IMG/VR virus record: IMGVR_UViG_3300027967_000009
Coordinates: 1 to 55,925 of that record
Reading direction: 5' to 3' (one strand)
Length of the DNA stretch: 55,925 nt
Origin: a virus
The notes under the pieces are model-generated. The model did no database searches and was not told where the DNA came from. It saw only the letters and a list, made by a program, of their open reading frames with translations. Made by a program: the position numbers and the translations under genes. Below, piece by piece: positions 1-55,925 of the stretch. Each line of letters opens with the position of its first letter. The first letter of the stretch is position 1.

Positions 1-92
1 TAACCACCACACTATCACCCATGTATGATATACATTAAACCTATACGTATAGGTTTAATGTATATCATACATGGGTGATAGTGTGGTGGTTA
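1..92. repeat. telL: Left telomere palindrome (telL hairpin read-through)
   Basis: Bases 1-92 form a perfect inverted repeat with no spacer; the axis lies between 46 and 47 in the self-complementary core CCTATACGTATAGG. The same core and about 43 bp of each arm recur at the right end. Protelomerases of N15-type phages cut such a site and seal both ends as hairpins. A sequencer reading round the closed hairpin yields exactly this mirrored extension, so bases 1-46 are probably the opposite strand of 47-92 rather than extra genome. Confidence 0.9.
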
Positions 93-95
93 CTT

Positions 96-155
96 CTATG
101 TATGTTGCCGTCTATGTATGTTACGACTATGTATTGTATTGTCTATCATACATAG
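96..155. repeat. Left telomere-proximal boxes
   Basis: The 11-mer CTATGTATGTT occurs at 96-106 and 112-122. A variant, CTATGTATTGT, follows at 127-137, and an inverted copy, CATACATAG, at 147-155. The same word occurs inverted beside the right telomere (55763-55773 and 55800-55810). Boxes flanking telRL in N15-type phages are contacted by protelomerase, so these are probably its accessory recognition sites. Binding is inferred. Confidence 0.6.
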
Positions 156-434
156 TCAGATTTGTGTTGTTGTGTTTTGATGGTGGTGGGATTATCGATT
201 TTTATGGTTATTTAACGTTAGTTGGAGTAAATAGTTATTTTTGCTAGGTATGGTCAAAGGTTCTTGAGTTCCGGTTATAGCCTAATGCCACCACAGCGCC
301 CTATTTATAGATACTTTACGGGTTTTACATAGGAACAGCATGCGGCAATGGTAAGCGTTACCCTGTTTTGACTTACGCATCAGGTTTGCTCTTTAATGCT
401 TGGTTTGCGTTTTTATTTATTTTTAATCTTTTTA

Positions 435-462
435 TTGACAACCTGTATTTAAACGGTAAACT
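435..462 (+). promoter_or_regulatory. Candidate parAB promoter
   Basis: TTGACA at 435-440 is followed after 16 bp by TAAACT at 457-462, about 40 bp before the parA start. A 13-bp inverted repeat, GGTAAGCGTTACC, lies upstream at 350-362 and could be an operator for ParA autoregulation. A second, weaker promoter candidate, TTGACT with TTTAAT 18 bp later, begins at about 367. The rest of 156-434 shows no gene. Confidence 0.4.
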
Positions 463-501
463 TGATTAAAAAATAACACTAATTTGCAAAGGGATTACCA
501 C

Positions 502-1662
502 ATGCGCTTAAAAGACACTCTCACTAATGCCTTGAACAACTCGCAACAGCTGGCTCGACTGGTAGAAGAAAGCCAGTTCGGTAGCTCTGACTATGAAGGT
601 AGGATGATCAAACGCCGCTGGGGTGTTGGTGATGCAGCTAAACTTGTTGGTGTTTCTAAAACAGCCATTGATAAAGCTGAGAAAGAAGGTCGTTTGCCAC
701 CGCCTGAACTGGGTGAAAATGGCCGTAGAATTGGTTACTCCATCTATCAAATAAGTGAAATGCGTGACGTATTTAAAACGGCCCCACATCGTCAAGACGG
801 TGACGAACCTTTGGTGTTATCGGTGTGTGGCCATAAAGGTGGAGGATGGAAAACTTCTGTCTCGGTTCACTTGGCCCAATGGTTAGCATTGCAGGGTTAT
901 CGCGTGTTATTAGTTGATCATGACCCGCAAGGCACAACAAGCCTCTATCATGGCTATACACCTATGCGTGTGGCTGATGAAGATACCTTGCTGCCTTTCT
1001 ATCTTGGGGATGAAGTCGATTTGTCTTATGCTATTGTGAATACCTATTGGCCTGGGCTTGATTTAATCCCATCTAACCCTTCTGTTGATAGAATTAAGCT
1101 TGAACTGCCTAAACTGTCTGAAACAGGTCAACTAGATATTCCGCATCACTTAATACTGCAAGCAGGGCTTGAAACCGTTAAAGATAATTATGATTTTGTC
1201 ATTGTTGACGGTACACCAGACCTATCAGACATCACTATTAACATGGTATTTGCCGCTGACTTAATCGTTTGTCCTACCCCTGCCATTTATGCTGATTACA
1301 TTAGTACCAGCCAATTTTTTAGCATGATGCTAGCCATGATTGAAGATATTGACGATCATGGCTTTGAGCCTGAGCTCAAGGTGCTAATCACCCATTTTGA
1401 TAGTGGTGCACATCGTCAAGCTGGCATTATGGATAACTACATCAGGCAAACATGGCCTGGCATGGTTTTTAGTAATAATATTCGCAAAACTGAAGAAGTA
1501 CCCAAGGCACAGTTAAAAATGCGTACTGTCTTTGAGCAAGCCTCGAGTGAGCGCTCAAACCATGGCGCCTATAAAAATGCATTAGCTATCTTTGAGCCAG
1601 CCTTCACAGAAATACTTAACAATCTGGTATTAACCCGCTGGCCATCAAGAGGTGAACAATAA
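502..1662 (+). CDS. parA: ParA/SopA-type partition ATPase
   Basis: This is a 386-residue partition ATPase of the large P1/F type. An N-terminal helix-turn-helix region (roughly residues 30-80) precedes the deviant Walker A motif KGGGWKTS near residue 115, followed by the DHDPQGTTS and DGTPD segments typical of ParA. I chose ATG 502 because AAAGGG lies just upstream; an in-frame TTG at 484 has no ribosome site. The stop overlaps the parB start by one base (TAATG), so the two are translationally coupled. With ParB it should move plasmid copies apart along the nucleoid. An ATPase with a DNA-binding N-terminus normally also represses its own promoter. Confidence 0.93.
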   Translation: MRLKDTLTNALNNSQQLARLVEESQFGSSDYEGRMIKRRWGVGDAAKLVGVSKTAIDKAEKEGRLPPPELGENGRRIGYSIYQISEMRDVFKTAPHRQDGDEPLVLSVCGHKGGGWKTSVSVHLAQWLALQGYRVLLVDHDPQGTTSLYHGYTPMRVADEDTLLPFYLGDEVDLSYAIVNTYWPGLDLIPSNPSVDRIKLELPKLSETGQLDIPHHLILQAGLETVKDNYDFVIVDGTPDLSDITINMVFAADLIVCPTPAIYADYISTSQFFSMMLAMIEDIDDHGFEPELKVLITHFDSGAHRQAGIMDNYIRQTWPGMVFSNNIRKTEEVPKAQLKMRTVFEQASSERSNHGAYKNALAIFEPAFTEILNNLVLTRWPSRGEQ

Positions 1663-2645
1663 TGGCAAAGTTAAAAGGCTTAAATTTAAGCACCGATGAT
1701 TTAGCGAAAGAGCTGTCTAAAAGCAACACTGCTGCTCCAGTAAAACAGGTGGCAAGTATGCCCTCAGTGAATCGCGTTAAGGTCAGTCGTGGAGATTACG
1801 GCAACACCAATAAGAAAATGGTTCAAGGCAAGATGATCACCTTTACCTATAAAGTGATTGAAATAGGTAAAGTTGAGCAGCAAACCAGTGTTTACAACCT
1901 TAATGAGCGTGATCAGGAATTACTGAATCATCATGGTGTCGCTGATATTTTAGACAGCATTAAGAAAAACAGAATCAATGATTTTGAAGTGTACGCAAGA
2001 CCTGTTAAAGGTGGTCATGGCTATGAGTTAGCTGATGGCTCCCGAAGGCGCCGAGCTTGTATTTTAGGTAAAGCGGCTTTAGCTATGTGGGTAGCTGATT
2101 TAACTGATGCCCAAATGGAGCATTTAAGCGAGTCTGGCAACATGCACAAGCAAGCTTCTGTTTATGAGCGTGGCCTAGTGTATGAGCGTTGGTTAGATGA
2201 AGGTCGATATACTAGTGCCGCAGAAATAGCACGCGAGCGAAAAGTTGACCGTAGAACGGTTGGCCGTTGTTTAAATGCTGCCAAATTACCTAAATGGTTG
2301 GTTGAAGCATACAGAACGCCAAACGATATGAGTGTTGAATCAGCGGGTAAGCTCCATGATTTAGTCACTAAAACAAATATTGATATGGACGTACTAAAAA
2401 AACGGGCTGAAAGCGGTAAGCTGTTTTGGGAAAGCCACAATTATTCTGGCGCAGAAATTACCAAACGTTTAGTTGCCCCTGTTATTAAACCGGGCGAACA
2501 AAAGCAAAAAAATAGTACCTGGTTAATCAAGGGCAAAGCAAAAGTCACCAAAAGCAAAGACAGTGTGAAATATGAATTACCGGCACTGGATGAAGTGCAA
2601 CAAAGTAAGCTGGATGATTTTATCAAAGGATTACTGAAGAAGTAA
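1662..2645 (+). CDS. parB: ParB/SopB-type centromere-binding protein
   Basis: This is a 327-residue ParB-family protein. The central region has the ParB/sulfiredoxin-like motif ELADGSRRRRA near residue 125, followed by a helix-turn-helix (TSAAEIARERKVDRRTVGR, about residues 185-205), in the order seen in SopB of F and N15. It binds centromere sites and stimulates ParA. In N15 the centromeres are scattered inverted repeats rather than one cluster next to sopB, and I did not identify equivalent sites with confidence. It starts on the last base of parA. Two hairpins follow its stop. Confidence 0.9.
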   Translation: MAKLKGLNLSTDDLAKELSKSNTAAPVKQVASMPSVNRVKVSRGDYGNTNKKMVQGKMITFTYKVIEIGKVEQQTSVYNLNERDQELLNHHGVADILDSIKKNRINDFEVYARPVKGGHGYELADGSRRRRACILGKAALAMWVADLTDAQMEHLSESGNMHKQASVYERGLVYERWLDEGRYTSAAEIARERKVDRRTVGRCLNAAKLPKWLVEAYRTPNDMSVESAGKLHDLVTKTNIDMDVLKKRAESGKLFWESHNYSGAEITKRLVAPVIKPGEQKQKNSTWLIKGKAKVTKSKDSVKYELPALDEVQQSKLDDFIKGLLKK

Positions 2646-2649
2646 ATTA

Positions 2650-2696
2650 ATAGGCTGCGCCAACAGCCTATCAACCGCCTTAGCGCCAACTAAGGC
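2650..2696. terminator. Twin hairpins with identical loops after parB
   Basis: Two stems lie in tandem: ATAGGCTG/CAGCCTAT (2650-2671) and GCCTTAG/CTAAGGC (2677-2696). Both enclose the same hexanucleotide loop CGCCAA. There is no T-run, so these are not standard terminators. The conserved loop suggests a recognised RNA or DNA element, such as mRNA stabilisation or protein binding. Confidence 0.45.
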
Positions 2697-2725
2697 AACA
2701 TAACTAAAACTGCGAGGAAATAACT

Positions 2726-2848
2726 ATGTCTAATGCACAATTTAGCACATTGAGATCAATGCCACTAGCAAAACTAATTTTGCTACCTTTATTTATTCGT
2801 GAAGACTTAGCGAGTAGATACCGTTTTTTACAGCAATTTAATAAGTGA
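2726..2848 (+). CDS. Hypothetical 40-residue protein
   Basis: ATG 2726 is preceded by GAGG at 2714-2717 and opens a 40-codon frame ending at TGA 2846-2848. The peptide (MSNAQFSTLRSMPLAKLILL...) has a hydrophobic centre followed by a charged, Arg-rich end. A terminator follows 50 bp later. I do not recognise it. It sits between the partition and toxin-antitoxin operons and may be co-transcribed with parAB. Confidence 0.4.
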   Translation: MSNAQFSTLRSMPLAKLILLPLFIREDLASRYRFLQQFNK

Positions 2849-2901
2849 ATAAATTCATTCTTTCAAATACGGACATCAAAACGTAACTATGTTAGCGCTT
2901 A

Positions 2902-2927
2902 AACCGACTTGTTCTAGTCGGTTTTTT
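2902..2927 (+). terminator. Rho-independent terminator
   Basis: Stem AACCGACT/AGTCGGTT (2902-2909 and 2916-2923) with a 6-nt loop runs into a T-run to 2927. It separates parAB and the small ORF from hicAB. Confidence 0.8.
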
Positions 2928-2938
2928 ATTGTTACTTT

Positions 2939-2990
2939 TTTACACACGCGTGTGTAAAATGCTTGACTTACACACGCGTGTGTATATAAT
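2939..2990 (+). promoter_or_regulatory. hicAB promoter with two palindromic operators
   Basis: The 16-bp palindrome TACACACGCGTGTGTA occurs at 2941-2956 (extendable to 20 bp) and again at 2969-2984. The second copy exactly fills the 16-bp spacer between TTGACT (2963-2968) and TATAAT (2985-2990). A ribbon-helix-helix antitoxin bound there would block RNA polymerase directly. HicB (3276-3704) carries such a domain and is the obvious ligand. Confidence 0.75.
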
Positions 2991-3018
2991 AAGGGTATAA
3001 GTTGATTAGGGAGGTGGA

Positions 3019-3201
3019 ATGAATAGTAAAGATTTAATCAAACAACTTAAAAAAGCCGGTTGCACAATGGTTCGGGAAGGTAAAGGCTCTCACCAAATAT
3101 GGGAGTCACCAATATCAAAAACACGATTTACCGTCCCCCACCCAAAACGCAATCTTCCGAAAGGAACAATTAAGGGCATATTAAAACAAGCGGGGCTTTA
3201 G
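3019..3201 (+). CDS. hicA: HicA-family mRNA interferase toxin
   Basis: This 60-residue HicA toxin has the double-stranded-RNA-binding-like fold signature: LIKQLKKAGC at the N-terminus, the catalytic histidine in GSHQIW near residue 25, and the closing segment LPKGTIKGILKQAGL. A strong ribosome site (GGGAGG) precedes ATG 3019. HicA cleaves mRNA and is neutralised by the adjacent HicB. On a low-copy linear plasmid it would act in post-segregational maintenance or abortive infection. Confidence 0.92.
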   Translation: MNSKDLIKQLKKAGCTMVREGKGSHQIWESPISKTRFTVPHPKRNLPKGTIKGILKQAGL

Positions 3202-3275
3202 CCCCCTTGCTTTCACAACTAATAATAAAAAAAACTGGTGGAAGAAAAAACTCGTCCAAACAGGAGAAAACAGAA

Positions 3276-3704
3276 ATGTATATATCAGTAGGTTTAGAAA
3301 TTGGCAATGAAGATGACGCGATCGGTATTGTTGTTCCTGCTCTGAATATAGATGGCTACAGTTGCTATTCAGCAGCTGACAGCGAACAAGATATTATCCC
3401 TAACACCAAAGAAGCACTGGCTTTATTGTTAGAAGATATCGCACAAAACAAACCAGAGTTAATTGCCCAAATCGAAGATTATGGTATTCGCCATTATCAA
3501 CAGCAAAGCGACTATGAAGACTTTAATAATTGGAGTATGGTCGAATTTGATTTAGCGCCCTATTTGGGCAAACAAAAACGTATTAACTTGTCGATGTCAG
3601 AAGGACTGATCCAAACTATCGACACCGTTGTTAACGCTCATGATGAATACCGTGACAGAAGTCACTTTTTAGAAGTCGCTGCACGTCACGAATTAACCGC
3701 TTAA
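3276..3704 (+). CDS. hicB: HicB-family antitoxin
   Basis: This 142-residue antitoxin has an N-terminal HicB domain (YISVGLEIGNEDDAIGIVVP...), then a C-terminal ribbon-helix-helix DNA-binding segment (INLSMSEGLIQTIDTVV..., about residues 105-140). I chose ATG 3276 because AGGAG at 3262-3266 is correctly spaced; the open frame extends 23 codons upstream without a ribosome site. It binds and inhibits HicA and should repress the operon through the palindromes at 2941-2984. Terminators follow. Confidence 0.9.
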   Translation: MYISVGLEIGNEDDAIGIVVPALNIDGYSCYSAADSEQDIIPNTKEALALLLEDIAQNKPELIAQIEDYGIRHYQQQSDYEDFNNWSMVEFDLAPYLGKQKRINLSMSEGLIQTIDTVVNAHDEYRDRSHFLEVAARHELTA

Positions 3705-3728
3705 GCGAAAAAAAACACTATTCATTCC

Positions 3729-3753
3729 AGCCACCTTCGGGTGGCTTTTTTTT
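3729..3753 (+). terminator. Terminator after hicAB
   Basis: Stem AGCCACC/GGTGGCT closed by a TTCG tetraloop, then eight T residues. Confidence 0.9.
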
Positions 3754-3791
3754 GGCAAAGAATACCCCAAAGTGATGCGTATTATCAGAAT

Positions 3792-3817
3792 GCCCGGTAA
3801 CTTAACCGGGCTTTTTT
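3792..3817 (+). terminator. Second terminator before the recombinase
   Basis: Stem GCCCGGT/ACCGGGC with a 6-nt loop is followed by TTTTTT. It stands in tandem with the preceding terminator and insulates the recombinase gene. Confidence 0.8.
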
Positions 3818-3876
3818 ATGCAAACTTTATGATCATAAACTACACTTGAAACACTTCTCTACAGTTTTGGTGCATC

Positions 3877-4512
3877 ATGTATCGTGACGAAATAAGCCCT
3901 GAAATGAGGCTCTTTAGCCCATCTGGTGAAAGACTATATTGTACTGCTGACGAAAGAGCTAGATTTCTTGATGCAGCTCAAGACGAAGATCCAATAAATA
4001 GAATGTTTTGCCAAGTTCTTCATTATACCGGTTGTCGGCCGCGTGAAGCGATAGAGCTGGAATATGAGCGAATACTCATTGATGATTGCTCTATTGTATT
4101 TCGCTGCTTAAAGAAACGTAAAACTGATAATCAAGGCAGAATTAAACAACCACAATATAGAAGTGTACCTGTACCAAAACTATTAATTGAAAACCTAGAT
4201 TTAGTTTTTGGCGTTCGCAGAGTTCAAGCAAAAAAGAAACAATTGTCTGAGCGCCTTTGGCCTAAATGTCGTACAACTTATTACCGCATGATCAAGAACG
4301 TAATGGCTAGAGCAAACATTCATGGAGAAATGGCAACGGGTAAAGGTTTGAGGCATGGCTTTGGTGTCGCAATGGTTACAGCTAAAAAGCCCTTACCTAT
4401 CCATATACTATCTAGACTAATGGGCCATTCAGACAGTAAAACCACTGAGATTTATTTACAGATAATTGGAGAAGAACAGCGGCAATTAGTGAATGATGCT
4501 TGGGATAGCTAA
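3877..4512 (+). CDS. Tyrosine recombinase (short integrase-like)
   Basis: This 211-residue protein consists almost only of a tyrosine-recombinase catalytic domain. Visible active-site elements are the first Arg in GCRPREAIEL (about residue 55), a Lys in the LKKRKTD beta-hairpin, the box KGLRHGFG with Lys where HxxR usually has His, GHSDSKTTEIY with the second His, and the nucleophile Tyr at about 196. The N-terminal arm-binding domain of phage integrases is missing. It could resolve multimers or be a remnant integrase, as N15 also keeps an integrase-like gene. It lacks the features expected of an integron integrase. Confidence 0.8.
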   Translation: MYRDEISPEMRLFSPSGERLYCTADERARFLDAAQDEDPINRMFCQVLHYTGCRPREAIELEYERILIDDCSIVFRCLKKRKTDNQGRIKQPQYRSVPVPKLLIENLDLVFGVRRVQAKKKQLSERLWPKCRTTYYRMIKNVMARANIHGEMATGKGLRHGFGVAMVTAKKPLPIHILSRLMGHSDSKTTEIYLQIIGEEQRQLVNDAWDS

Positions 4513-4523
4513 CGACTTTTATA

Positions 4524-5153
4524 TTAACCAAGAATCAAAAGAAATAAGTCATGCCACCCGTTAAATATATAAGTTCCGCATGCCCAAAAAATAGTACCAA
4601 TAGTTATAAGGCTTAATTCAAGATTTGTAAACATGGTCCTGATTTTGTTTTTTGTCTCCTCTACTTCAATTATATTTGATAAAGATGTGGTAATAATAGC
4701 TAATTTTTTTGCTGTGTCTTGAGTCGTATGCACCCCAAGTAGCTGTATTACATTCAACACATTGGTGACAAAAGATAGGTGTGCTAGCAAATCATTTGTT
4801 TTTATATCTCCTTCATTTTTCTCTAAAGATTTGTCACTTTCAATTAACTCGTCCATTATTGTATTTACTTGCTTTAATAATTTATCTCGTTCTTCTGAAT
4901 CTAAATCTTCATTTATTGAAATGGAAAGCTCTTTAGGTAAATTCCGTACACTTGCTTCTAGCTCATGCAATTTATTATTGTTGAACGAAATATTTTGAAA
5001 ATCTTTCCCCCAAGAAAACATACTAAAAATAATAACCGCGGCGCCTCCTAACTCAACAAACTCAGGCTTGCCAAAGTACCAAGCACACACAGCTGACATC
5101 AGAAGCAAAGAACAGCAAATCACTCCGTATTTAAACTTGTATTTTTTTATCAT
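4524..5153 (-). CDS. Hypothetical membrane protein with coiled-coil region
   Basis: This 209-residue protein has two adjacent N-terminal hydrophobic segments (about residues 10-30 and 35-48), a long charged helical region (about 55-175), and a C-terminal hydrophobic hairpin (about 180-207). I do not recognise the family. Its start overlaps the stop of the upstream regulator by 4 bp (ATGA), so the two form an operon. Membrane proteins in this position of temperate phages are often superinfection-exclusion factors, but nothing in the sequence proves that. Confidence 0.65.
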   Translation of the reverse strand: MIKKYKFKYGVICCSLLLMSAVCAWYFGKPEFVELGGAAVIIFSMFSWGKDFQNISFNNNKLHELEASVRNLPKELSISINEDLDSEERDKLLKQVNTIMDELIESDKSLEKNEGDIKTNDLLAHLSFVTNVLNVIQLLGVHTTQDTAKKLAIITTSLSNIIEVEETKNKIRTMFTNLELSLITIGTIFWACGTYIFNGWHDLFLLILG

Positions 5154-5338
5154 TTTACATCCTTATATTTAGATTTTTTATTACCCAGTTCTTTTAACCA
5201 GGCTGCAACTGATTTGCCATCTTCTTCAGCTGCTTTTTCCCACGCTTCCTTTTGTGGCACATCTAAACGCATCTCAAAACGAGTTGTTGGTGTTTTCTTT
5301 TCTGGCCTGCCACGAGGTTTTTTCTTATTTTCAATCAT
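5150..5338 (-). CDS. Small ribbon-helix-helix-like regulator
   Basis: This 62-residue basic protein contains RFEMRLDVPQKEAWEKAAEEDGKSVAAWLKELG, which fits a beta strand followed by two helices as in Arc/CopG-type regulators; the N-terminus is Lys/Pro/Arg-rich (KKKPRGRPEKK). The ATG at 5338 has no visible ribosome site and lies only 6 bp after a good -10 (TAAAAT), so the mRNA may be nearly leaderless. The upstream TGTACGTACA palindromes are likely its operators. The downstream membrane-protein gene overlaps it by 4 bp. Confidence 0.65.
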   Translation of the reverse strand: MIENKKKPRGRPEKKTPTTRFEMRLDVPQKEAWEKAAEEDGKSVAAWLKELGNKKSKYKDVK

Positions 5339-5344
5339 GGCTGC

Positions 5345-5448
5345 ATTTTAGTACGTACAAAAAATAATAACAACCTCGCTACTTATCATTAAATGTACGT
5401 ACAAAAAAGTTGAATAAATTAACCAGATATATAATAATTGTACGTACA
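5345..5448. promoter_or_regulatory. Divergent control region with three TGTACGTACA palindromes
   Basis: The palindrome TGTACGTACA occurs at 5394-5403 and 5439-5448, and AGTACGTACA at 5350-5359. On the minus strand TTGTTA, a 17-bp spacer and TAAAAT (5345-5350) form a promoter for the 62-residue regulator, and the first palindrome lies at the spacer/-10 junction. The third copy is 22 bp before the rightward gene at 5470. One dimeric repressor could control both directions. Confidence 0.6.
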
Positions 5449-5469
5449 TTAAATAAAGGTATGTTTTAA

Positions 5470-5772
5470 ATGATTCTTAATAAGCGCGACATTCGTAGCC
5501 TAATACTTAATCCTGACATGAAAGAAACTATCAAACGAATGATGCTTTCTGATAATCAGATTGACACGCTCAAATTCATCAGCAGTAAAGGTGTAACTAG
5601 TTCTGAATTGGCTATGCATCAACAAACGTCAGTACAAGGTGCATCGCAACTACTTAAGAATATCTACAGCAAAGGTTACATGCTAAGAAAAGAATTAAAG
5701 TCTAAATCTGGTGGTGTTGAATTTGCTTACTGGGTGAAAGATGAATACATGGAATTTTTAACAAATATCTAA
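5470..5772 (+). CDS. Winged-helix (MarR-like) small protein
   Basis: This 100-residue protein has a central segment (LSDNQIDTLKFISSKGVTSSELAMHQQTSVQGASQLLKNIYSKGYMLRKE...) with the helix-turn-helix plus wing pattern of MarR-like regulators. AAAGG precedes ATG 5470. It is the first gene of the rightward small-gene string and sits opposite the ribbon-helix-helix gene across shared operators, so it may regulate the string. Assignment is by pattern only. Confidence 0.6.
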   Translation: MILNKRDIRSLILNPDMKETIKRMMLSDNQIDTLKFISSKGVTSSELAMHQQTSVQGASQLLKNIYSKGYMLRKELKSKSGGVEFAYWVKDEYMEFLTNI

Positions 5773-5802
5773 ACAGAATAACCCGTTGATTAGGGAATTA
5801 AC

Positions 5803-6036
5803 ATGAATTTAGAGAATGTAGTCGCGATAGGAAAAATGATGCTCGTAGTCGTTATTGGCTTGCCGTGGATTATGGGCGTTGTTCTTTTTTCTACTTCTTG
5901 GTTTGGTGACGGACTTTCATCAGGCAACCAATCTAAATTACTTAGAAAGCAACAAGAATTAATTGAAGAATGCGAAAGCAACCTGCCTAGAAATCAACAT
6001 TGTGTACTAGTGGCACAAGTAATCGAAACAGAATAA
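5803..6036 (+). CDS. Small membrane protein
   Basis: This 77-residue protein has one long hydrophobic segment (about residues 8-32, MLVVVIGLPWIMGVVLF) followed by a charged tail with two Cys. GGGA precedes the start. Its TAA stop is part of the next copy of the recurring leader. Family not recognised. Confidence 0.6.
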   Translation: MNLENVVAIGKMMLVVVIGLPWIMGVVLFSTSWFGDGLSSGNQSKLLRKQQELIEECESNLPRNQHCVLVAQVIETE

Positions 6037-6054
6037 CCCGAAGGACTAGTAAAT

Positions 6055-6381
6055 ATGAATAGCCAGTTTAGAAGTTATGTGACAGATAGAGCTTTCAACC
6101 TGAGTTTGTCTAAAGGGCAAATCCATCAATTACAATGCGTAATCAATGTCGATTATGATTCCGCAGTATTAGATAGCCGCTTCATGTGTCACTTACAGGC
6201 GCTACAGCGTCGAGGCTTAGTTATCCATACGCCAACTAAAAACGATAACTTGAAAGCGGCCTACGCAAGAAGAAATAAAGAACGCGCGTGGAAAGCTACT
6301 AAGGCCGGAGAGCTGGCTTACCAATTACTGATTGAGGCTGGCTTAATAGTTTTAACTGGTGAAAAAGCAGTTAATGAGTAG
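6055..6381 (+). CDS. Hypothetical protein, possible winged helix
   Basis: This 108-residue basic protein contains FMCHLQALQRRGLVIHTP and a following charged stretch, which looks like the recognition helix and wing of a winged-helix DNA-binding domain (about residues 40-85). I do not recognise the family. It follows the preceding gene by 18 bp with the leader repeat between them. Confidence 0.55.
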   Translation: MNSQFRSYVTDRAFNLSLSKGQIHQLQCVINVDYDSAVLDSRFMCHLQALQRRGLVIHTPTKNDNLKAAYARRNKERAWKATKAGELAYQLLIEAGLIVLTGEKAVNE

Positions 6382-6417
6382 ATTTTTGCAACCGAATAAC
6401 CCGTTGATAGGAAGATT

Positions 6418-6726
6418 ATGAAAGTAATGGTATTAGGTGCAAGCAGTATGGGCAATCAAGTAGCAACAGCGCTTGCCCTGCATTTAGCTTCAAAACAGGT
6501 CGATATTGTAACTGTGGATTCTTTAGATGATGCCGAGCCTAACGAGGGCGATATTTTGATTTGTGATCATGCACCAACCCCAAATGAACGTCAGTTAGCT
6601 GTGCTAGGTTTACCAATATCTAGCTTGCTTGATGTGGCCGGAACTGTCGAACTACCAGAGCGTGATAATTCATTTCGTGGTGGTAGTCGCGGTAAAGGCG
6701 GCAAGATCAAATATAGACGTAAATAA
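6418..6726 (+). CDS. Hypothetical protein with nucleotide-binding-like N-terminus
   Basis: This 102-residue protein opens with MKVMVLGASSMGNQVATALA, a pattern resembling the glycine-rich turn of a Rossmann fold, then alternating strands to residue 75 (VDIVTVDSLDD, DILICDHAP). It ends in a Gly/Arg/Lys-rich tail (FRGGSRGKGGKIKYRRK) that could bind nucleic acid. Far too short for a full dehydrogenase. Function unknown. Confidence 0.55.
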   Translation: MKVMVLGASSMGNQVATALALHLASKQVDIVTVDSLDDAEPNEGDILICDHAPTPNERQLAVLGLPISSLLDVAGTVELPERDNSFRGGSRGKGGKIKYRRK

Positions 6727-6759
6727 CTAATCAGAATAGCGCATTGTGAGGGCTAACCA

Positions 6760-6921
6760 ATGAAAATTAGAATTACTATTGAAGCCATAAATGATGATGG
6801 TGAAGTAGTTAAAAGTGAAGCTGGTGAGGCTGATAGTAATCACACTGCTGCCGATGTTCGCCAGTGGTGTATGGAAACGTTCACAGCCGTAAAAATGGCT
6901 GCAATTTTTAAGAAAAACTAA
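6760..6921 (+). CDS. Hypothetical 53-residue protein
   Basis: A 54-codon frame (MKIRITIEAINDDGEVVKSE..., ending AAIFKKN) lies between two copies of the recurring leader, with GAGGG upstream of ATG 6760. The beginning reads as an amphipathic beta hairpin. It is short but well placed between neighbours, with codon use like theirs. Confidence 0.55.
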   Translation: MKIRITIEAINDDGEVVKSEAGEADSNHTAADVRQWCMETFTAVKMAAIFKKN

Positions 6922-6947
6922 ACCAAATAGCGCATAGCGGGGAATTT

Positions 6948-7118
6948 ATGAAATGGCCTACAGGTAAATACAACGGAAGAAAAATAGCAGGGTTTCGATT
7001 GCTGTTCAGGCTTCGATTATTACGCTGCTTTTGGTTGCCAAAATTCGAGTGGAATTTCGGAGAGCCTTATCTTTTTTGGCTGTTTTTCACTTTTCATTTT
7101 GAAATTGAATATAAATAA
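6948..7118 (+). CDS. Hypothetical 56-residue aromatic/basic protein
   Basis: ATG 6948 is preceded by GGGGAA and the recurring leader. The product is basic and very rich in Phe, Trp and Leu (FRLLFRLRLLRCFWLPKFEW, then YLFWLFFTFHF), consistent with a membrane-associated peptide. Not recognised. Confidence 0.5.
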   Translation: MKWPTGKYNGRKIAGFRLLFRLRLLRCFWLPKFEWNFGEPYLFWLFFTFHFEIEYK

Positions 7119-7149
7119 CTAAACAGAATTAAGCGGAGTTAGGAATATT

Positions 7150-7566
7150 ATGAATATTGTTAGACCAGAAGTATCAAAAGAAACAATCCTTGAAGCAGCC
7201 AAAGAAGTAGCTATTGATGTACAAGGTAATGCCGATGATATAGCCGAATGCTATCACGATCATATTGATGGTTACGAGTTAGCTAAAAAGCTTGAGAATG
7301 ATTGTTGTTGGGATATTTCCGTAGACATGATTGATTCATTGGATTGTATGCACTCAGTTGTTGAAAGCAAACACGATAAGATTTTAAAGCAATGGATTGT
7401 TGACGAGAATATTGCCCCACCATTTAAAAATGAAACCGAAATAAAAGAAGGGATTATTAAAGGTGTTTGTGAATATAAACCAGCTTATTTCATGGTAAAA
7501 GAAAATGGCTGCGACAACCCTAGCAGACACTTACTAATTAAATTTGAAAATGCTATTGCTGTTTAA
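7150..7566 (+). CDS. Hypothetical acidic protein
   Basis: This 138-residue acidic protein contains several Cys and a DGYELAKKLENDCCWD segment. It has no signal peptide or membrane span. GTTAGGAA precedes the start. Many phage genes of this kind carry the phrase DGYELAKxLE, but I cannot name a function. Confidence 0.55.
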   Translation: MNIVRPEVSKETILEAAKEVAIDVQGNADDIAECYHDHIDGYELAKKLENDCCWDISVDMIDSLDCMHSVVESKHDKILKQWIVDENIAPPFKNETEIKEGIIKGVCEYKPAYFMVKENGCDNPSRHLLIKFENAIAV

Positions 7567-7596
7567 TGCAACACAATTACCCCAAGGAATAAATAA

Positions 7597-7746
7597 ATGC
7601 TAACAGACGACGAAAAAGACAGACTTAAAAAACTTAGAGCCTTATCATGCAGCAATAAAAATTTCTCTAAAGAAGATACTGACTTTTTGCAGTATTGCTA
7701 TGACAAAGACCCAGAGTATTACAGAAGCTTAATTGCAACAAAATAA
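7597..7746 (+). CDS. Hypothetical 49-residue charged protein
   Basis: A 50-codon frame (MLTDDEKDRLKKLRALSCSN...) lies between copies of the leader, with AAGGAA before ATG 7597. The N-terminal half is a charged helix and the C-terminal half is rich in Tyr and Asp (QYCYDKDPEYYRS). Not recognised. Confidence 0.5.
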   Translation: MLTDDEKDRLKKLRALSCSNKNFSKEDTDFLQYCYDKDPEYYRSLIATK

Positions 7747-7761
7747 CCAACAGGAGAGCAT

Positions 7762-8340
7762 ATGCAGTATTTATTATTTGGCGATTTAGAAACAGGCGGC
7801 TTGAACGGTCGTTTAGATAACGGTGCTTTAGGAATGGAATATTACCCAATTTTTGAAGTGGCTTTCATTGTTACAGATAACGAGTTAGAGCAAATTGGTG
7901 AGCCTTTACGTATCGTTATTCATCATAGCGATGAAACTATAGCAAGGTCACATCAATGGGCGTTAGAAACGCATACAGAAAGTGGTCTAATTAAAGAAGT
8001 AAAAAAATCAACGGTTACATTGCAGCAAGCAGAGAAAATGGTTATAGACCACCTAAAAACTCTTGGTATTGATGCTTACAACCGTGAAACAAAAACTGGT
8101 GCTGTCTTTGCTGGCAACTCTATTATGTTTGATCGCTCTTACTTAATGTGTCAAATGCCTAAGCTGCATGAATACTTACATTACCGTCAACTTGATATTT
8201 CAGCATTAGCATTATTTGCTAGAATTTTTCAGCCTGCATTAGAAAGAAAGGTGGTGGAAGCAAAACAATATAAACATAAAGCGCTCCCTGACATTATTGA
8301 GTCTATCAATGAGCTTAAAACCTATCGCGAGGTTTTTTAA
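7762..8340 (+). CDS. Oligoribonuclease-like DEDD exonuclease
   Basis: This 192-residue protein fits the DnaQ/oligoribonuclease fold. Exo I is FGDLETGGLNG with Asp8 and Glu10, exo II is the FAGNSIMFDRSYL block near residue 115-128 with Asp, and the final His/Asp pair lies in KHKALPDI near residue 172-177, preceded by YRQLDISAL. Such enzymes remove 3' nucleotides from short RNAs and can act on linear dinucleotides. AGGAG lies before ATG 7762. It closes the rightward string and converges with the leftward late operon, with a 4-bp overlap of coding ends. It may recycle short RNAs or interfere with nucleotide signalling. Confidence 0.85.
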   Translation: MQYLLFGDLETGGLNGRLDNGALGMEYYPIFEVAFIVTDNELEQIGEPLRIVIHHSDETIARSHQWALETHTESGLIKEVKKSTVTLQQAEKMVIDHLKTLGIDAYNRETKTGAVFAGNSIMFDRSYLMCQMPKLHEYLHYRQLDISALALFARIFQPALERKVVEAKQYKHKALPDIIESINELKTYREVF

Positions 8341-8687
8341 GGGGCGAAGTAACCTTTTACTCTCCCTTTTTTGACTTCCCATTGAAAGGCCCTATAACAA
8401 TGATTAGGGCCATCACCAGCAACCTCTGCTAACCAATCAATCACTTTTGCTTGATAGTAGTATCGCTTTTTATTATGCATATGCTGACCTGTCCAACCGC
8501 TTACTGTACGCATATCTGTATTATGCGCAATAGTACAAATAAGCAGGTCGATAATAAACCAAATTCTAAATGGTAGATTATCCCCTTTCATAAAGAAAAG
8601 TAGAGGCGAACAAATGCCGCCAAAAACTAAGCCTATTACAAGATAAGAGAGCAGTGTTCTAATGGTCTTAAGTGTAGTTGATAGCAT
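8337..8687 (-). CDS. Small membrane protein at the end of the late operon
   Basis: This 116-residue protein has two hydrophobic segments (about residues 12-33 and 40-55) and a soluble C-terminal half with MRTVSGWTGQHMHNKKRYYYQAKVIDWLAEVAG. It is the last gene of the leftward morphogenesis operon, 12 bp after the fibre chaperone. Not recognised. A role in lysis or virion release would suit the position, but the lysis cassette is elsewhere. Confidence 0.55.
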   Translation of the reverse strand: MLSTTLKTIRTLLSYLVIGLVFGGICSPLLFFMKGDNLPFRIWFIIDLLICTIAHNTDMRTVSGWTGQHMHNKKRYYYQAKVIDWLAEVAGDGPNHCYRAFQWEVKKGRVKGYFAP

Positions 8688-8699
8688 GGTTTTTCCTTT

Positions 8700-9164
8700 T
8701 TACTGTACCCAAAGCGCTGTTTGTGCTGCACCTATAGCGCGCAACACTTCTTTTAATTTCTCTTTTGTAAGGTGAACAACAGTGTTGTCAGCCAACACCC
8801 ACAAGTTAGTTTCACCACTTTCAAGTCCAACAATAGTATCTGCCATACGACTACGTGAAATTTCATCGGCATCGAAAACCATTCCGTCAACTTCTACAGT
8901 GAGTTTTGCAATTAAATTGCTACGTTCACGTTTAAAGTTTTCACGTAATTGTGCCTCGGTTAACTCTGGTGTTACTTGCTCAAAACCTACAAGTACACCA
9001 TTTTCAACTTGAATATGTGTGTACTGTTGTTTGTTCACTTCTTCAATCTGCTCAAGGGTTATTTCAACTGCAGGAGTTGGTATGTTTTCACCATGTGCTT
9101 TTTCACTGTAAAAACCTACAATGGCGAGTGTGTCTTTGTCGTAGTGACAATATCTTTTAGTCAT
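8700..9164 (-). CDS. DUF4376-type tail fibre protein (fibre assembly)
   Basis: This 154-residue protein has a C-terminal DUF4376-like region (FDADEISRSRMADTIVGLE... NLWVLADNTVVHLT) typical of small proteins encoded right after phage tail fibres. I start it at ATG 9164, which overlaps the fibre stop by one base (TAATG); the frame extends 8 codons further but into the fibre gene. It probably helps fold or attach the fibre. Confidence 0.75.
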   Translation of the reverse strand: MTKRYCHYDKDTLAIVGFYSEKAHGENIPTPAVEITLEQIEEVNKQQYTHIQVENGVLVGFEQVTPELTEAQLRENFKRERSNLIAKLTVEVDGMVFDADEISRSRMADTIVGLESGETNLWVLADNTVVHLTKEKLKEVLRAIGAAQTALWVQ

Positions 9165-12100
9165 TATGTGTATCCTATGGCTATCCAATCAATGTAGTGG
9201 GCGCTGTTGTCCTGGTTTTGAATGGTAATTTGCGTATTACTACGTGAGTAAACAGAACCATAAGCCCATTCACCACTATTGGTTTGATCACCACTTGCTA
9301 CAGCAGTGAAAATTGTTGTAAAGGCTTCGCTAAAAGTTGTTGTTATGGTTGAGTTTGCACCTACGTAAGATCTACCTGTTTTAACAGTAAAACCTGTACT
9401 GGTATCCTTAAAGCCATAACCTCCCGCAGAACCTCCATCTAACCAGCCCTTTTCAGCATAAGCAGCTGCAATCTCTGCCTGTGTGAACAACTGACTTTTA
9501 GCATAGGTTTCAGTTTTGTTGTAAACATCGCTTTTACTATATGTATTTAACCACGTCCTAACGGCTGATGGGCTGCTACAATAGCGTGTATAATTATCGC
9601 TACCATTGTTAACCCTAAACGCTATTGCACCTGATATTGTGCTTTGGTTTTGGTAAGTGCTTCTCAATAATCTCGCAAAAATATCACCAGAACTATTACG
9701 CAAAGCATACGTGTTAGCTAATGCTGAACTTGAACCATGATACCCGTCCAACATATCTGCATTTAAATTGGTAACCACAACGTTTCTATTAACTAAAAAT
9801 GGGGCTTTGCCTGATGCTGATACAAATTCGGCCGCTTCACCTGAGCTTGATACTGCCCGGATTGCTCTACCTGAGCCATAATTAACAAATAAACTCGCTT
9901 GAGTGGTGTTATTAACATAGCCAGTTACAGCATGACCAGAGCCATAATTGTACGCATATACTGCATCACCGCTTCCGTATTGTTGAAATTTTCCTGTGTG
10001 TTGTGCTGAATTGTTTTTAAGCGAGACTACTGAGCCATTGTAGGTGCCATGGCCCATATACAACAACGAGCCATCTAGGTTATACACGCTGTTTTTATCA
10101 TTCAGAATAAAAAATGGCGTGTTGTCACCACTCACATAGGCAAACATGGAATTGTCAGTTATCCATATTCTATCGCCCGTTGTAGCTGTTTTAACACTGC
10201 CACCAATTAACTTAGCGCCAGATATGGTGCCTGTTGCTGTAACATCTTCAGCAAATATGCTTTCTACATTGATTTCATTAGCAGTAATCGCATTGGCGGC
10301 AATTTTATCTGCAGTAATCGCATTGGCGGCAATTTTATCTGCAGTAATCGCATTAGCCGCTATTTTGATAGCAGTAATCGCATTAGCCGCTATTTTGATA
10401 GCAGTAATCGCATTGGTTGCTATTTTGTTGGCGGTAATCGCATTGGCGGCAACTTTATCTGCAGTAATCGCATTGGCTGCTATCTTGTCGGCTGTGATGG
10501 TTCCATCCACAATTGTGGTTGATGTGGTCATCTCTTCAATACGGTAATCTTGAATTTGTATTGTAGCTTCACCTGTTCCAACACTAGCGCTATAGTTAGC
10601 CAAAATCCCAAGACTTACGGTTGCTGTACCAGCAGGCGTTTTAAAACTAGAGGAATCTCCGCTCTCAACAACATTAGCTAAAGTTACTTCGTATTTAACC
10701 CAATCTGTGCCAGGAATAGCTTGGTTGACTCGCCCCCAATAACAATAAGTTCCTAATGACCAACCAGTGCCACCAGAAGTAATCCTAGTCCCGTTAGCGT
10801 CCTTGAAATGACAGGCTAAGTATTGAGTTCTAACCGTTGCAGAGGTATTGCGAATCCATAAAGATATTTTATATACTTTACCGTCTTCTAGATGTATATC
10901 GTCAGACCAGAAACCTCCAGATAAGTTATTATTAGTAACTTCCGCACAGGTATCAGCCACTATTCCATCAGTAATTTGTTTACCATACTTAGTAAACGGG
11001 TTAACCGACCATCCGTTAGCTGAATTACCCGCAGCAGCGGCACCCTCAGCCTGGAAGTAAGGGTTTTCGTTGACCGCTTTATCATTTAAACCAACGCTGA
11101 TAGCGTTGGCACTTAAATAGCCTACGTTAGCCTTGTTTGCTACGACAATATTAAATTGACCGATAATACTATTAATAAAAGCAGTCGCTATAGAGTCGGT
11201 CACTGTATCGTATGCGCTATTATCAGCACTACCCGAAGTAACCCATTTTTTAAATTCCTCAACCGCGAGCCAAGCAGCTGCATACGTTGCTGAGTCGTTG
11301 TAATTAAGAGCAGACAAGCCTAAGTAACGATTACTTAATGATATTCCTGCCTCATATATTGCTTGGCCATGAATTTGTTTCCATCTCCATGAAGTCGTTC
11401 CAAGATATGCCTGCTTAGAGGAATCAAAAGGGATTATTCCATTTTGGGGTGACCTAACATACCCAGCACTATTACCTTGTGGAGTTAGTCCCCAGTAGCC
11501 GTTACCGTCGGCAGCTGTACGCATAAAACCTGTTGAATCAATATCATCTAAAGTAGATGCATCAACGTTTAGCGCGTCTATTACTGCTTTAGTAAGGGTT
11601 TCTTCAGTATAAATTTGATAGCTATTCCACTTATTACTATCAGTGTTAGAGTGGAAAAAAACTTTGCCGTTATATGAAAACTCCAGTGCAACTGATGATG
11701 TACTACCGCCAACATCATTAGACATCATGACCAAGCCAGAAGCACCTGCGTAATCAGTTCTGTAGCTGCCACCTAAAGGGTTGTTTGGCCAGTTAGCAGT
11801 TGAACCAACTAATACGTTGTCATCACCAATACTACCTCTATTACGAGTGAATGATGATTCACCGTAACCACCAAGCGTAGCAGCATCAACATTCAAGCTA
11901 TTAATAAACGCCTGGGTAATTGAGTTTTGAAAATTACCCGAGTTAAGCACCATGCGCCAACCAGGGTTGTAGGCACTACCGTGATATCTGTATTCCCACG
12001 TAGTATGAGATAAACCACCGTGGCCAGAGGCACTTGGCGCTGAAGTAACACGAATCATATAGGTGCTGCTAGTGCCAATTACCTCAATGGTTGCACCCGC

Positions 12101-15100
12101 TAAATCAATAACACCACAGTTAGTATCGCTAATGTAACCGTGGCCAGCATAACTCCAGCTTGTCTTAAAAACATTGTGATTACCATTAAAGCAACCAGCA
12201 CTGGTTAATGCAGCAACAAACTGCGACGTTGTGATGGCACCAGTGCCGTGAATGGCACTTAATGATTTATAACGCGGAAATAGCGTGGTATCTGACGGAA
12301 TAGCCCCCAATGAGCCTACTGATATTTCGCTGTTGCTTACCCGGGTGTCATCATAATCTGTGATATCAGCAGCTGCTTTCCAATCGCCAGCAGCGTAAAC
12401 ACCATTTACTAGTTTTGCGATTATACAGCGACTAAAACCATTGCCTGTATCCCATAAATCACCTACATCATAAGGAGGGATTGGCTGCACCACAAAAACG
12501 CGACGTTTACCGTCAGCGGTGTCTTGTGCTTTTGCCGCATCAGATAATGCTTTAGTGATGTCCGAGTCATCAATTTTTGCCCAACTATAGGTTGTATTAA
12601 CTAATTTAAAGCGATAGGCAAAGCCAGTGTTGTCATCATAATAAATATCACTTAAGTGTTGATTTTTTAATGCGGTAGTAACCCATTCATTAGCCGGAGC
12701 ATTGGCTAACGTAGGCACACCAGCTTGGAACCAAGTGGTGACATTGCCATCAATTTGTGACTGTAATTCGGTGATATCTGTGCCGTATTGCACGCTGTCA
12801 ATGAACTTACTGTCTGCATAATCTTTTGCGGCCTCAATGGCAACAGTATTGGCTATACGTTCATCTTCATAATTGGTCGCTAATTCAGAAAAGCTGTCTG
12901 TGATTATTTCTACTAAAACATCACTGTACGCGCTAGATAATTCATCGGTAACAATAGCAACAGAAGCGCGATATTTTCCAGCACCTAACCCTGATATGTA
13001 TAGCTCATTATCATCAAGTAATTGGTTTGATATTAATGGTGGGTTGTCGTTGTGATCAAGCGAAGAGCTACCAAAGGCACTAAACCATAAATAATCACTT
13101 GCCGATGCAGATTTTGTATTGCTTCTCTTGTTTATTGCTATGCCAATATAGCTATTGCCCGCATGGCCATCAACGTGGTTAATGCCTTGTAAGTTAGTGG
13201 CATATTTCACCCAAATAAAGCGTTGTTCACCTTGTAATCCTGTTACTTCATAGCCAAACGACGAGTCAATAACAAACCATTGGTAATCACTGGCAACTAA
13301 CGACTTGGTGGCTGATGATTGGTTTAACGCAAAACCAATATGGGTTTTAGCTGTGGCGCTATCAGACATGTTACTGCCTGAAGAGTCTGAGGCATATTTC
13401 ACCCAAACATGACCGCCATTGTCATCAAATAATTTAACGCGATATTTCGCATTAAAGCTTGGCTCTACTGCATCCCAAGATAGCAAGCCTTGATTGATGT
13501 TGTCGGTGAGTTGGCTATAAATTAATCCTGAGACATCACTTAGCGTATTTAATAATTCGCCTTGCGTTGGAAATGGTTGTCTGTACTGTGGAACATATTG
13601 AATGTGGGTTGCATTAATACCTAAGTCTTCGCGTGTTTGAGATTTACCTACATATTTCGTTGAGTGCCAAGGGCCATTACCTGAACCTAGCGCATCGCCG
13701 ACTAATGGGCTTAAACCAAATTTTGCTTTGATAGAATTGGTTAATACTGGAAAGCTTGAATCAATACCGTCAATTAATACGACTAAAGCACCAGGAGCAC
13801 CACCAGCGCCTGAGCCTGAATAATAATCATATTCAGGTATAAGGTCACCTATTGAGCCATCTTCACCGCTGGTATCAACAAAGCCAGAAACACCAAAAGC
13901 CAAGCCTCTGGCAACGATTAATAATGAACCACCGCCAACACCACCAGCACCACCATCTTTATATGTTGAGCCATCATTAACCAGCTTACCATCTTTGCCT
14001 GATGTGCCACACATATCACCAGGTACGCCGTGCAAACCATATTGGTCTTGCGTGATATTTAACGCTGGTACCGAAGTGTTGCTGTTCATATCAGGTGAAT
14101 TAGCAGGATGATAACCGAGAGTGTGCCCAGACTTCTCTTTGTTTACATAATTACCATTATTATCTCTGTCATAATGAAATGAACCTTGAGATATTGTTAC
14201 GCCAAGATAACCTGAGGTTAAATATTCATCCGGGGTTTTCTTAACTCTAATTTCACCGTCAACTTGAAGATGGCCTTTAACCAATAAACCAACATTATCC
14301 CAAAGTGTTAATGTAACACCGTTAGGTATAAGCAGATCACCGTCAAAATGATACAGCTTACGACTGGTGTGGCTGTTCTTTATGATGCTAATCCAATAGG
14401 CTTGAGTGGTTTTAGTGCCCACTGTGCCGGGCAAGGTACCATCTTGCTGCAATGTTCCGTTGCTGATGTTCAGTAATGAAGACATTGATGAACCGTTTGA
14501 TGTATACCAGCTATCCTGTAACGCCCAATCTGTGGTTGCATCACTTTCGGTGATCACACTGGCTTTATCTGACGAACCAAACAAGCTTACTGTAACTTTG
14601 CCTGTAATTTGGTCCACCGTGACTTTTTGCACTTCAAAAGCACGCTCTATACGGTCAAACCCCATGAAATCACGTTGCTGTGGTAGTTTAACGCGAACAA
14701 TGTCACCTTGTTCTAAATCATTCATGCTCGGCAATAAAGTAGCCGTTAATAAAACAGGTGGGCCCGCATATCTATCACGAAGTGCATCAAATAAATTATG
14801 AATGTGAGTAATGGTGTGACGGCTAGAATGCAAGCCTTTAAAGCTCAACTTATAAACGGAGCCTAGGCCGTGCTTATTAATAGAGTTGCTATCAAGCAAG
14901 GTATGTTTACGATAAAACTGTGGGTCTTGCCCAACAAATTGCAAATAAGCCCAGTTAATTTCAATTTGGTTGTGAATTTTACTGTGATCATAAGTGATTT
15001 TGCTGTGGCTAACTATGTTGTCTTCATTTAACTCGGCAATAGCATCTGAGCCGCTTAACACACTCGACATTAATTTTAATGATAATTTGCCATCCGACAA

Positions 15101-16123
15101 AACGGGCATGAAAGCGCCCATCAGTAAACAGATTTCTTTTTCTATAAACGTTTTGCCATCCGTTTTGGTTAACCCTGAAAAATACGTAATGAAACCTTTG
15201 GAAAAGTCATTCTCATCAAATAAATCTTCACCAATATTAATAAACGCATCTGTGTTTACACTGCTTGGATCTATACCTAAATGCCAACGTGTTGGCAGCT
15301 TACCGCCACCAATAATGTCACCTGTTAACATGGCATAAGCCATCACTGGAATAGGTAGTTCAATGTATACGTATTCTTCAACAACAATGCCGTTATCATC
15401 AGTAGAATCAGTAGGTATGCTGTGTGAAATATCATTAGTGCCAAAAAGGCCACGCTCTATGCCGGTAAACGTAGTAGCTGTCTTACCTGATGCCCTAGCA
15501 ATTTCAAAAAGATCACCTTGGTATATTTTTAAATAAATATACTTTCCAGTTGGCTGATCAGAAAACGAAGCAACGTGATCACAAAACTCAAAACCTTCTG
15601 TGGTGCTAACCTCTATCGTTGTTTCATTAGCTAAAAAGTCACGGGTTAATTGTGTTTTAGCTAAATCAAAAATATCGGAACGTAACTTTCTTTGGATATC
15701 AGCACAGGTGACGGAGTACACGCTATTGTTATAGCTTACCTCTTTATCAATTTGCTGTGTTTGCTCTAGCCTGAAATCTGCAAAGTCCATGCCGAGGCCA
15801 CCACGGTATAACTTAACCGTTAAGCCATTTAAACCTTGATTTTGTGCATTAGCATTTCTAAAGGCTTGGGTAACTGCGCCATTAAGATCAAGTAAAGAAA
15901 AGGTCAATTTCCCGATTTCAGCGCGTGCGACATCGGGGTTAATGCTTTGTGAAATAGACGAGGTTTTTTTTACCGTATCGGTGATGGTATTAGCAGGTAA
16001 ATTGGGAATATCGGCGTGTGATGAAAAGTAAACCGGCGTGGCAAAATCAAGCATAATAACCAAGCGTAAGTCTTTGCTGCTTGATTGATTAAATATATTA
16101 AACTCTTGGCTGTTTTGGCGCAT
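9164..16123 (-). CDS. Giant tail hub/fibre (J-like tip attachment protein)
   Basis: This is a 2319-residue protein. The first roughly 560 residues look like a siphophage tail hub: they handle the tail-tube end, with DIQRKLRSDIFDLAKTQL and GDIVRVKLPQQRDFMGF elements. Then come a glycine-rich domain (GGAGGVGGGSLL near 725), fibronectin-like segments, a long fibre shaft with repeated STTSWRW/VDASTL blocks, seven 10-residue ITADKIAANA-type repeats (about 1878-1947), and a C-terminal receptor-binding-like end (GYGFKDTSTGFTVKTGR... ending WIAIGYT). It follows a small tail protein with overlapping start and stop and is followed by its chaperone. It most likely determines host range. Confidence 0.85.
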   Translation of the reverse strand: MRQNSQEFNIFNQSSSKDLRLVIMLDFATPVYFSSHADIPNLPANTITDTVKKTSSISQSINPDVARAEIGKLTFSLLDLNGAVTQAFRNANAQNQGLNGLTVKLYRGGLGMDFADFRLEQTQQIDKEVSYNNSVYSVTCADIQRKLRSDIFDLAKTQLTRDFLANETTIEVSTTEGFEFCDHVASFSDQPTGKYIYLKIYQGDLFEIARASGKTATTFTGIERGLFGTNDISHSIPTDSTDDNGIVVEEYVYIELPIPVMAYAMLTGDIIGGGKLPTRWHLGIDPSSVNTDAFINIGEDLFDENDFSKGFITYFSGLTKTDGKTFIEKEICLLMGAFMPVLSDGKLSLKLMSSVLSGSDAIAELNEDNIVSHSKITYDHSKIHNQIEINWAYLQFVGQDPQFYRKHTLLDSNSINKHGLGSVYKLSFKGLHSSRHTITHIHNLFDALRDRYAGPPVLLTATLLPSMNDLEQGDIVRVKLPQQRDFMGFDRIERAFEVQKVTVDQITGKVTVSLFGSSDKASVITESDATTDWALQDSWYTSNGSSMSSLLNISNGTLQQDGTLPGTVGTKTTQAYWISIIKNSHTSRKLYHFDGDLLIPNGVTLTLWDNVGLLVKGHLQVDGEIRVKKTPDEYLTSGYLGVTISQGSFHYDRDNNGNYVNKEKSGHTLGYHPANSPDMNSNTSVPALNITQDQYGLHGVPGDMCGTSGKDGKLVNDGSTYKDGGAGGVGGGSLLIVARGLAFGVSGFVDTSGEDGSIGDLIPEYDYYSGSGAGGAPGALVVLIDGIDSSFPVLTNSIKAKFGLSPLVGDALGSGNGPWHSTKYVGKSQTREDLGINATHIQYVPQYRQPFPTQGELLNTLSDVSGLIYSQLTDNINQGLLSWDAVEPSFNAKYRVKLFDDNGGHVWVKYASDSSGSNMSDSATAKTHIGFALNQSSATKSLVASDYQWFVIDSSFGYEVTGLQGEQRFIWVKYATNLQGINHVDGHAGNSYIGIAINKRSNTKSASASDYLWFSAFGSSSLDHNDNPPLISNQLLDDNELYISGLGAGKYRASVAIVTDELSSAYSDVLVEIITDSFSELATNYEDERIANTVAIEAAKDYADSKFIDSVQYGTDITELQSQIDGNVTTWFQAGVPTLANAPANEWVTTALKNQHLSDIYYDDNTGFAYRFKLVNTTYSWAKIDDSDITKALSDAAKAQDTADGKRRVFVVQPIPPYDVGDLWDTGNGFSRCIIAKLVNGVYAAGDWKAAADITDYDDTRVSNSEISVGSLGAIPSDTTLFPRYKSLSAIHGTGAITTSQFVAALTSAGCFNGNHNVFKTSWSYAGHGYISDTNCGVIDLAGATIEVIGTSSTYMIRVTSAPSASGHGGLSHTTWEYRYHGSAYNPGWRMVLNSGNFQNSITQAFINSLNVDAATLGGYGESSFTRNRGSIGDDNVLVGSTANWPNNPLGGSYRTDYAGASGLVMMSNDVGGSTSSVALEFSYNGKVFFHSNTDSNKWNSYQIYTEETLTKAVIDALNVDASTLDDIDSTGFMRTAADGNGYWGLTPQGNSAGYVRSPQNGIIPFDSSKQAYLGTTSWRWKQIHGQAIYEAGISLSNRYLGLSALNYNDSATYAAAWLAVEEFKKWVTSGSADNSAYDTVTDSIATAFINSIIGQFNIVVANKANVGYLSANAISVGLNDKAVNENPYFQAEGAAAAGNSANGWSVNPFTKYGKQITDGIVADTCAEVTNNNLSGGFWSDDIHLEDGKVYKISLWIRNTSATVRTQYLACHFKDANGTRITSGGTGWSLGTYCYWGRVNQAIPGTDWVKYEVTLANVVESGDSSSFKTPAGTATVSLGILANYSASVGTGEATIQIQDYRIEEMTTSTTIVDGTITADKIAANAITADKVAANAITANKIATNAITAIKIAANAITAIKIAANAITADKIAANAITADKIAANAITANEINVESIFAEDVTATGTISGAKLIGGSVKTATTGDRIWITDNSMFAYVSGDNTPFFILNDKNSVYNLDGSLLYMGHGTYNGSVVSLKNNSAQHTGKFQQYGSGDAVYAYNYGSGHAVTGYVNNTTQASLFVNYGSGRAIRAVSSSGEAAEFVSASGKAPFLVNRNVVVTNLNADMLDGYHGSSSALANTYALRNSSGDIFARLLRSTYQNQSTISGAIAFRVNNGSDNYTRYCSSPSAVRTWLNTYSKSDVYNKTETYAKSQLFTQAEIAAAYAEKGWLDGGSAGGYGFKDTSTGFTVKTGRSYVGANSTITTTFSEAFTTIFTAVASGDQTNSGEWAYGSVYSRSNTQITIQNQDNSAHYIDWIAIGYT
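10281..10490 (-). repeat. Seven 30-bp intragenic tandem repeats in the fibre gene
   Basis: A 30-bp unit beginning GCAGTAATCGCATT (plus strand) repeats in exact phase at 10281, 10311, 10341, 10371, 10401, 10431 and 10461, with a decayed copy at 10491. It encodes the decapeptide ITADKIAANA and variants. In-frame units allow shaft length to change by recombination. Confidence 0.9.
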
Positions 16124-16506
16124 TAATAAACTCGTTCAATTTTAAAGGTGATGATGTAGTAAATCCCTTGGCGAGATTCTTTATAAGATTTGGCAACACG
16201 AAGACAATTTATTGGTGCCACAATATTTTCAGCGGTAGCTGTATCGTCAGCATCTAAAATAAACACCTCTGCCGCTGCGGTAGAGGCAAACCATTCGCGC
16301 CATTTATCCATGTTGGCTGGGGCAATTGGCTGGGTAGTGACAGAATAAATGTCATCTAGCGACTCTAATATCCCTTCTTTCTTGCCTGATAGGCTTGATG
16401 AAATTGTGCTGTTTTCTTTTGGGGTATAATCAAATTTGGCGAGGTTGTGCTGTATTACACCAGCACCACCAACTAGTTTTCTTGTTGGGCTGTAAACTAA
16501 ACGCAT
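16123..16506 (-). CDS. Minor tail protein (distal tail region)
   Basis: This 127-residue protein lies between the tape measure and the hub, and overlaps both by one base. The sequence (MRLVYSPTRKLVGGAGV...; the end CLRVAKSYKESRQGIYYIITFKIERVY is beta-rich) matches small distal-tail proteins seen in this slot of siphophages. Family assignment rests mainly on position. Confidence 0.65.
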   Translation of the reverse strand: MRLVYSPTRKLVGGAGVIQHNLAKFDYTPKENSTISSSLSGKKEGILESLDDIYSVTTQPIAPANMDKWREWFASTAAAEVFILDADDTATAENIVAPINCLRVAKSYKESRQGIYYIITFKIERVY

Positions 16507-19500
16507 TAGGTACCTACTGTTGATAATTCTTGGGCTTGTCTGGTACTAGGTTCAATTAATACCGCATCTGTTGTTTCTATTTTTTCTTTGATTTGATCAA
16601 AAATTAAATCCGCTGAATTACCAATAAGATCACCTTCAACAATAAAGTAGTTTCTAACCGGTTCTTGCTCTATTTGGTTGTTTGAATTGATGTTGCTGCT
16701 TAAGGTGTTTTCTAAGCTTTGGTTAGTGTTAGATGGTATAGACGTTGCCAACGAACCACCGCCCAAAGCGCTACTGCTTGAGGTAGAGCTTCCGAGCGTT
16801 TGGCTTTTAATATTTTTAATTTGCATTAAACCGCTTGCTAGCATGGCAGCTGCAGGTGCTATACCCCAAGGATAACCACCAGCATTTTTAAAGGATTCAA
16901 TCACGGCTGCAGGTAATGAAACAGCTGCTTGCGCAAGTGCTGCCGCTTTTTTGATTTTAAAGAGTTTTTTACTGCCGCCTGTTTCCATGTTAGCGATGGT
17001 TTGCAGGCCGCCTGTTATCATATTAAATTTGGCTTTTTGCTCTGCTTCTTCTAGCTTTTTGTGCTTTTTCTTATATTTTTCGCTTAGCTTTTTCTTGCGC
17101 TCTTCATACTCAGTTTCAGTGATTGTTTTTTTATCAAACAAAGCTTTATACTGCGCAATTTCAGCTGTGTGCTGAGCACTTATCGCTTCGCTTTTGGTTA
17201 ACCATTGTTCATCAAGACGAATTAAACTCGCTTGGTTTTTAGCTATTTCCTGCGCTTCAATAGCCTCAAGTTTCGCTAAGTATTGCTCGTTGTTGGCACT
17301 GGCTAATTCATTGAATTTGGCCGCATCGGTTATAACCCCTGCTTGCCACAACTCAGCTAATAGAACGTTGCGTTTATTAGCGGTTTCAAACAGTAATTGG
17401 TCTTCTGATTTAAGGGCGTTTTGTAAGTCAGTATATTGCTGCTCTAATTGTTGACGTTTTAAGGCGGCATTAGGATCATCCGTATTGTCATTGTTGTTTA
17501 AATCTAATGGATCTTTTTTAGGTGTTTCAGGCTGACCACCTTCACTTAAAAATTTAAGTTGGTCTTCAAGCTGTAACCGCAAAGCAAGCTGCTGGTTGAG
17601 CTTTTTGTTTTCAGTCTCTTGTGCAGAGACAGTTAAAACCAACTTGTCTTGCTCTTCTTTACTGCGAACAATAGTTTTAGTTACTGTTTGATGAAGCGTT
17701 GGATCCCACACTTCTTTCGTGGTTTTCTTTAAGCCCAAAATAGTCATAGCATTCTGCTTAACAACGTCAGATTGCGTTTTTATATCTTGAGTGAGCTCTA
17801 CAATTTTTCCTTTTAGTTTCGCTTGCGAAAGGCTTCGGTAATTTCCCTCTAATGCTTTGATGTTGCTTGAAAGGGTCTGAGTGTTTTCCGAGGCTTTACT
17901 TGATGAACTCACAAAGTAAGTCAATGCACCCGCAGCAAGCATAACGATACCAGCAGGGCCACCCAGTAGGGCCATTGAGCCAGTAAGCGCCCTACTAGCA
18001 ATGGTACCTTGAGCCATTACTGCATTGTGTTGGCTTTGCGCTACCTGCATCGCCTTAATTGAGGTTGTTAACCCTGCCCTAGCGGTTTGCTCGAGCTTGG
18101 CAGCTGCAGTGTATTTTGCGCTGCCAATTGCCCCTAGTTTTTGGGCTTTGGCTGAGTTGTAAACCGCTAAAGCATAGGCGTGCTCTGTTTTAGTTGAGGT
18201 GACTTTTTGAGCCGCTTCTAATTGCGAGGCTTTGATTTTGTTATTAGTGGCAACAATATCGGCAATTTTTGCTTGGGTTGCTATGCCAATGCTGGTGGTA
18301 TATTTAGCGGTAACACCCACTAAACCAGCCATGGCAACGTTAGATAAAGTATCTATGCTGCTTGAAATATCATCGGTATCGCCAATCCACTCACGTAATT
18401 CTGATGATGTCCCCGTAATCGCTGGTGATAACCGTTCACCAATTTCGCTAGAAACATTGGTGAGTGATTTCTGAGTTTTGACAAGATCAGCATTCATGGT
18501 TTGAAATGCTGTATTTGATTCTTTGACTAACGCTGTGGCATCTTTAACTTCTTTGTTGGCCAACTTCATAGCTCGCGCCAAAATACCCGAATTTTTAGCC
18601 ATTACTGGCAAGGTTTTGTTAACTTCCTCGCCTTTCAAGCCAAAATCTTCAAGGGTAGCGATCATGTCACCACCCGATTTATCTATTTTATTTAACCCCG
18701 TTAAAAATGACTGAAAAACACCTTCTGCGTTATCTTTAAAGGTGGCTTTTAATTGCTGCTCAGTCATGCCGGTAATAGCCATTAACTGATTAAGCTTTTC
18801 ACCACCTTGAGCGATGGCAACATTCATTGAGTTAAAGGCGCGACCAACCACAGAGCCCCCACTTTCCGCACGAATGCCAAGCGAGGCCATTGAAGTACCA
18901 AAAGCAGCTGATTGTGCTGAGCCAACATCATAAACAGCAATGGCGCGTGAAACTTCCGTGGTATGCCCTAATATTTCACTTTCAGAGGCCGCAAAATTAT
19001 TACCAAGCGCCACTAAAACAGAACCGAATTTATCAACAGTACCTATGCCTTCACCCGTAACATTAATTACCCGGGCAATTGACTTTGCTGAGGCTTCACC
19101 AGCTAAGTCTGACGATTTTTCAAGGCGAGCCATGGTGTCGACAAACTTTAATAAATTGTCATTACCTTTGATGCCCAATTGACCAGCAGCTTCGGCATAT
19201 TGAAGTAGATCGTTGGTAGCAACAGGAATATCTAAGTTTTTAATGTCTTCGCCAAATTGCTTTAACTCTGCGCCTTCAATGTTTGCTGTTTTGCCAACTT
19301 TAACTAATGCTTCTTCAAAGTTACCAAAATCACTAGCCAAGCGACGAACACCAGCAAACGCAGCATAAGCAGACAATGGTGCCATAACTTGAGAGATGGC
19401 GCTTTGGGTACGCTGAGATTGCTTTTCAACGGTTTGCAGGTTGCGTTTTATTTGGTTAAAGGCAGGTTTAGTTCTCTCTTTAGCAGAGATAATAAATTGT

Positions 19501-19514
19501 GCTTCAGTAGACAT
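16506..19514 (-). CDS. Tail tape measure protein
   Basis: This 1002-residue protein has a TP901-type tape-measure region (about residues 60-340: GVRRLASDFGNFEEALVKVGKTA..., AEAAGQLGIKGNDNLL..., FGTSMASLGIRAESGG). A hydrophobic segment follows near 510-530 (ALTGSMALLGGPAGIVMLAAGALTYFV), then long coiled-coil stretches (about 690-830). It spans the tail lumen and sets tail length. About 1000 residues implies a tail of the order of 150 nm by the usual rule of 1.5 angstrom per residue. It sits directly after the G/GT frameshift pair. Confidence 0.93.
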   Translation of the reverse strand: MSTEAQFIISAKERTKPAFNQIKRNLQTVEKQSQRTQSAISQVMAPLSAYAAFAGVRRLASDFGNFEEALVKVGKTANIEGAELKQFGEDIKNLDIPVATNDLLQYAEAAGQLGIKGNDNLLKFVDTMARLEKSSDLAGEASAKSIARVINVTGEGIGTVDKFGSVLVALGNNFAASESEILGHTTEVSRAIAVYDVGSAQSAAFGTSMASLGIRAESGGSVVGRAFNSMNVAIAQGGEKLNQLMAITGMTEQQLKATFKDNAEGVFQSFLTGLNKIDKSGGDMIATLEDFGLKGEEVNKTLPVMAKNSGILARAMKLANKEVKDATALVKESNTAFQTMNADLVKTQKSLTNVSSEIGERLSPAITGTSSELREWIGDTDDISSSIDTLSNVAMAGLVGVTAKYTTSIGIATQAKIADIVATNNKIKASQLEAAQKVTSTKTEHAYALAVYNSAKAQKLGAIGSAKYTAAAKLEQTARAGLTTSIKAMQVAQSQHNAVMAQGTIASRALTGSMALLGGPAGIVMLAAGALTYFVSSSSKASENTQTLSSNIKALEGNYRSLSQAKLKGKIVELTQDIKTQSDVVKQNAMTILGLKKTTKEVWDPTLHQTVTKTIVRSKEEQDKLVLTVSAQETENKKLNQQLALRLQLEDQLKFLSEGGQPETPKKDPLDLNNNDNTDDPNAALKRQQLEQQYTDLQNALKSEDQLLFETANKRNVLLAELWQAGVITDAAKFNELASANNEQYLAKLEAIEAQEIAKNQASLIRLDEQWLTKSEAISAQHTAEIAQYKALFDKKTITETEYEERKKKLSEKYKKKHKKLEEAEQKAKFNMITGGLQTIANMETGGSKKLFKIKKAAALAQAAVSLPAAVIESFKNAGGYPWGIAPAAAMLASGLMQIKNIKSQTLGSSTSSSSALGGGSLATSIPSNTNQSLENTLSSNINSNNQIEQEPVRNYFIVEGDLIGNSADLIFDQIKEKIETTDAVLIEPSTRQAQELSTVGT

Positions 19515-19522
19515 AGCGACTC

Positions 19523-20163
19523 TTATTTGGGTTGTTTTTCTGAGTTAACGCACGAATCAATCACTTGCATGGCTTCTTGGTAGGCAGCAGGTTGTTCAAG
19601 CAAACCACCGCTAAAGGGCAAGATATGATTTTTATAATGAGAAAATAATGATATCCATCGCTCTGATTGCTCAGACACCATGGGTTTTAAACAAATGTTG
19701 GTTTCGATAACACCAGGTATTTCCCACTTGGGGTATGGTGCTGGATTAGCATTGTCACAATGCTTGTGTGAACAGGTGTTGCAGTTGAAATCCTTGGCAT
19801 GTTTGCCTACTTCAACTGCAATGATTAGTTTTTTCTTTCGGCTTCCGCAAGCTCTGAAATGGCAATGATTTCACGGGAAATGAAGTTTAACGTCCATGAG
19901 TCTAATAGTCGCCAGTTAATAATATTGCATTTGGCTGGGTTGCCTTCGCTATCATCAACATTTTTCCAATCTATTAGGCCAAATTTAACGGCGGCTTTTT
20001 GGCCCTCAAAGCTCATGCCTATGTGGTCGGCATCAATCATTTTCATATGAGAATTGACTTCCCATAATTCCACTGACGTTAATGGTCTAATTTTAAATTC
20101 TTGCGGGTTTTCTTTGTCTTTTTCAGTATCTGGTTTAAACCATTTGGGTGTTAATTCTGCCAT
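19523..20163 (-). CDS. Tail assembly chaperone GT frameshift product
   Basis: If ribosomes slip -1 on A AAA AAC at 19828-19834, the 112-residue G-like protein is extended by 101 residues from the overlapping frame (LIIAVEVGKHAKDFNCNTCS... ending NSEKQPK), giving about 213 residues and ending at TAA 19523-19525, 9 bp before the tape measure start. The T extension has a Cys/His cluster (CNTCSHKHC). This is the classic siphophage G/GT arrangement: both products coat the tape measure during tail assembly. The extension has no start codon of its own near the overlap. Confidence 0.8.
19825..20163 (-). CDS. Tail assembly chaperone G-like protein
   Basis: This 112-residue zero-frame product, upstream of the tape measure, ends ELAEAERKN with TAA immediately after the slippery heptamer. 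GGAG lies before ATG 20163. In lambda the G protein is made in large excess over GT; a stop directly after the slip site would keep that ratio. Confidence 0.8.
   Translation of the reverse strand: MAELTPKWFKPDTEKDKENPQEFKIRPLTSVELWEVNSHMKMIDADHIGMSFEGQKAAVKFGLIDWKNVDDSEGNPAKCNIINWRLLDSWTLNFISREIIAISELAEAERKN
19828..19834 (-). promoter_or_regulatory. -1 ribosomal frameshift site A AAA AAC
   Basis: On the minus strand the zero-frame codons AGA AAA AAC TAA contain the canonical X XXY YYZ heptamer A AAA AAC, with the stop codon next. A -1 shift reads on as AAA AAA CTA ATC into the T frame. The position at the very end of G is as expected. Confidence 0.85.
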
Positions 20164-20199
20164 TGTTATTTCTCCCGAATTATTTATCTAGGCAAATAA

Positions 20200-20232
20200 A
20201 AAAGCCACCAAGTAATTAACTCAGTGGCTTTT
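20200..20232 (-). terminator. Hairpin terminator/attenuator after the tail tube gene
   Basis: Stem AAAAGCCAC/GTGGCTTTT (20200-20208 and 20224-20232) ends in a T-run on the minus strand. It lies between the tail tube and G genes and would raise tube expression relative to downstream genes. Confidence 0.75.
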
Positions 20233-20258
20233 AGTTCTTGTTATTTTCAGTTTTAAAT

Positions 20259-21164
20259 TTAGGTGTACGTTAAGGTAGCCGCTTTAACACCACACGATAT
20301 TTCATTGGTTAATACGCCATCGCGATCACCCCCTGAAATTTCACGGAAATAAACATCCATATCAATTTGGTATTTATTACCCGCAACACTGCCAATAGCG
20401 CCTGTGGTTAATGTTTGCACTGCCCCTGTTTTCCACTCGTTTACCCAGTTCTTAGTGGCTAATAACGTGGCTTCAGGGTCAAATGAACCTGACATATCAC
20501 GCTCGGTGATAACAATTTGACCATAACCTTCGGCGTCACTTGCAGACGATGGCGTGGCAACGGTATTACCTAAATCTAAATCGACTTTAGAAATTTCAGC
20601 AGCAAAGCCACCGATAGTAAAGGCGGCATTGATAAAGGGTGCTGGCACTGTGGCAAGATACGTTGCTGACGGTATTGCGGCATCTACGGTTTCTTTTAAA
20701 TGACCTGTTAGCTCAATAGAAATTGTGCTTTTCTCACCCGTTTCAGCCGATACCGAGAACGTACCTCGACAACCAATAAGTTTGTGTAAAATACCATCTT
20801 CATAGTAGTAACACGTACCTGAAGGAATGCCCTCATCTGCTTCTGTATAGGCTACAGAGGTAGACGCTACGACCGTTTCTAACATGCCACAAGCTTGTAA
20901 AAGCTTGCCAAATTCTGGGGCAGTTCCTGCCGCGCCAGAGCCTTTGTTTTCAACTTCAAAGCTAACCTTGCGTAAACTACCGCCATAAATACCTTGGTCT
21001 TTATTTAATGCGGGGTTAGTGTTTTCACGCTCAATAGTACGAGCCCCTTCGATACTGATGGAAGGGTTGGCAACCAGAACTGAATCAGTGGCTGGGTTTG
21101 GTATTTCTTCTGCTTTATAGCTCGACTCAAGCGCAAAACAAACAATGGTGCGTTTTTTTAACAT
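20259..21164 (-). CDS. Major tail tube protein
   Basis: This 301-residue beta-rich protein is of the siphophage tail tube type: the N-terminus MLKKRTIVCFALESSYK is followed by repeated Thr/Gly-rich strands and a C-terminal Ig-like stretch ending TLTYT. It lies between the tail terminator genes and the G/GT pair, the usual place for lambda V. A terminator just downstream fits a highly expressed structural gene. Confidence 0.85.
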   Translation of the reverse strand: MLKKRTIVCFALESSYKAEEIPNPATDSVLVANPSISIEGARTIERENTNPALNKDQGIYGGSLRKVSFEVENKGSGAAGTAPEFGKLLQACGMLETVVASTSVAYTEADEGIPSGTCYYYEDGILHKLIGCRGTFSVSAETGEKSTISIELTGHLKETVDAAIPSATYLATVPAPFINAAFTIGGFAAEISKVDLDLGNTVATPSSASDAEGYGQIVITERDMSGSFDPEATLLATKNWVNEWKTGAVQTLTTGAIGSVAGNKYQIDMDVYFREISGGDRDGVLTNEISCGVKAATLTYT

Positions 21165-21167
21165 GAA

Positions 21168-21335
21168 TTAGCCCTCTTTTTTCGCAGCAGGATTAGCCGG
21201 TGCTTTATTATGTTGGTGTCGACCAGAATCTTTTAACTCTTTGGCCAATTTTGTGGGTGATATTTCTCTGCTACCACCTTTTTGAACAGTCGTTTTTGTC
21301 CGTTCAGGTGCGTTTGACTCTGCTTCTTTAGGCAT
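21168..21335 (-). CDS. Hypothetical 55-residue basic protein
   Basis: ATG 21335 opens a 55-codon frame (MPKEAESNAPERTKTTVQKG... ending PAAKKEG) that stops 3 bp before the tail tube start; its last codons (GAGGG) supply the tube's ribosome site. It is rich in Lys, Pro and Ala and looks disordered. Small proteins in this slot occur in related siphophages, but I cannot name it. Confidence 0.5.
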   Translation of the reverse strand: MPKEAESNAPERTKTTVQKGGSREISPTKLAKELKDSGRHQHNKAPANPAAKKEG

Positions 21336-21374
21336 GGTAATTGCTCTTTGTTTGTTAAAATTAAGGGCTAAATA

Positions 21375-21800
21375 TTAAAGGGATGGATCTTGCGAATTTG
21401 CGCGATATTTTATTGTCCAGCTGTTAGGTACAGTGGCAAACGTTCTATCACTTTCTGTGTCGAACTGAGTTTCATCTTGGCCTAGTGGCTCAATAGCTAT
21501 GATGAAAGGTAAATTAAGGGCGTTATCTGCCATTAACTTTTTATGAATTTCTAATGCGTACTTAGTGGTTTCGCTATTGATATCTTCATCGTAAGCGGTA
21601 AGCACTATGTCGCTATGCAGGGTTAATTCCCAATCGGTAACTTGGGCACCAACTTTAATCGGCTTGTTTTTGCCAAATAATAATCTGGTGGCTGGCAAAT
21701 CATCTTCATCGATTGCTTTACGATGAGTAACTACTGCTAATTTGGGGATTTTCTTTAATAATGTTTCGACGGCATTAATAATTTGATTAGCTTTATGCAC
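21375..21800 (-). CDS. Tail terminator-like protein (gpU-like)
   Basis: This 141-residue protein (MHKANQIINAVETLLKKIP..., then WELTLHSDIVLTAYDED) has the alpha/beta pattern and position of lambda gpU tail terminators, just after the head-tail joining gene, whose end it overlaps by 8 bp. It would cap the tail tube and join it to the head. Confidence 0.65.
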   Translation of the reverse strand: MHKANQIINAVETLLKKIPKLAVVTHRKAIDEDDLPATRLLFGKNKPIKVGAQVTDWELTLHSDIVLTAYDEDINSETTKYALEIHKKLMADNALNLPFIIAIEPLGQDETQFDTESDRTFATVPNSWTIKYRANSQDPSL

Positions 21801-22074
21801 GCTCTAACTCCAAAGCAACAAAACCCGCATCCGCTGGATGTCGCATACCAATAACGTAGTTAATATCATCGTGAGAAAAAGAGGCCCCTTTATCAATCTT
21901 TGCCGCATCGATAGAGGTTACTGTTAAAATCGGGGCATATTGAGGGCCAGCGGGAGAACCAACATCCTCAAAATCAAACATGCCACGCACAGGTAAACCA
22001 TCAACAACGTGATCATCAAACAAATGCTGTTCTATCGCGTTGTTGGCGGTGGCCATAATGGTTGAGAAGTTCAT
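21793..22074 (-). CDS. Head-tail joining protein (FII-like)
   Basis: This 93-residue protein resembles the lambda FII / Phage_attach family: HLFDDHVVDGLPVRGMFD, then ILTVTSIDAAKIDKGASFSHDD and a closing YVIGMRHPADAGFVALELERA. The family fills the portal-proximal connector. It lies between an FI-like acidic protein and the tail terminator, as in lambda. Confidence 0.8.
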   Translation of the reverse strand: MNFSTIMATANNAIEQHLFDDHVVDGLPVRGMFDFEDVGSPAGPQYAPILTVTSIDAAKIDKGASFSHDDINYVIGMRHPADAGFVALELERA

Positions 22075-22077
22075 TGA

Positions 22078-22476
22078 TTAGTTACGTTTGATTAACGCAT
22101 TTGACTCAAGATGTTTAATTAGCTTGTCATCGTCGCAATCAAACTCTTCATCTTTAAGTTTTGAAAACATGCCGCCCTGCCATGGTTGTTTAAAACCGAC
22201 TTTGGCAGTAAATTCAAAGAACTCTTCGTCTTCTGGTAATTCAGCTTTATCGCCTAGTCCACCATCGCCCGAATCATCTTTGGTTGTTGCTAAGTTATAT
22301 AGCTCAAGCAAGGTTTCGGTTGACGCATCCGTTGGAAACTCAACCTTTAATACTGTTAATTGTTCTTTTAACTCTGTTGATAATTGGTCTTCGAGCACTT
22401 CGTTAGTTGCGTCAGCAGCAAAGCTGACTGACAACAGTACTAGCGCTGCTTTTAAATCTTTTTTTTGTAATGCCAT
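22078..22476 (-). CDS. Acidic packaging accessory protein (FI-like)
   Basis: This 132-residue acidic protein has an N-terminal helical domain (KKDLKAALVLLSVSFAADA...), an acidic linker (KDDSGDGGLGDKAELPEDEE) and a C-terminal piece (VGFKQPWQGGMFSKLKDEEFDCDDD). Length, composition and place between capsid and FII match lambda FI-type helpers, which deliver proheads to terminase. Function is inferred from synteny. Confidence 0.55.
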   Translation of the reverse strand: MALQKKDLKAALVLLSVSFAADATNEVLEDQLSTELKEQLTVLKVEFPTDASTETLLELYNLATTKDDSGDGGLGDKAELPEDEEFFEFTAKVGFKQPWQGGMFSKLKDEEFDCDDDKLIKHLESNALIKRN

Positions 22477-22514
22477 GGTATTTCCTAGCGTTAATTGGGA
22501 TTAAAGAAAACAAA

Positions 22515-22538
22515 AAGCCTCATCAATTGATGAGGCTT
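22515..22538. terminator. Terminator after the major capsid gene
   Basis: AAGCCTCATCAA followed by its exact complement TTGATGAGGCTT gives a 24-bp perfect palindrome; the minus strand then reads TTTTTG. It ends or attenuates capsid transcripts. Confidence 0.85.
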
Positions 22539-22557
22539 AATTATTTAGTTGCTTTGA

Positions 22558-23589
22558 TTACGCACCCGCGCGACCTTTGAAGATCATTTCTGGGCGTTTG
22601 TTTAAGAATAATGGATAAGCAATTGCTTCTAACGTAGCTAAACGAGGACGTTCGCGTTGTTCAACATTGATTTCAGCATAAACACGCTTACCCAATTGAC
22701 CAACATCTTCAAAGGCTTCGCCTGGTGACATAACGTGTTCAAATACCGTATTACCTAGACCTGCTGGATAGAATTTAACTTTATCCGTTTCAACTGCCAC
22801 GGTAGTGCCATCATCAGTGCCAACATATTCTTCCCACATGATGCCAGCGAAATGAACCTTACGACCTAAATAACTGTCGTTATCTTTACCTGATTCACGA
22901 TCCGTTTTACGACGTTCTCGCACTTCTGCTGTTTTAATTAATGCATCAAAAAACTCACTGCCACATTCTGCACGTACTTCTGAATAACGGGCACCTTTTG
23001 ACTTCAGTCGCATTGGGCGAAGCACTTGAGCATTAACCATTTTTTCTAAATCACCATCGGCAATATTAGCAAGGTTAAAGCCAATTTCAGCGTTTTCAGC
23101 AATACCGAATTCATCATAAAAGTTGTAAATTACTGATAAATCGCTATCAAGCAAAATACCGTTTAAAGCACTTAAACGCATGTGTTCAAAGGTAGCTTCA
23201 ACTTTTTCTAATAAACCACCTGGTCCACTTAGGCGGCGATCAACTTCTGCACTAGCTTGAACGATTTGGTCTTCAGTGCCAAAGGCGCGAAGAAACGCCA
23301 ACTCTGATGCTAATACCGTATCTTCTTCACCGATGCGGCCAGTTTCAAAATAACGCATATTACGTTTACTTTTCGTGTTTTGTTTTAATGGCTCGCCACG
23401 CTTTGATGTTTTAATCAGTGACAGGCCGTTTTCACGCATTTCAACCCCTAAAACAATCTCTCTAATAGGGTTAGCCGTAAACAGACCTAAATCACCAAGG
23501 CGTGATGGTACTGTTTCAGACTTTTCTACCGCTGTTGCCATACCTGCAAAAGAGAACGGGTCATTCTGAAAAATATTAAAAATAGACAT
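22558..23589 (-). CDS. Major capsid protein (lambda gpE family)
   Basis: This 343-residue protein matches the phage major capsid E family: FTANPIREIVLGVEMRENGLSLI near the N-terminus, a long helix ASELAFLRAFGTEDQI, and the C-terminal phrase ARPRLATLEAIAYPLFLNKRPEM. I start it at ATG 23589 (GGAAA upstream); the frame continues 13 codons upstream into the terminator stem. It forms the HK97-fold shell, stabilised by the decoration protein encoded just upstream. Confidence 0.9.
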   Translation of the reverse strand: MSIFNIFQNDPFSFAGMATAVEKSETVPSRLGDLGLFTANPIREIVLGVEMRENGLSLIKTSKRGEPLKQNTKSKRNMRYFETGRIGEEDTVLASELAFLRAFGTEDQIVQASAEVDRRLSGPGGLLEKVEATFEHMRLSALNGILLDSDLSVIYNFYDEFGIAENAEIGFNLANIADGDLEKMVNAQVLRPMRLKSKGARYSEVRAECGSEFFDALIKTAEVRERRKTDRESGKDNDSYLGRKVHFAGIMWEEYVGTDDGTTVAVETDKVKFYPAGLGNTVFEHVMSPGEAFEDVGQLGKRVYAEINVEQRERPRLATLEAIAYPLFLNKRPEMIFKGRAGA

Positions 23590-23616
23590 ATAGTTTTTCC
23601 ATAAATTAGGAATAAA

Positions 23617-23640
23617 AAAAGGAGCCATTTGGCTCCTTTT
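23617..23640. terminator. Hairpin between decoration and capsid genes
   Basis: Stem AAAAGGAGCC/GGCTCCTTTT with loop ATTT. It has T-runs on both strands and follows the decoration gene in the leftward direction. Confidence 0.85.
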
Positions 23641-23661
23641 GATTTATTGAGGATTAGTGGT

Positions 23662-24033
23662 TTAGCAAAGCACGATGCTTAAGGCATCTAACTCAGCCGT
23701 TGCTGTGGTGATTTCACCGGCAGTCATGCCAGCCTTCCAAACAACTTCTTGTTTGTTGGCAACAAAGTGGCGTAAATCTGCGAGTACTTCTTTATCCGCA
23801 CCATCAGCATGTTCGTTATCAAACAAAATGCCGGCAGCAACTTCACTACCATCAGTGGCGGCAGGGTTAAGCTCTTTGTATTTACCACCTATGGTGATTT
23901 TGCCAAGCACTGCACCGGCTTTTAAATTTTGATCACTAAGTAAAGTGATTTTTTTACGGGTAATCGCTAGTGTTGGCACCTCTACAAGGTGCGCACCAGC
24001 ATGATTTCCTTCGACAATAGGCGTTTGAGCCAT
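23662..24033 (-). CDS. Head decoration protein (gpD-like)
   Basis: This 123-residue protein has the HDPD/gpD pattern: LAITRKKITLLSDQNLKAGAVLGKI, then AAGILFDNEHADG, and a C-terminal helix ITTATAELDALSIVLC. Trimers of such proteins clamp the expanded lambda head. It lies between protease and capsid, as in lambda. Confidence 0.88.
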   Translation of the reverse strand: MAQTPIVEGNHAGAHLVEVPTLAITRKKITLLSDQNLKAGAVLGKITIGGKYKELNPAATDGSEVAAGILFDNEHADGADKEVLADLRHFVANKQEVVWKAGMTAGEITTATAELDALSIVLC

Positions 24034-24070
24034 AGTATTTCCCCTATAAAGGTTAGTTGGTTAAAAAGAT

Positions 24071-25117
24071 TTATCGTTTGTTAATTTGTTTTGCAGCATT
24101 CCAAATGTCATCATTTGACATGGTTGTTTCTAAGTTTTGCTTATGTTGACCATGGGTTTGATTGTTGTTATCAATACCAGCTTTGACGTTGGATAAAATA
24201 GTACCAGCAACTTCAATGGATGTTTTGTTTTTGATTAGATCCTGAGCCATATGTTCAAGACCTAATGCTTGGCATTGATTCATGATGTCTAATACGCGGT
24301 GGTTTTCAACTTCGGTGGCATCGGGCTCATCTTCAGAAACGTTATTGTCATCATCTGATGATAAGTCGTTTGATTCTTCATCTTCAACATCTAAGTCTTC
24401 ATCATTGTTTTGCTCTGATTCGTTATCATCATCTGTTTCATCGCTAGCTACAATTTCAAGCACAGCTTTAGGAACATTTACAAATTGGCTAGCAATATCA
24501 GGATCCAAACAATTGGAAGGAGCCGTACCCGTAGACTCGATTATTTCATCAATAAAACCTTGATCTAATGCTTCTTCTGCTGTCATCCATGTTTCAACCG
24601 TTAACATTTCAGCAATAGCTTCTTTTTCTATTTTTGTTTTGTTCGTGTAAGCAGTAGTTAAAGCAGCCTCGACCTTATCTAAAGTTTCAGCATTTTTACG
24701 CATAGCATCAGCGTTACCTCGACAATTATTGAGAGGCTTATGAATCATCATCATACCAAGCGGTGACATTTTCACTTTGCAACCTGGTACCATTGGGATA
24801 ATTGATGCCATACTTGCCGCCCAGCCATCAATGATAAAGGTGATTTTGCCTTCATGATTTAACAAGGTGTTATATATTAGCGTTCCATCAACAACGTCAC
24901 CACCAAGTGAATTGATATGTACAACCAAATCACGCTCTTTACCAAGGCTGGACACCTCATTAGCAAAAGCTTTTCCTGTAACGCCATCATCCCACCACGT
25001 TTGACCAATGATGTCGTAAATATTAATGCGAGCTGCTTCACTGCTATTGTCCATATTTAGTATTTCAAAGGGTGCTTTTGCGTTTTCAGGACGCGTCATT
25101 TTTACCGGATTAGGCAT
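24071..25117 (-). CDS. ClpP-like head maturation protease with scaffold domain
   Basis: This 348-residue protein has an N-terminal ClpP-type serine protease (about residues 25-205): HINSLGGDVVDGTLIYN is the oxyanion strand, the nucleophile Ser lies in GWAASMASI near residue 103, and the His in GMMMIHKP near 127. The remainder is acidic (EDLDVEDEESNDLSSDDD...) and helical, as in lambda C/Nu3 fusions where the tail acts as internal scaffold. It cleaves the scaffold and portal during prohead maturation. Confidence 0.9.
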   Translation of the reverse strand: MPNPVKMTRPENAKAPFEILNMDNSSEAARINIYDIIGQTWWDDGVTGKAFANEVSSLGKERDLVVHINSLGGDVVDGTLIYNTLLNHEGKITFIIDGWAASMASIIPMVPGCKVKMSPLGMMMIHKPLNNCRGNADAMRKNAETLDKVEAALTTAYTNKTKIEKEAIAEMLTVETWMTAEEALDQGFIDEIIESTGTAPSNCLDPDIASQFVNVPKAVLEIVASDETDDDNESEQNNDEDLDVEDEESNDLSSDDDNNVSEDEPDATEVENHRVLDIMNQCQALGLEHMAQDLIKNKTSIEVAGTILSNVKAGIDNNNQTHGQHKQNLETTMSNDDIWNAAKQINKR

Positions 25118-25127
25118 AAGTGCTCCG

Positions 25128-26624
25128 TTACTCTTGTGTAATTAATTGATTAGCGAGATCATCTACTTGTAACTGACCTGCTTTGGTTGTGACTTTAGGG
25201 TTTGAATCAAGCACTAGCTCACTGGCTTGCTCTAGCAATAATTGTTCATCATTTTTGGTGATGTCACCGTTTCGCTCAGCTACTTTGTCAGCTCGGGTTG
25301 CGTAACCTGCACGTACTTCAATTAAGTCGGCCATCACATCTTTAAGTGGGTCAACCCAATCCCATTTAGGGGTAAACCATTTAGGTAGGTGTTCATCACG
25401 GTTTGACCAGTAGTTGGCAATTTTTGCTGCGCCTGAAATTACCGCATGATCTAAAAACCATTGGGCAATAGGATGACAAAATCTGTGTATCATCATCATG
25501 TATTGCAGTTGTTCTATTCTGCGACGAATTTCAACAAGTCCTGCGCGAATACTTGAGTAATTAACATCGGTTAAATCACCCGTAAGTTGTTCATACGTAC
25601 AACCCGGTAAACCTTTAGCAATAGTACGAAATTCTGATTTAAGCCATGGAATATAGTTTTGACCAATGCCATCAGGTGATGAAAATGTAACGTCTTCATC
25701 TTCTTCCATGTAATGAATGCCGCCAGGGCGAATTTCAGTAATTGGTGTGCCTGCTTCGGTTTCTTCACCATTGTTTTCACCCACTAAATCACGGTTTACT
25801 TCGTTAGACTCTTGGCCAGCCATGATTTCTGGTGATTTTTTGGTAACAATCCAGCCAAACAAGGCCGCTGATTTTTGTTTCATCAACGTGCTGTCTTGCA
25901 TTTCGTCTATGTCATATAAACGGGCAAGTACGGCTGTTAATTCTGGTACACCTCGTTGTTGCCCTGGGCGTAAACGTCTGAATAAATGAATAACATCATT
26001 CGCTGGCACTCTCACTCTACTGTTTGCGGTGAGCGTGCCACTTTCTGATGGATGATTTCGCCATAAATGATAGTTGCTGCGCTGGCCTATACCGTTAAAC
26101 TCAATCCCCATGGTGATGTTGGTGTTATCAAATTGAACGTTATAGTTTTCGTCTAAGTGATCGCTCTCTAATAGCTGTATTTGCAATGGAACGGATAAAC
26201 CATCTTGTGGCAAACGAGCTCTACGACGAGCAAGTACTTCGCCTGACTCAAATTGACTACGCGCCGCTAAAAGCTGTAATCCATAGAAGTTGTCAATGCC
26301 ATCGGCATCACACTCTTTTATCCATTTTTCCCAGAGCTTTTGAACTTCTTTGTTAGGCCATTTAGCGGTAATACCATTGCCGATTAATTGGCTGGTATAG
26401 TTTTCAATTGCACTAACAGCCAAAGGGTGATTTTGAATAGCATGGCGCGATCGCTTTCTTAATGTAGCAAGTGATTGCTTGATGTCTTGGTTTGGACCAC
26501 CGTTTGACATGCCTTTATTACGCATACGATAAGAGCGACTTGCCCCTTCGTATGCATTATGAAATTGTGCTGTTGTCATGCCGCCATGCACATTGATACG
26601 AGGCTTTTTGATTTTTGTGACCAT
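25128..26624 (-). CDS. Portal protein (lambda gpB family)
   Basis: This 498-residue portal is of the lambda type: YEGASRSYRMRNKG near the start, ARSQFESGEVLARRR (about 120-135), ANDVIHLFRRLRPGQQRGVPELTAVL (about 215-240) and LPGCTYEQLTGDLTDVNYSSIRAGLVEIRRR near 350-385 are family hallmarks. Twelve copies form the DNA channel. It is preceded by gpW with a one-base overlap. Confidence 0.95.
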   Translation of the reverse strand: MVTKIKKPRINVHGGMTTAQFHNAYEGASRSYRMRNKGMSNGGPNQDIKQSLATLRKRSRHAIQNHPLAVSAIENYTSQLIGNGITAKWPNKEVQKLWEKWIKECDADGIDNFYGLQLLAARSQFESGEVLARRRARLPQDGLSVPLQIQLLESDHLDENYNVQFDNTNITMGIEFNGIGQRSNYHLWRNHPSESGTLTANSRVRVPANDVIHLFRRLRPGQQRGVPELTAVLARLYDIDEMQDSTLMKQKSAALFGWIVTKKSPEIMAGQESNEVNRDLVGENNGEETEAGTPITEIRPGGIHYMEEDEDVTFSSPDGIGQNYIPWLKSEFRTIAKGLPGCTYEQLTGDLTDVNYSSIRAGLVEIRRRIEQLQYMMMIHRFCHPIAQWFLDHAVISGAAKIANYWSNRDEHLPKWFTPKWDWVDPLKDVMADLIEVRAGYATRADKVAERNGDITKNDEQLLLEQASELVLDSNPKVTTKAGQLQVDDLANQLITQE

Positions 26625-26851
26625 TAAAAGCCTTTTCCTGTACTAATGAGTGAATAACGTTTATTAGTTTTACGAGCAAGTTGTCGATTAAGACGAGCTT
26701 CTTCTTCTGCTAACTGTGGCAAGCTGACCTCAACAAAGCTTGTTTTCCGGCCTTGATACATGACTTCGCCAACACGTTCTCCTGCTCTTAACTTTTTTTG
26801 AGCAACACGAAGGTCAGCAATGTCAGTTTGTAATTGTTCTTTAGTGGCCAC
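26624..26851 (-). CDS. gpW-like head-tail joining protein
   Basis: This 75-residue protein has the gpW pattern: two helices flanking the hairpin RAGERVGEVMYQGRKTSFVEVS. Its ends overlap terminase and portal by one base each. In lambda gpW plugs the portal after packaging and recruits FII. Confidence 0.88.
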   Translation of the reverse strand: MATKEQLQTDIADLRVAQKKLRAGERVGEVMYQGRKTSFVEVSLPQLAEEEARLNRQLARKTNKRYSLISTGKGF

Positions 26852-28818
26852 TAGTTAATTCCTCCGGTAACGGTACCGCGTTTTCTCTTTTTCTTTTTGA
26901 TGGTGGCTTTAGCCGGTGAATCGATATTTTTAAATGACGCTGCGAGCTGCTGCATGTTCAAACCAAAATATTGCACAGAGCAATAAAATGCAGCTTCAGC
27001 ATAAACGGTACAATCCAGTTCTTCATTTCGAATACCGTCATATAACGGCAACCAGCGATAAACTGCGCGACCTTTGATGTATTCTCTACGCTTACTTTCA
27101 GAGCAAAGCTCGTTGAGCATTTCCTCATTACAAATTTGGTCGTTGAGCGGTAAATGAAAACACCCGGGTATTGCTTCGTCTGAAGCTTTAGGGTGAATTT
27201 TAAAACTACTAAAAATGCTTTCTTTTGCTGTATCAGTGCCAACAGTAACTAAATAGGTTTTACGTGACCGATCAGGTTTTTTCGGCATAGTGGCAATGGG
27301 GTTTCCGTAAGTGTTAGCCCCTTTGCAAGGCAGCATCCTTGTAATCCCAATCCGTCTTGAAAAAGCATGTACCTGGTCGGTAAAGTGACCACCAGTATCA
27401 AAGTTAAATCGTGATATTTTTAACTTTACGCCACTTTCGTGGGTGTATTCACGATTACATGCTATCTCTAATTCATCCCAAAACTCTGGCTCTTTCGGGT
27501 TGCCACGCACTTCAAATTTATCTATTTTGAAGCGTTCGCCATCGAGGCCCCAACCATAAACAACACCTGGCACCCAAGTGTCTTGCATATCTAAACCACA
27601 GGTTAAGTAATACGCATGTTTTGGTACTTGTGCTTTGTACATTTCACGACGAAGCATTAAGCTTTCTGCCGTGGTTTTCTCACCTGTTTCTTCTTCAAAC
27701 GCTTGACCAAGCGTAGTATTAATGAATTTTTTTAAGCCTGCCGGTGTGCCTTTATCTTGATACCAATCACGAACTATTTTCCACCAGGGCGCAAAGTGAG
27801 AATAGATGGTCCATATCCCCATCCAAGCAATTGTTTCTGGTGTTTCTACTGGCTGTCTGGTTTCTGCGTCAAAAAAGTCTATACCGTCAAATGTTAATAA
27901 GCCTTGAGTGCTTTGATAATAACCAAGCTTGTCAGCTTCTAAATATTCAACGTACTGAAATTTGTCATGGCAATGTTTACAAACATAATGTGCTGATTTG
28001 TTTCTAGCTGAGCCGGTTAAGCTTCTATCCCACTTCAAACCATGTTTGCTGTCTTTGCCACCAAACTCTAAAATTTGAAAGCCACCACAGCGAGGACAAG
28101 GAATATAACGGTAAAAATGCTGTTCGCAATGATCAGCGCGTTTGGTTATTAAGCACTGGCCTTTAATAGTTGGTGATGAACCATTAACGAACTTACTGAA
28201 CGCTGAACCTTCTAAACGTTTTTCAATAAGGCCAAGGGCGTCACCTTCATCGCCAACGTCCATTTTGTACGAACCACTTTCATCAGTTATCGCTACATCA
28301 AGAGATAATTCACGAAAGTTGTTTGCTGACTCTGCGCCAAGTAAAAACAGTTCACAAAAGTTTAAAAAGCTTTTATTTTCTTTGGTGTTGTTCTTGTGCT
28401 TTTTCCCCCACCAAGGGAATAATTTTCTTAGTGGTTTAACGTCACGGATCATGGTGTCGATATGTTTTTTAGAAAACCTATCGCGCATGGTGTCGTTCGG
28501 TTGCCAAACACCTATATTTCGTTGCTTATGATCAATGAAATAATTAATGGCAGCACAGACAATTTTAGTAAAACCTGTTCTGGCTGCTTTGGGCCATGCA
28601 ACCTCTAATACTTCATCATTGCCAATACTATTTAAAATAGCTACTTGGTAACCAACAGTTGTCCAGTCACCTTCAATGTATGAGGATTCTGGTGACATGT
28701 AGAAGTTTGAATCTGCATGCTCTACCGCTGTCATTGGCTCAGGTCTGAACAGAATACTTAAGGCACTTTTAAATGCTTTTTTTACTGCTCTAATCTGGTG
28801 TACTGACAAGCTCATCAA
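26851..28818 (-). CDS. Terminase large subunit (lambda gpA family)
   Basis: This 655-residue protein has a GpA-type ATPase. A Walker A-like segment VAWPKAARTGFTK lies near residue 78, the Walker B-like LDVAITDESGSY near 178, and the central zinc-binding block CPRCGGFQILEF...CKHCHDKF near 235-285. The nuclease part begins around YYLTCGLDMQDTWVPG near 405. It cuts cos and pumps DNA. The start overlaps the small subunit by 29 bp; ATG at the second Met is equally possible. Confidence 0.95.
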   Translation of the reverse strand: MMSLSVHQIRAVKKAFKSALSILFRPEPMTAVEHADSNFYMSPESSYIEGDWTTVGYQVAILNSIGNDEVLEVAWPKAARTGFTKIVCAAINYFIDHKQRNIGVWQPNDTMRDRFSKKHIDTMIRDVKPLRKLFPWWGKKHKNNTKENKSFLNFCELFLLGAESANNFRELSLDVAITDESGSYKMDVGDEGDALGLIEKRLEGSAFSKFVNGSSPTIKGQCLITKRADHCEQHFYRYIPCPRCGGFQILEFGGKDSKHGLKWDRSLTGSARNKSAHYVCKHCHDKFQYVEYLEADKLGYYQSTQGLLTFDGIDFFDAETRQPVETPETIAWMGIWTIYSHFAPWWKIVRDWYQDKGTPAGLKKFINTTLGQAFEEETGEKTTAESLMLRREMYKAQVPKHAYYLTCGLDMQDTWVPGVVYGWGLDGERFKIDKFEVRGNPKEPEFWDELEIACNREYTHESGVKLKISRFNFDTGGHFTDQVHAFSRRIGITRMLPCKGANTYGNPIATMPKKPDRSRKTYLVTVGTDTAKESIFSSFKIHPKASDEAIPGCFHLPLNDQICNEEMLNELCSESKRREYIKGRAVYRWLPLYDGIRNEELDCTVYAEAAFYCSVQYFGLNMQQLAASFKNIDSPAKATIKKKKRKRGTVTGGIN

Positions 28819-29299
28819 TTATTTCATCCAAGTGTTGCCCAATTTTTGATGTCTCGTTTTGAACTTTAATTACTTCAATTTCGACGCTTTCAATAACTCG
28901 GTGGCTAACATCTGGATTGTTTCTTTTAATTATTGGAGTAAGTGCTTTGAAATTAGCGTTAACGCGAGACATAACACCCGCTAATAAATGACGAGCTATT
29001 TCAACAGGAATGTTTAAACCTTCATCACGATCATTTTTTATTTTCTTTGTCCTGAGGTTTTCTTTAGCAATATCTAATTTTGCTTGCTCCATTTCTGAAT
29101 CAATATCATCAGCAGGTGCCGCACCATTTTTTAAATGGCGGCTTTTTAAAAATGCGATATACCATTTCCGCACAGCAACTAAATCATATCCCCCTTTTCC
29201 GCTTGGAACTGGAAAGCCTGGTTGCTTGTGCCAATTTCTTACTTGTCTGCCAGAGGCCTCTAAAAATAAGTGCTCAGCGACTTCGCGTTGAGTTGCCAT
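28790..29299 (-). CDS. Terminase small subunit (Nu1-like)
   Basis: This 169-residue protein has an N-terminal winged helix of the Nu1 type (TQREVAEHLFLEASGRQVRNWHKQPGFPVPSGKGGYDLVAVRKWYIAFL) and a C-terminal helical dimerisation/gpA-contact region. It recognises cos. It is the first gene downstream of the presumed cos region (29300-29470), as in lambda. Confidence 0.88.
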   Translation of the reverse strand: MATQREVAEHLFLEASGRQVRNWHKQPGFPVPSGKGGYDLVAVRKWYIAFLKSRHLKNGAAPADDIDSEMEQAKLDIAKENLRTKKIKNDRDEGLNIPVEIARHLLAGVMSRVNANFKALTPIIKRNNPDVSHRVIESVEIEVIKVQNETSKIGQHLDEIIDELVSTPD

Positions 29300-29470
29300 A
29301 AATCAAAAGCTCATGTTTAAAAAGGCTAACCGGAACCGGAAACCCCAAATGAAAAAATTTTCGTAAATTCTGAAACTCTGCGCTGCCGCGCCCCCTCAAT
29401 GGGAATTTTTAGGCCAAAAGGACCCAAAAAATCTAGATGAGAATGATTCTCATTTAGATTTACAGTATGA
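29300..29470. other. cos: Presumed cos region
   Basis: This 171-bp gene-free interval lies immediately before the small terminase gene in the packaging direction, exactly where lambda-type phages keep cos. It contains one GC-rich island in AT-rich DNA at 29378-29397 (CTGCGCTGCCGCGCCCCCTC), a plausible cosN core, and a 31-bp palindrome at 29430-29460. Cleavage positions cannot be read from sequence alone. Confidence 0.55.
29430..29460. promoter_or_regulatory. 31-bp palindrome with Fur-box-like core
   Basis: AATCTA-g-ATGAGAAT-g-ATTCTCAT-t-TAGATT is an inverted repeat of 31 bp with only the central base and one pair unmatched. The inner ATGAGAATgATTCTCAT strongly resembles gammaproteobacterial Fur operators. 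Within cos it could instead be a terminase-binding or host-factor site. Confidence 0.6.
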
Positions 29471-30109
29471 TTACTTCTGCTGCGACAATAGGTATGATGC
29501 TGCTCTATTAAACTCTTTAGGGAATGTGTGCTTGGCTTCACGTTCAAAGTATTTAATCATCACCTCTTGTGAGAACGTGGCTGGTATTGATGGTCCTGAT
29601 ACCAGTGTTGGCTTGCTTCTGTATCCAGCTGTGCGCTTAAACACTTTCAGTTGACCTTTGCCATCACGACCAATGAAGGTGCCTTTGTACACTTTCTCAT
29701 TGTTCCAAGCTGAAGCGATGACACCTTTGTACTTGAACTGACCTTTACTATAGCCACGCTTACGGCTATTAGATTTATATCTACGTCTAAAGAATGCAGG
29801 GTTCTGCATATTCCTACGAACAAACTCAATCAGGTTGATAGCTTTAGCTTTGCGCGGCGCTTCTATTATTGCTGTTAATGTTTTGGTTTTTGAACGTGTT
29901 ACTCGTATGTTTTCACGTACCAGTTTTTGTTTATAGCCTGTTTCATCGGCTATCGCTTTTACACCTTTGGACTCTACGCTTCTAATGGTTCTGTTGATAC
30001 CCATGTTAGCAGCGCGAGTGATAACTTGATCATAGCCTTGAATGTTCTTATCAATTTGAGCAGCAACTTGGTTTATGTTGATGTCTAATTGAACAGAAGC
30101 ATTACTCAT
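29471..30109 (-). CDS. gpZ-like tail completion protein
   Basis: This 212-residue basic protein resembles lambda minor tail protein Z: an N-terminal helical stretch (VITRAANMGINRTIRSVESKGVKAIADETG), Lys/Arg-rich middle (RRRYKSNSRKRGYSKGQFKYKG) and C-terminal FSQEVMIKYFEREAKHTFPKEF. In lambda Z lies among the tail genes; here it is on the other side of cos from all other tail genes. Confidence 0.65.
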   Translation of the reverse strand: MSNASVQLDININQVAAQIDKNIQGYDQVITRAANMGINRTIRSVESKGVKAIADETGYKQKLVRENIRVTRSKTKTLTAIIEAPRKAKAINLIEFVRRNMQNPAFFRRRYKSNSRKRGYSKGQFKYKGVIASAWNNEKVYKGTFIGRDGKGQLKVFKRTAGYRSKPTLVSGPSIPATFSQEVMIKYFEREAKHTFPKEFNRAASYLLSQQK

Positions 30110-30456
30110 TAGATGTCTACACCTTCTATCACTAGCTTAGATTTACGTTGCTTCTTTTGGATGATCACTTTAGATGCTCCCGCTACGCCTTTAACAATAC
30201 CTGTGACATCGTACGCTCCTGCTGGAATACCTACCTTACCAAGTGACAAGTAAATGTAACCATTGTTGTCATAGCTCACAACGTCAGGGTGATTGATTGA
30301 TGTTAATGTATATTCAGTGCTATCTACTTTGTTTTTTAATGAAATATGTAAATCAGTCGCGCCTTGATTCATAAACTCATACGGCGCACCGTCATAGATG
30401 TATTGGCACTGAATAATGTTGTCATGGCCGTTATAAAATAACTCTACACCACTCAT
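30109..30456 (-). CDS. Hypothetical virion-associated protein
   Basis: This 115-residue beta-rich protein (VELFYNGHDNIIQCQYIYDG..., ending KSKLVIEGVDI) has a pattern of short strands suggesting a compact beta-sandwich. It overlaps both neighbours by one base, so it is part of the spike/tail cluster. Not recognised. Confidence 0.55.
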   Translation of the reverse strand: MSGVELFYNGHDNIIQCQYIYDGAPYEFMNQGATDLHISLKNKVDSTEYTLTSINHPDVVSYDNNGYIYLSLGKVGIPAGAYDVTGIVKGVAGASKVIIQKKQRKSKLVIEGVDI

Positions 30457-30860
30457 TACGCTACCGCTGTTGGTTGCAAGCTTCGGTATTCACCTGCAGG
30501 AACATCAACAGGGTTACCTGCCGTTATTTCTTGATCGGTTATTTCATCAGTCACATAAAGCACTCTTGAGGTAAGCGTATCTATATAAGCAATATGCAAA
30601 TCATCTGTGTTTTCTGTATCAATAAGTGATATCACACCAGCTTTGCCATTACATTGCCACTTACGATCATGTGTTTCATGATTCGACAGCGACATGTCGC
30701 CACCTGTAACCGCTTCAGTAAGTACAATATTGGCACCTGCTGTTACAGTCGCATGTGAATCTGCTAATGCGTAAGCTTTTAACACTGCAACTTGATTTGT
30801 TTTTAATAGCTCTGCTGGGCCATTATCTAAAACGTCCGGATGAGAATATAAAACGCCCAT
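30456..30860 (-). CDS. Hypothetical virion-associated protein
   Basis: This 134-residue protein (MGVLYSHPDVLDNGPAELLK..., ending VPAGEYRSLQPTAVA) has strands and no membrane span. Like its neighbour it lies between the spike genes and the gpZ-like gene with minimal spacing. It may be a small appendage or decoration protein. Family not recognised. Confidence 0.55.
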   Translation of the reverse strand: MGVLYSHPDVLDNGPAELLKTNQVAVLKAYALADSHATVTAGANIVLTEAVTGGDMSLSNHETHDRKWQCNGKAGVISLIDTENTDDLHIAYIDTLTSRVLYVTDEITDQEITAGNPVDVPAGEYRSLQPTAVA

Positions 30861-30869
30861 GATAAATTC

Positions 30870-31679
30870 CTAATGTAATACTGATGTTGGTGTGTTACTC
30901 ACCAAAACATTCTCTGGGGTAACACTGATTAATACTGACTTTTGTGGGTCAATATCTTCGATTAAACTACTTACCAAGTAACCAGGTAATGCCTGGTTAT
31001 GTTGCTCTGCTATCGCTGGCTCTAATTCATGCACTTGAATGACAAAGTTGTTCTCGCCTTGGTTTTGCTGTTGAGCAATGGCTAATTCATGCTTTAAGCC
31101 TTGGATAACTTCAAGCAACAAAGCTTTGTTATGCTGTTCTGCCACTGTTGAAAGTAAACCATGAACTTGGCCAATGGTTATTTTTAGTGCTTTATTAACT
31201 TGCTGCGCGGTAACTACACCAAGGGTGTGAACTGTACCAATAGCGGGTTTAGTTGCTTTATTTTCCTGCTTAGCAACTGATGCATCTAATTGATGAAGTT
31301 GCTCTATATCACCGCTTAATGCTTTATTAACTTGTTGAGCTATTGCTAAACCAAGTAAATGTGCTTGATTTAATTCAACGCTTGTTGCTTGGTTTGTTTG
31401 CTGTGCTTTTGCTAAAGATAAATTGTGTTGCTGAAACAGTTCACTAACTAATGCTTTATTGGTTTGCTGTGCTACAACAGCATCCAATATGCTGGTTGAT
31501 GCTAATGATAACGTTAATGCTTTATTAATCTGTCTTGCAACGCTTACTGATAGATTATGTACTTGGCTTGCTGGTAGCTTAGCTGCTTGATTAGTTTGTT
31601 GGGCTATTGTTGTTGATAATTCATTAACTACCGCCACGCCAGTCCAGTTATTAATTTTACCCCATGCATTTAAACTCAT
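30870..31679 (-). CDS. Repeat protein with about ten QxH-L...AQQxNKAL units
   Basis: This 269-residue protein is built from roughly 24-residue repeats: QVHNLSVSVARQINKAL, QQHNLSLAKAQQTNQAT, QAHLLGLAIAQQVNKAL, QLHQLDASVAKQENKAT and so on. Regular Gln/Asn/His suggest stacked beta turns or a fibrous homotrimer. A short nonrepetitive start (MSLNAWGKINNWTG) and a C-terminal piece (VLISVTPENVLVSNTPTSVLH) flank them. Its start overlaps the end of the esterase spike gene by 4 bp (ATGA), so the two are coupled and may form one appendage. Confidence 0.7.
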   Translation of the reverse strand: MSLNAWGKINNWTGVAVVNELSTTIAQQTNQAAKLPASQVHNLSVSVARQINKALTLSLASTSILDAVVAQQTNKALVSELFQQHNLSLAKAQQTNQATSVELNQAHLLGLAIAQQVNKALSGDIEQLHQLDASVAKQENKATKPAIGTVHTLGVVTAQQVNKALKITIGQVHGLLSTVAEQHNKALLLEVIQGLKHELAIAQQQNQGENNFVIQVHELEPAIAEQHNQALPGYLVSSLIEDIDPQKSVLISVTPENVLVSNTPTSVLH

Positions 31680-33331
31680 GCTGTTATCGCTTCTAATGCG
31701 CTGCCATCAATACTAGCCTCTAGGTTATCTATTACATGGCCTGATACTGTAGTGCTTTTAGGTGCATCAATTAAAACACTAGTATTGTTATTAGACCACA
31801 CTAAATCTCCATCATGTAAGATTCTATCAGTTCCACTTTCAACTAACCTTGTATGATATGTACCATCAGGTATACCTGGTGCCGTTAAATTCGCGGTTGA
31901 TGTGTTAATATCATCATACTGAATCTGTGCAGCTTGGTTTAAATCAGGAGTCAATATGATATGAAGGTCATCGTTTCGTGGATCGGTAGCTGAAGATATA
32001 TCCATCACAGATAAATCACCCCCAGGTAAAGCATTGGGATTAGAAGCCAATACAGCATTGAAAGCTAATAAGGTATCTCCACTAATTGTTGGATATTTGG
32101 TTAGGTTATACCCACACCCAAAGTCAGCTTTAACATCATTAATAAATGCGTTTAAATTAGCCTCGATTGTAGCTTGACCATCACCTTCATCGTTTTCACC
32201 ACCAATGCCTGCACACGCTGAAAGTGTTCCACCAACAGCATCAGCAAAAGCTTGTAATCTAGGGTATAAACTTCCTGTTTTTTGCCATTGACTATATCCT
32301 TGACCTCCCTGAGCGACATTACCAATACAAATAGGTACTCCTGCATTTGCAAATAAACTAGCCAACCTAGCATCTGTACTACCTGCTGAGTTGTTATCAT
32401 AGCCGTTTGTAGGGTCTGTCAGAGGTTGAAACACACCATCTTTCCACATAATAGGTAATGGTTTATTGCGACTAAATGAGGGCACCTGTAATTCCCCCCC
32501 TCTACTCGATGTATTAGATTGTCCAGGTCTGCCCATTGTCCAAGCGGCTGTTATATAAATAACTTCAGCATTGATAGATTTATCATTTCCAAAGGCGACA
32601 ATAATATCAACTTGACCTTTAACTCTAACATTAGCTGAAAACCCATCACCAGTAGGCGATGCATCTAAAACAACAAAATCAACACCACCATTCATGCTTA
32701 ATACTATTGTGTCGGGACTACCTGAATAAGTACCAGCTATAGGGAATACGGCCTCACCATTTTCATCATGAGTGATGCACTGATAATCCGCAATAGATGT
32801 TATAACTATATTGCCAGCTGTATCAACAACGAAACCACCAGTAGTATATCCAGTTAATGTTCCATTCTGTCCATCTAATGTGTCTACCAATATTGTATCG
32901 GTTGGTAGAGTGTAATCATCAGTGTCATAAGATCGACTATTGACTCCATCACCAGACATGTCTAATGTGCTTCTGATGACCTTGGTAAATGCTCTACCAA
33001 TTTCTGAAAGGGTAAAATTGCCTGCCGCAACTTTAACGGTAGAGGATACACCATTAGCAGTTAATGTCACATTGTTTGAAGCATCGCGAACTAACGTCCA
33101 GTTTATTATTTCATCTTCGGTGAAGGACCAAGAACCATCTATAAATGTTCCAGCAACCTTAGCCCTAAATACTCCGCTAGCAATAGCCACAAAATGACTG
33201 TTGGAGCTATAGAGCACATATGTATTACCTGCAGCTGTAGAGTAAGTAAAAGACCCACTCAGGCTAAATGCGCCTGTGAATGTTATAGGGGGTATTGTAA
33301 CCTTACCTGTCGTGTCGCCTTTTATTGCCAT
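31676..33331 (-). CDS. Tail spike with SGNH esterase domain
   Basis: This 551-residue protein has an N-terminal jelly-roll-like half. The second half has SGNH-hydrolase signatures: GRPGQSN with the nucleophile Ser near residue 270, GGENDEGDG near 378 (the GxND-type block), and DDLHI with catalytic Asp and His near 458. This is the order in sialate O-acetylesterase-like enzymes. On a phage it would deacetylate host surface polysaccharide during adsorption. Confidence 0.75.
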   Translation of the reverse strand: MAIKGDTTGKVTIPPITFTGAFSLSGSFTYSTAAGNTYVLYSSNSHFVAIASGVFRAKVAGTFIDGSWSFTEDEIINWTLVRDASNNVTLTANGVSSTVKVAAGNFTLSEIGRAFTKVIRSTLDMSGDGVNSRSYDTDDYTLPTDTILVDTLDGQNGTLTGYTTGGFVVDTAGNIVITSIADYQCITHDENGEAVFPIAGTYSGSPDTIVLSMNGGVDFVVLDASPTGDGFSANVRVKGQVDIIVAFGNDKSINAEVIYITAAWTMGRPGQSNTSSRGGELQVPSFSRNKPLPIMWKDGVFQPLTDPTNGYDNNSAGSTDARLASLFANAGVPICIGNVAQGGQGYSQWQKTGSLYPRLQAFADAVGGTLSACAGIGGENDEGDGQATIEANLNAFINDVKADFGCGYNLTKYPTISGDTLLAFNAVLASNPNALPGGDLSVMDISSATDPRNDDLHIILTPDLNQAAQIQYDDINTSTANLTAPGIPDGTYHTRLVESGTDRILHDGDLVWSNNNTSVLIDAPKSTTVSGHVIDNLEASIDGSALEAITA

Positions 33332-33460
33332 AATTAAATACTATTCTGACTGTAACTATTTTATTGGTCTGCCGCCTGAAAGTAGCGGAACTACAAAGGG
33401 GTAGATTGCTACAAAGATTGAAGTCAGTAACAAGCGGCATACCAATAAAGTTTAGTAACT

Positions 33461-33685
33461 TTATTGTTCTTCTTCGTTTTCTTTACGTAAACCACGTTGA
33501 TAGTAGTTTGTTCGTGCGTTGTTCATTCGTATTGCTGATACACCAACAGCTAGAGTAATAACACCGCTAAGTAACAACATTGAAGCTTCTAAGCCTGACA
33601 ATGTGCCAATAAAACTTCCAATTGACAGTATCATTGATGTGGCATTTAAATTATTTGGGCTTTCCATTAGTGTTCCGTTGCTCAT
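33461..33685 (-). CDS. Small two-span membrane protein (holin candidate)
   Basis: This 74-residue protein starts at ATG 33685 (GGGAAAG upstream; the frame extends 24 codons into Rz1). Hydrophobic segments at about residues 18-33 and 36-55 are followed by a charged C-terminus (RTNYYQRGLRKENEEEQ), the usual holin layout. It follows Rz/Rz1. It could be the holin or antiholin; the candidate at 34695-34919 has the same claim. Confidence 0.55.
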   Translation of the reverse strand: MSNGTLMESPNNLNATSMILSIGSFIGTLSGLEASMLLLSGVITLAVGVSAIRMNNARTNYYQRGLRKENEEEQ

Positions 33686-33947
33686 GAGTTTCACTTTCCC
33701 ACTGTCGTAACAGTTTTCTATCGCTGAGGCATTGATTACCAAAAGCCTGCAAATCAAAAATATAATTGACTAGATCTTGATTTGTTTTGCCTTGGAATAC
33801 TGGCAAGTAAATTTGTTCCATTAACACTTTTGGTGGTGTTAATTTTACTGTTTTCGTCTGAATTACTATTTCTGGGGTGCTTGAGCACGCTGACAATATC
33901 ATCAGGAACAAGAGCATCAGACCATTCAATAATGTTTTCATCGTCAC
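33651..33947 (-). CDS. Outer-membrane spanin lipoprotein (Rz1-like)
   Basis: This 98-residue protein has a lipoprotein signal peptide (MKTLLNGLMLLFLMILSAC, lipobox LSAC) and a Pro-containing short periplasmic part (VKLTPPKVLMEQIYLP). It overlaps the i-spanin gene in another frame, the hallmark of Rz/Rz1 pairs. It bridges to Rz to fuse the two membranes at lysis. Confidence 0.8.
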   Translation of the reverse strand: MTMKTLLNGLMLLFLMILSACSSTPEIVIQTKTVKLTPPKVLMEQIYLPVFQGKTNQDLVNYIFDLQAFGNQCLSDRKLLRQWESETHEQRNTNGKPK

Positions 33948-34263
33948 TTTCCTTTATCACTTCAACCAATACTTGCTTAACTTCAATATTGTCTTTCGCT
34001 ATATCATTAACAATAACGCTTCGCTTATAGGCTATCTGCTCGTTTTGTTTGAGTTGATGCATTAGCTCGGCAATAGTTGCTACGCTTTCGTTGTTCGCGG
34101 TTTTTAATATCTGTGCGTTGGCAGTTAACACCTTGTTATCTTTTGATAAAGACGCATTAGCCGCATTTAGCGAAAAGATAATGGCTATTAACGTAAATAT
34201 AACCAAAGCAACAACTGTTTTAATTATTGAGCTGAGCCCGAAATTTTTGAATATGGATAACAT
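33754..34263 (-). CDS. Inner-membrane spanin (Rz-like)
   Basis: This 169-residue protein starts at ATG 34263 with AAAGGA upstream. It has a single N-terminal membrane anchor (IIKTVVALVIFTLIAIIFSLNAA) and a coiled-coil periplasmic region (about 35-110), as in i-spanins. It overlaps the endolysin gene upstream and contains most of the Rz1 gene. Confidence 0.8.
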   Translation of the reverse strand: MLSIFKNFGLSSIIKTVVALVIFTLIAIIFSLNAANASLSKDNKVLTANAQILKTANNESVATIAELMHQLKQNEQIAYKRSVIVNDIAKDNIEVKQVLVEVIKESDDENIIEWSDALVPDDIVSVLKHPRNSNSDENSKINTTKSVNGTNLLASIPRQNKSRSSQLYF

Positions 34264-34777
34264 AATTGATCGTTTCCTTTGAGTGATGTTTAGTGACTTT
34301 CGGCAAACAATTGATGATCGGGTCGTAAAAAACAGCCATATTGCAAAGTTTTTGTGCTTTGGCAATATTTCCTGCTCCTGCGTTATAACTAGCAAGCATC
34401 AATTTGATTCTTTCAATGACTGGCCGAGGCGAATACCAGAAGCGATAAAGCTTACTGTTATACCAAGCGGCGGCCTCTATATTGGTTCGCGGATCAAACA
34501 CATGTGACCCTTGCTTGATTAGGTTGGGAACATCTTCCCAAGTTGTCGGCATAAACTGACAAACACCTTCTGCCCCTACTGGAGAGACTGCTGTCGGTTT
34601 AAATCGGCTTTCTTGATAACACTGAGCTTTTAGCCAGTACCAATCAATACCAGGCATATGCCAAGACATTGCTGACTTAAAATAAATGTCGTATTTAAGC
34701 GATTGTAAAGGTGAAGATAAACAATGCTGTGTAACAAATATGGCGAACATTAAGATAGCGCACTTGATAATGTTCAT
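34220..34777 (-). CDS. Lytic transglycosylase endolysin with signal/anchor
   Basis: This 185-residue protein starts at ATG 34777 (AAGGAA upstream). The N-terminal hydrophobic segment (IIKCAILMFAIFVTQHCLSS) is followed by an SLT domain: catalytic Glu in AQCYQESRFKPTAVSPVGAEGVCQFMP, then IEAAAWYNSKLY and MLASYNAGAGN. It cleaves peptidoglycan glycan strands. The hydrophobic start suggests Sec export or a signal-arrest-release mechanism, which would allow holin-independent timing. Confidence 0.88.
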   Translation of the reverse strand: MNIIKCAILMFAIFVTQHCLSSPLQSLKYDIYFKSAMSWHMPGIDWYWLKAQCYQESRFKPTAVSPVGAEGVCQFMPTTWEDVPNLIKQGSHVFDPRTNIEAAAWYNSKLYRFWYSPRPVIERIKLMLASYNAGAGNIAKAQKLCNMAVFYDPIINCLPKVTKHHSKETINYVIHIQKFRAQLNN

Positions 34778-34919
34778 GTAATTCCTTCCATGTTTTTTGA
34801 AAATCAATACCCGAACGCTTATCTGCAATACGTAACGAAGTAAACAAAAACACTGTTGCCAATAAAGCCGCTAAGCCTTTTTTAACAACAGCAAATAAAA
34901 TTGGTATTAAAAACTCCAT
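34695..34919 (-). CDS. Holin candidate
   Basis: This 74-residue protein has two membrane spans (residues 4-29, LIPILFAVVKKGLAALLATVFLF; and 60-73) separated by a charged linker. It is the first gene of the leftward late operon and its end overlaps the endolysin start region, the usual holin-endolysin order. No family signature is visible. Confidence 0.6.
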   Translation of the reverse strand: MEFLIPILFAVVKKGLAALLATVFLFTSLRIADKRSGIDFQKTWKELHEHYQVRYLNVRHICYTALFIFTFTIA

Positions 34920-34961
34920 GTCACATTTCTCGTTACTCTTTGTTGAATTTTAGGCATAAAA

Positions 34962-34985
34962 AAACCCGCTCTATTTAGCAGGTTT
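34962..34985 (-). terminator. Terminator upstream of the late operon
   Basis: On the minus strand AAACCtGCT-aaatag-AGCgGGTTT ends in TTTTTTT. It lies between the attC-like region and the lysis genes, so late expression needs read-through or a promoter downstream of it. Confidence 0.85.
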
Positions 34986-35031
34986 GTGTATACGGTCTTT
35001 TTGCATCTTGGGAAAACTATACCATCAAAAA

Positions 35032-35048
35032 GGGGCAAAACCAGCCCC
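35032..35048 (-). terminator. Second tandem terminator
   Basis: Minus-strand stem GGGGC/GCCCC is flanked by T-runs. With the one at 34962 it makes a strong block that a phage antiterminator could relieve. Confidence 0.8.
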
Positions 35049-35124
35049 AAAAATGGGAAGTTTCTGACATGCGTTCCAGAATTACTAATATCGTGGTTTT
35101 TCTCGCTTTCAGTAGGAGAATCAT

Positions 35125-35165
35125 GCCAACTTGTTAAACGTTATTGTTTTTAACAAGTTATTGGC
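35125..35165. repeat. Long hairpin between late operon and cassette region
   Basis: GCCA/TGGC and ACTTGTTAAA/TTTAACAAGT pair around a 10-nt loop with a 3-nt bulge (TAT). There is no T-run. It may be a regulatory RNA element or a decayed attC-like site; the interval 34920-35212 holds no gene apart from these structures. Confidence 0.5.
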
Positions 35166-35212
35166 TAAAGGTTTACTGGTGAAAAGAGGAAAAACGATCC
35201 TTAGTAACAGTG

Positions 35213-35482
35213 TTATATTGCCTCGGGCAATTCAGGTAATGGCATCCAGTGTGTCATATCTTCTCCACCTATATTGCACCAGTACCCATCGTCAAATTCA
35301 CATTCAAAAAAGTAACTCCCATTAAACCCTAAAATCTTATTCCCTTGCATAGCTTCTGGTGGAGCCTGATTTACATCTTTAAGCACAAAATGTTTTTCGT
35401 ACCAATCATTAACCTGTTTAGCATTAAATACTGGCGTTTCGTCTGCAAATGTTCTCGCTGTTCTAGCTAGTAATCTTTCCAT
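35213..35482 (-). CDS. Hypothetical acidic protein (first cassette gene)
   Basis: This 89-residue protein starts at ATG 35482 (AGAGGA eight bases before it; an earlier in-frame ATG at 35500 has no site). Sequence: MERLLARTARTFADETPVFN..., then FNGSYFFECEFDDGYWCNIGG. The stop codon is formed by a GTTA core-like box, as in the other genes of this array. Not recognised. Confidence 0.6.
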   Translation of the reverse strand: MERLLARTARTFADETPVFNAKQVNDWYEKHFVLKDVNQAPPEAMQGNKILGFNGSYFFECEFDDGYWCNIGGEDMTHWMPLPELPEAI

Positions 35483-35511
35483 TTTTAGTTCCTCTTTCAT
35501 TTAATCGGCAA

Positions 35512-35597
35512 ATATAACAACTGCTATCAAACGACAAATAACAGCTGGTTCGTTCCTCACAGACGCTTTATATTTGCATCTGTGCTTTAGGTTATGT
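35512..35597. repeat. attC: attC-like site 1
   Basis: Ends are ATATAAC (35512-35518) and GTTATGT (35591-35597). Between them the inner arms pair imperfectly: A[T]CAAACG[A]CAAATA on the left matches the complement ACAGATGCAAATA on the right, with unpaired T and A on the left. TAACAA at the left edge matches the R'' end of Vibrio-type attC sites. Confidence 0.6.
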
Positions 35598-35828
35598 TCT
35601 CACAATAAACGGTGTAGTGTGCTGCAATACATAACGTTTAATTACCAAGCGCACATCACCACTACCTCGAAAGTTTTTCTTTATATAGTGCCTTGCTTCA
35701 TCTTCAGTTTCTGCATCTATCTCAAAAGCAGGCGCACCAACTGGCCCAACAAAATATTTAATAATGTCTCTGTCATGGTTCGCTTCAACACAACCCTTTT
35801 GACCGCAAATATTACATTCACCACTCAT
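35592..35828 (-). CDS. Small zinc-finger-like cassette protein
   Basis: This 78-residue protein starts at ATG 35828 (GAGG eight bases upstream; an upstream GTG is possible). The N-terminal CNICGQKGCVEANHD resembles a treble-clef metal site, followed by an alpha/beta part (AFEIDAETEDEARHYIKKNF). Its TAA is the complement of GTTA in attC-like site 1. Not recognised further. Confidence 0.6.
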   Translation of the reverse strand: MSGECNICGQKGCVEANHDRDIIKYFVGPVGAPAFEIDAETEDEARHYIKKNFRGSGDVRLVIKRYVLQHTTPFIVRT

Positions 35829-35850
35829 CTTTAAATCCTCAAAATAAATC

Positions 35851-35904
35851 ACATAACAAAGCGCATCAATCGGACTCTACGAGCCGTTGTGCTTGGGGTT
35901 AGAA
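35851..35904. repeat. attC: attC-like site 2 (short, well paired)
   Basis: R''-like ACATAAC (35851-35857) and R'-like GTTAGAA (35898-35904) enclose GCA[T]CAA[T]CGG[A]CTC-tac-GAG-CCG-TTG-TGC: every right-arm base pairs, and three single bases on the left are extrahelical. Size and architecture match the short attC of resistance cassettes. Confidence 0.75.
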
Positions 35905-35907
35905 TGG

Positions 35908-36075
35908 CTAATCGATAATATATATTTTATCCAGCAGCTTTTTTAAATTATCTATATCTTCTTTGTATCGCAGAACTAAAAATGCACCATCTTCTTTATC
36001 GCACAACACAATGCCATTATTAGTGGCTAAAGAGGTGTATTCTCTTTTTGAATGTTTCTCTACTATGCTTACCAT
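35908..36075 (-). CDS. Hypothetical 55-residue protein
   Basis: ATG 36075 is preceded by AGGA and opens MVSIVEKHSKREYTSLATNN... ending KLLDKIYIID. The frame fills the space between attC-like sites 2 and 3 and stops just outside the R' box of site 2, so it is the sole gene of its cassette. Small alpha/beta protein, not recognised. Confidence 0.6.
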   Translation of the reverse strand: MVSIVEKHSKREYTSLATNNGIVLCDKEDGAFLVLRYKEDIDNLKKLLDKIYIID

Positions 36076-36103
36076 TTCAATCCTACCTTTTGTGTTAATG
36101 CCA

Positions 36104-36185
36104 ATCTAACAAATAATTCAAACGGACTGTCAACAGTTCGCTCGTTCCTCACGCTGTTTCCAGCGCGCTTAATTTGAGGTTAGCA
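36104..36185. repeat. attC: attC-like site 3
   Basis: ATCTAAC (36104-36110) fits RYYYAAC exactly; GTTAGCA is at 36179. Left arm AATT[C]AAACG pairs with AATTAAGCG read from the right, with an extra C on the left. The left edge TAACAAATAATTCAAACGG and right edge GCTTAATTTGAGGTTAG look like Vibrio attC edges. Confidence 0.75.
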
Positions 36186-36395
36186 GGAATTAATCGACCA
36201 CCATACTGCGCCGTCATTTTTTACTAATCCACGCCTTTTTAATTTTTGCAAATTTTGACTTACATCTAATCTAGTTAGTTGATTTTGCAGATGACTAAGT
36301 TCATCTTTATTTCTTAGGGTTAAAAATATACTCCATGCACTTCGTCTGTTTTTTGGTTTTAACTCTGCCAACACATGGCTTTCAATATTTTGCAT
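36180..36395 (-). CDS. Small winged-helix-like protein
   Basis: This 71-residue protein has a perfect AGGAGG before ATG 36395. SAWSIFLTLRNKDELSHLQNQLTRLDVSQNLQKLKRRGLVKND has the helix-turn-helix plus wing spacing of small DNA-binding proteins. The stop TAA is the complement of the GTTA core of site 3. Confidence 0.6.
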   Translation of the reverse strand: MQNIESHVLAELKPKNRRSAWSIFLTLRNKDELSHLQNQLTRLDVSQNLQKLKRRGLVKNDGAVWWSINSC

Positions 36396-36438
36396 AACTA
36401 CCTCCTAAATAATTACAATTCAACGCGTAGCACAACAA

Positions 36439-36699
36439 TCAAACATCCCACTCACATTGTGCAAACCACCATGCTTTATTAAGATCTTTCGTTCTCGCGT
36501 ATTCAGCTAAGAAAGCATCAAAGCACTCTACCGCTAAACCACAGTTGCATATCAGCTCTAGGTATTCATTTAAGTCGGTAGCCTTATGCCCAGTAAAAGG
36601 CATTATTAATTCGCCGCTAACAACGGCTTCAACGGGATTGCTAACAGTTGGCTTCTCGTCAAAGGCTTCCTCTAATTCTTTATTTGTATTTCCAAACAT
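36439..36699 (-). CDS. Hypothetical acidic protein
   Basis: This 86-residue acidic protein has AAAGGAG before ATG 36699. It ends ...YARTKDLNKAWWFAQCEWDV, rich in aromatic residues. The region between it and the next gene (36396-36438) has no complete attC-like site, only a GTTGAAT word on the minus strand, so two cassettes may have fused here. Not recognised. Confidence 0.6.
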   Translation of the reverse strand: MFGNTNKELEEAFDEKPTVSNPVEAVVSGELIMPFTGHKATDLNEYLELICNCGLAVECFDAFLAEYARTKDLNKAWWFAQCEWDV

Positions 36700-36715
36700 T
36701 TATTCTCTCCTTTGG

Positions 36716-36743
36716 GTCGCAACCCATTAATCTAAGGTTAGGC
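36716..36743. repeat. Degenerate attC-like site
   Basis: GTTAGGC (36737-36743) fits the R' consensus GTTRRRY exactly, but only a poor partner (TCGCAAC) lies 20 bp to the left and inner arms are missing. Probably an attC that lost its central part. Confidence 0.4.
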
Positions 36744-36745
36744 GG

Positions 36746-36949
36746 TTAATTCAATTTCAGCGTTTTGTGTAAACTGTCAAAATCAGCCGCTCTAACATCT
36801 TTTACTATTTTATTTATTTGGCTATCTGGCAAACCAAGCTTGTTTAATGTTTGCTCAAAAGCTATTTGTAATCTTGTTCGGTCATTAGCAACCTTGCAAA
36901 GTTCTTCACCAAACTTTTGCAGCATTCTAGCTTTATCACCAGTAGCCAT
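36746..36949 (-). CDS. Hypothetical 67-residue helical protein
   Basis: MATGDKARMLQKFGEELCKV... is a mostly helical, charged protein starting at ATG 36949, 3 bp after the stop of the Acb2-like gene, so the two share one cassette and probably one mRNA. It might be a partner of Acb2 or an independent anti-defence protein. Not recognised. Confidence 0.6.
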   Translation of the reverse strand: MATGDKARMLQKFGEELCKVANDRTRLQIAFEQTLNKLGLPDSQINKIVKDVRAADFDSLHKTLKLN

Positions 36950-36952
36950 AAC

Positions 36953-37177
36953 TTAAAAACTCTCTGGCTGTGCTACAGCGCGCACAGCAGCCATAAAGCC
37001 TTTTTGTAAATCCGTTTTAGCTACAGCAACCCATCGTTGATCTAACTGTTTATTACTTTGTAGCTCCTCGATTAAAACTCCAACCTCTTCGGCTTTCGCT
37101 TTAACTGCGTTCATAGCATCAATCTCAGCTTGACTCAAATCACGGTAGCCTTTAATTTTCTTGTGTTGATTATCCAT
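36953..37177 (-). CDS. acb2: Acb2/Tad1 hairpin-domain protein (anti-CBASS cyclic-nucleotide sponge)
   Basis: This 74-residue protein starts at ATG 37177 (GAGGAAA upstream). The sequence follows the Acb2/Tad1 helical-hairpin family closely: [19 protein letters not shown], a central helix [11 protein letters not shown], and the signature [20 protein letters not shown] followed by RAVAQPESF. Acb2 hexamers sequester cyclic di- and trinucleotides and blind CBASS (and Tad1 relatives blind Thoeris) defence. Lying alone in an attC-bounded unit with one partner, it is the clearest anti-defence gene of the array. Confidence 0.85.
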
Positions 37178-37216
37178 TGTATTTCCTCTTTCTTTGATTA
37201 AGTTGCCAAGCAAACC

Positions 37217-37292
37217 GCCTAACAACGCGTTTAAATTTGATTGCTACAGTTGCTACGCGCCTTGCGCAACAACTTAACGCAAATGGTTAGTT
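37217..37292. repeat. attC: attC-like site 4
   Basis: GCCTAAC (37217-37223, exact RYYYAAC) and GTTAGTT (37286-37292) flank arms GCGTTTAAATTTG (left) and the complement of CAACTTAACGC (right), with extra bases on the left. The right edge CTTAACGC...GGTTAG resembles Vibrio attC R' ends. Confidence 0.75.
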
Positions 37293-37316
37293 TGCTTTAT
37301 CGTAGTTCGCATACAT

Positions 37317-37385
37317 CTAGCTTAATATAAATGTAATACTGATAGATATTAACGAACCGATCGTATAGCCGACCCAAAACCCCAA
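37317..37385 (-). CDS. Possible tiny membrane peptide
   Basis: A minus-strand frame from TTG 37385 gives 22 residues (GFWVGYTIGSLISISITFILS), a convincing membrane span. It continues in frame with, and directly after the TGA of, the gene at 37413-37625 with no stop between. No good start or ribosome site is visible, so it may be a decayed gene or a readthrough extension. Confidence 0.25.
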   Translation of the reverse strand: MGFWVGYTIGSLISISITFILS

Positions 37386-37412
37386 GCTCTCTAATTTAAT
37401 GTATTTAATGTA

Positions 37413-37625
37413 TCACCGCCTTTGTGTATCAATTGCTAACTGTTTAAGTTTCGGTAGTTCTTTTTCAAATTCCAATATCAAATCTTCTTCATTAAGCTTT
37501 CTAGAAAAAATAAAAGCACACTCTGAGCAGTGTATTTGACTAACACTTATTTCAAAGCTACTTCTTATCCCTAAGCCAACATAACTTTGATTGCACATAG
37601 GGCATTTTTGTCCGCTGAGATTCAT
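37413..37625 (-). CDS. Small zinc-ribbon protein
   Basis: This 70-residue protein has two Cys pairs (KCPMCNQSY near residue 8 and IHCSECAF near 33) forming a zinc ribbon like those of Lar/Com-type phage proteins, then an acidic helix. Start ATG 37625 overlaps the stop of the upstream gene by 4 bp (ATGA). It may bind nucleic acid or a host enzyme; the function is unknown. Confidence 0.65.
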   Translation of the reverse strand: MNLSGQKCPMCNQSYVGLGIRSSFEISVSQIHCSECAFIFSRKLNEEDLILEFEKELPKLKQLAIDTQRR

Positions 37626-37813
37626 GGTGTAACCTCTGGCTCGACTGATAAAGCTTCAACAACAGCATCTACAGCCCACTTGTGAGGCTCAAACGCTTGT
37701 GCTTCATCGTCTGTTTCTGGCAAGTAATCATGCCTACCTGTTATTGCTTTAGCATGCTTTAATGCGTGTTTTTGTAATAACTCTCTTGCTTTGCTTTCTT
37801 GTTGTGTTTTCAT
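37622..37813 (-). CDS. Hypothetical 63-residue protein
   Basis: MKTQQESKARELLQKHALKH... is a helical N-terminus followed by an acidic region (LPETDDEAQAFEPHKWAVDAVVEAL). It is translationally coupled to the zinc-ribbon gene and follows attC-like site 5. Not recognised. Confidence 0.55.
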   Translation of the reverse strand: MKTQQESKARELLQKHALKHAKAITGRHDYLPETDDEAQAFEPHKWAVDAVVEALSVEPEVTP

Positions 37814-37847
37814 ATTTTTCTCGCTTATCGTTTAGCGCTGTCAGCAA

Positions 37848-37918
37848 AACTAACAACACGTATCAAAGGAATTTAACAGTAAGTTACCCTGTTAAATCCT
37901 CTGTACTATGGGTTATGC
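37848..37918. repeat. attC: attC-like site 5 (best paired)
   Basis: R''-like ACTAAC and R'-like GTTATGC (37912-37918) flank GTA[T]CAAAGGA[A]TTTAACAG on the left and CTGTTAAATCCTCTGTAC on the right. The right arm is fully accommodated, with one A/G mismatch, leaving T and A extrahelical on the left. This is the classical attC geometry. Confidence 0.8.
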
Positions 37919-38113
37919 GGTTATCTTGTCTTGCTCGAATTTTCGCCCTTGATCAAACGCCTCTTGTATTTTTCTAGCTATAACCTTGTTTATAGCTTCT
38001 ATTTTTCGGTGCTCTGCATCTGCATCTTTCCCAAAATCAGCGTCTATCTTTCTGTGTATTTCTTCATACTCAAAATCATAAAGCTCACAAAAAACCTTTT
38101 CTTTTACTTCCAT
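37913..38113 (-). CDS. Hypothetical charged helical protein
   Basis: This 66-residue protein starts at ATG 38113 (GGAG nine bases upstream). It is charged and almost entirely helical (EEIHRKIDADFGKDADAEHRK..., ending FDQGRKFEQDKITA). Its stop TAA is the complement of GTTA in attC-like site 5. Not recognised. Confidence 0.55.
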   Translation of the reverse strand: MEVKEKVFCELYDFEYEEIHRKIDADFGKDADAEHRKIEAINKVIARKIQEAFDQGRKFEQDKITA

Positions 38114-38136
38114 CTTCTCTATCTCCAATAGTTACC

Positions 38137-38209
38137 GCCTAACAACCGCAATCAAATGAAGTTAACAGTCGCTACGCTCGGTTAATTCATCTGTTCCATA
38201 CGGTTATAA
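38137..38209. repeat. attC: attC-like site 6
   Basis: GCCTAAC (38137-38143, exact consensus) and GTTATAA (38203-38209) flank GCAA[T]CAAATGAA[G]TTAAC and its near-complement GTTAATTCATCTGTTCC. Again two single bases (T, G) on the left are extrahelical. Confidence 0.8.
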
Positions 38210-38401
38210 GGCTCTCTTAAACTGTATCTCAACCTCATAAGGAGCCAAAACAGTATCTGTTTCACCACAAAACGGACAGTAGATTTTTTGCTGTGGCGGG
38301 TTACTCATTAGGTGTCCGCCTTTAGGGTCTGCGATCATCATTCCGCCACAGTCACAATACTTGGCACCTTTTGCTACTGCTTGTATATTTTGTACTTCCA
38401 C
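38204..38401 (-). CDS. Small zinc-ribbon cassette protein
   Basis: This 65-residue protein contains CDCGGMM near residue 16 and CPFCGETDTV near 42, a four-Cys zinc ribbon in the style of Lar restriction-alleviation proteins, then EVEIQFKRAL. Its TAA is made by the GTTA core of site 6. A restriction-alleviation role is possible but not shown. Confidence 0.6.
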   Translation of the reverse strand: MEVQNIQAVAKGAKYCDCGGMMIADPKGGHLMSNPPQQKIYCPFCGETDTVLAPYEVEIQFKRAL

Positions 38402-38415
38402 TTTAGTTCCTTAGC

Positions 38416-38457
38416 CTTATAACAAGGCAATTAATCGTGACTGCGCAAAGGTTAGTC
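38416..38457. repeat. Degenerate attC-like site 7
   Basis: CTTATAAC (38416-38423) and GTTAGTC (38451-38457) are only 27 bp apart and their inner arms pair poorly. It borders the ssb gene and marks the right edge of the array. Confidence 0.4.
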
Positions 38458-38463
38458 AACATG

Positions 38464-38988
38464 CTAGTTTGTCACCAAATACCCTTGTGCCTGAAAATTA
38501 ACTCTCTCTTGATTTATCTCTGGTAGCGTTTTTTTCAAGCCGTTAGGGTGGTTAGGAAGTATCGTATGTGTTTTCTGTTGCTGCTGAAAACCACCTTGCT
38601 GTTGAGGTGCTTGTTGACCTTGGAAGCCGCCTTGTTGACCAGAAGGCTTACCATCTAACATTTGCATTACACCGTTAAAGCCTTGTAGAACAATCTCGGT
38701 AGTATATTGGTCTTGCCCTTGTTGGTTGGTCCATTTGCGCGTTTGTAGTTGACCTTCTACATAAACTTTTGAGCCTTTTTTCAAATAGTCTCTGGCAATT
38801 TCTGCTAACTTTCCAAATAACACAACTCTATGCCATTCGGTTTTTTCTTTTTGCTCGCTTGTTTGTTTGTCTTTCCATTTATCTGAGGTGGCAATGGTAA
38901 TGTTTGCTACAGCACTATTGTTTGGCAAAAATTTAAACTCTACGTCTTTACCTAAGTTACCAACTAAAATCACTTTATTTACTGACAT
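38464..38988 (-). CDS. ssb: Single-stranded DNA-binding protein lacking the acidic tip
   Basis: This 174-residue SSB has a complete OB fold ([20 protein letters not shown]..., [30 protein letters not shown]) and a Gln/Gly linker. The end (...[14 protein letters not shown]) lacks the DDIPF-like tip that recruits partner proteins in bacterial SSBs; I found no such tip in other frames just downstream. It sits last in the early operon, beside the cassette array. Confidence 0.92.
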
Positions 38989-38997
38989 GGGTTTTCC

Positions 38998-39333
38998 TTA
39001 AATGATGGCTAATTCTTGCTTTAATGCTCTAGCTGCAAGAATGTCTTCAATACGGCGTCTAACGGTGCCTTCTGCTTTTTTTTCAGGGCTAACGCTGCTT
39101 GTGTCACCGGGTCTATTACTGATAACAAAGGTTATTTTTTTAGACTTCTTCGATATTTTATGATTACAGCCACAGCTCAACGTGTGCCCAGAAGAAAAAT
39201 TATCCATTCTGACTTCGGTTTCTTTTCCGCAATCACATTGGCAATGTAAGTACTTTTGATTGTTTCTTCCTTTTCGCTTAGCTATAGATACTGCTGTTAA
39301 TTTGCCGTATTTAGTTCCGATAATGCTAGTCAC
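38998..39333 (-). CDS. Zinc-finger phage protein (AP2/HNH-associated N-terminus)
   Basis: This 111-residue protein opens with IIGTKYGKLTAV and has HCQCDCGKETEV and SCGCNH, the Cys pattern found at the N-terminus of phage HNH/AP2 DNA-binding proteins. The nuclease part is absent; the C-terminus is charged and helical. Probably a stand-alone DNA-binding domain of the early operon. Confidence 0.65.
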   Translation of the reverse strand: MTSIIGTKYGKLTAVSIAKRKGRNNQKYLHCQCDCGKETEVRMDNFSSGHTLSCGCNHKISKKSKKITFVISNRPGDTSSVSPEKKAEGTVRRRIEDILAARALKQELAII

Positions 39334-39344
39334 AACCCCTCTCC

Positions 39345-39725
39345 TTATTTTAATGACACTGACTGCAAGCGTTTGTATAGCGCGGCAGCAACTTTATATT
39401 CCACTTCGTCACCTGCATCGCGACACATGTCTGCATATTCAAGCACTTTCATTTCAGAATTTTTCAAGTGTTGAGTCATAGCAAGTTTTGCTTTTTGTAA
39501 GTTTGCTGTAGTCATATTGACTTTCTCCCTTTGTAGCTCTTTTTTTAAATCTGGAAAATAACGAATCAATGCTTTAAACGCGTCATTAATTTGCTTTACG
39601 GTATGCATGGCTTTGTTTTTGCCTATACTTACCATGCTTAGTTCTTCTGCAAATAGAGCTTTGGCTTGCGCTGGCTTGGTCATGCTTTTATTGATATTTG
39701 GAATGTCAACCGCAACCGTGCTCAT
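39345..39725 (-). CDS. Hypothetical helical protein
   Basis: This 126-residue, mostly helical basic protein (LFAEELSMVSIGKNKAMHTVKQINDAFKALI...) overlaps the DUF4406 gene by 4 bp. It belongs to the early leftward operon with ssb and rdgC. No recognisable domain. Confidence 0.6.
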   Translation of the reverse strand: MSTVAVDIPNINKSMTKPAQAKALFAEELSMVSIGKNKAMHTVKQINDAFKALIRYFPDLKKELQREKVNMTTANLQKAKLAMTQHLKNSEMKVLEYADMCRDAGDEVEYKVAAALYKRLQSVSLK

Positions 39726-40081
39726 GAGTTATCCACATTTTCAGGGGATAACTCAGTGCACAGTCTTAGCTCTGGCTTGTTGTTTAAAAGTCCGGTGTCT
39801 TCATAGAACACTTCAAAACCACAACACTTAGCATAAGCAAGCTCAGCTGCAGCACCTTTACTGTGTTCATAACCCGTTAGCATGTAAATAGCGTTACATA
39901 CCGCCAACATGGCCATGTCTATACGCATATACTGCTCATAGGTTAGTCCGTCAGGGTTGACCGCTGGATTTAAGGCAATAAACCCTTGCTCGGTTAGCAT
40001 TATTTGTGCGTCATCAAACGCTTCTTTGTTGGCGTTTTTAATGCCCGTCATAGGGCCAGAAATATAAATAATCTTACTCAT
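39722..40081 (-). CDS. DUF4406 (nucleoside deoxyribosyltransferase-like) protein
   Basis: This 119-residue protein starts at ATG 40081. KIIYISGPMTGIKNANKEAF, LNPAVNPDGLTYEQYMRIDMAML and HSKGAAAELAYAKCCG match DUF4406, a family related to nucleoside 2-deoxyribosyltransferases. It is common in phages and may act in nucleotide salvage. The start overlaps the rdgC stop. Confidence 0.8.
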   Translation of the reverse strand: MSKIIYISGPMTGIKNANKEAFDDAQIMLTEQGFIALNPAVNPDGLTYEQYMRIDMAMLAVCNAIYMLTGYEHSKGAAAELAYAKCCGFEVFYEDTGLLNNKPELRLCTELSPENVDNS

Positions 40082-41084
40082 GAATTGCTTCCTCAAGTGC
40101 GGCTTCAGCAGCAGCTATTTGCTCTGTTATCTTTGGGTACGATATATTGCTAGCGTCAAACACCTCTCGCTCAGTTTCATCTGTGACTTCCATGTCTTTA
40201 AACGAGTAAAACAACCGCGACATTTCTTTAGCAAACAACACAAAATCAGCATCAATTCTGGCTAAGTGATCGTCGCTATCAATGTCTTCATTTTGTTCGG
40301 TCAGTACATCAAAAGGTTTGAGTTTTTTAATAAAGCCTCTGCTATCAAGGGTTAAATGAAATGCTTCATCAAACTCCAGGCTAAGGTGGTTAACATCTCG
40401 ATCATCTTCACTAACAAGAGTGCTAATTCTTGGCTGGGTAATATCATGTTCGTTAGTAAATTTAGCCTGTGCTGGTGAGTCACCCATTGCTGATAACTGA
40501 ACATCACCACTAAGCACAAAGCTTGCGTCTAAATCACGCTCTTTTGATATCCAGTCATTCAAGCATTGTTGCAAAGAGCTGGTGAAATAATCAGACACGG
40601 GTAAATGGCCAATGCACTTTCTTAATAATGCTAAAATATCCTCAGCGGCGCCTCTAGTGGCGGTATCAATAATGACTAACTGGTTAATGTTGTCTAAATA
40701 AATGCTGGTGTACTTGTAAGTAGGAAACGCGTTAGGCAGGTGATGAAATAACACATCTTCTTTAAGTTGTTCTTTTTCTTTTTTCGTAGCGCTTCTACAC
40801 TGCTCTTCTTCAATAACCTTTATTTGTTTATCCACTTCTTTTTTTACAAAGTCTGCGGGTAATACTTTGGTTGACTTACAGCTTCTGATTAATTGATAGT
40901 TGTTATTATTTACGCTGTGCACTAAATTCTCGGTGCCTGGTAAAGCGCTAACCCAACCAAAAGTGCTCATTTCTGTGGCGCAACATTCTCTAAACTTATG
41001 TTGGGTCAATAAAAGCTCTAAATTCAGCTGAGAAAAAAAGTTAGCTCGCGTTAGTCTGAAAATATAAGCGTTTTTAAACCACAT
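40074..41084 (-). CDS. rdgC: RdgC-like recombination-associated protein
   Basis: This 336-residue protein starts at ATG 41084 (GGGAG upstream; 27 further in-frame codons lie upstream). MWFKNAYIFRLTR, FGWVSALPG, LPADFVKKEVDKQIKVIEEEQ, and LEFDEAFHLTLDSRGFIKKLKPFD match RdgC, a ring-shaped DNA-binding protein that restrains RecA. Phage copies may protect replicating ends or modulate host recombination. It is encoded in the early operon. Confidence 0.88.
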   Translation of the reverse strand: MWFKNAYIFRLTRANFFSQLNLELLLTQHKFRECCATEMSTFGWVSALPGTENLVHSVNNNNYQLIRSCKSTKVLPADFVKKEVDKQIKVIEEEQCRSATKKEKEQLKEDVLFHHLPNAFPTYKYTSIYLDNINQLVIIDTATRGAAEDILALLRKCIGHLPVSDYFTSSLQQCLNDWISKERDLDASFVLSGDVQLSAMGDSPAQAKFTNEHDITQPRISTLVSEDDRDVNHLSLEFDEAFHLTLDSRGFIKKLKPFDVLTEQNEDIDSDDHLARIDADFVLFAKEMSRLFYSFKDMEVTDETEREVFDASNISYPKITEQIAAAEAALEEAIHE

Positions 41085-41424
41085 AAGCTGGCTCTCCCGT
41101 AGGTAATTCAGGTAATGCCGATAATTTAGGTAAGCTAAGCAATTTTGGTAAGCGTAGCGCGACACTTTGCTTTTTTACCTGTTTAATTTTTTGAGTGGTT
41201 TTTTCTAAAACGCTTAACGCTAGATCATGTGCATGACCATCTGTGCAATCAAACACCATATAGTGATCACTCTCTATTTTTGCTGACAATAAACCTTCAT
41301 GTACATGAATAGGAAAATCAGGAAAGCCTGTAATATTGGCCGTTTCAAGTAACGCTTTTAAATTACCGCTGGCATGAACTACGCCCAAGTTTTCGCGGTT
41401 TTTTAATACTATAAAATTACGCAT
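41074..41424 (-). CDS. Hypothetical protein with Leu-Pro repeats
   Basis: This 116-residue protein ends in a proline repeat (LRLPKLLSLPKLSALPELPTG). The N-terminal part (GVVHASGNLKALLETANITGFPDFPI) is alpha/beta. It overlaps rdgC by 11 bp and the next gene by 8 bp. Not recognised. Confidence 0.55.
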   Translation of the reverse strand: MRNFIVLKNRENLGVVHASGNLKALLETANITGFPDFPIHVHEGLLSAKIESDHYMVFDCTDGHAHDLALSVLEKTTQKIKQVKKQSVALRLPKLLSLPKLSALPELPTGEPAYVV

Positions 41425-41977
41425 GTTTCTTTCTCTTTTTGTCTAACGTAGTTGCCACTTTATTTAAAGCGGTGTGTTCCATTTGCCTAATAACAGCGTC
41501 CATCACAATCAATCTTGGCTTCCAATCTCGACGAAATGTTTTGCTGTCGTTAACGCTAATAGCGTGCATTATTTTTTTGTTTTCAATCAGGGGTTGTTGA
41601 GCAACACTTAACTTATAATTAATGAGAGCAAACTCTAAAAGGCGCTGAGCCTTGGGAACTGAGGCTGCATTTAACCGATGAAACACCAGGTATTCTTTAT
41701 AAAAAGCAAGCCACAATGGCACTGTTAAGTTAACAACCTCTGTTTCAGTGACGTCTAACCCCACTACAAACTTCACTAAGGTTTTTTCATGCTCTTCAAG
41801 CGCATTAACGGCATGTACAAAAGGGGTTTGAGAAAAAGCCCAAGGTGGGACTAGGCATTTAGAGCCAAACACACCGCTGATAATATTGTTTTTATCAAGC
41901 GCATTACTTTTAGTGTTGCAGCTAAATGCCCAATCAATCGAGTTACGTAAATAAATATACAGTCTCTCGTTTGACAT
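41417..41977 (-). CDS. Hypothetical early protein (possible antiterminator)
   Basis: This 186-residue basic protein (MSNERLYIYLRNSIDWAFSC... ending KVATTLDKKRKKHA) has a helical core (VPLWLAFYKEYLVFHRLNAA). It is second in the early operon, after the HTH regulator. Tandem terminators before the lysis genes imply an antiterminator somewhere; this is one candidate by elimination only. Confidence 0.5.
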   Translation of the reverse strand: MSNERLYIYLRNSIDWAFSCNTKSNALDKNNIISGVFGSKCLVPPWAFSQTPFVHAVNALEEHEKTLVKFVVGLDVTETEVVNLTVPLWLAFYKEYLVFHRLNAASVPKAQRLLEFALINYKLSVAQQPLIENKKIMHAISVNDSKTFRRDWKPRLIVMDAVIRQMEHTALNKVATTLDKKRKKHA

Positions 41978-41984
41978 ACTCAGC

Positions 41985-42848
41985 CTACTTATTTAACGGG
42001 CTATTAGCCCAAATTTGTTGTAGTTTGCTTGTGACCCCAGTGCTAAGTTGAATAACTGTCGATTCTCGTAAACACACAGCAACAAGCTCTATTAGTTTGT
42101 CTTGCAGTAGTTGAAGCTCTGCAATATCGTCACGTTCATCATACTCACCATCCATTGCGGGTTTTGAGCCGCCAATAACATCAGCAAACTGTCTGCTTAT
42201 TTCATCTATCCGAGCGGTGGTTTCTTTTGTGTTGATTTGAGTAGCGCTTGGTAAAGGTATTAGCATGTAACCAGTATTAGCCATCATTTGGTTAAGCGCA
42301 GTTTGTTTAATGTTTTCAGGCAGGCATGACAACCAATAATGTTTCCATGACAACGGCATGGGTTTTTCTTCATTTAATATTCGTGAAACTCTTTGTAGTG
42401 CTGTGTTTTTCCACGTTTGGTATTCGCTAATTTGCTCAGGCACGCTTTTAACCAAGTTGTCGGCGGCAAGTTTCTCGTAAAGCTCTTCCGAAAACTTAGT
42501 TATTGTCATTGGCGTACTGTCTATCCAATGCTGTGTTATATCTAACAGTAACTTTTGTTCGTTGAATGTTGTGTCAGCGCTATGACAAAGACTTTCATCA
42601 GCAATAGGGCTATAATTAACAATGAAGTCAGGATAATGCTCAGGTGATAAGACGTGCTCGGTTTTTAAGCCTTGCTGTTCAAAAATGCTAACCAGAGCAG
42701 TAAGTAATTTTTTACTTACATTGTTAACGGGTTTAGTCTCTAGGCGTGACAGCGTATTCTTAGAGCCACCCGGAACACCGTTTAAAAGTTTTTCTAACGC
42801 TGTTAAAGATAGGTTTCGCGCATCTCTACATTTTTTTAGAGGTGTCAT
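41985..42848 (-). CDS. HTH early regulator (Cro/CII-like)
   Basis: This 287-residue protein starts at ATG 42848 with AAGGA upstream. The N-terminal MTPLKKCRDARNLSLTALEKLLNGVPGGSKNTLSRLE is a helix-turn-helix. The C-terminal part (WKHYWLSCLPENIKQTALNQMMANTGYMLIPLP) resembles phage regulatory CII-type proteins. It is the first gene of the leftward early operon and faces the CI-like gene across overlapping promoters, so it is the lytic partner of the switch. Confidence 0.75.
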   Translation of the reverse strand: MTPLKKCRDARNLSLTALEKLLNGVPGGSKNTLSRLETKPVNNVSKKLLTALVSIFEQQGLKTEHVLSPEHYPDFIVNYSPIADESLCHSADTTFNEQKLLLDITQHWIDSTPMTITKFSEELYEKLAADNLVKSVPEQISEYQTWKNTALQRVSRILNEEKPMPLSWKHYWLSCLPENIKQTALNQMMANTGYMLIPLPSATQINTKETTARIDEISRQFADVIGGSKPAMDGEYDERDDIAELQLLQDKLIELVAVCLRESTVIQLSTGVTSKLQQIWANSPLNK

Positions 42849-42860
42849 TTTGCTTTGTCC

Positions 42861-42910
42861 TTGATAAGCATATTTGCGTACACTATACATTAAACATTTA
42901 TGCTTATCAA
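42861..42910. promoter_or_regulatory. Immunity switch: overlapping divergent promoters on a 12-bp inverted repeat
   Basis: TTGATAAGCATA (42861-42872) and its exact complement TATGCTTATCAA (42899-42910) form an inverted repeat. Rightward promoter: TTGATA (42861-42866), 17 bp, TATACA (42884-42889), for the repressor. Leftward promoter: TTGATA (minus strand, 42905-42910), 17 bp, TATAGT (42882-42887), for the early operon. The two -10 boxes overlap, so the promoters exclude one another, and each arm contains a -35. A further AAGCATATT half-site lies near 42919. Confidence 0.8.
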
Positions 42911-42964
42911 ATATGGGAAGCATATTATTTTTTATGGCAAAATATCTTTTTTAATGGGAAATTT

Positions 42965-43615
42965 ATGCTAATGAACAAAACACTTGGGCAATGCCTTGAA
43001 TTCTACAGAACGGAACTCGGTTGGAGTCAAACGCAAGCATCGGGTGAAACTGATTTTGTTATTTCTCAACAGCAAATCGGCAAGCTAGAAAAAGATGACA
43101 TTAAAAACCCTGGTATATTTACCATAAACACCCTGCTTGATGCTTACAATAAAGAGCCTAACGATTTAAAAAAAGACATGGCTGAAGGTGTAGAGGTTGC
43201 GGTAAAAGAACAGGCGCCTTTATTTTCTGTTAGCTCAACTATCCCTTTACTTCATAGCAAAGACATTAAGTGCTACTTAACGGGTGAGCCGGTTACAGCA
43301 ATTGACCACATCCCTTATACTGAAAACCCAAGTAAAAAAATATACGCTGTTAAGTTGGCCAATGAATTAATGAGAGCTAACACTGGTAATAGTTACCCTG
43401 AAAAAAGCATCGTTATTTTTGATGCCACAAAGGTATTTAAAGATCATAGGGATATGATGATAGAAGTCGACGGGGATATTTTATTTAGACGCGTATTTAA
43501 AGACGGATCTACCTATTTTGTTAAAACAACCAACCCAGAATTTCCAAATTCAAGCTCCTGTAAAGATATTTCTTATTTAGGCAGAGCTGTTGAATGTAGA
43601 ATTATAACCAAATGA
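42965..43615 (+). CDS. CI-like prophage repressor (S24-fold, degenerate active site)
   Basis: This 216-residue protein starts at ATG 42965. An N-terminal helix-turn-helix (LGQCLEFYRTELGWSQTQAS..., about residues 5-65) precedes a LexA/CI-like C-terminal domain (KKIYAVKLANELMRANTGNSYPEKSIVIFDAT). Where cleavable repressors have SM with the nucleophile Ser, this one reads ELM, and the catalytic Lys position appears to be Arg (LFRRVF). It probably represses without SOS self-cleavage. Its promoter overlaps that of the early operon. Confidence 0.8.
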   Translation: MLMNKTLGQCLEFYRTELGWSQTQASGETDFVISQQQIGKLEKDDIKNPGIFTINTLLDAYNKEPNDLKKDMAEGVEVAVKEQAPLFSVSSTIPLLHSKDIKCYLTGEPVTAIDHIPYTENPSKKIYAVKLANELMRANTGNSYPEKSIVIFDATKVFKDHRDMMIEVDGDILFRRVFKDGSTYFVKTTNPEFPNSSSCKDISYLGRAVECRIITK

Positions 43616-43782
43616 TCATTGATCAAATAGTGAGATCAATGTACCCTTCTAAACGACTTTAATTTTCTGATTAATCATATTTGCTTAATCGCCGAAAAAT
43701 CGGCTAGAATATTGAAGAATTAATAATATTTAATAGATTTATTTACTAAATACTTATGCTGCGCTGAATTTTAGACAAAAAA

Positions 43783-43807
43783 ATACCGTTTCAGCAAAAA
43801 ACGGTAT
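43783..43807. terminator. Bidirectional terminator after the repressor gene
   Basis: ATACCGTTT/AAACGGTAT with a 7-nt loop, A-rich before and T-rich after. It separates the immunity gene from repA. The interval 43616-44240 has no gene I would defend; a smaller GCCGA/TCGGC hairpin lies at 43691-43704. Confidence 0.75.
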
Positions 43808-44136
43808 CTCATTTTTATCTTGTGTTTAGCTGGTTTTATTAAAGAGCTCACTACTCTTACATAAAAGGCTAAGTTGTTGTAAATAAAGGTTTTTACAAAA
43901 AGTTCCAACTTGTTCGTAGTCGCTTTTTCCTTACGGAATCAGCAGGATTTTTTATTTACGTTTTTAATATTAAAAAACTTTTCTTAAAAAATCAATACTG
44001 CCCACCTTTTTGTAAAAAATAATTTTAAAACTAAAAACAATAATGAGTTTTAACAATGTTTTTTTTCAGCACAATTTTTACAAAAATAATTTCAAAAAAA
44101 ATAAAAATGAAAACTTTTTCTAAAGAAATTTTAGGG

Positions 44137-44206
44137 GGGGTGGGCAGGGTGCCCACCCCTAACTTTTTTGCAAAATTTAAAGGGGGTGGGCAGGGTGCCC
44201 ACCCCC
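44137..44206. promoter_or_regulatory. Twin GC-rich hairpins upstream of repA
   Basis: Two near-identical hairpins, GGGGTGGGCA-ggg-TGCCCACCCC (44137-44159) and GGGGGTGGGCA-ggg-TGCCCACCCCC (44182-44206), stand in otherwise very AT-rich DNA. The first is followed by CTTTTTTG and the second by CCCTATTTTTATTT, so each could terminate or attenuate transcription entering repA. Their G-runs could also form other structures. Confidence 0.7.
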
Positions 44207-44240
44207 CCCTATTTTTATTTGAATTATGTGGAGGTTGGTC

Positions 44241-47200
44241 ATGAAAAAACTAACCTTACAACAATTTTATCAAGACAAATTTAGAGGTGACGCCACACTT
44301 TTAATGGCTCACCCTGAAGCATTTAATCAATTGTCTGCTGAGGCAGATAATGCCTATGTGGTTTGGTCTGATATTTGTAACGACATTGACCCAAGCAGAA
44401 TGGGCGGTAAAAACAGTGATAAGTTCACTGGTAAAGTGCCTGTTTCAAACACTAAATACAAAGGCCGTGCGGCTGTTTATAGTAACCTACGTAGCTCGGA
44501 CGATAATACCTTTGAATACCCCACGGTTAACTTTGTATTAAAAGGTAATAACGTTGGTGGTTGGTCTGGTCTGTCTTTGTTAGTAAAACTATACAAAGAA
44601 CACAAGGGTACTATTACTGACAATGAACGACTTAAATGGCAGCGCGAGAGCGAGGCTAAAAAGAAACAATTACTTGCAAAACAAAGCGCAGCAAAGCAAG
44701 AAGGCGAACGCAAAGAAAAACGAAAACACGAATTAAATCAACAGTATAGTGCACTTTTTGATGTTTCACCAAAAGAAGATGGCAGCCAGAGTTACTTAGT
44801 TAAGAAAAAAATAGCTGAGGTGGTTCAATACATAGATATTCGTCGCTGTGTTGAGTTTGATGATGTATATAGCTTAGGTAGAAAAGGCCAAGAGTTTTTA
44901 GCGATTCGCTTTATCGATATTGACGGTAACTATGTTGGTCTTCAACGAATATATGAAGATGGCGCCAAGCTCAACACACCAGGCTTTGATTTTAGCAACG
45001 GTGCACACTGTGTTATTGGTGACATTGATGCTGCAGACGAAAACTATATTTACGCCGGTGAGGGTTTTGCTACTTGTGCAAGCGCTATGCTTGCTATGCA
45101 CAACCATAAAATTGCTAATAATCGCAAAAAAACAGCAGTTATCATAGGTATCAACTCAAACAATTTAAAGAAATGTTTGGCTCTTTTTAAAGACCAAGAA
45201 GCTGACCTAAAAATAAATCATCTGGCTGATAATGACCAATGGAAAAACCAACAAGGTAAAGGTAATGCTGGTTTATTAATTTCATGTTTTGCTGTTGATG
45301 TACTGGGTTATAAATCGGTGGTACCGCTTTTTGAAGATTACACCTTTGATGGTGTTGAATTTGATGAACGACCAACCGATTTTAATGATTTACATTGCCT
45401 TGCTGGGTTAAGTGAGGTTAGACGACAACTAAAAGCCCAGCGCAATAAATTTAAATCTTCAGGTAAAAGCCCTTTTGATAAAACTTGCCGTGAGCTGCGT
45501 TATATTGCTGCTGGTAACGATAATAAAAAGCTCTTTGAGTTAGTTAATAGAGCAATTCAACAAGGTGTCCAACTTTACCCTATACATTACGGTGTGGCTG
45601 ATATTCTTGCTTGTATTGAACACAACATTAAACACCTTTATCACCTGTTTGATAAAGTGAGTTACTTTAATGAACTAAGTGGTCGCTTAAATTGGATTAT
45701 AGGTAAACGTGTCAATAATGCTCAGGCATTCCGTTCGTTTAGTGAAGAGGTTATTTCTAAGCCTCACGTTAACTATAAAAAGTTTAATGACACCCGAATA
45801 ACGCCCGAGATTTATGCGTACATTAAAAACTTAAATGGGGCCGTAGTGGTAAGGGCGCCTATGGGTAGTGGTAAAACCCAACACTTACTTAGCCCACTGA
45901 TGGCCAAATCAGATAGAGCTGCGTATTTTGCACACCGAGTATCATTAATCGCCTCAAGTGTTAGTAATTTAAATAAACGCAGAACAACTCACGCAATTAA
46001 TAAATTTTCGCCCGTTGAACTTGAGCATGTAGATCATATCTTTGCCCAATCTTTTACTCCGGTTGGCTTGAGTAAGTCATTGCCGACTGATTTTTTAGTT
46101 CAAAACTACCAAGACTTTAAAGGTAACGGTATGGGTGTGTTTGCTCGCTCTGTTGAGCAAATGGCCATGTGTATCAACTCTATTACTAATCCATCGTTTT
46201 CACCATTATTGGAGGATTTGGATTTTTCAGCATTTGATGAAGCCGCTCAAACATTGCGCCACGTAGCAGATGGTAGTGCATGTGATAAACCTGAAATGGT
46301 TTATAACGCTATGCTTAAAACCATTAAAAACAGCAGCAAGCAGGTTATTTTGTGTGACGCTGATGCCAATGATGAAGTGATTGAAATGTGCGAACAAGCT
46401 CGCCCTGGTGAAATAATTCATGTGGTTGAGCTAGACACCGATTTCAGCGACATAAAAGTAAAATATACAGACAATGGCGATCAGGTTTTCAACCAAGTGT
46501 TTACTGCTGTCGAAAATAATGAAAAAGTTATCGTTGCTAATGACTCGGCCACCAACGGCAAATCCATGTATGAGCGACTTAAAGAGCGCTTTCCTGCTAA
46601 ACGCTTCTTGTTTATTTACCAAGACTCAAAAGGCAATGCTGATGTTGATTACTTCAACCAAAACCCTGATTTAGCGGTAAACGAGCAGCAATATGATGCT
46701 GTTATTTACTCTCCTTGTATAAGTTCTGGTGTTTCGCTTGAGTCGGGCTATTTCACTAAACATTTTGCTATTTTATGCGGCACCGTAGCACCATCTGACG
46801 CCATTCAAATGATTAGACGCGATCGCTGTGCTAAAGAATTCATTATCGGGTTTAACAAACAAAACACCACATACCCCGAAACTAAAGAAGAAATTATTAT
46901 CGGTATGATCAAAGCGGATGATATCAATCTTACGCTCGATTTATCTGAAGGCATGATGCGACTTGGCCGTATGTACACCAAATTTGATGATATGCGTATC
47001 AATGTTATTGCTAAGCAAAATAGAGCGCGGAATGACTTTGCTAATAACATGCTATTGATACTGCAAGGGGATAAATATCAGCTTGAGCGCATTGCTGAAA
47101 ATGAAGTGGAAAAAGAAATAGGTAATGCACAACGTAACCTTGGTAGAGAAATAGCCAAAGCGCGTGATTTAGAGCTTCAATTAAATCAGGAAACACCCGA

Positions 47201-48110
47201 ACCAGAAACAGCTGAGCGACTTCGTAAAGAAGATTGCGTGAGTGAAGAAGAACGGGCGCAACTAAAACGTTATGATATTGAAACACAGTTATGTTCACAA
47301 GTTACCGCTGACACTATCGCGTTTAATGATGACCGCGGCATAAGTAAAGTAAAAAACTTTGAACTACTGAAAGGTAATATCAGCCAAGCCAATGCTTACG
47401 ATGTTTCTGAAATTGCCACCAATATTTCCTTTAGTGCTCGAGAACGAAAAACCGCAAAAATGAATCTACTGCACCAGGTGTTTTCAATACTAGGTGTTGA
47501 TAAGGCGTCTGGTGAAGGGGAGTTTACTGGCGAGCAAATGCGCCTAGTTCGTGATTCGCTGTTAGGTAGCGAAGACGATATTATGCTGTATAACACTACT
47601 CGTATAGGTGGCTACATTCACCCTAAAACGCGCAAGAAAAAATGTGAGACAACCTTTGTTAAAAATATTTTATCTAAATGCGGCCTCGAGCTTGGCTCAC
47701 GTTTAGAAGGTAAAGCGAGAAAACGCATATCATTTATCAAGCCTGGCGTATGGGATGTTATGCAATCCTACTTTAAAGCCCGTCAAGAACAAAGCATTTC
47801 GTCACTTGAGCCGTTGCAATATGATACTGATGCGGAGGTACTTAAGCGATCGGGTTTAACGATTGATATAAACCTTATTAATAAAGCCGATCACCAAAGT
47901 ATTACTTACGCAAAAATGGCTGGAAACGCTTTAACGGCGCTGGTTAACGAGGCTATCGAAGGATTGAATATTAGCTTTGAAAATGCGGTAAGCATGCTTG
48001 ATGGTGAAACTATCACTGATATTCTAAATGATGACATGCCAATTGGCATGTTGCGCTCATATTTCGCGACTCAAGAGAAATATGAACGGCAATTAATGGC
48101 TGTTTGTTAG
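44241..48110 (+). CDS. repA: RepA-type primase-helicase replication protein
   Basis: This 1289-residue protein is comparable to N15 RepA (about 1300). I chose ATG 44241 because GTGGAGG precedes it. A TOPRIM-like primase region includes YAGEGFATCASAMLA near residue 275 and HLADNDQWK near 330. The helicase part has Walker A APMGSGKTQHLL near 545, DEAAQ near 668, and YSPCISSGVSLESG near 832. In N15 one such protein replicates both prophage and phage, and the origin lies within its gene. It is preceded by twin hairpins that may limit its level. Confidence 0.92.
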   Translation: MKKLTLQQFYQDKFRGDATLLMAHPEAFNQLSAEADNAYVVWSDICNDIDPSRMGGKNSDKFTGKVPVSNTKYKGRAAVYSNLRSSDDNTFEYPTVNFVLKGNNVGGWSGLSLLVKLYKEHKGTITDNERLKWQRESEAKKKQLLAKQSAAKQEGERKEKRKHELNQQYSALFDVSPKEDGSQSYLVKKKIAEVVQYIDIRRCVEFDDVYSLGRKGQEFLAIRFIDIDGNYVGLQRIYEDGAKLNTPGFDFSNGAHCVIGDIDAADENYIYAGEGFATCASAMLAMHNHKIANNRKKTAVIIGINSNNLKKCLALFKDQEADLKINHLADNDQWKNQQGKGNAGLLISCFAVDVLGYKSVVPLFEDYTFDGVEFDERPTDFNDLHCLAGLSEVRRQLKAQRNKFKSSGKSPFDKTCRELRYIAAGNDNKKLFELVNRAIQQGVQLYPIHYGVADILACIEHNIKHLYHLFDKVSYFNELSGRLNWIIGKRVNNAQAFRSFSEEVISKPHVNYKKFNDTRITPEIYAYIKNLNGAVVVRAPMGSGKTQHLLSPLMAKSDRAAYFAHRVSLIASSVSNLNKRRTTHAINKFSPVELEHVDHIFAQSFTPVGLSKSLPTDFLVQNYQDFKGNGMGVFARSVEQMAMCINSITNPSFSPLLEDLDFSAFDEAAQTLRHVADGSACDKPEMVYNAMLKTIKNSSKQVILCDADANDEVIEMCEQARPGEIIHVVELDTDFSDIKVKYTDNGDQVFNQVFTAVENNEKVIVANDSATNGKSMYERLKERFPAKRFLFIYQDSKGNADVDYFNQNPDLAVNEQQYDAVIYSPCISSGVSLESGYFTKHFAILCGTVAPSDAIQMIRRDRCAKEFIIGFNKQNTTYPETKEEIIIGMIKADDINLTLDLSEGMMRLGRMYTKFDDMRINVIAKQNRARNDFANNMLLILQGDKYQLERIAENEVEKEIGNAQRNLGREIAKARDLELQLNQETPEPETAERLRKEDCVSEEERAQLKRYDIETQLCSQVTADTIAFNDDRGISKVKNFELLKGNISQANAYDVSEIATNISFSARERKTAKMNLLHQVFSILGVDKASGEGEFTGEQMRLVRDSLLGSEDDIMLYNTTRIGGYIHPKTRKKKCETTFVKNILSKCGLELGSRLEGKARKRISFIKPGVWDVMQSYFKARQEQSISSLEPLQYDTDAEVLKRSGLTIDINLINKADHQSITYAKMAGNALTALVNEAIEGLNISFENAVSMLDGETITDILNDDMPIGMLRSYFATQEKYERQLMAVC

Positions 48111-48174
48111 CAAAAACGCAATAAACCAAATTTAAAAACAGTCGCAATTTTAGTATTGCTACCCAAACTCACCC

Positions 48175-48447
48175 TTATTTCATGCTGTTGATAACGCTTT
48201 TAAGTTCACTTTCAATGTATTCATGAAGCGTTAGGTCAGCGCCTCTGGCGCTTTCGGCTAGCTTTTCGTTTAAATGTATCACACTACTTAGCTTTTTCAT
48301 TAAGTCATGTTTGGTGGGCTTTGTGATAACACTAACAGCATGCTCAAGCTGCTGCTCTGTAACACCGAGAAGTGAAGAAAGTTCAACGGGAAAGTCTGCA
48401 GCTGCTTTCTGAACCTGTATTAATAAATTTTGCTCTACTTGTGACAC
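48175..48447 (-). CDS. Hypothetical 90-residue protein
   Basis: I start this at GTG 48447, with AAGGAA eight bases before; the open frame reaches 48549, but its extension lacks a ribosome site and overlaps a terminator hairpin. The protein is helical (SQVEQNLLIQVQKAAADFPVELSSLLGVTEQQLEHAVSVI...) and may contain a helix-turn-helix. It converges on repA and could regulate its level. Not recognised. Confidence 0.55.
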   Translation of the reverse strand: MSQVEQNLLIQVQKAAADFPVELSSLLGVTEQQLEHAVSVITKPTKHDLMKKLSSVIHLNEKLAESARGADLTLHEYIESELKSVINSMK

Positions 48448-48527
48448 GAAAAAAATTCCTTTTTGACAACAAAATAAAAAGTCAGGATGAATACTAGTAG
48501 AGTAGAGGGCAACAAAGAAGACACGAA

Positions 48528-48555
48528 ATTTTTGTGGGTTTACTCCCACAAAAAT
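48528..48555 (-). terminator. Terminator after the kinase operon
   Basis: ATTTTTGTGGG/CCCACAAAAAT with a 6-nt loop forms an 11-bp stem, with A/T-rich flanks on both sides. Confidence 0.75.
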
Positions 48556-48574
48556 AAAAAAAAGTGAATTAAAT

Positions 48575-51421
48575 TTAGTTAACCAAACTTATCTGTGATT
48601 TTGGGGCAAAAAGTGGTGCATAAAAACTATCTTTCAATGCCTCGTAATGGCTGTTATAAACCATTTCAGCTTCACGCATAGCATTAGTGTACTGCTCATG
48701 TTTTCCATGCTCAAAATAGATATTAGCAAGCTGTAAGTAGATGTTCATCTTGTCAGGCGAGTGTGTTTTTTCTAAGTCACGCCACACAAACAAGGCCTCA
48801 GCCTTTTTGGCCAACTCAATACCTAATTCACTTTGTGCGTTAATTTGCCTTTCTATTAAAGCAATATCCAACATAACCCTAGCATTATCATCAGCCACAA
48901 AGCCTTGCTGTCCTTTTCTTAATGCTAACACCTCGGCAATACTAGCCAGTACCTTATCGTCATTATAATTGGCAAAGTCATAGTAAAGTTTAACCAACTG
49001 CAACTCATAGGGCTCAACCATATCGTTATAATCTTCATTGGTTTTCAATAAAGTGCTCAGCAGTGTATCAGCAACGGGTTTTAACAACGGGTTAGTGCGG
49101 TCAAAGCCGGTAAACTCTAAATAATTTATAAGCAATACACGAATAGAGTCTAAACCGACAAAGCCATATCGGTCAGCGCTTTTATTATAATTTTCAAAAT
49201 AGGTTATCGCTTTATGAACCTCTCGCTCAGCGCTGGCTATATCCCCTTGGTAAAGGTAGCTTACACCTAACAAGTAACTGTTAAGCATCCACCCGTCAAA
49301 TTTTCTCCAACCATAATAATCGGTAGCGGCTTTAATACTTTGCGTGGCTAGCGGTAAGTCAAGCAAGCGATTAACCACATATTGGTTTCGCCACGACTCC
49401 ATTACTAATTCATTATCATTGCCAGGTAACTCACTGGCCATGTCAATAGTTTGTTTGGCTGCGTCTAACGCTTCATTATAATCACCAAGCTCATATAAAA
49501 CCCGAGACTTTAAATTAATGCTTTTAATCAACAGTTCGTTACCACTAACACTGTCAGGTATGTGATGTATTGCTTGTTCAATACTGCTCTGTGCATCGGT
49601 TAATACTGCAGTTAAATACCTGTTATGATCGTCTTCGCTTACACCATCGCCTGGGCTAATGTTTGAACCATCGTAGTAATAAAAATACTCGCGGGCTTGG
49701 TAATATTTTAATAAACCCTGTTGGTCCAACGCTAAATCCTGCCAATACAGTTTTTCTATTTGTTTTAACGTACTAAGTGCTTTGTCATCATCGCCATAAA
49801 CCTCAGAAATATATTTAACATCGGTATCAAATAGCGCTAAGTAACCCAAAGCATGCTCAACAGTAACAAAGCCATTTTTTTCTAACTCAAGCATAAAAGG
49901 TTGGGCAGCAGCTTGCGCTTGTTCAACCCTATCATTAAAAGATAACGCCTTAGCATACAACGCAGAAACAAGGGGTAAGTATTTGTTTTTGGCAACCGAA
50001 ATCGCTTTTTTATACAGCGAAATAGCAGCAGCAACTGATAACGGATCACCTTTTTGCATGGCAGCATTCGCGATAGCCATCGCGTGCTGATATACCAGTG
50101 CTTTATCAGCCTCAGTGTTATCAATAATACTCTTTAGATTTGTTAACGCGTCAAATTGTTCGTTTTGAACGTAATGAGCGTAATTATTAGCTATCTGCGT
50201 TAAAAATGTGTTGTTGTTATGCTGCTGCTGAATATAACCCGAAGACGTATAAGAAATAACAGAAAAAGTAATACAACTTACCGCCCCTGCAGTAGCTAAT
50301 GCGGCATGAACAGGCTTTAAAAAAAGATGCTTATAAATACGATAAAAGTAATTGTTATTATGTGATTTCACATAACCTAGCTCTAAAAAAACCGACAAAT
50401 CATGACTGAATTCAGCCATTGTTTTATAACGTTTTTCTTTATTTGGCTCAGTAGCTTTTAATAAAATACTATCAAGCTCTTTTATCCAGCGTTTATATTT
50501 TTTCTCATCGGGTGAAAAACTAATATTGTCGCTTGGTAAATTTTTTCTGACATCAAAGGGTGGTTTCAACCTGGTAAGCAGTTCGTATAAAACCAAAGCA
50601 ATTGAATAAACATCGCTACCAAAGGTTAAAGGCTCATTGTTTTTAAGCTCAGGGCTTGAATAATCACAACTAAACACTTCGGCATACTCGTAATTTTTTT
50701 CATCAACTTTCTTTTTAGCACGTTGGGCAATACCAAAATCACAAAGTAAAGGGTCCCCTTGCTTATCCATCAAAATATTTGAAGGTTTAATGTCAGCATG
50801 TATATAAGAATAACTTGAGTGGGCAAAATGTAATGCATCGCAAACTTTTAAAACTGCTTGGATGGTGTTTTTAATGTTTGAAAAAATCAAACTATTTAAT
50901 AAACCGTCAGTAATATTGCCGTAGTCAACATAATCCATCACGTAAAAAGGCAGTTTTAAATTGTTATAATCAATAACGCCAGCATCAAAAACACGCGTGA
51001 TATATTTATGCTTGAGCTGCGCCATAATGTTGGCTTCGCGATCTATTAAGTCATAATCATAAACATTAATTAAATGTGGCTTAACCACTTTAACCACGGC
51101 CTTTTGATTAACCAGTAAACCATCTAACCGCTCAGCATAAAAAATATGGCCCATACCACCAGAGGTAATATAGTTCATTAGGGTGTAGTTGCCCACGTCT
51201 TTACCCAGCAGTGTTTTGGGGTCAAAAGAGCTCTCAACAAAAGAACTAAAGCTAACAGAATAGGCATCGGGTGACATTTCAACATCACTAGCCACCTCAA
51301 TCAAATTCAGCACATCGTTTTTTAACGTTTCATCATTGCCACATAACCTATCAAGCTTTTCATCTCTTAATCTGGGTGGCGTATTCTCAATAACGTTCCA
51401 TATCTCGAATAAATCAGCCAT
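48575..51421 (-). CDS. Transmembrane Hanks-type Ser/Thr protein kinase with TPR-like sensor
   Basis: This 948-residue protein has an N-terminal helical region (1-75) and then the kinase domain (about 78-345): the glycine loop SGGMG (87-91), VAIK-type Lys in AVVKVVK (111), the catalytic loop IHADIKPSN with Asp210, DFG at 228-230, and APE-like SSPEL. A membrane span lies near 370-390 (AALATAGAVSCITFSVI), and the remaining 550 residues are helical TPR-like repeats. Such kinases usually pair with ECF sigma factors; here the sigma gene overlaps by 8 bp. All catalytic residues are present, so it should be active. Confidence 0.92.
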   Translation of the reverse strand: MADLFEIWNVIENTPPRLRDEKLDRLCGNDETLKNDVLNLIEVASDVEMSPDAYSVSFSSFVESSFDPKTLLGKDVGNYTLMNYITSGGMGHIFYAERLDGLLVNQKAVVKVVKPHLINVYDYDLIDREANIMAQLKHKYITRVFDAGVIDYNNLKLPFYVMDYVDYGNITDGLLNSLIFSNIKNTIQAVLKVCDALHFAHSSYSYIHADIKPSNILMDKQGDPLLCDFGIAQRAKKKVDEKNYEYAEVFSCDYSSPELKNNEPLTFGSDVYSIALVLYELLTRLKPPFDVRKNLPSDNISFSPDEKKYKRWIKELDSILLKATEPNKEKRYKTMAEFSHDLSVFLELGYVKSHNNNYFYRIYKHLFLKPVHAALATAGAVSCITFSVISYTSSGYIQQQHNNNTFLTQIANNYAHYVQNEQFDALTNLKSIIDNTEADKALVYQHAMAIANAAMQKGDPLSVAAAISLYKKAISVAKNKYLPLVSALYAKALSFNDRVEQAQAAAQPFMLELEKNGFVTVEHALGYLALFDTDVKYISEVYGDDDKALSTLKQIEKLYWQDLALDQQGLLKYYQAREYFYYYDGSNISPGDGVSEDDHNRYLTAVLTDAQSSIEQAIHHIPDSVSGNELLIKSINLKSRVLYELGDYNEALDAAKQTIDMASELPGNDNELVMESWRNQYVVNRLLDLPLATQSIKAATDYYGWRKFDGWMLNSYLLGVSYLYQGDIASAEREVHKAITYFENYNKSADRYGFVGLDSIRVLLINYLEFTGFDRTNPLLKPVADTLLSTLLKTNEDYNDMVEPYELQLVKLYYDFANYNDDKVLASIAEVLALRKGQQGFVADDNARVMLDIALIERQINAQSELGIELAKKAEALFVWRDLEKTHSPDKMNIYLQLANIYFEHGKHEQYTNAMREAEMVYNSHYEALKDSFYAPLFAPKSQISLVN

Positions 51422-52028
51422 TTTTACTACTCAACAAATGCGATTTAATAACGGCATCAGCAAACTCTAGGTAGCGATAAAAGGTGCTTTCACTTATACC
51501 GAGTATCACTGTTATTTTTTGAACATCAACCCCCCAAAGCCTATATAAACTAAAGGCAATAGACTGCTGTTTTGCTTTGCTTTCTAAGACTGAAATAGCT
51601 TCATCTAGCATTAAAAAAGAGTGTTCACTGTTTAATGAGTTACTGTCTGACAAATACGCGTTTGGGCAGGCACCTATTTGAACTCTATTATCAGCCCCAT
51701 GCCTGCTCAACTTTCTGGCTTCATCAACCAAGGTTGAGTACACCATTTTTCTCAATAAAATAAACAAATCGTTAATGGAGTGAAAATAAATATTATTTTG
51801 TTTGGTAAGTAGCTTAATAGAAACCGTTTGAGCAATATCGTTAACACCAAACAGTTTTAACGGAGTAGCAACCACTTTACCTTTGCTAAATTCTAACGCT
51901 GAAAATTTAGTAATAAATGGCTGTAAATAAATAACCAAATCATTTCTAGCTTGTTGGCAACCAGCGTTCCATTGCTCAATTAAATAGGTAAGCTTTTCAA
52001 CATCAACATCAACATCAACATCAAGCAT
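51414..52028 (-). CDS. ECF-like sigma factor linked to the kinase
   Basis: This 204-residue protein fits a group of ECF-like sigma factors encoded beside Ser/Thr kinases: the region-2 helices around NDIAQTVSIKLLTKQ... FILLRKMVYSTLVDEARKLSRHGADNR, then region 4 helix-turn-helix (KQQSIAFSLYRLWGVDVQKITVILGISESTFYRYLEFADAVI). The start ATG 52028 has a GGGGG ribosome site and overlaps the phosphatase end by 8 bp. The N-terminus is encoded by four GATGTT repeats. Probably directs RNA polymerase to unknown promoters when the kinase signals. Confidence 0.82.
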   Translation of the reverse strand: MLDVDVDVDVEKLTYLIEQWNAGCQQARNDLVIYLQPFITKFSALEFSKGKVVATPLKLFGVNDIAQTVSIKLLTKQNNIYFHSINDLFILLRKMVYSTLVDEARKLSRHGADNRVQIGACPNAYLSDSNSLNSEHSFLMLDEAISVLESKAKQQSIAFSLYRLWGVDVQKITVILGISESTFYRYLEFADAVIKSHLLSSKNG

Positions 52029-52731
52029 TGTTAGCCCCCTTTAATTCAAATAATTGCTTTGCTGTTAATACGGTTATTTCATTTGAACATCGTAACGTGT
52101 CTATCCACACTTGGTTTTGCTTAACCACAACGTTCTGGCTGTTTGTATGACCATGAACAGTAAGATCAATATTGCTGATGGCTTGTTCTAAAGACTTTGG
52201 GCGGTTAAATTTTTCACTAGACCAAAACAATAAATCTTGCTGATCGTCAGGTAAATCAGAGTGGATAATATCATGCCAATCATCGGGCGCTTGGGCGTGG
52301 GTTAACCCAATATTCCCATAAGGTGTTTCAATGGTAATGGCTAAATGCATTTTGGCATAAACAATCGCCATAAAAAAAGTAAGTTGTTTGTCGGTGTTTT
52401 CTAGCTGTAGCAACCATTGACCACCAATGTTAAGCAAGGTGTCAATCAACTCAGGGTTAACCCTAAGATCTAAAAGCATGTCTTCGTGATTGCCCATCAC
52501 CGCAAAGAACCAAGGTTCAAGCAATAAATGTAAACACTCAGCTGACTTGTCTCCTCGGTTAATCAAATCACCTACCGAAAACACCCGGTCACCGTTATCA
52601 GCATTAAAACCAGCGCAAGCCAATGACTTCATCAGCACATCGTAATGGCCATGAACATCGCCAATAAAGTAATCCGTTCCTTTTTCATTAACACTAAAGT
52701 GCTGATGATAATTAATCCGTTTTTTTGGCAT
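52021..52731 (-). CDS. Metallophosphoesterase (lambda-type Ser/Thr phosphatase family)
   Basis: This 236-residue protein starts at ATG 52731 (no clear ribosome site; an in-frame TTG lies 9 bp upstream). It carries the full motif set of lambda/PrpA-type phosphatases: GDVHGHYD near 25, GDLINRGDKS near 55, GNHEDML near 80 and HGHTNSQ near 190. These bind two metals and remove phosphate from Ser/Thr (or diadenosine tetraphosphate in relatives). Overlap with the sigma gene and nearby kinase suggests it reverses the kinase. Confidence 0.9.
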   Translation of the reverse strand: MPKKRINYHQHFSVNEKGTDYFIGDVHGHYDVLMKSLACAGFNADNGDRVFSVGDLINRGDKSAECLHLLLEPWFFAVMGNHEDMLLDLRVNPELIDTLLNIGGQWLLQLENTDKQLTFFMAIVYAKMHLAITIETPYGNIGLTHAQAPDDWHDIIHSDLPDDQQDLLFWSSEKFNRPKSLEQAISNIDLTVHGHTNSQNVVVKQNQVWIDTLRCSNEITVLTAKQLFELKGANNA

Positions 52732-52782
52732 AACAAACAAAAGTAAAAAGTGATGCTTTATAGTACACCAAAGCTAAAAATG

Positions 52783-52811
52783 AAAAAAGCGGCAATAGTT
52801 GCCGCTTTTTT
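52783..52811. terminator. Strong bidirectional terminator
   Basis: AAAAAAGCGGCAA-tag-TTGCCGCTTTTTT is a perfect 13-bp stem with a 3-nt loop. It lies between the repeat peptide gene and the phosphatase operon, so they are transcribed separately. Confidence 0.92.
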
Positions 52812-52827
52812 GTAGTAGAAACAAAGC

Positions 52828-53040
52828 CTAGATGCGCACTTTGCCGCGACTAGAGCCTGTTTTTTTGTATTCAATTCTAACTTTGCCGCGACTAGAACCA
52901 ATTTCTTTATAATCAATTCTAACTTTACCACGACTAGAACCAACTTCTTGGCTAGTAACAGTGTTGTTATCAACTACGGGTGTAGCGTCTACAGTTGCTG
53001 GTGTTAAAGATAAAACTGCCGCTAAAAGTGTGCTTAACAT
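52828..53040 (-). CDS. Secreted peptide with three GSSRGKVRI repeats
   Basis: This 70-residue protein starts at ATG 53040 (AGGGAA upstream). A signal peptide (MLSTLLAAVLSLTPATVDA, then TPVV) is followed by three copies of GSSRGKVRI separated by DYKEI and EYKKT; the 42-bp unit is conserved at DNA level too. The mature part is short, basic and repetitive, like a bacterial exopeptide or a surface-binding peptide. It lies between the kinase operon and a lipoprotein gene. Function unknown. Confidence 0.72.
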   Translation of the reverse strand: MLSTLLAAVLSLTPATVDATPVVDNNTVTSQEVGSSRGKVRIDYKEIGSSRGKVRIEYKKTGSSRGKVRI

Positions 53041-53115
53041 ATTGTATTCCCTATAAGTGTCAAAAATTTGTTGAACACTTATAGAGCAATAATTAAGCCA
53101 AGGTTGGTTTAGTGT

Positions 53116-53700
53116 TTATATTCCCTTATGTTTTTTCATATCCTCATACAGCTTCATAAAAGCTAACTTAGCCAACGCTTGGCCACTGTTACGCTCAATG
53201 GTGAAATCAGCATTCTCATAGCCACTACTAGTATGAATTCTTAGATCACAGTTTTTAGCAGCAATCATTTTTTTAAAAAGTTCAAACGGTATAGCGATAG
53301 TGCTTTCACTTTCAGTAAAAATACTTTTAGAAATAGTATTCCAGCCATCATGACTTAAACGAGTTCCGTAAGTATCGAATCGCTCTACTTCTCCATTTAT
53401 TTTTATACTTACGCCATCAATACTTGTATAAATAGCTCGGCCGTTAGTATCTGAACCGTACACCATACTTAGCACAACAGTGTCAGGCATGGATTCATTA
53501 TAATAAGCCCCCATACGAACAGAATTATTAAGCATCCCACCATCATTTAGATAAGTAGGGGTAACAACAACTTGGTAGTTACCCTCAAAATCTTTTGATG
53601 AAGTGAGTTGGCCAACACCAGTGGCCTTATCAAGCGAATCAGCAACGCTGGCACAGCCAATAACAGTTAATGCAAGTAAAAGTATGAGTATTTTTTTCAT
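53116..53700 (-). CDS. Lipoprotein, possible superinfection exclusion
   Basis: This 194-residue protein has a lipoprotein signal (MKKILILLLALTVIGCA; lipobox IGCA). The mature part is beta-rich (NYQVVVTPTYLNDGG... VVLSMVYGSDTNGR) with two later Cys. AAAGGAA precedes the start. In N15 the lipoprotein Cor blocks the phage receptor; the position beside the telomere makes a similar role here possible, but the sequences cannot be compared by eye. Confidence 0.7.
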   Translation of the reverse strand: MKKILILLLALTVIGCASVADSLDKATGVGQLTSSKDFEGNYQVVVTPTYLNDGGMLNNSVRMGAYYNESMPDTVVLSMVYGSDTNGRAIYTSIDGVSIKINGEVERFDTYGTRLSHDGWNTISKSIFTESESTIAIPFELFKKMIAAKNCDLRIHTSSGYENADFTIERNSGQALAKLAFMKLYEDMKKHKGI

Positions 53701-53755
53701 TGTTTTTTATTCCTTTATTAAAAAATGGGCAATCCCATGAATAAAGTAACATTTA

Positions 53756-55711
53756 TTACAACTTTTTCACCTGAATTTTATTATGTGGCCCTTTAAAGCT
53801 AGCTAAGCCAGCATCATTCAAAGCAATTCTTTCAGCATCCTTTTCATTTTTAGCGTAAAGAGTGTCTTGAAAATAAGGTCCTGACTTATAAGGAATGGTT
53901 ACTTTAAACTCAAACAACTCACCAACAAATAAAGCATAACCTGTCTTCATGGCTAATATTTTATCGTCAGAGCGCAGCGTAAACATGGCTGTTTTATTAC
54001 CTAACGATACCGATATTTTCCATTTATCATCACCTAAGTCATGAGCTTTAATGTGGGGTTTTTCCGATTTTTTAGTTTGAGGGCTTTCTTTTACCTCAGC
54101 TTTTTCTACTACCGCTTTAACTTGCTCAACCGGCTCATCTTCAATGTCTTCTTCATGTTGAACAGATAAAGGTTCACCAGGGGAAACTAAATCACCAATA
54201 GCCGCTAAGTAGTTTTTAATAGTGCCTCGGTAAACCCCAGTTTCCCGCGTCAGCATTGATTGGTTTATTTCAATAAACGGGTTTTTCTCAACCTCATTTT
54301 TAACCCATGTGTGAAGTTTAATTGCTGCATCACCTCGAGCTAAACCTTCCATTATATCGTCTAATTCGCACAGCTCTTGCCAGCGTTCGTTAACCGTTGC
54401 CGTTGGCTCATAATCAGCAACAAAGTTATTTAATTTGTACGGTTTATAGTGTGCTTGGGCGTTAGTGTCATTGTGAACAAATAACTCATAAAAAAAGATA
54501 TCTTCGTCTTTATCGCGCCAGCGAGGATCGGTTAAATAATATTTTTGGTAACAAATTCGGCCATATATGCCGCGCGTATCTTTTGGTACTCTACGCTTAT
54601 CAACAAAGAAATCTTTGGCAAAATCGCTTAGGTGAGGTGCCACTTTTCCCTTTATCACCTCGTTATCAGTTCGATGATCTTCACCTTCGCTTTCAGAAAT
54701 AATTTTTTGAGTAATAGGGTGATTACGAAGAACACCAAAAGCATTTAGAAAAACATCATTATCAACTAAGCAATAAATCAAATTACTTTGCTCAGCCTCT
54801 TCATCAGTACGTTTTTTAGCTTGCCCTGAAAATAGTAATTGATGCTTGCCTTTAGCCTTGAAATAGCCAGTTTTTAATATCTCAATAGGGCGCCTACCAG
54901 TAGCAGCACATAACGCAAAAACCAAAGGAGCTATGCCACTTACCAAACCATTAAATGTAGCATCAGGGTGAGATAAAATTGATAGAATGCGCTCCATATA
55001 AGAAGGGTAATCAACATACACGACAGTGGTTTTCTTTTTATTTAGACTGCTTTTAGCCTTATTGCTTAGCACGGCTTTATCAGCGTGTGGCAGCACCAGG
55101 TTAACTATTAACTCATGATCAACCTTTAAAGCTTTAAGCTCTCCAAACAAGGGCTTAGCCTCATTAACAGCCTTAATTAACGTGGTTTTTGCTGCCATAG
55201 TATTATCCTTATCACCCAGAGCAGTAATTAAACTCTCGTATTCAGGGTATTCTTCGGCTAGCTTCTTTAATTTTCTAGTTAACGATTTACTAAAATCAAG
55301 CAAATCAACTTTTTCCATCAGCTCATGGCTTGCTGCAAGGGCGTCTAATAAGTTTTTTTTAGCTATTCTAGCTTCAGTTGGTTCTAAACCAGATAAACCA
55401 AGCAAAAAACCACTATGTGCTGGGTATTTTTTGGTTAATCGACCCAATTCACTTTCATATCTATGATGAATGCCGCTTATATTTTGAATAGCTTTTCTAA
55501 CCTTTGTTAAGTAGCTTCTAGCTGTGCTCAGTGTTATTTTTGAATCCGCCCGCTTCCTGCCGTCACCATATAATTTGTTAATAAAAACACTAGCAAGGCT
55601 TTGAAATTTCTTTGTTTTCTTATGCTGTGGAATGTCGCTATTCTCTATACCATTAAACTCAATAACTAACCATTCAATTAATTCCTTCAACTTTATTTTT
55701 TGTGTAGACAT
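53756..55711 (-). CDS. telN: Protelomerase (hairpin telomere resolvase)
   Basis: This 651-residue protein is of the TelN/TelK type (about 630-640). It has a long N-terminal helical domain (1-225), then the tyrosine-recombinase-like catalytic core with the active-site Arg in ATGRRPIEI (273/274), Lys in GQAKKRT (299/300), Arg in DTRGIYGR (380-385), His near 413 in LFVHND, and the Tyr in AHYKPYKL at 422. The C-terminal region binds the arms. It cuts and rejoins telRL into covalently closed hairpins. It lies next to the right telomere; a telomere box at 55763-55773 overlaps its promoter region, hinting at autoregulation. AAGGA precedes the start. Confidence 0.95.
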   Translation of the reverse strand: MSTQKIKLKELIEWLVIEFNGIENSDIPQHKKTKKFQSLASVFINKLYGDGRKRADSKITLSTARSYLTKVRKAIQNISGIHHRYESELGRLTKKYPAHSGFLLGLSGLEPTEARIAKKNLLDALAASHELMEKVDLLDFSKSLTRKLKKLAEEYPEYESLITALGDKDNTMAAKTTLIKAVNEAKPLFGELKALKVDHELIVNLVLPHADKAVLSNKAKSSLNKKKTTVVYVDYPSYMERILSILSHPDATFNGLVSGIAPLVFALCAATGRRPIEILKTGYFKAKGKHQLLFSGQAKKRTDEEAEQSNLIYCLVDNDVFLNAFGVLRNHPITQKIISESEGEDHRTDNEVIKGKVAPHLSDFAKDFFVDKRRVPKDTRGIYGRICYQKYYLTDPRWRDKDEDIFFYELFVHNDTNAQAHYKPYKLNNFVADYEPTATVNERWQELCELDDIMEGLARGDAAIKLHTWVKNEVEKNPFIEINQSMLTRETGVYRGTIKNYLAAIGDLVSPGEPLSVQHEEDIEDEPVEQVKAVVEKAEVKESPQTKKSEKPHIKAHDLGDDKWKISVSLGNKTAMFTLRSDDKILAMKTGYALFVGELFEFKVTIPYKSGPYFQDTLYAKNEKDAERIALNDAGLASFKGPHNKIQVKKL

Positions 55712-55762
55712 AACTTAATCCTTATAAAAAACCACTAAACTTACATATATAGTAACACATAC

Positions 55763-55810
55763 AACATACATAGCAAGTGCTTTGTATACAACACTATACA
55801 ACATACATAG
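55763..55810. repeat. Right telomere-proximal boxes
   Basis: AACATACATAG occurs at 55763-55773 and at 55800-55810, the inverted form of the boxes beside the left telomere. The outer copy is part of the mirrored palindrome. They probably bind protelomerase. Confidence 0.6.
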
Positions 55811-55925
55811 TATCAACTACCACCACACTATCACCCATGTATGATATACATTAAACCTATACGTATAGGTTTAATGTATATCATACATGGGTGATAGTGT
55901 GGTGGTAGTTGATACTATGTATGTT
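55800..55925. repeat. telR: Right telomere palindrome (telR hairpin read-through)
   Basis: A perfect 126-bp inverted repeat centred between 55862 and 55863, with the same core as the left end. The mirrored part after 55862 is most simply the opposite strand of the closed hairpin. The arms differ from the left telomere beyond the shared CCACCACAC stretch, as expected for telR and telL halves of one telRL site. Confidence 0.9.

Follow-up and report, generated by a model that had tools for sequence, protein, structure and literature searches.

Introduction

ECF43 is the nearest described family to the sigma factor treated here. Its two characterised systems, in V. parahaemolyticus and X. citri, control host survival genes, and in each the sigma factor depends on an adjacent Hanks kinase for activation (PMC8999054, PMC13147305). 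A conserved phospho-Thr at position 3 of the DxxD motif is present in 88% of ECF43 members (PMC13147305). In phages related to the one analysed here, the interval between repA and telN is the published site of SOS-independent lysis-control modules, and in the TF–smORF modules the regulator activates the smORF, which in turn inactivates CI (PMC10432266). No phage module in which an ECF-type sigma factor is coupled with a transmembrane receptor kinase was found in the literature and collections searched. We describe here a locus of this composition in a stretch of viral DNA of 55,925 nucleotides (the window).

Results

The element and its cargo slot

Judging by its protelomerase and the perfect hairpin telomeres at both ends, the source record, IMGVR_UViG_3300027967_000009, is a complete telomere phage. 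RepA and a palindromic telRL, which also define telomere (linear plasmid) phages, are present as well. The outermost 44 bp are identical in the left and right telomeres, and the telRL site formed on joining is therefore an 88-bp palindrome. An earlier note on this DNA had placed the locus on a prophage; this is correct, but the prophage is a linear plasmid with hairpin telomeres, existing as a linear DNA molecule inside marine bacteria, and not an integrated one. The features framing the locus are as follows.

1..92, no strand: left hairpin telomere, read through; 46-bp perfect inverted repeat without spacer
42842..43615, plus strand: CI-like repressor with HTH_3 and Peptidase_S24 (self-cleaving type by domain match)
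44226..48110, plus strand: RepA-type replication protein, convergent with telN and bordering the cargo slot on the left
48175..48549, minus strand: small ORF adjoining repA, probably beginning at an internal start; phage L008 and L260 carry homologues
53756..55711, minus strand: protelomerase (TelN/ResT-TelK family match), right border of the cargo slot
55800..55925, no strand: right hairpin telomere, read through; 63-bp perfect inverted repeat

The triplet of phosphatase, sigma factor and kinase genes lies in the slot between the convergent repA and telN, within 10 kb and with an S24-type CI (by domain), which is the location of TF–smORF modules.

Organisation and gene identities

The locus itself comprises the following features.

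48575..51421, minus strand: Hanks-type Ser/Thr receptor kinase ORF, 948 aa
51414..52028, minus strand: ECF-type sigma factor ORF, 204 aa
52021..52731, minus strand: phosphatase ORF, PPP/lambda-PP (NinI-like), 236 aa, ATG at 52731
52757..52762, minus strand: TATAAA, a −10 candidate for the operon promoter, just 3' of the terminator; found by eye, no scan hit
52783..52811, minus strand: strong intrinsic terminator with a 13-bp stem between the small gene and the phosphatase operon; position kept in all four loci
52828..53040, minus strand: fourth gene, encoding 70 aa; N-terminus signal-like (TVDA/TP), GSSRGKVRI repeated three times
53038..53090, minus strand: conserved small-gene leader; RNA hairpin (~53086–53049) pairing the Shine–Dalgarno AGGG

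The earlier note had reported three genes at 48575–52731 overlapping by 8 bp each, and the ORF coordinates bear this out: phosphatase and sigma factor share ATGCTTGA (52021–52028), and sigma factor and kinase share ATGGCTGA (51414–51421). Its further claim, that terminators set the operon off, holds upstream, at the strong terminator (52811–52783), but the interval that separates the kinase from the next gene yielded no terminator. The fourth gene (52828–53040), which that note overlooked, belongs to the module.

Family matches agree with the identities originally proposed, namely a lambda-type phosphatase, an ECF-like sigma factor and a 948-residue kinase with a TPR-like C-terminus. The phosphatase matches Metallophos/NinI (PHROG, E 5e-56) and the lambda-PP structure 1g5b (E 7e-25), and its PPP lambda-PP-type motifs GDVHG, GDLINRG, GNHED, THAQ and GHTN are all intact. 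The kinase matches PF00069 Pkinase (E 7.5e-29) and consists of a kinase domain (76–347), a single hydrophobic segment (~371–389) and an all-helical TPR-like ectodomain (~400–938), a layout from which we infer that the TPR-like domain lies outside the cytoplasm; the structure model of the kinase domain and transmembrane segment is of low confidence. The Hanks kinase fold, the catalytic residues K111, E129, D210, N215 and D228, and the DFG and SPE motifs are present. The statement that all catalytic motifs are intact was nearly right, the exceptions being the kinase HRD, which reads HAD, its first P-loop Gly, which is Ser, and the acidic residues of sigma region 2.2, most of which are missing.

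The kinase domain also matches the PADLOC PD-T4-6 models (best E 7e-42), which would suit an anti-phage defence system in which the kinase phosphorylates targets on superinfection and the sigma factor is secondary. However, NCBIfam PknB matches equally (E 1e-42), and the PD-T4-6 models act as generic Hanks-kinase models; as their matches are unspecific, we did not adopt a defence label. ECF43-type receptor kinases are a better fit to the TPR and membrane architecture and to the overlap with the sigma gene, and we regard the defence reading as very improbable. The related proposal that the module senses superinfection was unsupported in this analysis.

The sigma factor

The sigma factor scores above the Pfam PF07638 Sigma70_ECF cut-off (39.8 versus 21.1 bits), and its AlphaFold model matches SigW, AlgU and RpoE, in keeping with an ECF fold. 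It has a neighbouring Hanks-type kinase gene, as ECF43 members do, in this case with the 8-bp overlap. Against the curated ECF43 model TIGR02999, however, it reached 50.5 bits (E 2.2e-13), with a cut-off of 126.15 bits; on this score and the missing phospho-Thr, ECF43 membership was rejected.

Region 2.2 reads GVND-IAQT-VSIKL, in which most of the canonical acidic motif is missing and one acid (D64) is kept. At the ECF43 phospho-Thr site, position 3 of the former DxxD motif, the window has Asn, where 82 of 88 aligned sigma factors have Thr; its relatives carry Asn, Glu or Asp. A Thr (T68) occupies the position at which all 88 ECF43 sigma factors carry Glu, and the same Thr is found in two of the three other carriers (G837 and G808). 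In the third, G162, region 2.2 reads SPDD-IAQE, and this sigma factor looks competent without phosphorylation. Because the known acceptor is gone and an invariant Glu is replaced by Thr, the window sigma factor offers a natural test case for the evolution of phospho-activation in ECF factors. No sigma-type −35/−10 common to the upstream regions was recognised.

Recurrence of the module

Searching for the triplet in other prophages, as the earlier note had proposed, returned two other phages with the same order. The first is a second telomere phage (G837, L246), in which the triplet is full length, in the same order and in the same repA–telN slot, with identities to the window of 45% (kinase), 45% (sigma factor), 50% (phosphatase) and 53% (telN). 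The second is an unrelated circular phage-plasmid (G162; contig IMGVR_UViG_2893759370_000002) with portal, terminase and ParA and no detectable protelomerase, at 31%, 34% and 45% for kinase, sigma factor and phosphatase. In addition, one bacterial genome (G808) holds several decaying copies or remnants outside recognisable phage. The phosphatase is conserved in all three. Between the G837 and G808 copies, dN was ~0.13–0.18 and dS 0.75–1.5, showing at the level of substitutions that the triplet is under purifying selection. Because the identical order recurs in two other phages and dN is below dS, the order of the triplet, as read from these sequences, is not due to chance.

These were the only four carriers found. 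The module was absent from all 80 other protelomerase loci taken from IMG/VR, and the kinase family from 20 other telomere-phage records. Close-relative scans of IMG/VR with the window sigma factor, kinase and telN singly gave no match, as did scans of GTDB genomes with the sigma factor; profile scans of IMG/VR returned the G162 element as their sole find. Annotated phages and plasmids yielded no sigma homologue, and kinase matches there covered at most about half of the protein, mostly the kinase domain. The rarity of the module and the remnants in G808 are what a decaying chromosomal passenger, functionless in phage, would leave, but three elements have full-length ORFs, dN is far lower than dS, and order, overlap and leader hairpin are conserved, all of which makes that explanation scarcely credible.

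Phosphatase–sigma–kinase sets also occur on chromosomes (G702, G541, G425 and G1145). A directly adjacent kinase was found at 57 of 86 wider ECF43 loci, and wider gammaproteobacterial ECF loci hold mostly more distant sigma–kinase pairs. The chromosomal sets, the G808 copies outside recognisable phage and the host survival genes under the characterised ECF43 systems (PMC8999054, PMC13147305) would fit lysogenic conversion, in which the module is cargo of benefit to the host: the kinase senses envelope damage (as for PknT with polymyxin or PknS with amoebae), the sigma factor drives host envelope or defence genes, and the lytic switch is uninvolved. Against this, the module occupies the lysis-control slot in two telomere phages, and the sole conserved cis motif found, which need not be the sigma promoter, occurs at the module and nowhere else in the host genomes. 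We hold lysogenic conversion to be a tentative alternative. That the module reprograms the lysogen, as previously suggested, is possible, but no conserved cis element was found beyond the module itself.

The small repeat gene and its leader

All four loci carry the small gene, with a signal-like N-terminus and GKxRI-type repeats; its counterparts encode 64–80 aa in G837 and G162, and the G808 copy is decayed. No homologue of the small protein was found in annotated phages, and the gene was not detected in the chromosomal relatives with a phosphatase. In its leader, 15 of 28 columns are invariant (0 of 300 shuffles), and the hairpin, with z-scores of −5.4, −5.0, −2.5 and −5.7 in the four loci, has three compensatory pairs. 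Across the four genomes, the perfect leader motif is present only at the small gene. We propose from these sequences that the hairpin sequesters the Shine–Dalgarno and locks the translation start of the small gene.

The conserved leader is a dyad or hairpin and not a spaced −35/−10, and may not be the sigma factor's promoter. The dyad upstream of the small gene was rejected as a sigma promoter, its start-to-start spacing of 15 nt being too short.

Several bacterial regulators that sense peptides bind them through folds of the TPR type. The small protein might likewise be an exported peptide or precursor read by the TPR ectodomain, as an autoregulatory or cell-to-cell signal; its signal-like N-termini with a plausible −3/−1 cleavage site, three or four tandem C-terminal repeats, strict linkage to the kinase in 4/4 loci and hairpin over the ribosome site are consistent with this. 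Yet export is read from sequence only, the N-terminus carries no positive charge, and the decayed G808 small gene has lost most repeats while its kinase is still intact. We consider this role unlikely. A bolder conjecture, which we offer as a long shot, is that the GKxRI repeats of the exported protein are the ectodomain ligand, that the kinase–sigma relay acts in return on the small gene with its hairpin lock, allowing different kinds of phage-plasmid to count or detect each other across the envelope, and that, in the telomere-phage clade, position 8 of region 2.2 (T68) has replaced position 3 as the phospho-acceptor.

Discussion

The reading that we prefer, and to which we give about an even chance, is a four-gene signalling module that serves as a phosphorylation-controlled sigma switch and an SOS-independent input in the repA–telN cargo slot. 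The kinase would span the inner membrane and hold its TPR-like domain on the non-cytoplasmic side; once this domain is engaged, the kinase would phosphorylate the co-encoded sigma factor, whose RNA-polymerase-binding surface appears to have too few acidic residues to function well alone. The phosphorylated sigma factor would start transcription, and the lambda-type phosphatase would reset the sigma factor, the kinase or both. Most likely, the adjacent small repeat gene is part of the output; the RNA hairpin that covers its ribosome site would keep it silent. The position of the module would give the phage a second, SOS-independent input beside the self-cleaving-type CI repressor. The action of the kinase on the sigma factor, the target of the phosphatase, the small gene as output and the effect on lysogeny are what we infer from this arrangement. 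The single circuit with a phosphorylation-controlled sigma factor envisaged in the earlier note gains from recurrence as a unit in phages and from the ECF43 precedent, biochemically proven elsewhere, but the ECF43 phospho-acceptor is missing. Also counting against our reading are the G162 sigma factor, which looks able to work unphosphorylated, the failure to recognise a sigma-dependent promoter, and the rarity of the module among the sequences searched.

Because an unrelated virus carries the same gene set, the module probably serves dormant viruses as a means of reading the host surface. A module that recurs in two unrelated types of phage-plasmid would count as a mobile signalling cassette. 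Should it govern induction, envelope signals could be read by lysogenic phages directly, in place of DNA damage or quorum signals.

Comparison with known systems

As in the ECF43 pairs EcfP–PknT of Vibrio parahaemolyticus and EcfK–PknS of Xanthomonas citri, an ECF-type sigma gene lies beside a receptor kinase gene. Region 2.2 is poor in acidic residues in both, the PknS layout (N-terminal extension, kinase, transmembrane segment, periplasmic TPRs) matches that of the window kinase, and the 8-bp sigma/kinase overlap also occurs in the Pseudoalteromonas xiamenensis pairs. In contrast to ECF43, the window sigma factor lies far outside the curated family, lacks the phospho-Thr and has Thr at the invariant Glu, and the module adds a phosphatase and a small repeat gene and is phage-borne. 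The chromosomal sets of Gammaproteobacteria (G702, G541, G425, G1145) have the same three protein families, adjacent or nearby, but differ in a separate sigma clade that keeps Thr at the ECF43 site, in a short kinase or changed order, and in that the small repeat gene was not found. Lambda PP/NinI phosphatases, frequent among phages (1150 records), have the full PPP motif set in common with the window phosphatase, which differs in being joined by overlap to a sigma–kinase operon. With the TF–smORF modules of linear plasmid phages (VqmA–Qtip of VP882; tf72–smORF72), the locus shares the slot, a nearby S24-type CI and the pairing of a regulator with a small ORF. The TF–smORF regulator, however, is a DNA-binding TF, whereas that of the window is a kinase-linked sigma factor with a phosphatase, accompanied by a small protein that looks exported and a leader that masks the Shine–Dalgarno.

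Structure of the record

The 55,925 bases of the window constitute the entire virus record. The left end (1–92) is a perfect 46 bp inverted repeat and the right end (55800–55925) a perfect 63 bp inverted repeat, both without a spacer, and a protelomerase is encoded; the window is therefore a complete hairpin-ended linear telomere-phage prophage, read through both hairpins. Since the outermost 44 bp are the same at both ends, joining them would give a palindromic telRL of 88 bp. ParA/ParB-like proteins are also encoded, as is a CI-like repressor that contains an S24 domain. Based on the terminase, for which the top match was Alteromonas phage P24 (51 %), the host is likely an alteromonad. Besides the protelomerase, a 211-aa short tyrosine-recombinase protein is encoded at 3877–4512 (+), and a protein from the virion gene region (31676–33331, −) showed a weak SASA acetylesterase match, below the cut-off.

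Features of the right-hand part of the window
44226–48110, RepA-type replication protein
48575–51421, minus strand, PknB-like kinase
51414–52028, minus strand, sigma factor
52021–52731, minus strand, phosphatase, lambda-PP/NinI type
52828–53040, small repeat protein gene (leader, 53038–53090)
53756–55711, protelomerase (telN)

The phosphatase, sigma factor and kinase genes

The three overlapping genes described in the earlier note are real, with neighbours overlapping by exactly 8 bp each. All lambda-PP/NinI-type motifs are present in the phosphatase. The sigma factor matches PF07638, and the fold predicted for it matches those of SigW, AlgU and RpoE; its match to TIGR02999, the curated ECF43 model, was far below the model cut-off. 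Its gene opens with four GATGTT hexamers (DVDVDVDV; about 52000–52028, −), absent in relatives. The kinase has HAD in place of HRD, and one hydrophobic segment near 371–389 followed by an all-helical region, for which the top structural matches were TPR-type helical repeat proteins, using a structure model in which the kinase part was poor. From this topology and comparison with PknS, we infer that the ectodomain would be periplasmic.

Recurrence of the triplet

Scans with single window proteins found no relatives. In a search of 369 gammaproteobacterial genomes, a sigma relative was identified on a 57,582-base contig of genome G162, on which the phosphatase overlaps the sigma factor, followed by the kinase (45, 34 and 31 % identity to the window, respectively, over nearly full length). 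This contig, also present as an IMG/VR record, is circular (127-base terminal repeat), carries portal, terminase, DarB-like, SSB and ParA genes, and is a phage-plasmid unrelated to the window phage; no protelomerase was detectable on its 57,582 bases. A family-level kinase-profile search yielded three further full-length kinases (>930 bits; next best <200), two of them in genome G808. There, one set has MotAB-like genes as neighbours, and truncated copies also occur. The third kinase is on contig G837:C388, an arm of a second telomere phage, the assembly having run through the hairpin, with the order telN, small gene, phosphatase, sigma, kinase, repA, CI. Between G837 and G808, dN was about 0.13–0.18 and dS 0.75–1.5. 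The triplet is conserved as a unit.

The G808 loci L244, L245 and L260 together hold several intact and truncated sigma and kinase copies in one genome, likely phage debris or domestication; one lies beside IS-like sequence and one with a telomere-phage repA-side small ORF. In L008, the closest other telomere phage (telN, 53 %), the repA–telN slot contains different genes but the small ORF beside repA is kept. The phosphatase, sigma factor and kinase were absent from the 80 IMG/VR protelomerase loci fetched, some being fragments.

The small repeat gene and its leader

Directly upstream of the triplet, a small ORF followed by a terminator was found in all four loci. In the window, the product is 70 aa long and has three GSSRGKVRI repeats; its counterparts measure 80 aa in G837, where such a repeat occurs four times, and 64 aa in G162, and the G808 gene is decayed. 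No database family was found for the protein. The N-termini appear to resemble short signal peptides. Between this gene and telN, a 194-aa protein with a lipobox-like N-terminus (53116–53700, −; PHROG 7678, unknown function) is encoded, which is not at the corresponding place in G837.

In the leader, 15 of 28 columns are invariant (maximum of 12 in 300 shuffles). The perfect motif GTGTYNAAYN6TTGACAC always occurs at the small gene, once per genome in the four genomes, except in G837, whose mirrored contig shows it twice. The predicted RNA hairpin takes up the Shine–Dalgarno sequence in all four (z −5.4, −5.0, −2.5 and −5.7), and three base pairs of the consensus are changed on both sides. As only four sequences were compared and three are relatives of one another, the evidence for structure is good, though not overwhelming; the element may act as an RNA hairpin, a DNA operator or both.

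Possible role in the phage

In linear plasmid phages, the repA–telN interval houses TF–smORF modules triggering SOS-independent lysis (PMC10432266, the text of which makes no mention of kinases); VP882 has a LuxR-family regulator gene there. The window resembles these phages in position, with convergent repA and telN 5.6 kb apart and an S24-type CI. On this positional ground, we favour a reading in which the triplet module would provide a second input to the lysis–lysogeny decision; the main rival is that it represents host-benefit cargo. Superinfection sensing, as suggested in the earlier note, found no basis in this analysis.

Comparison with ECF43

ECF43 sigma factors are activated via phosphorylation of a region 2.2 Thr by a neighbouring receptor kinase (PMC8999054, PMC13147305). 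Among 88 aligned ECF43-type sigma factors, Thr occupied the phospho-site in 82, and Glu followed five positions further in all 88. These two sites are Asn and Thr in the window sigma, N/T in G808, E/T in G837 and D/E in G162. That T68 is a relocated phospho-acceptor is a guess, and the acidic motif of G162 speaks against one mechanism for all relatives. In the sigma tree, the four phage-type sigma factors formed one clade (100/100), to be read with caution because of its long branch, and chromosomal sigma factors with a phosphatase neighbour fell outside it. Chromosomal phosphatase/ECF-type sigma/kinase sets were also observed in Gammaproteobacteria (loci L228, L229, L215 and L261); in two of these sets the kinase is short, at about 383 aa. 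The module is similar to ECF43 systems in layout, but we do not class the window sigma as ECF43.
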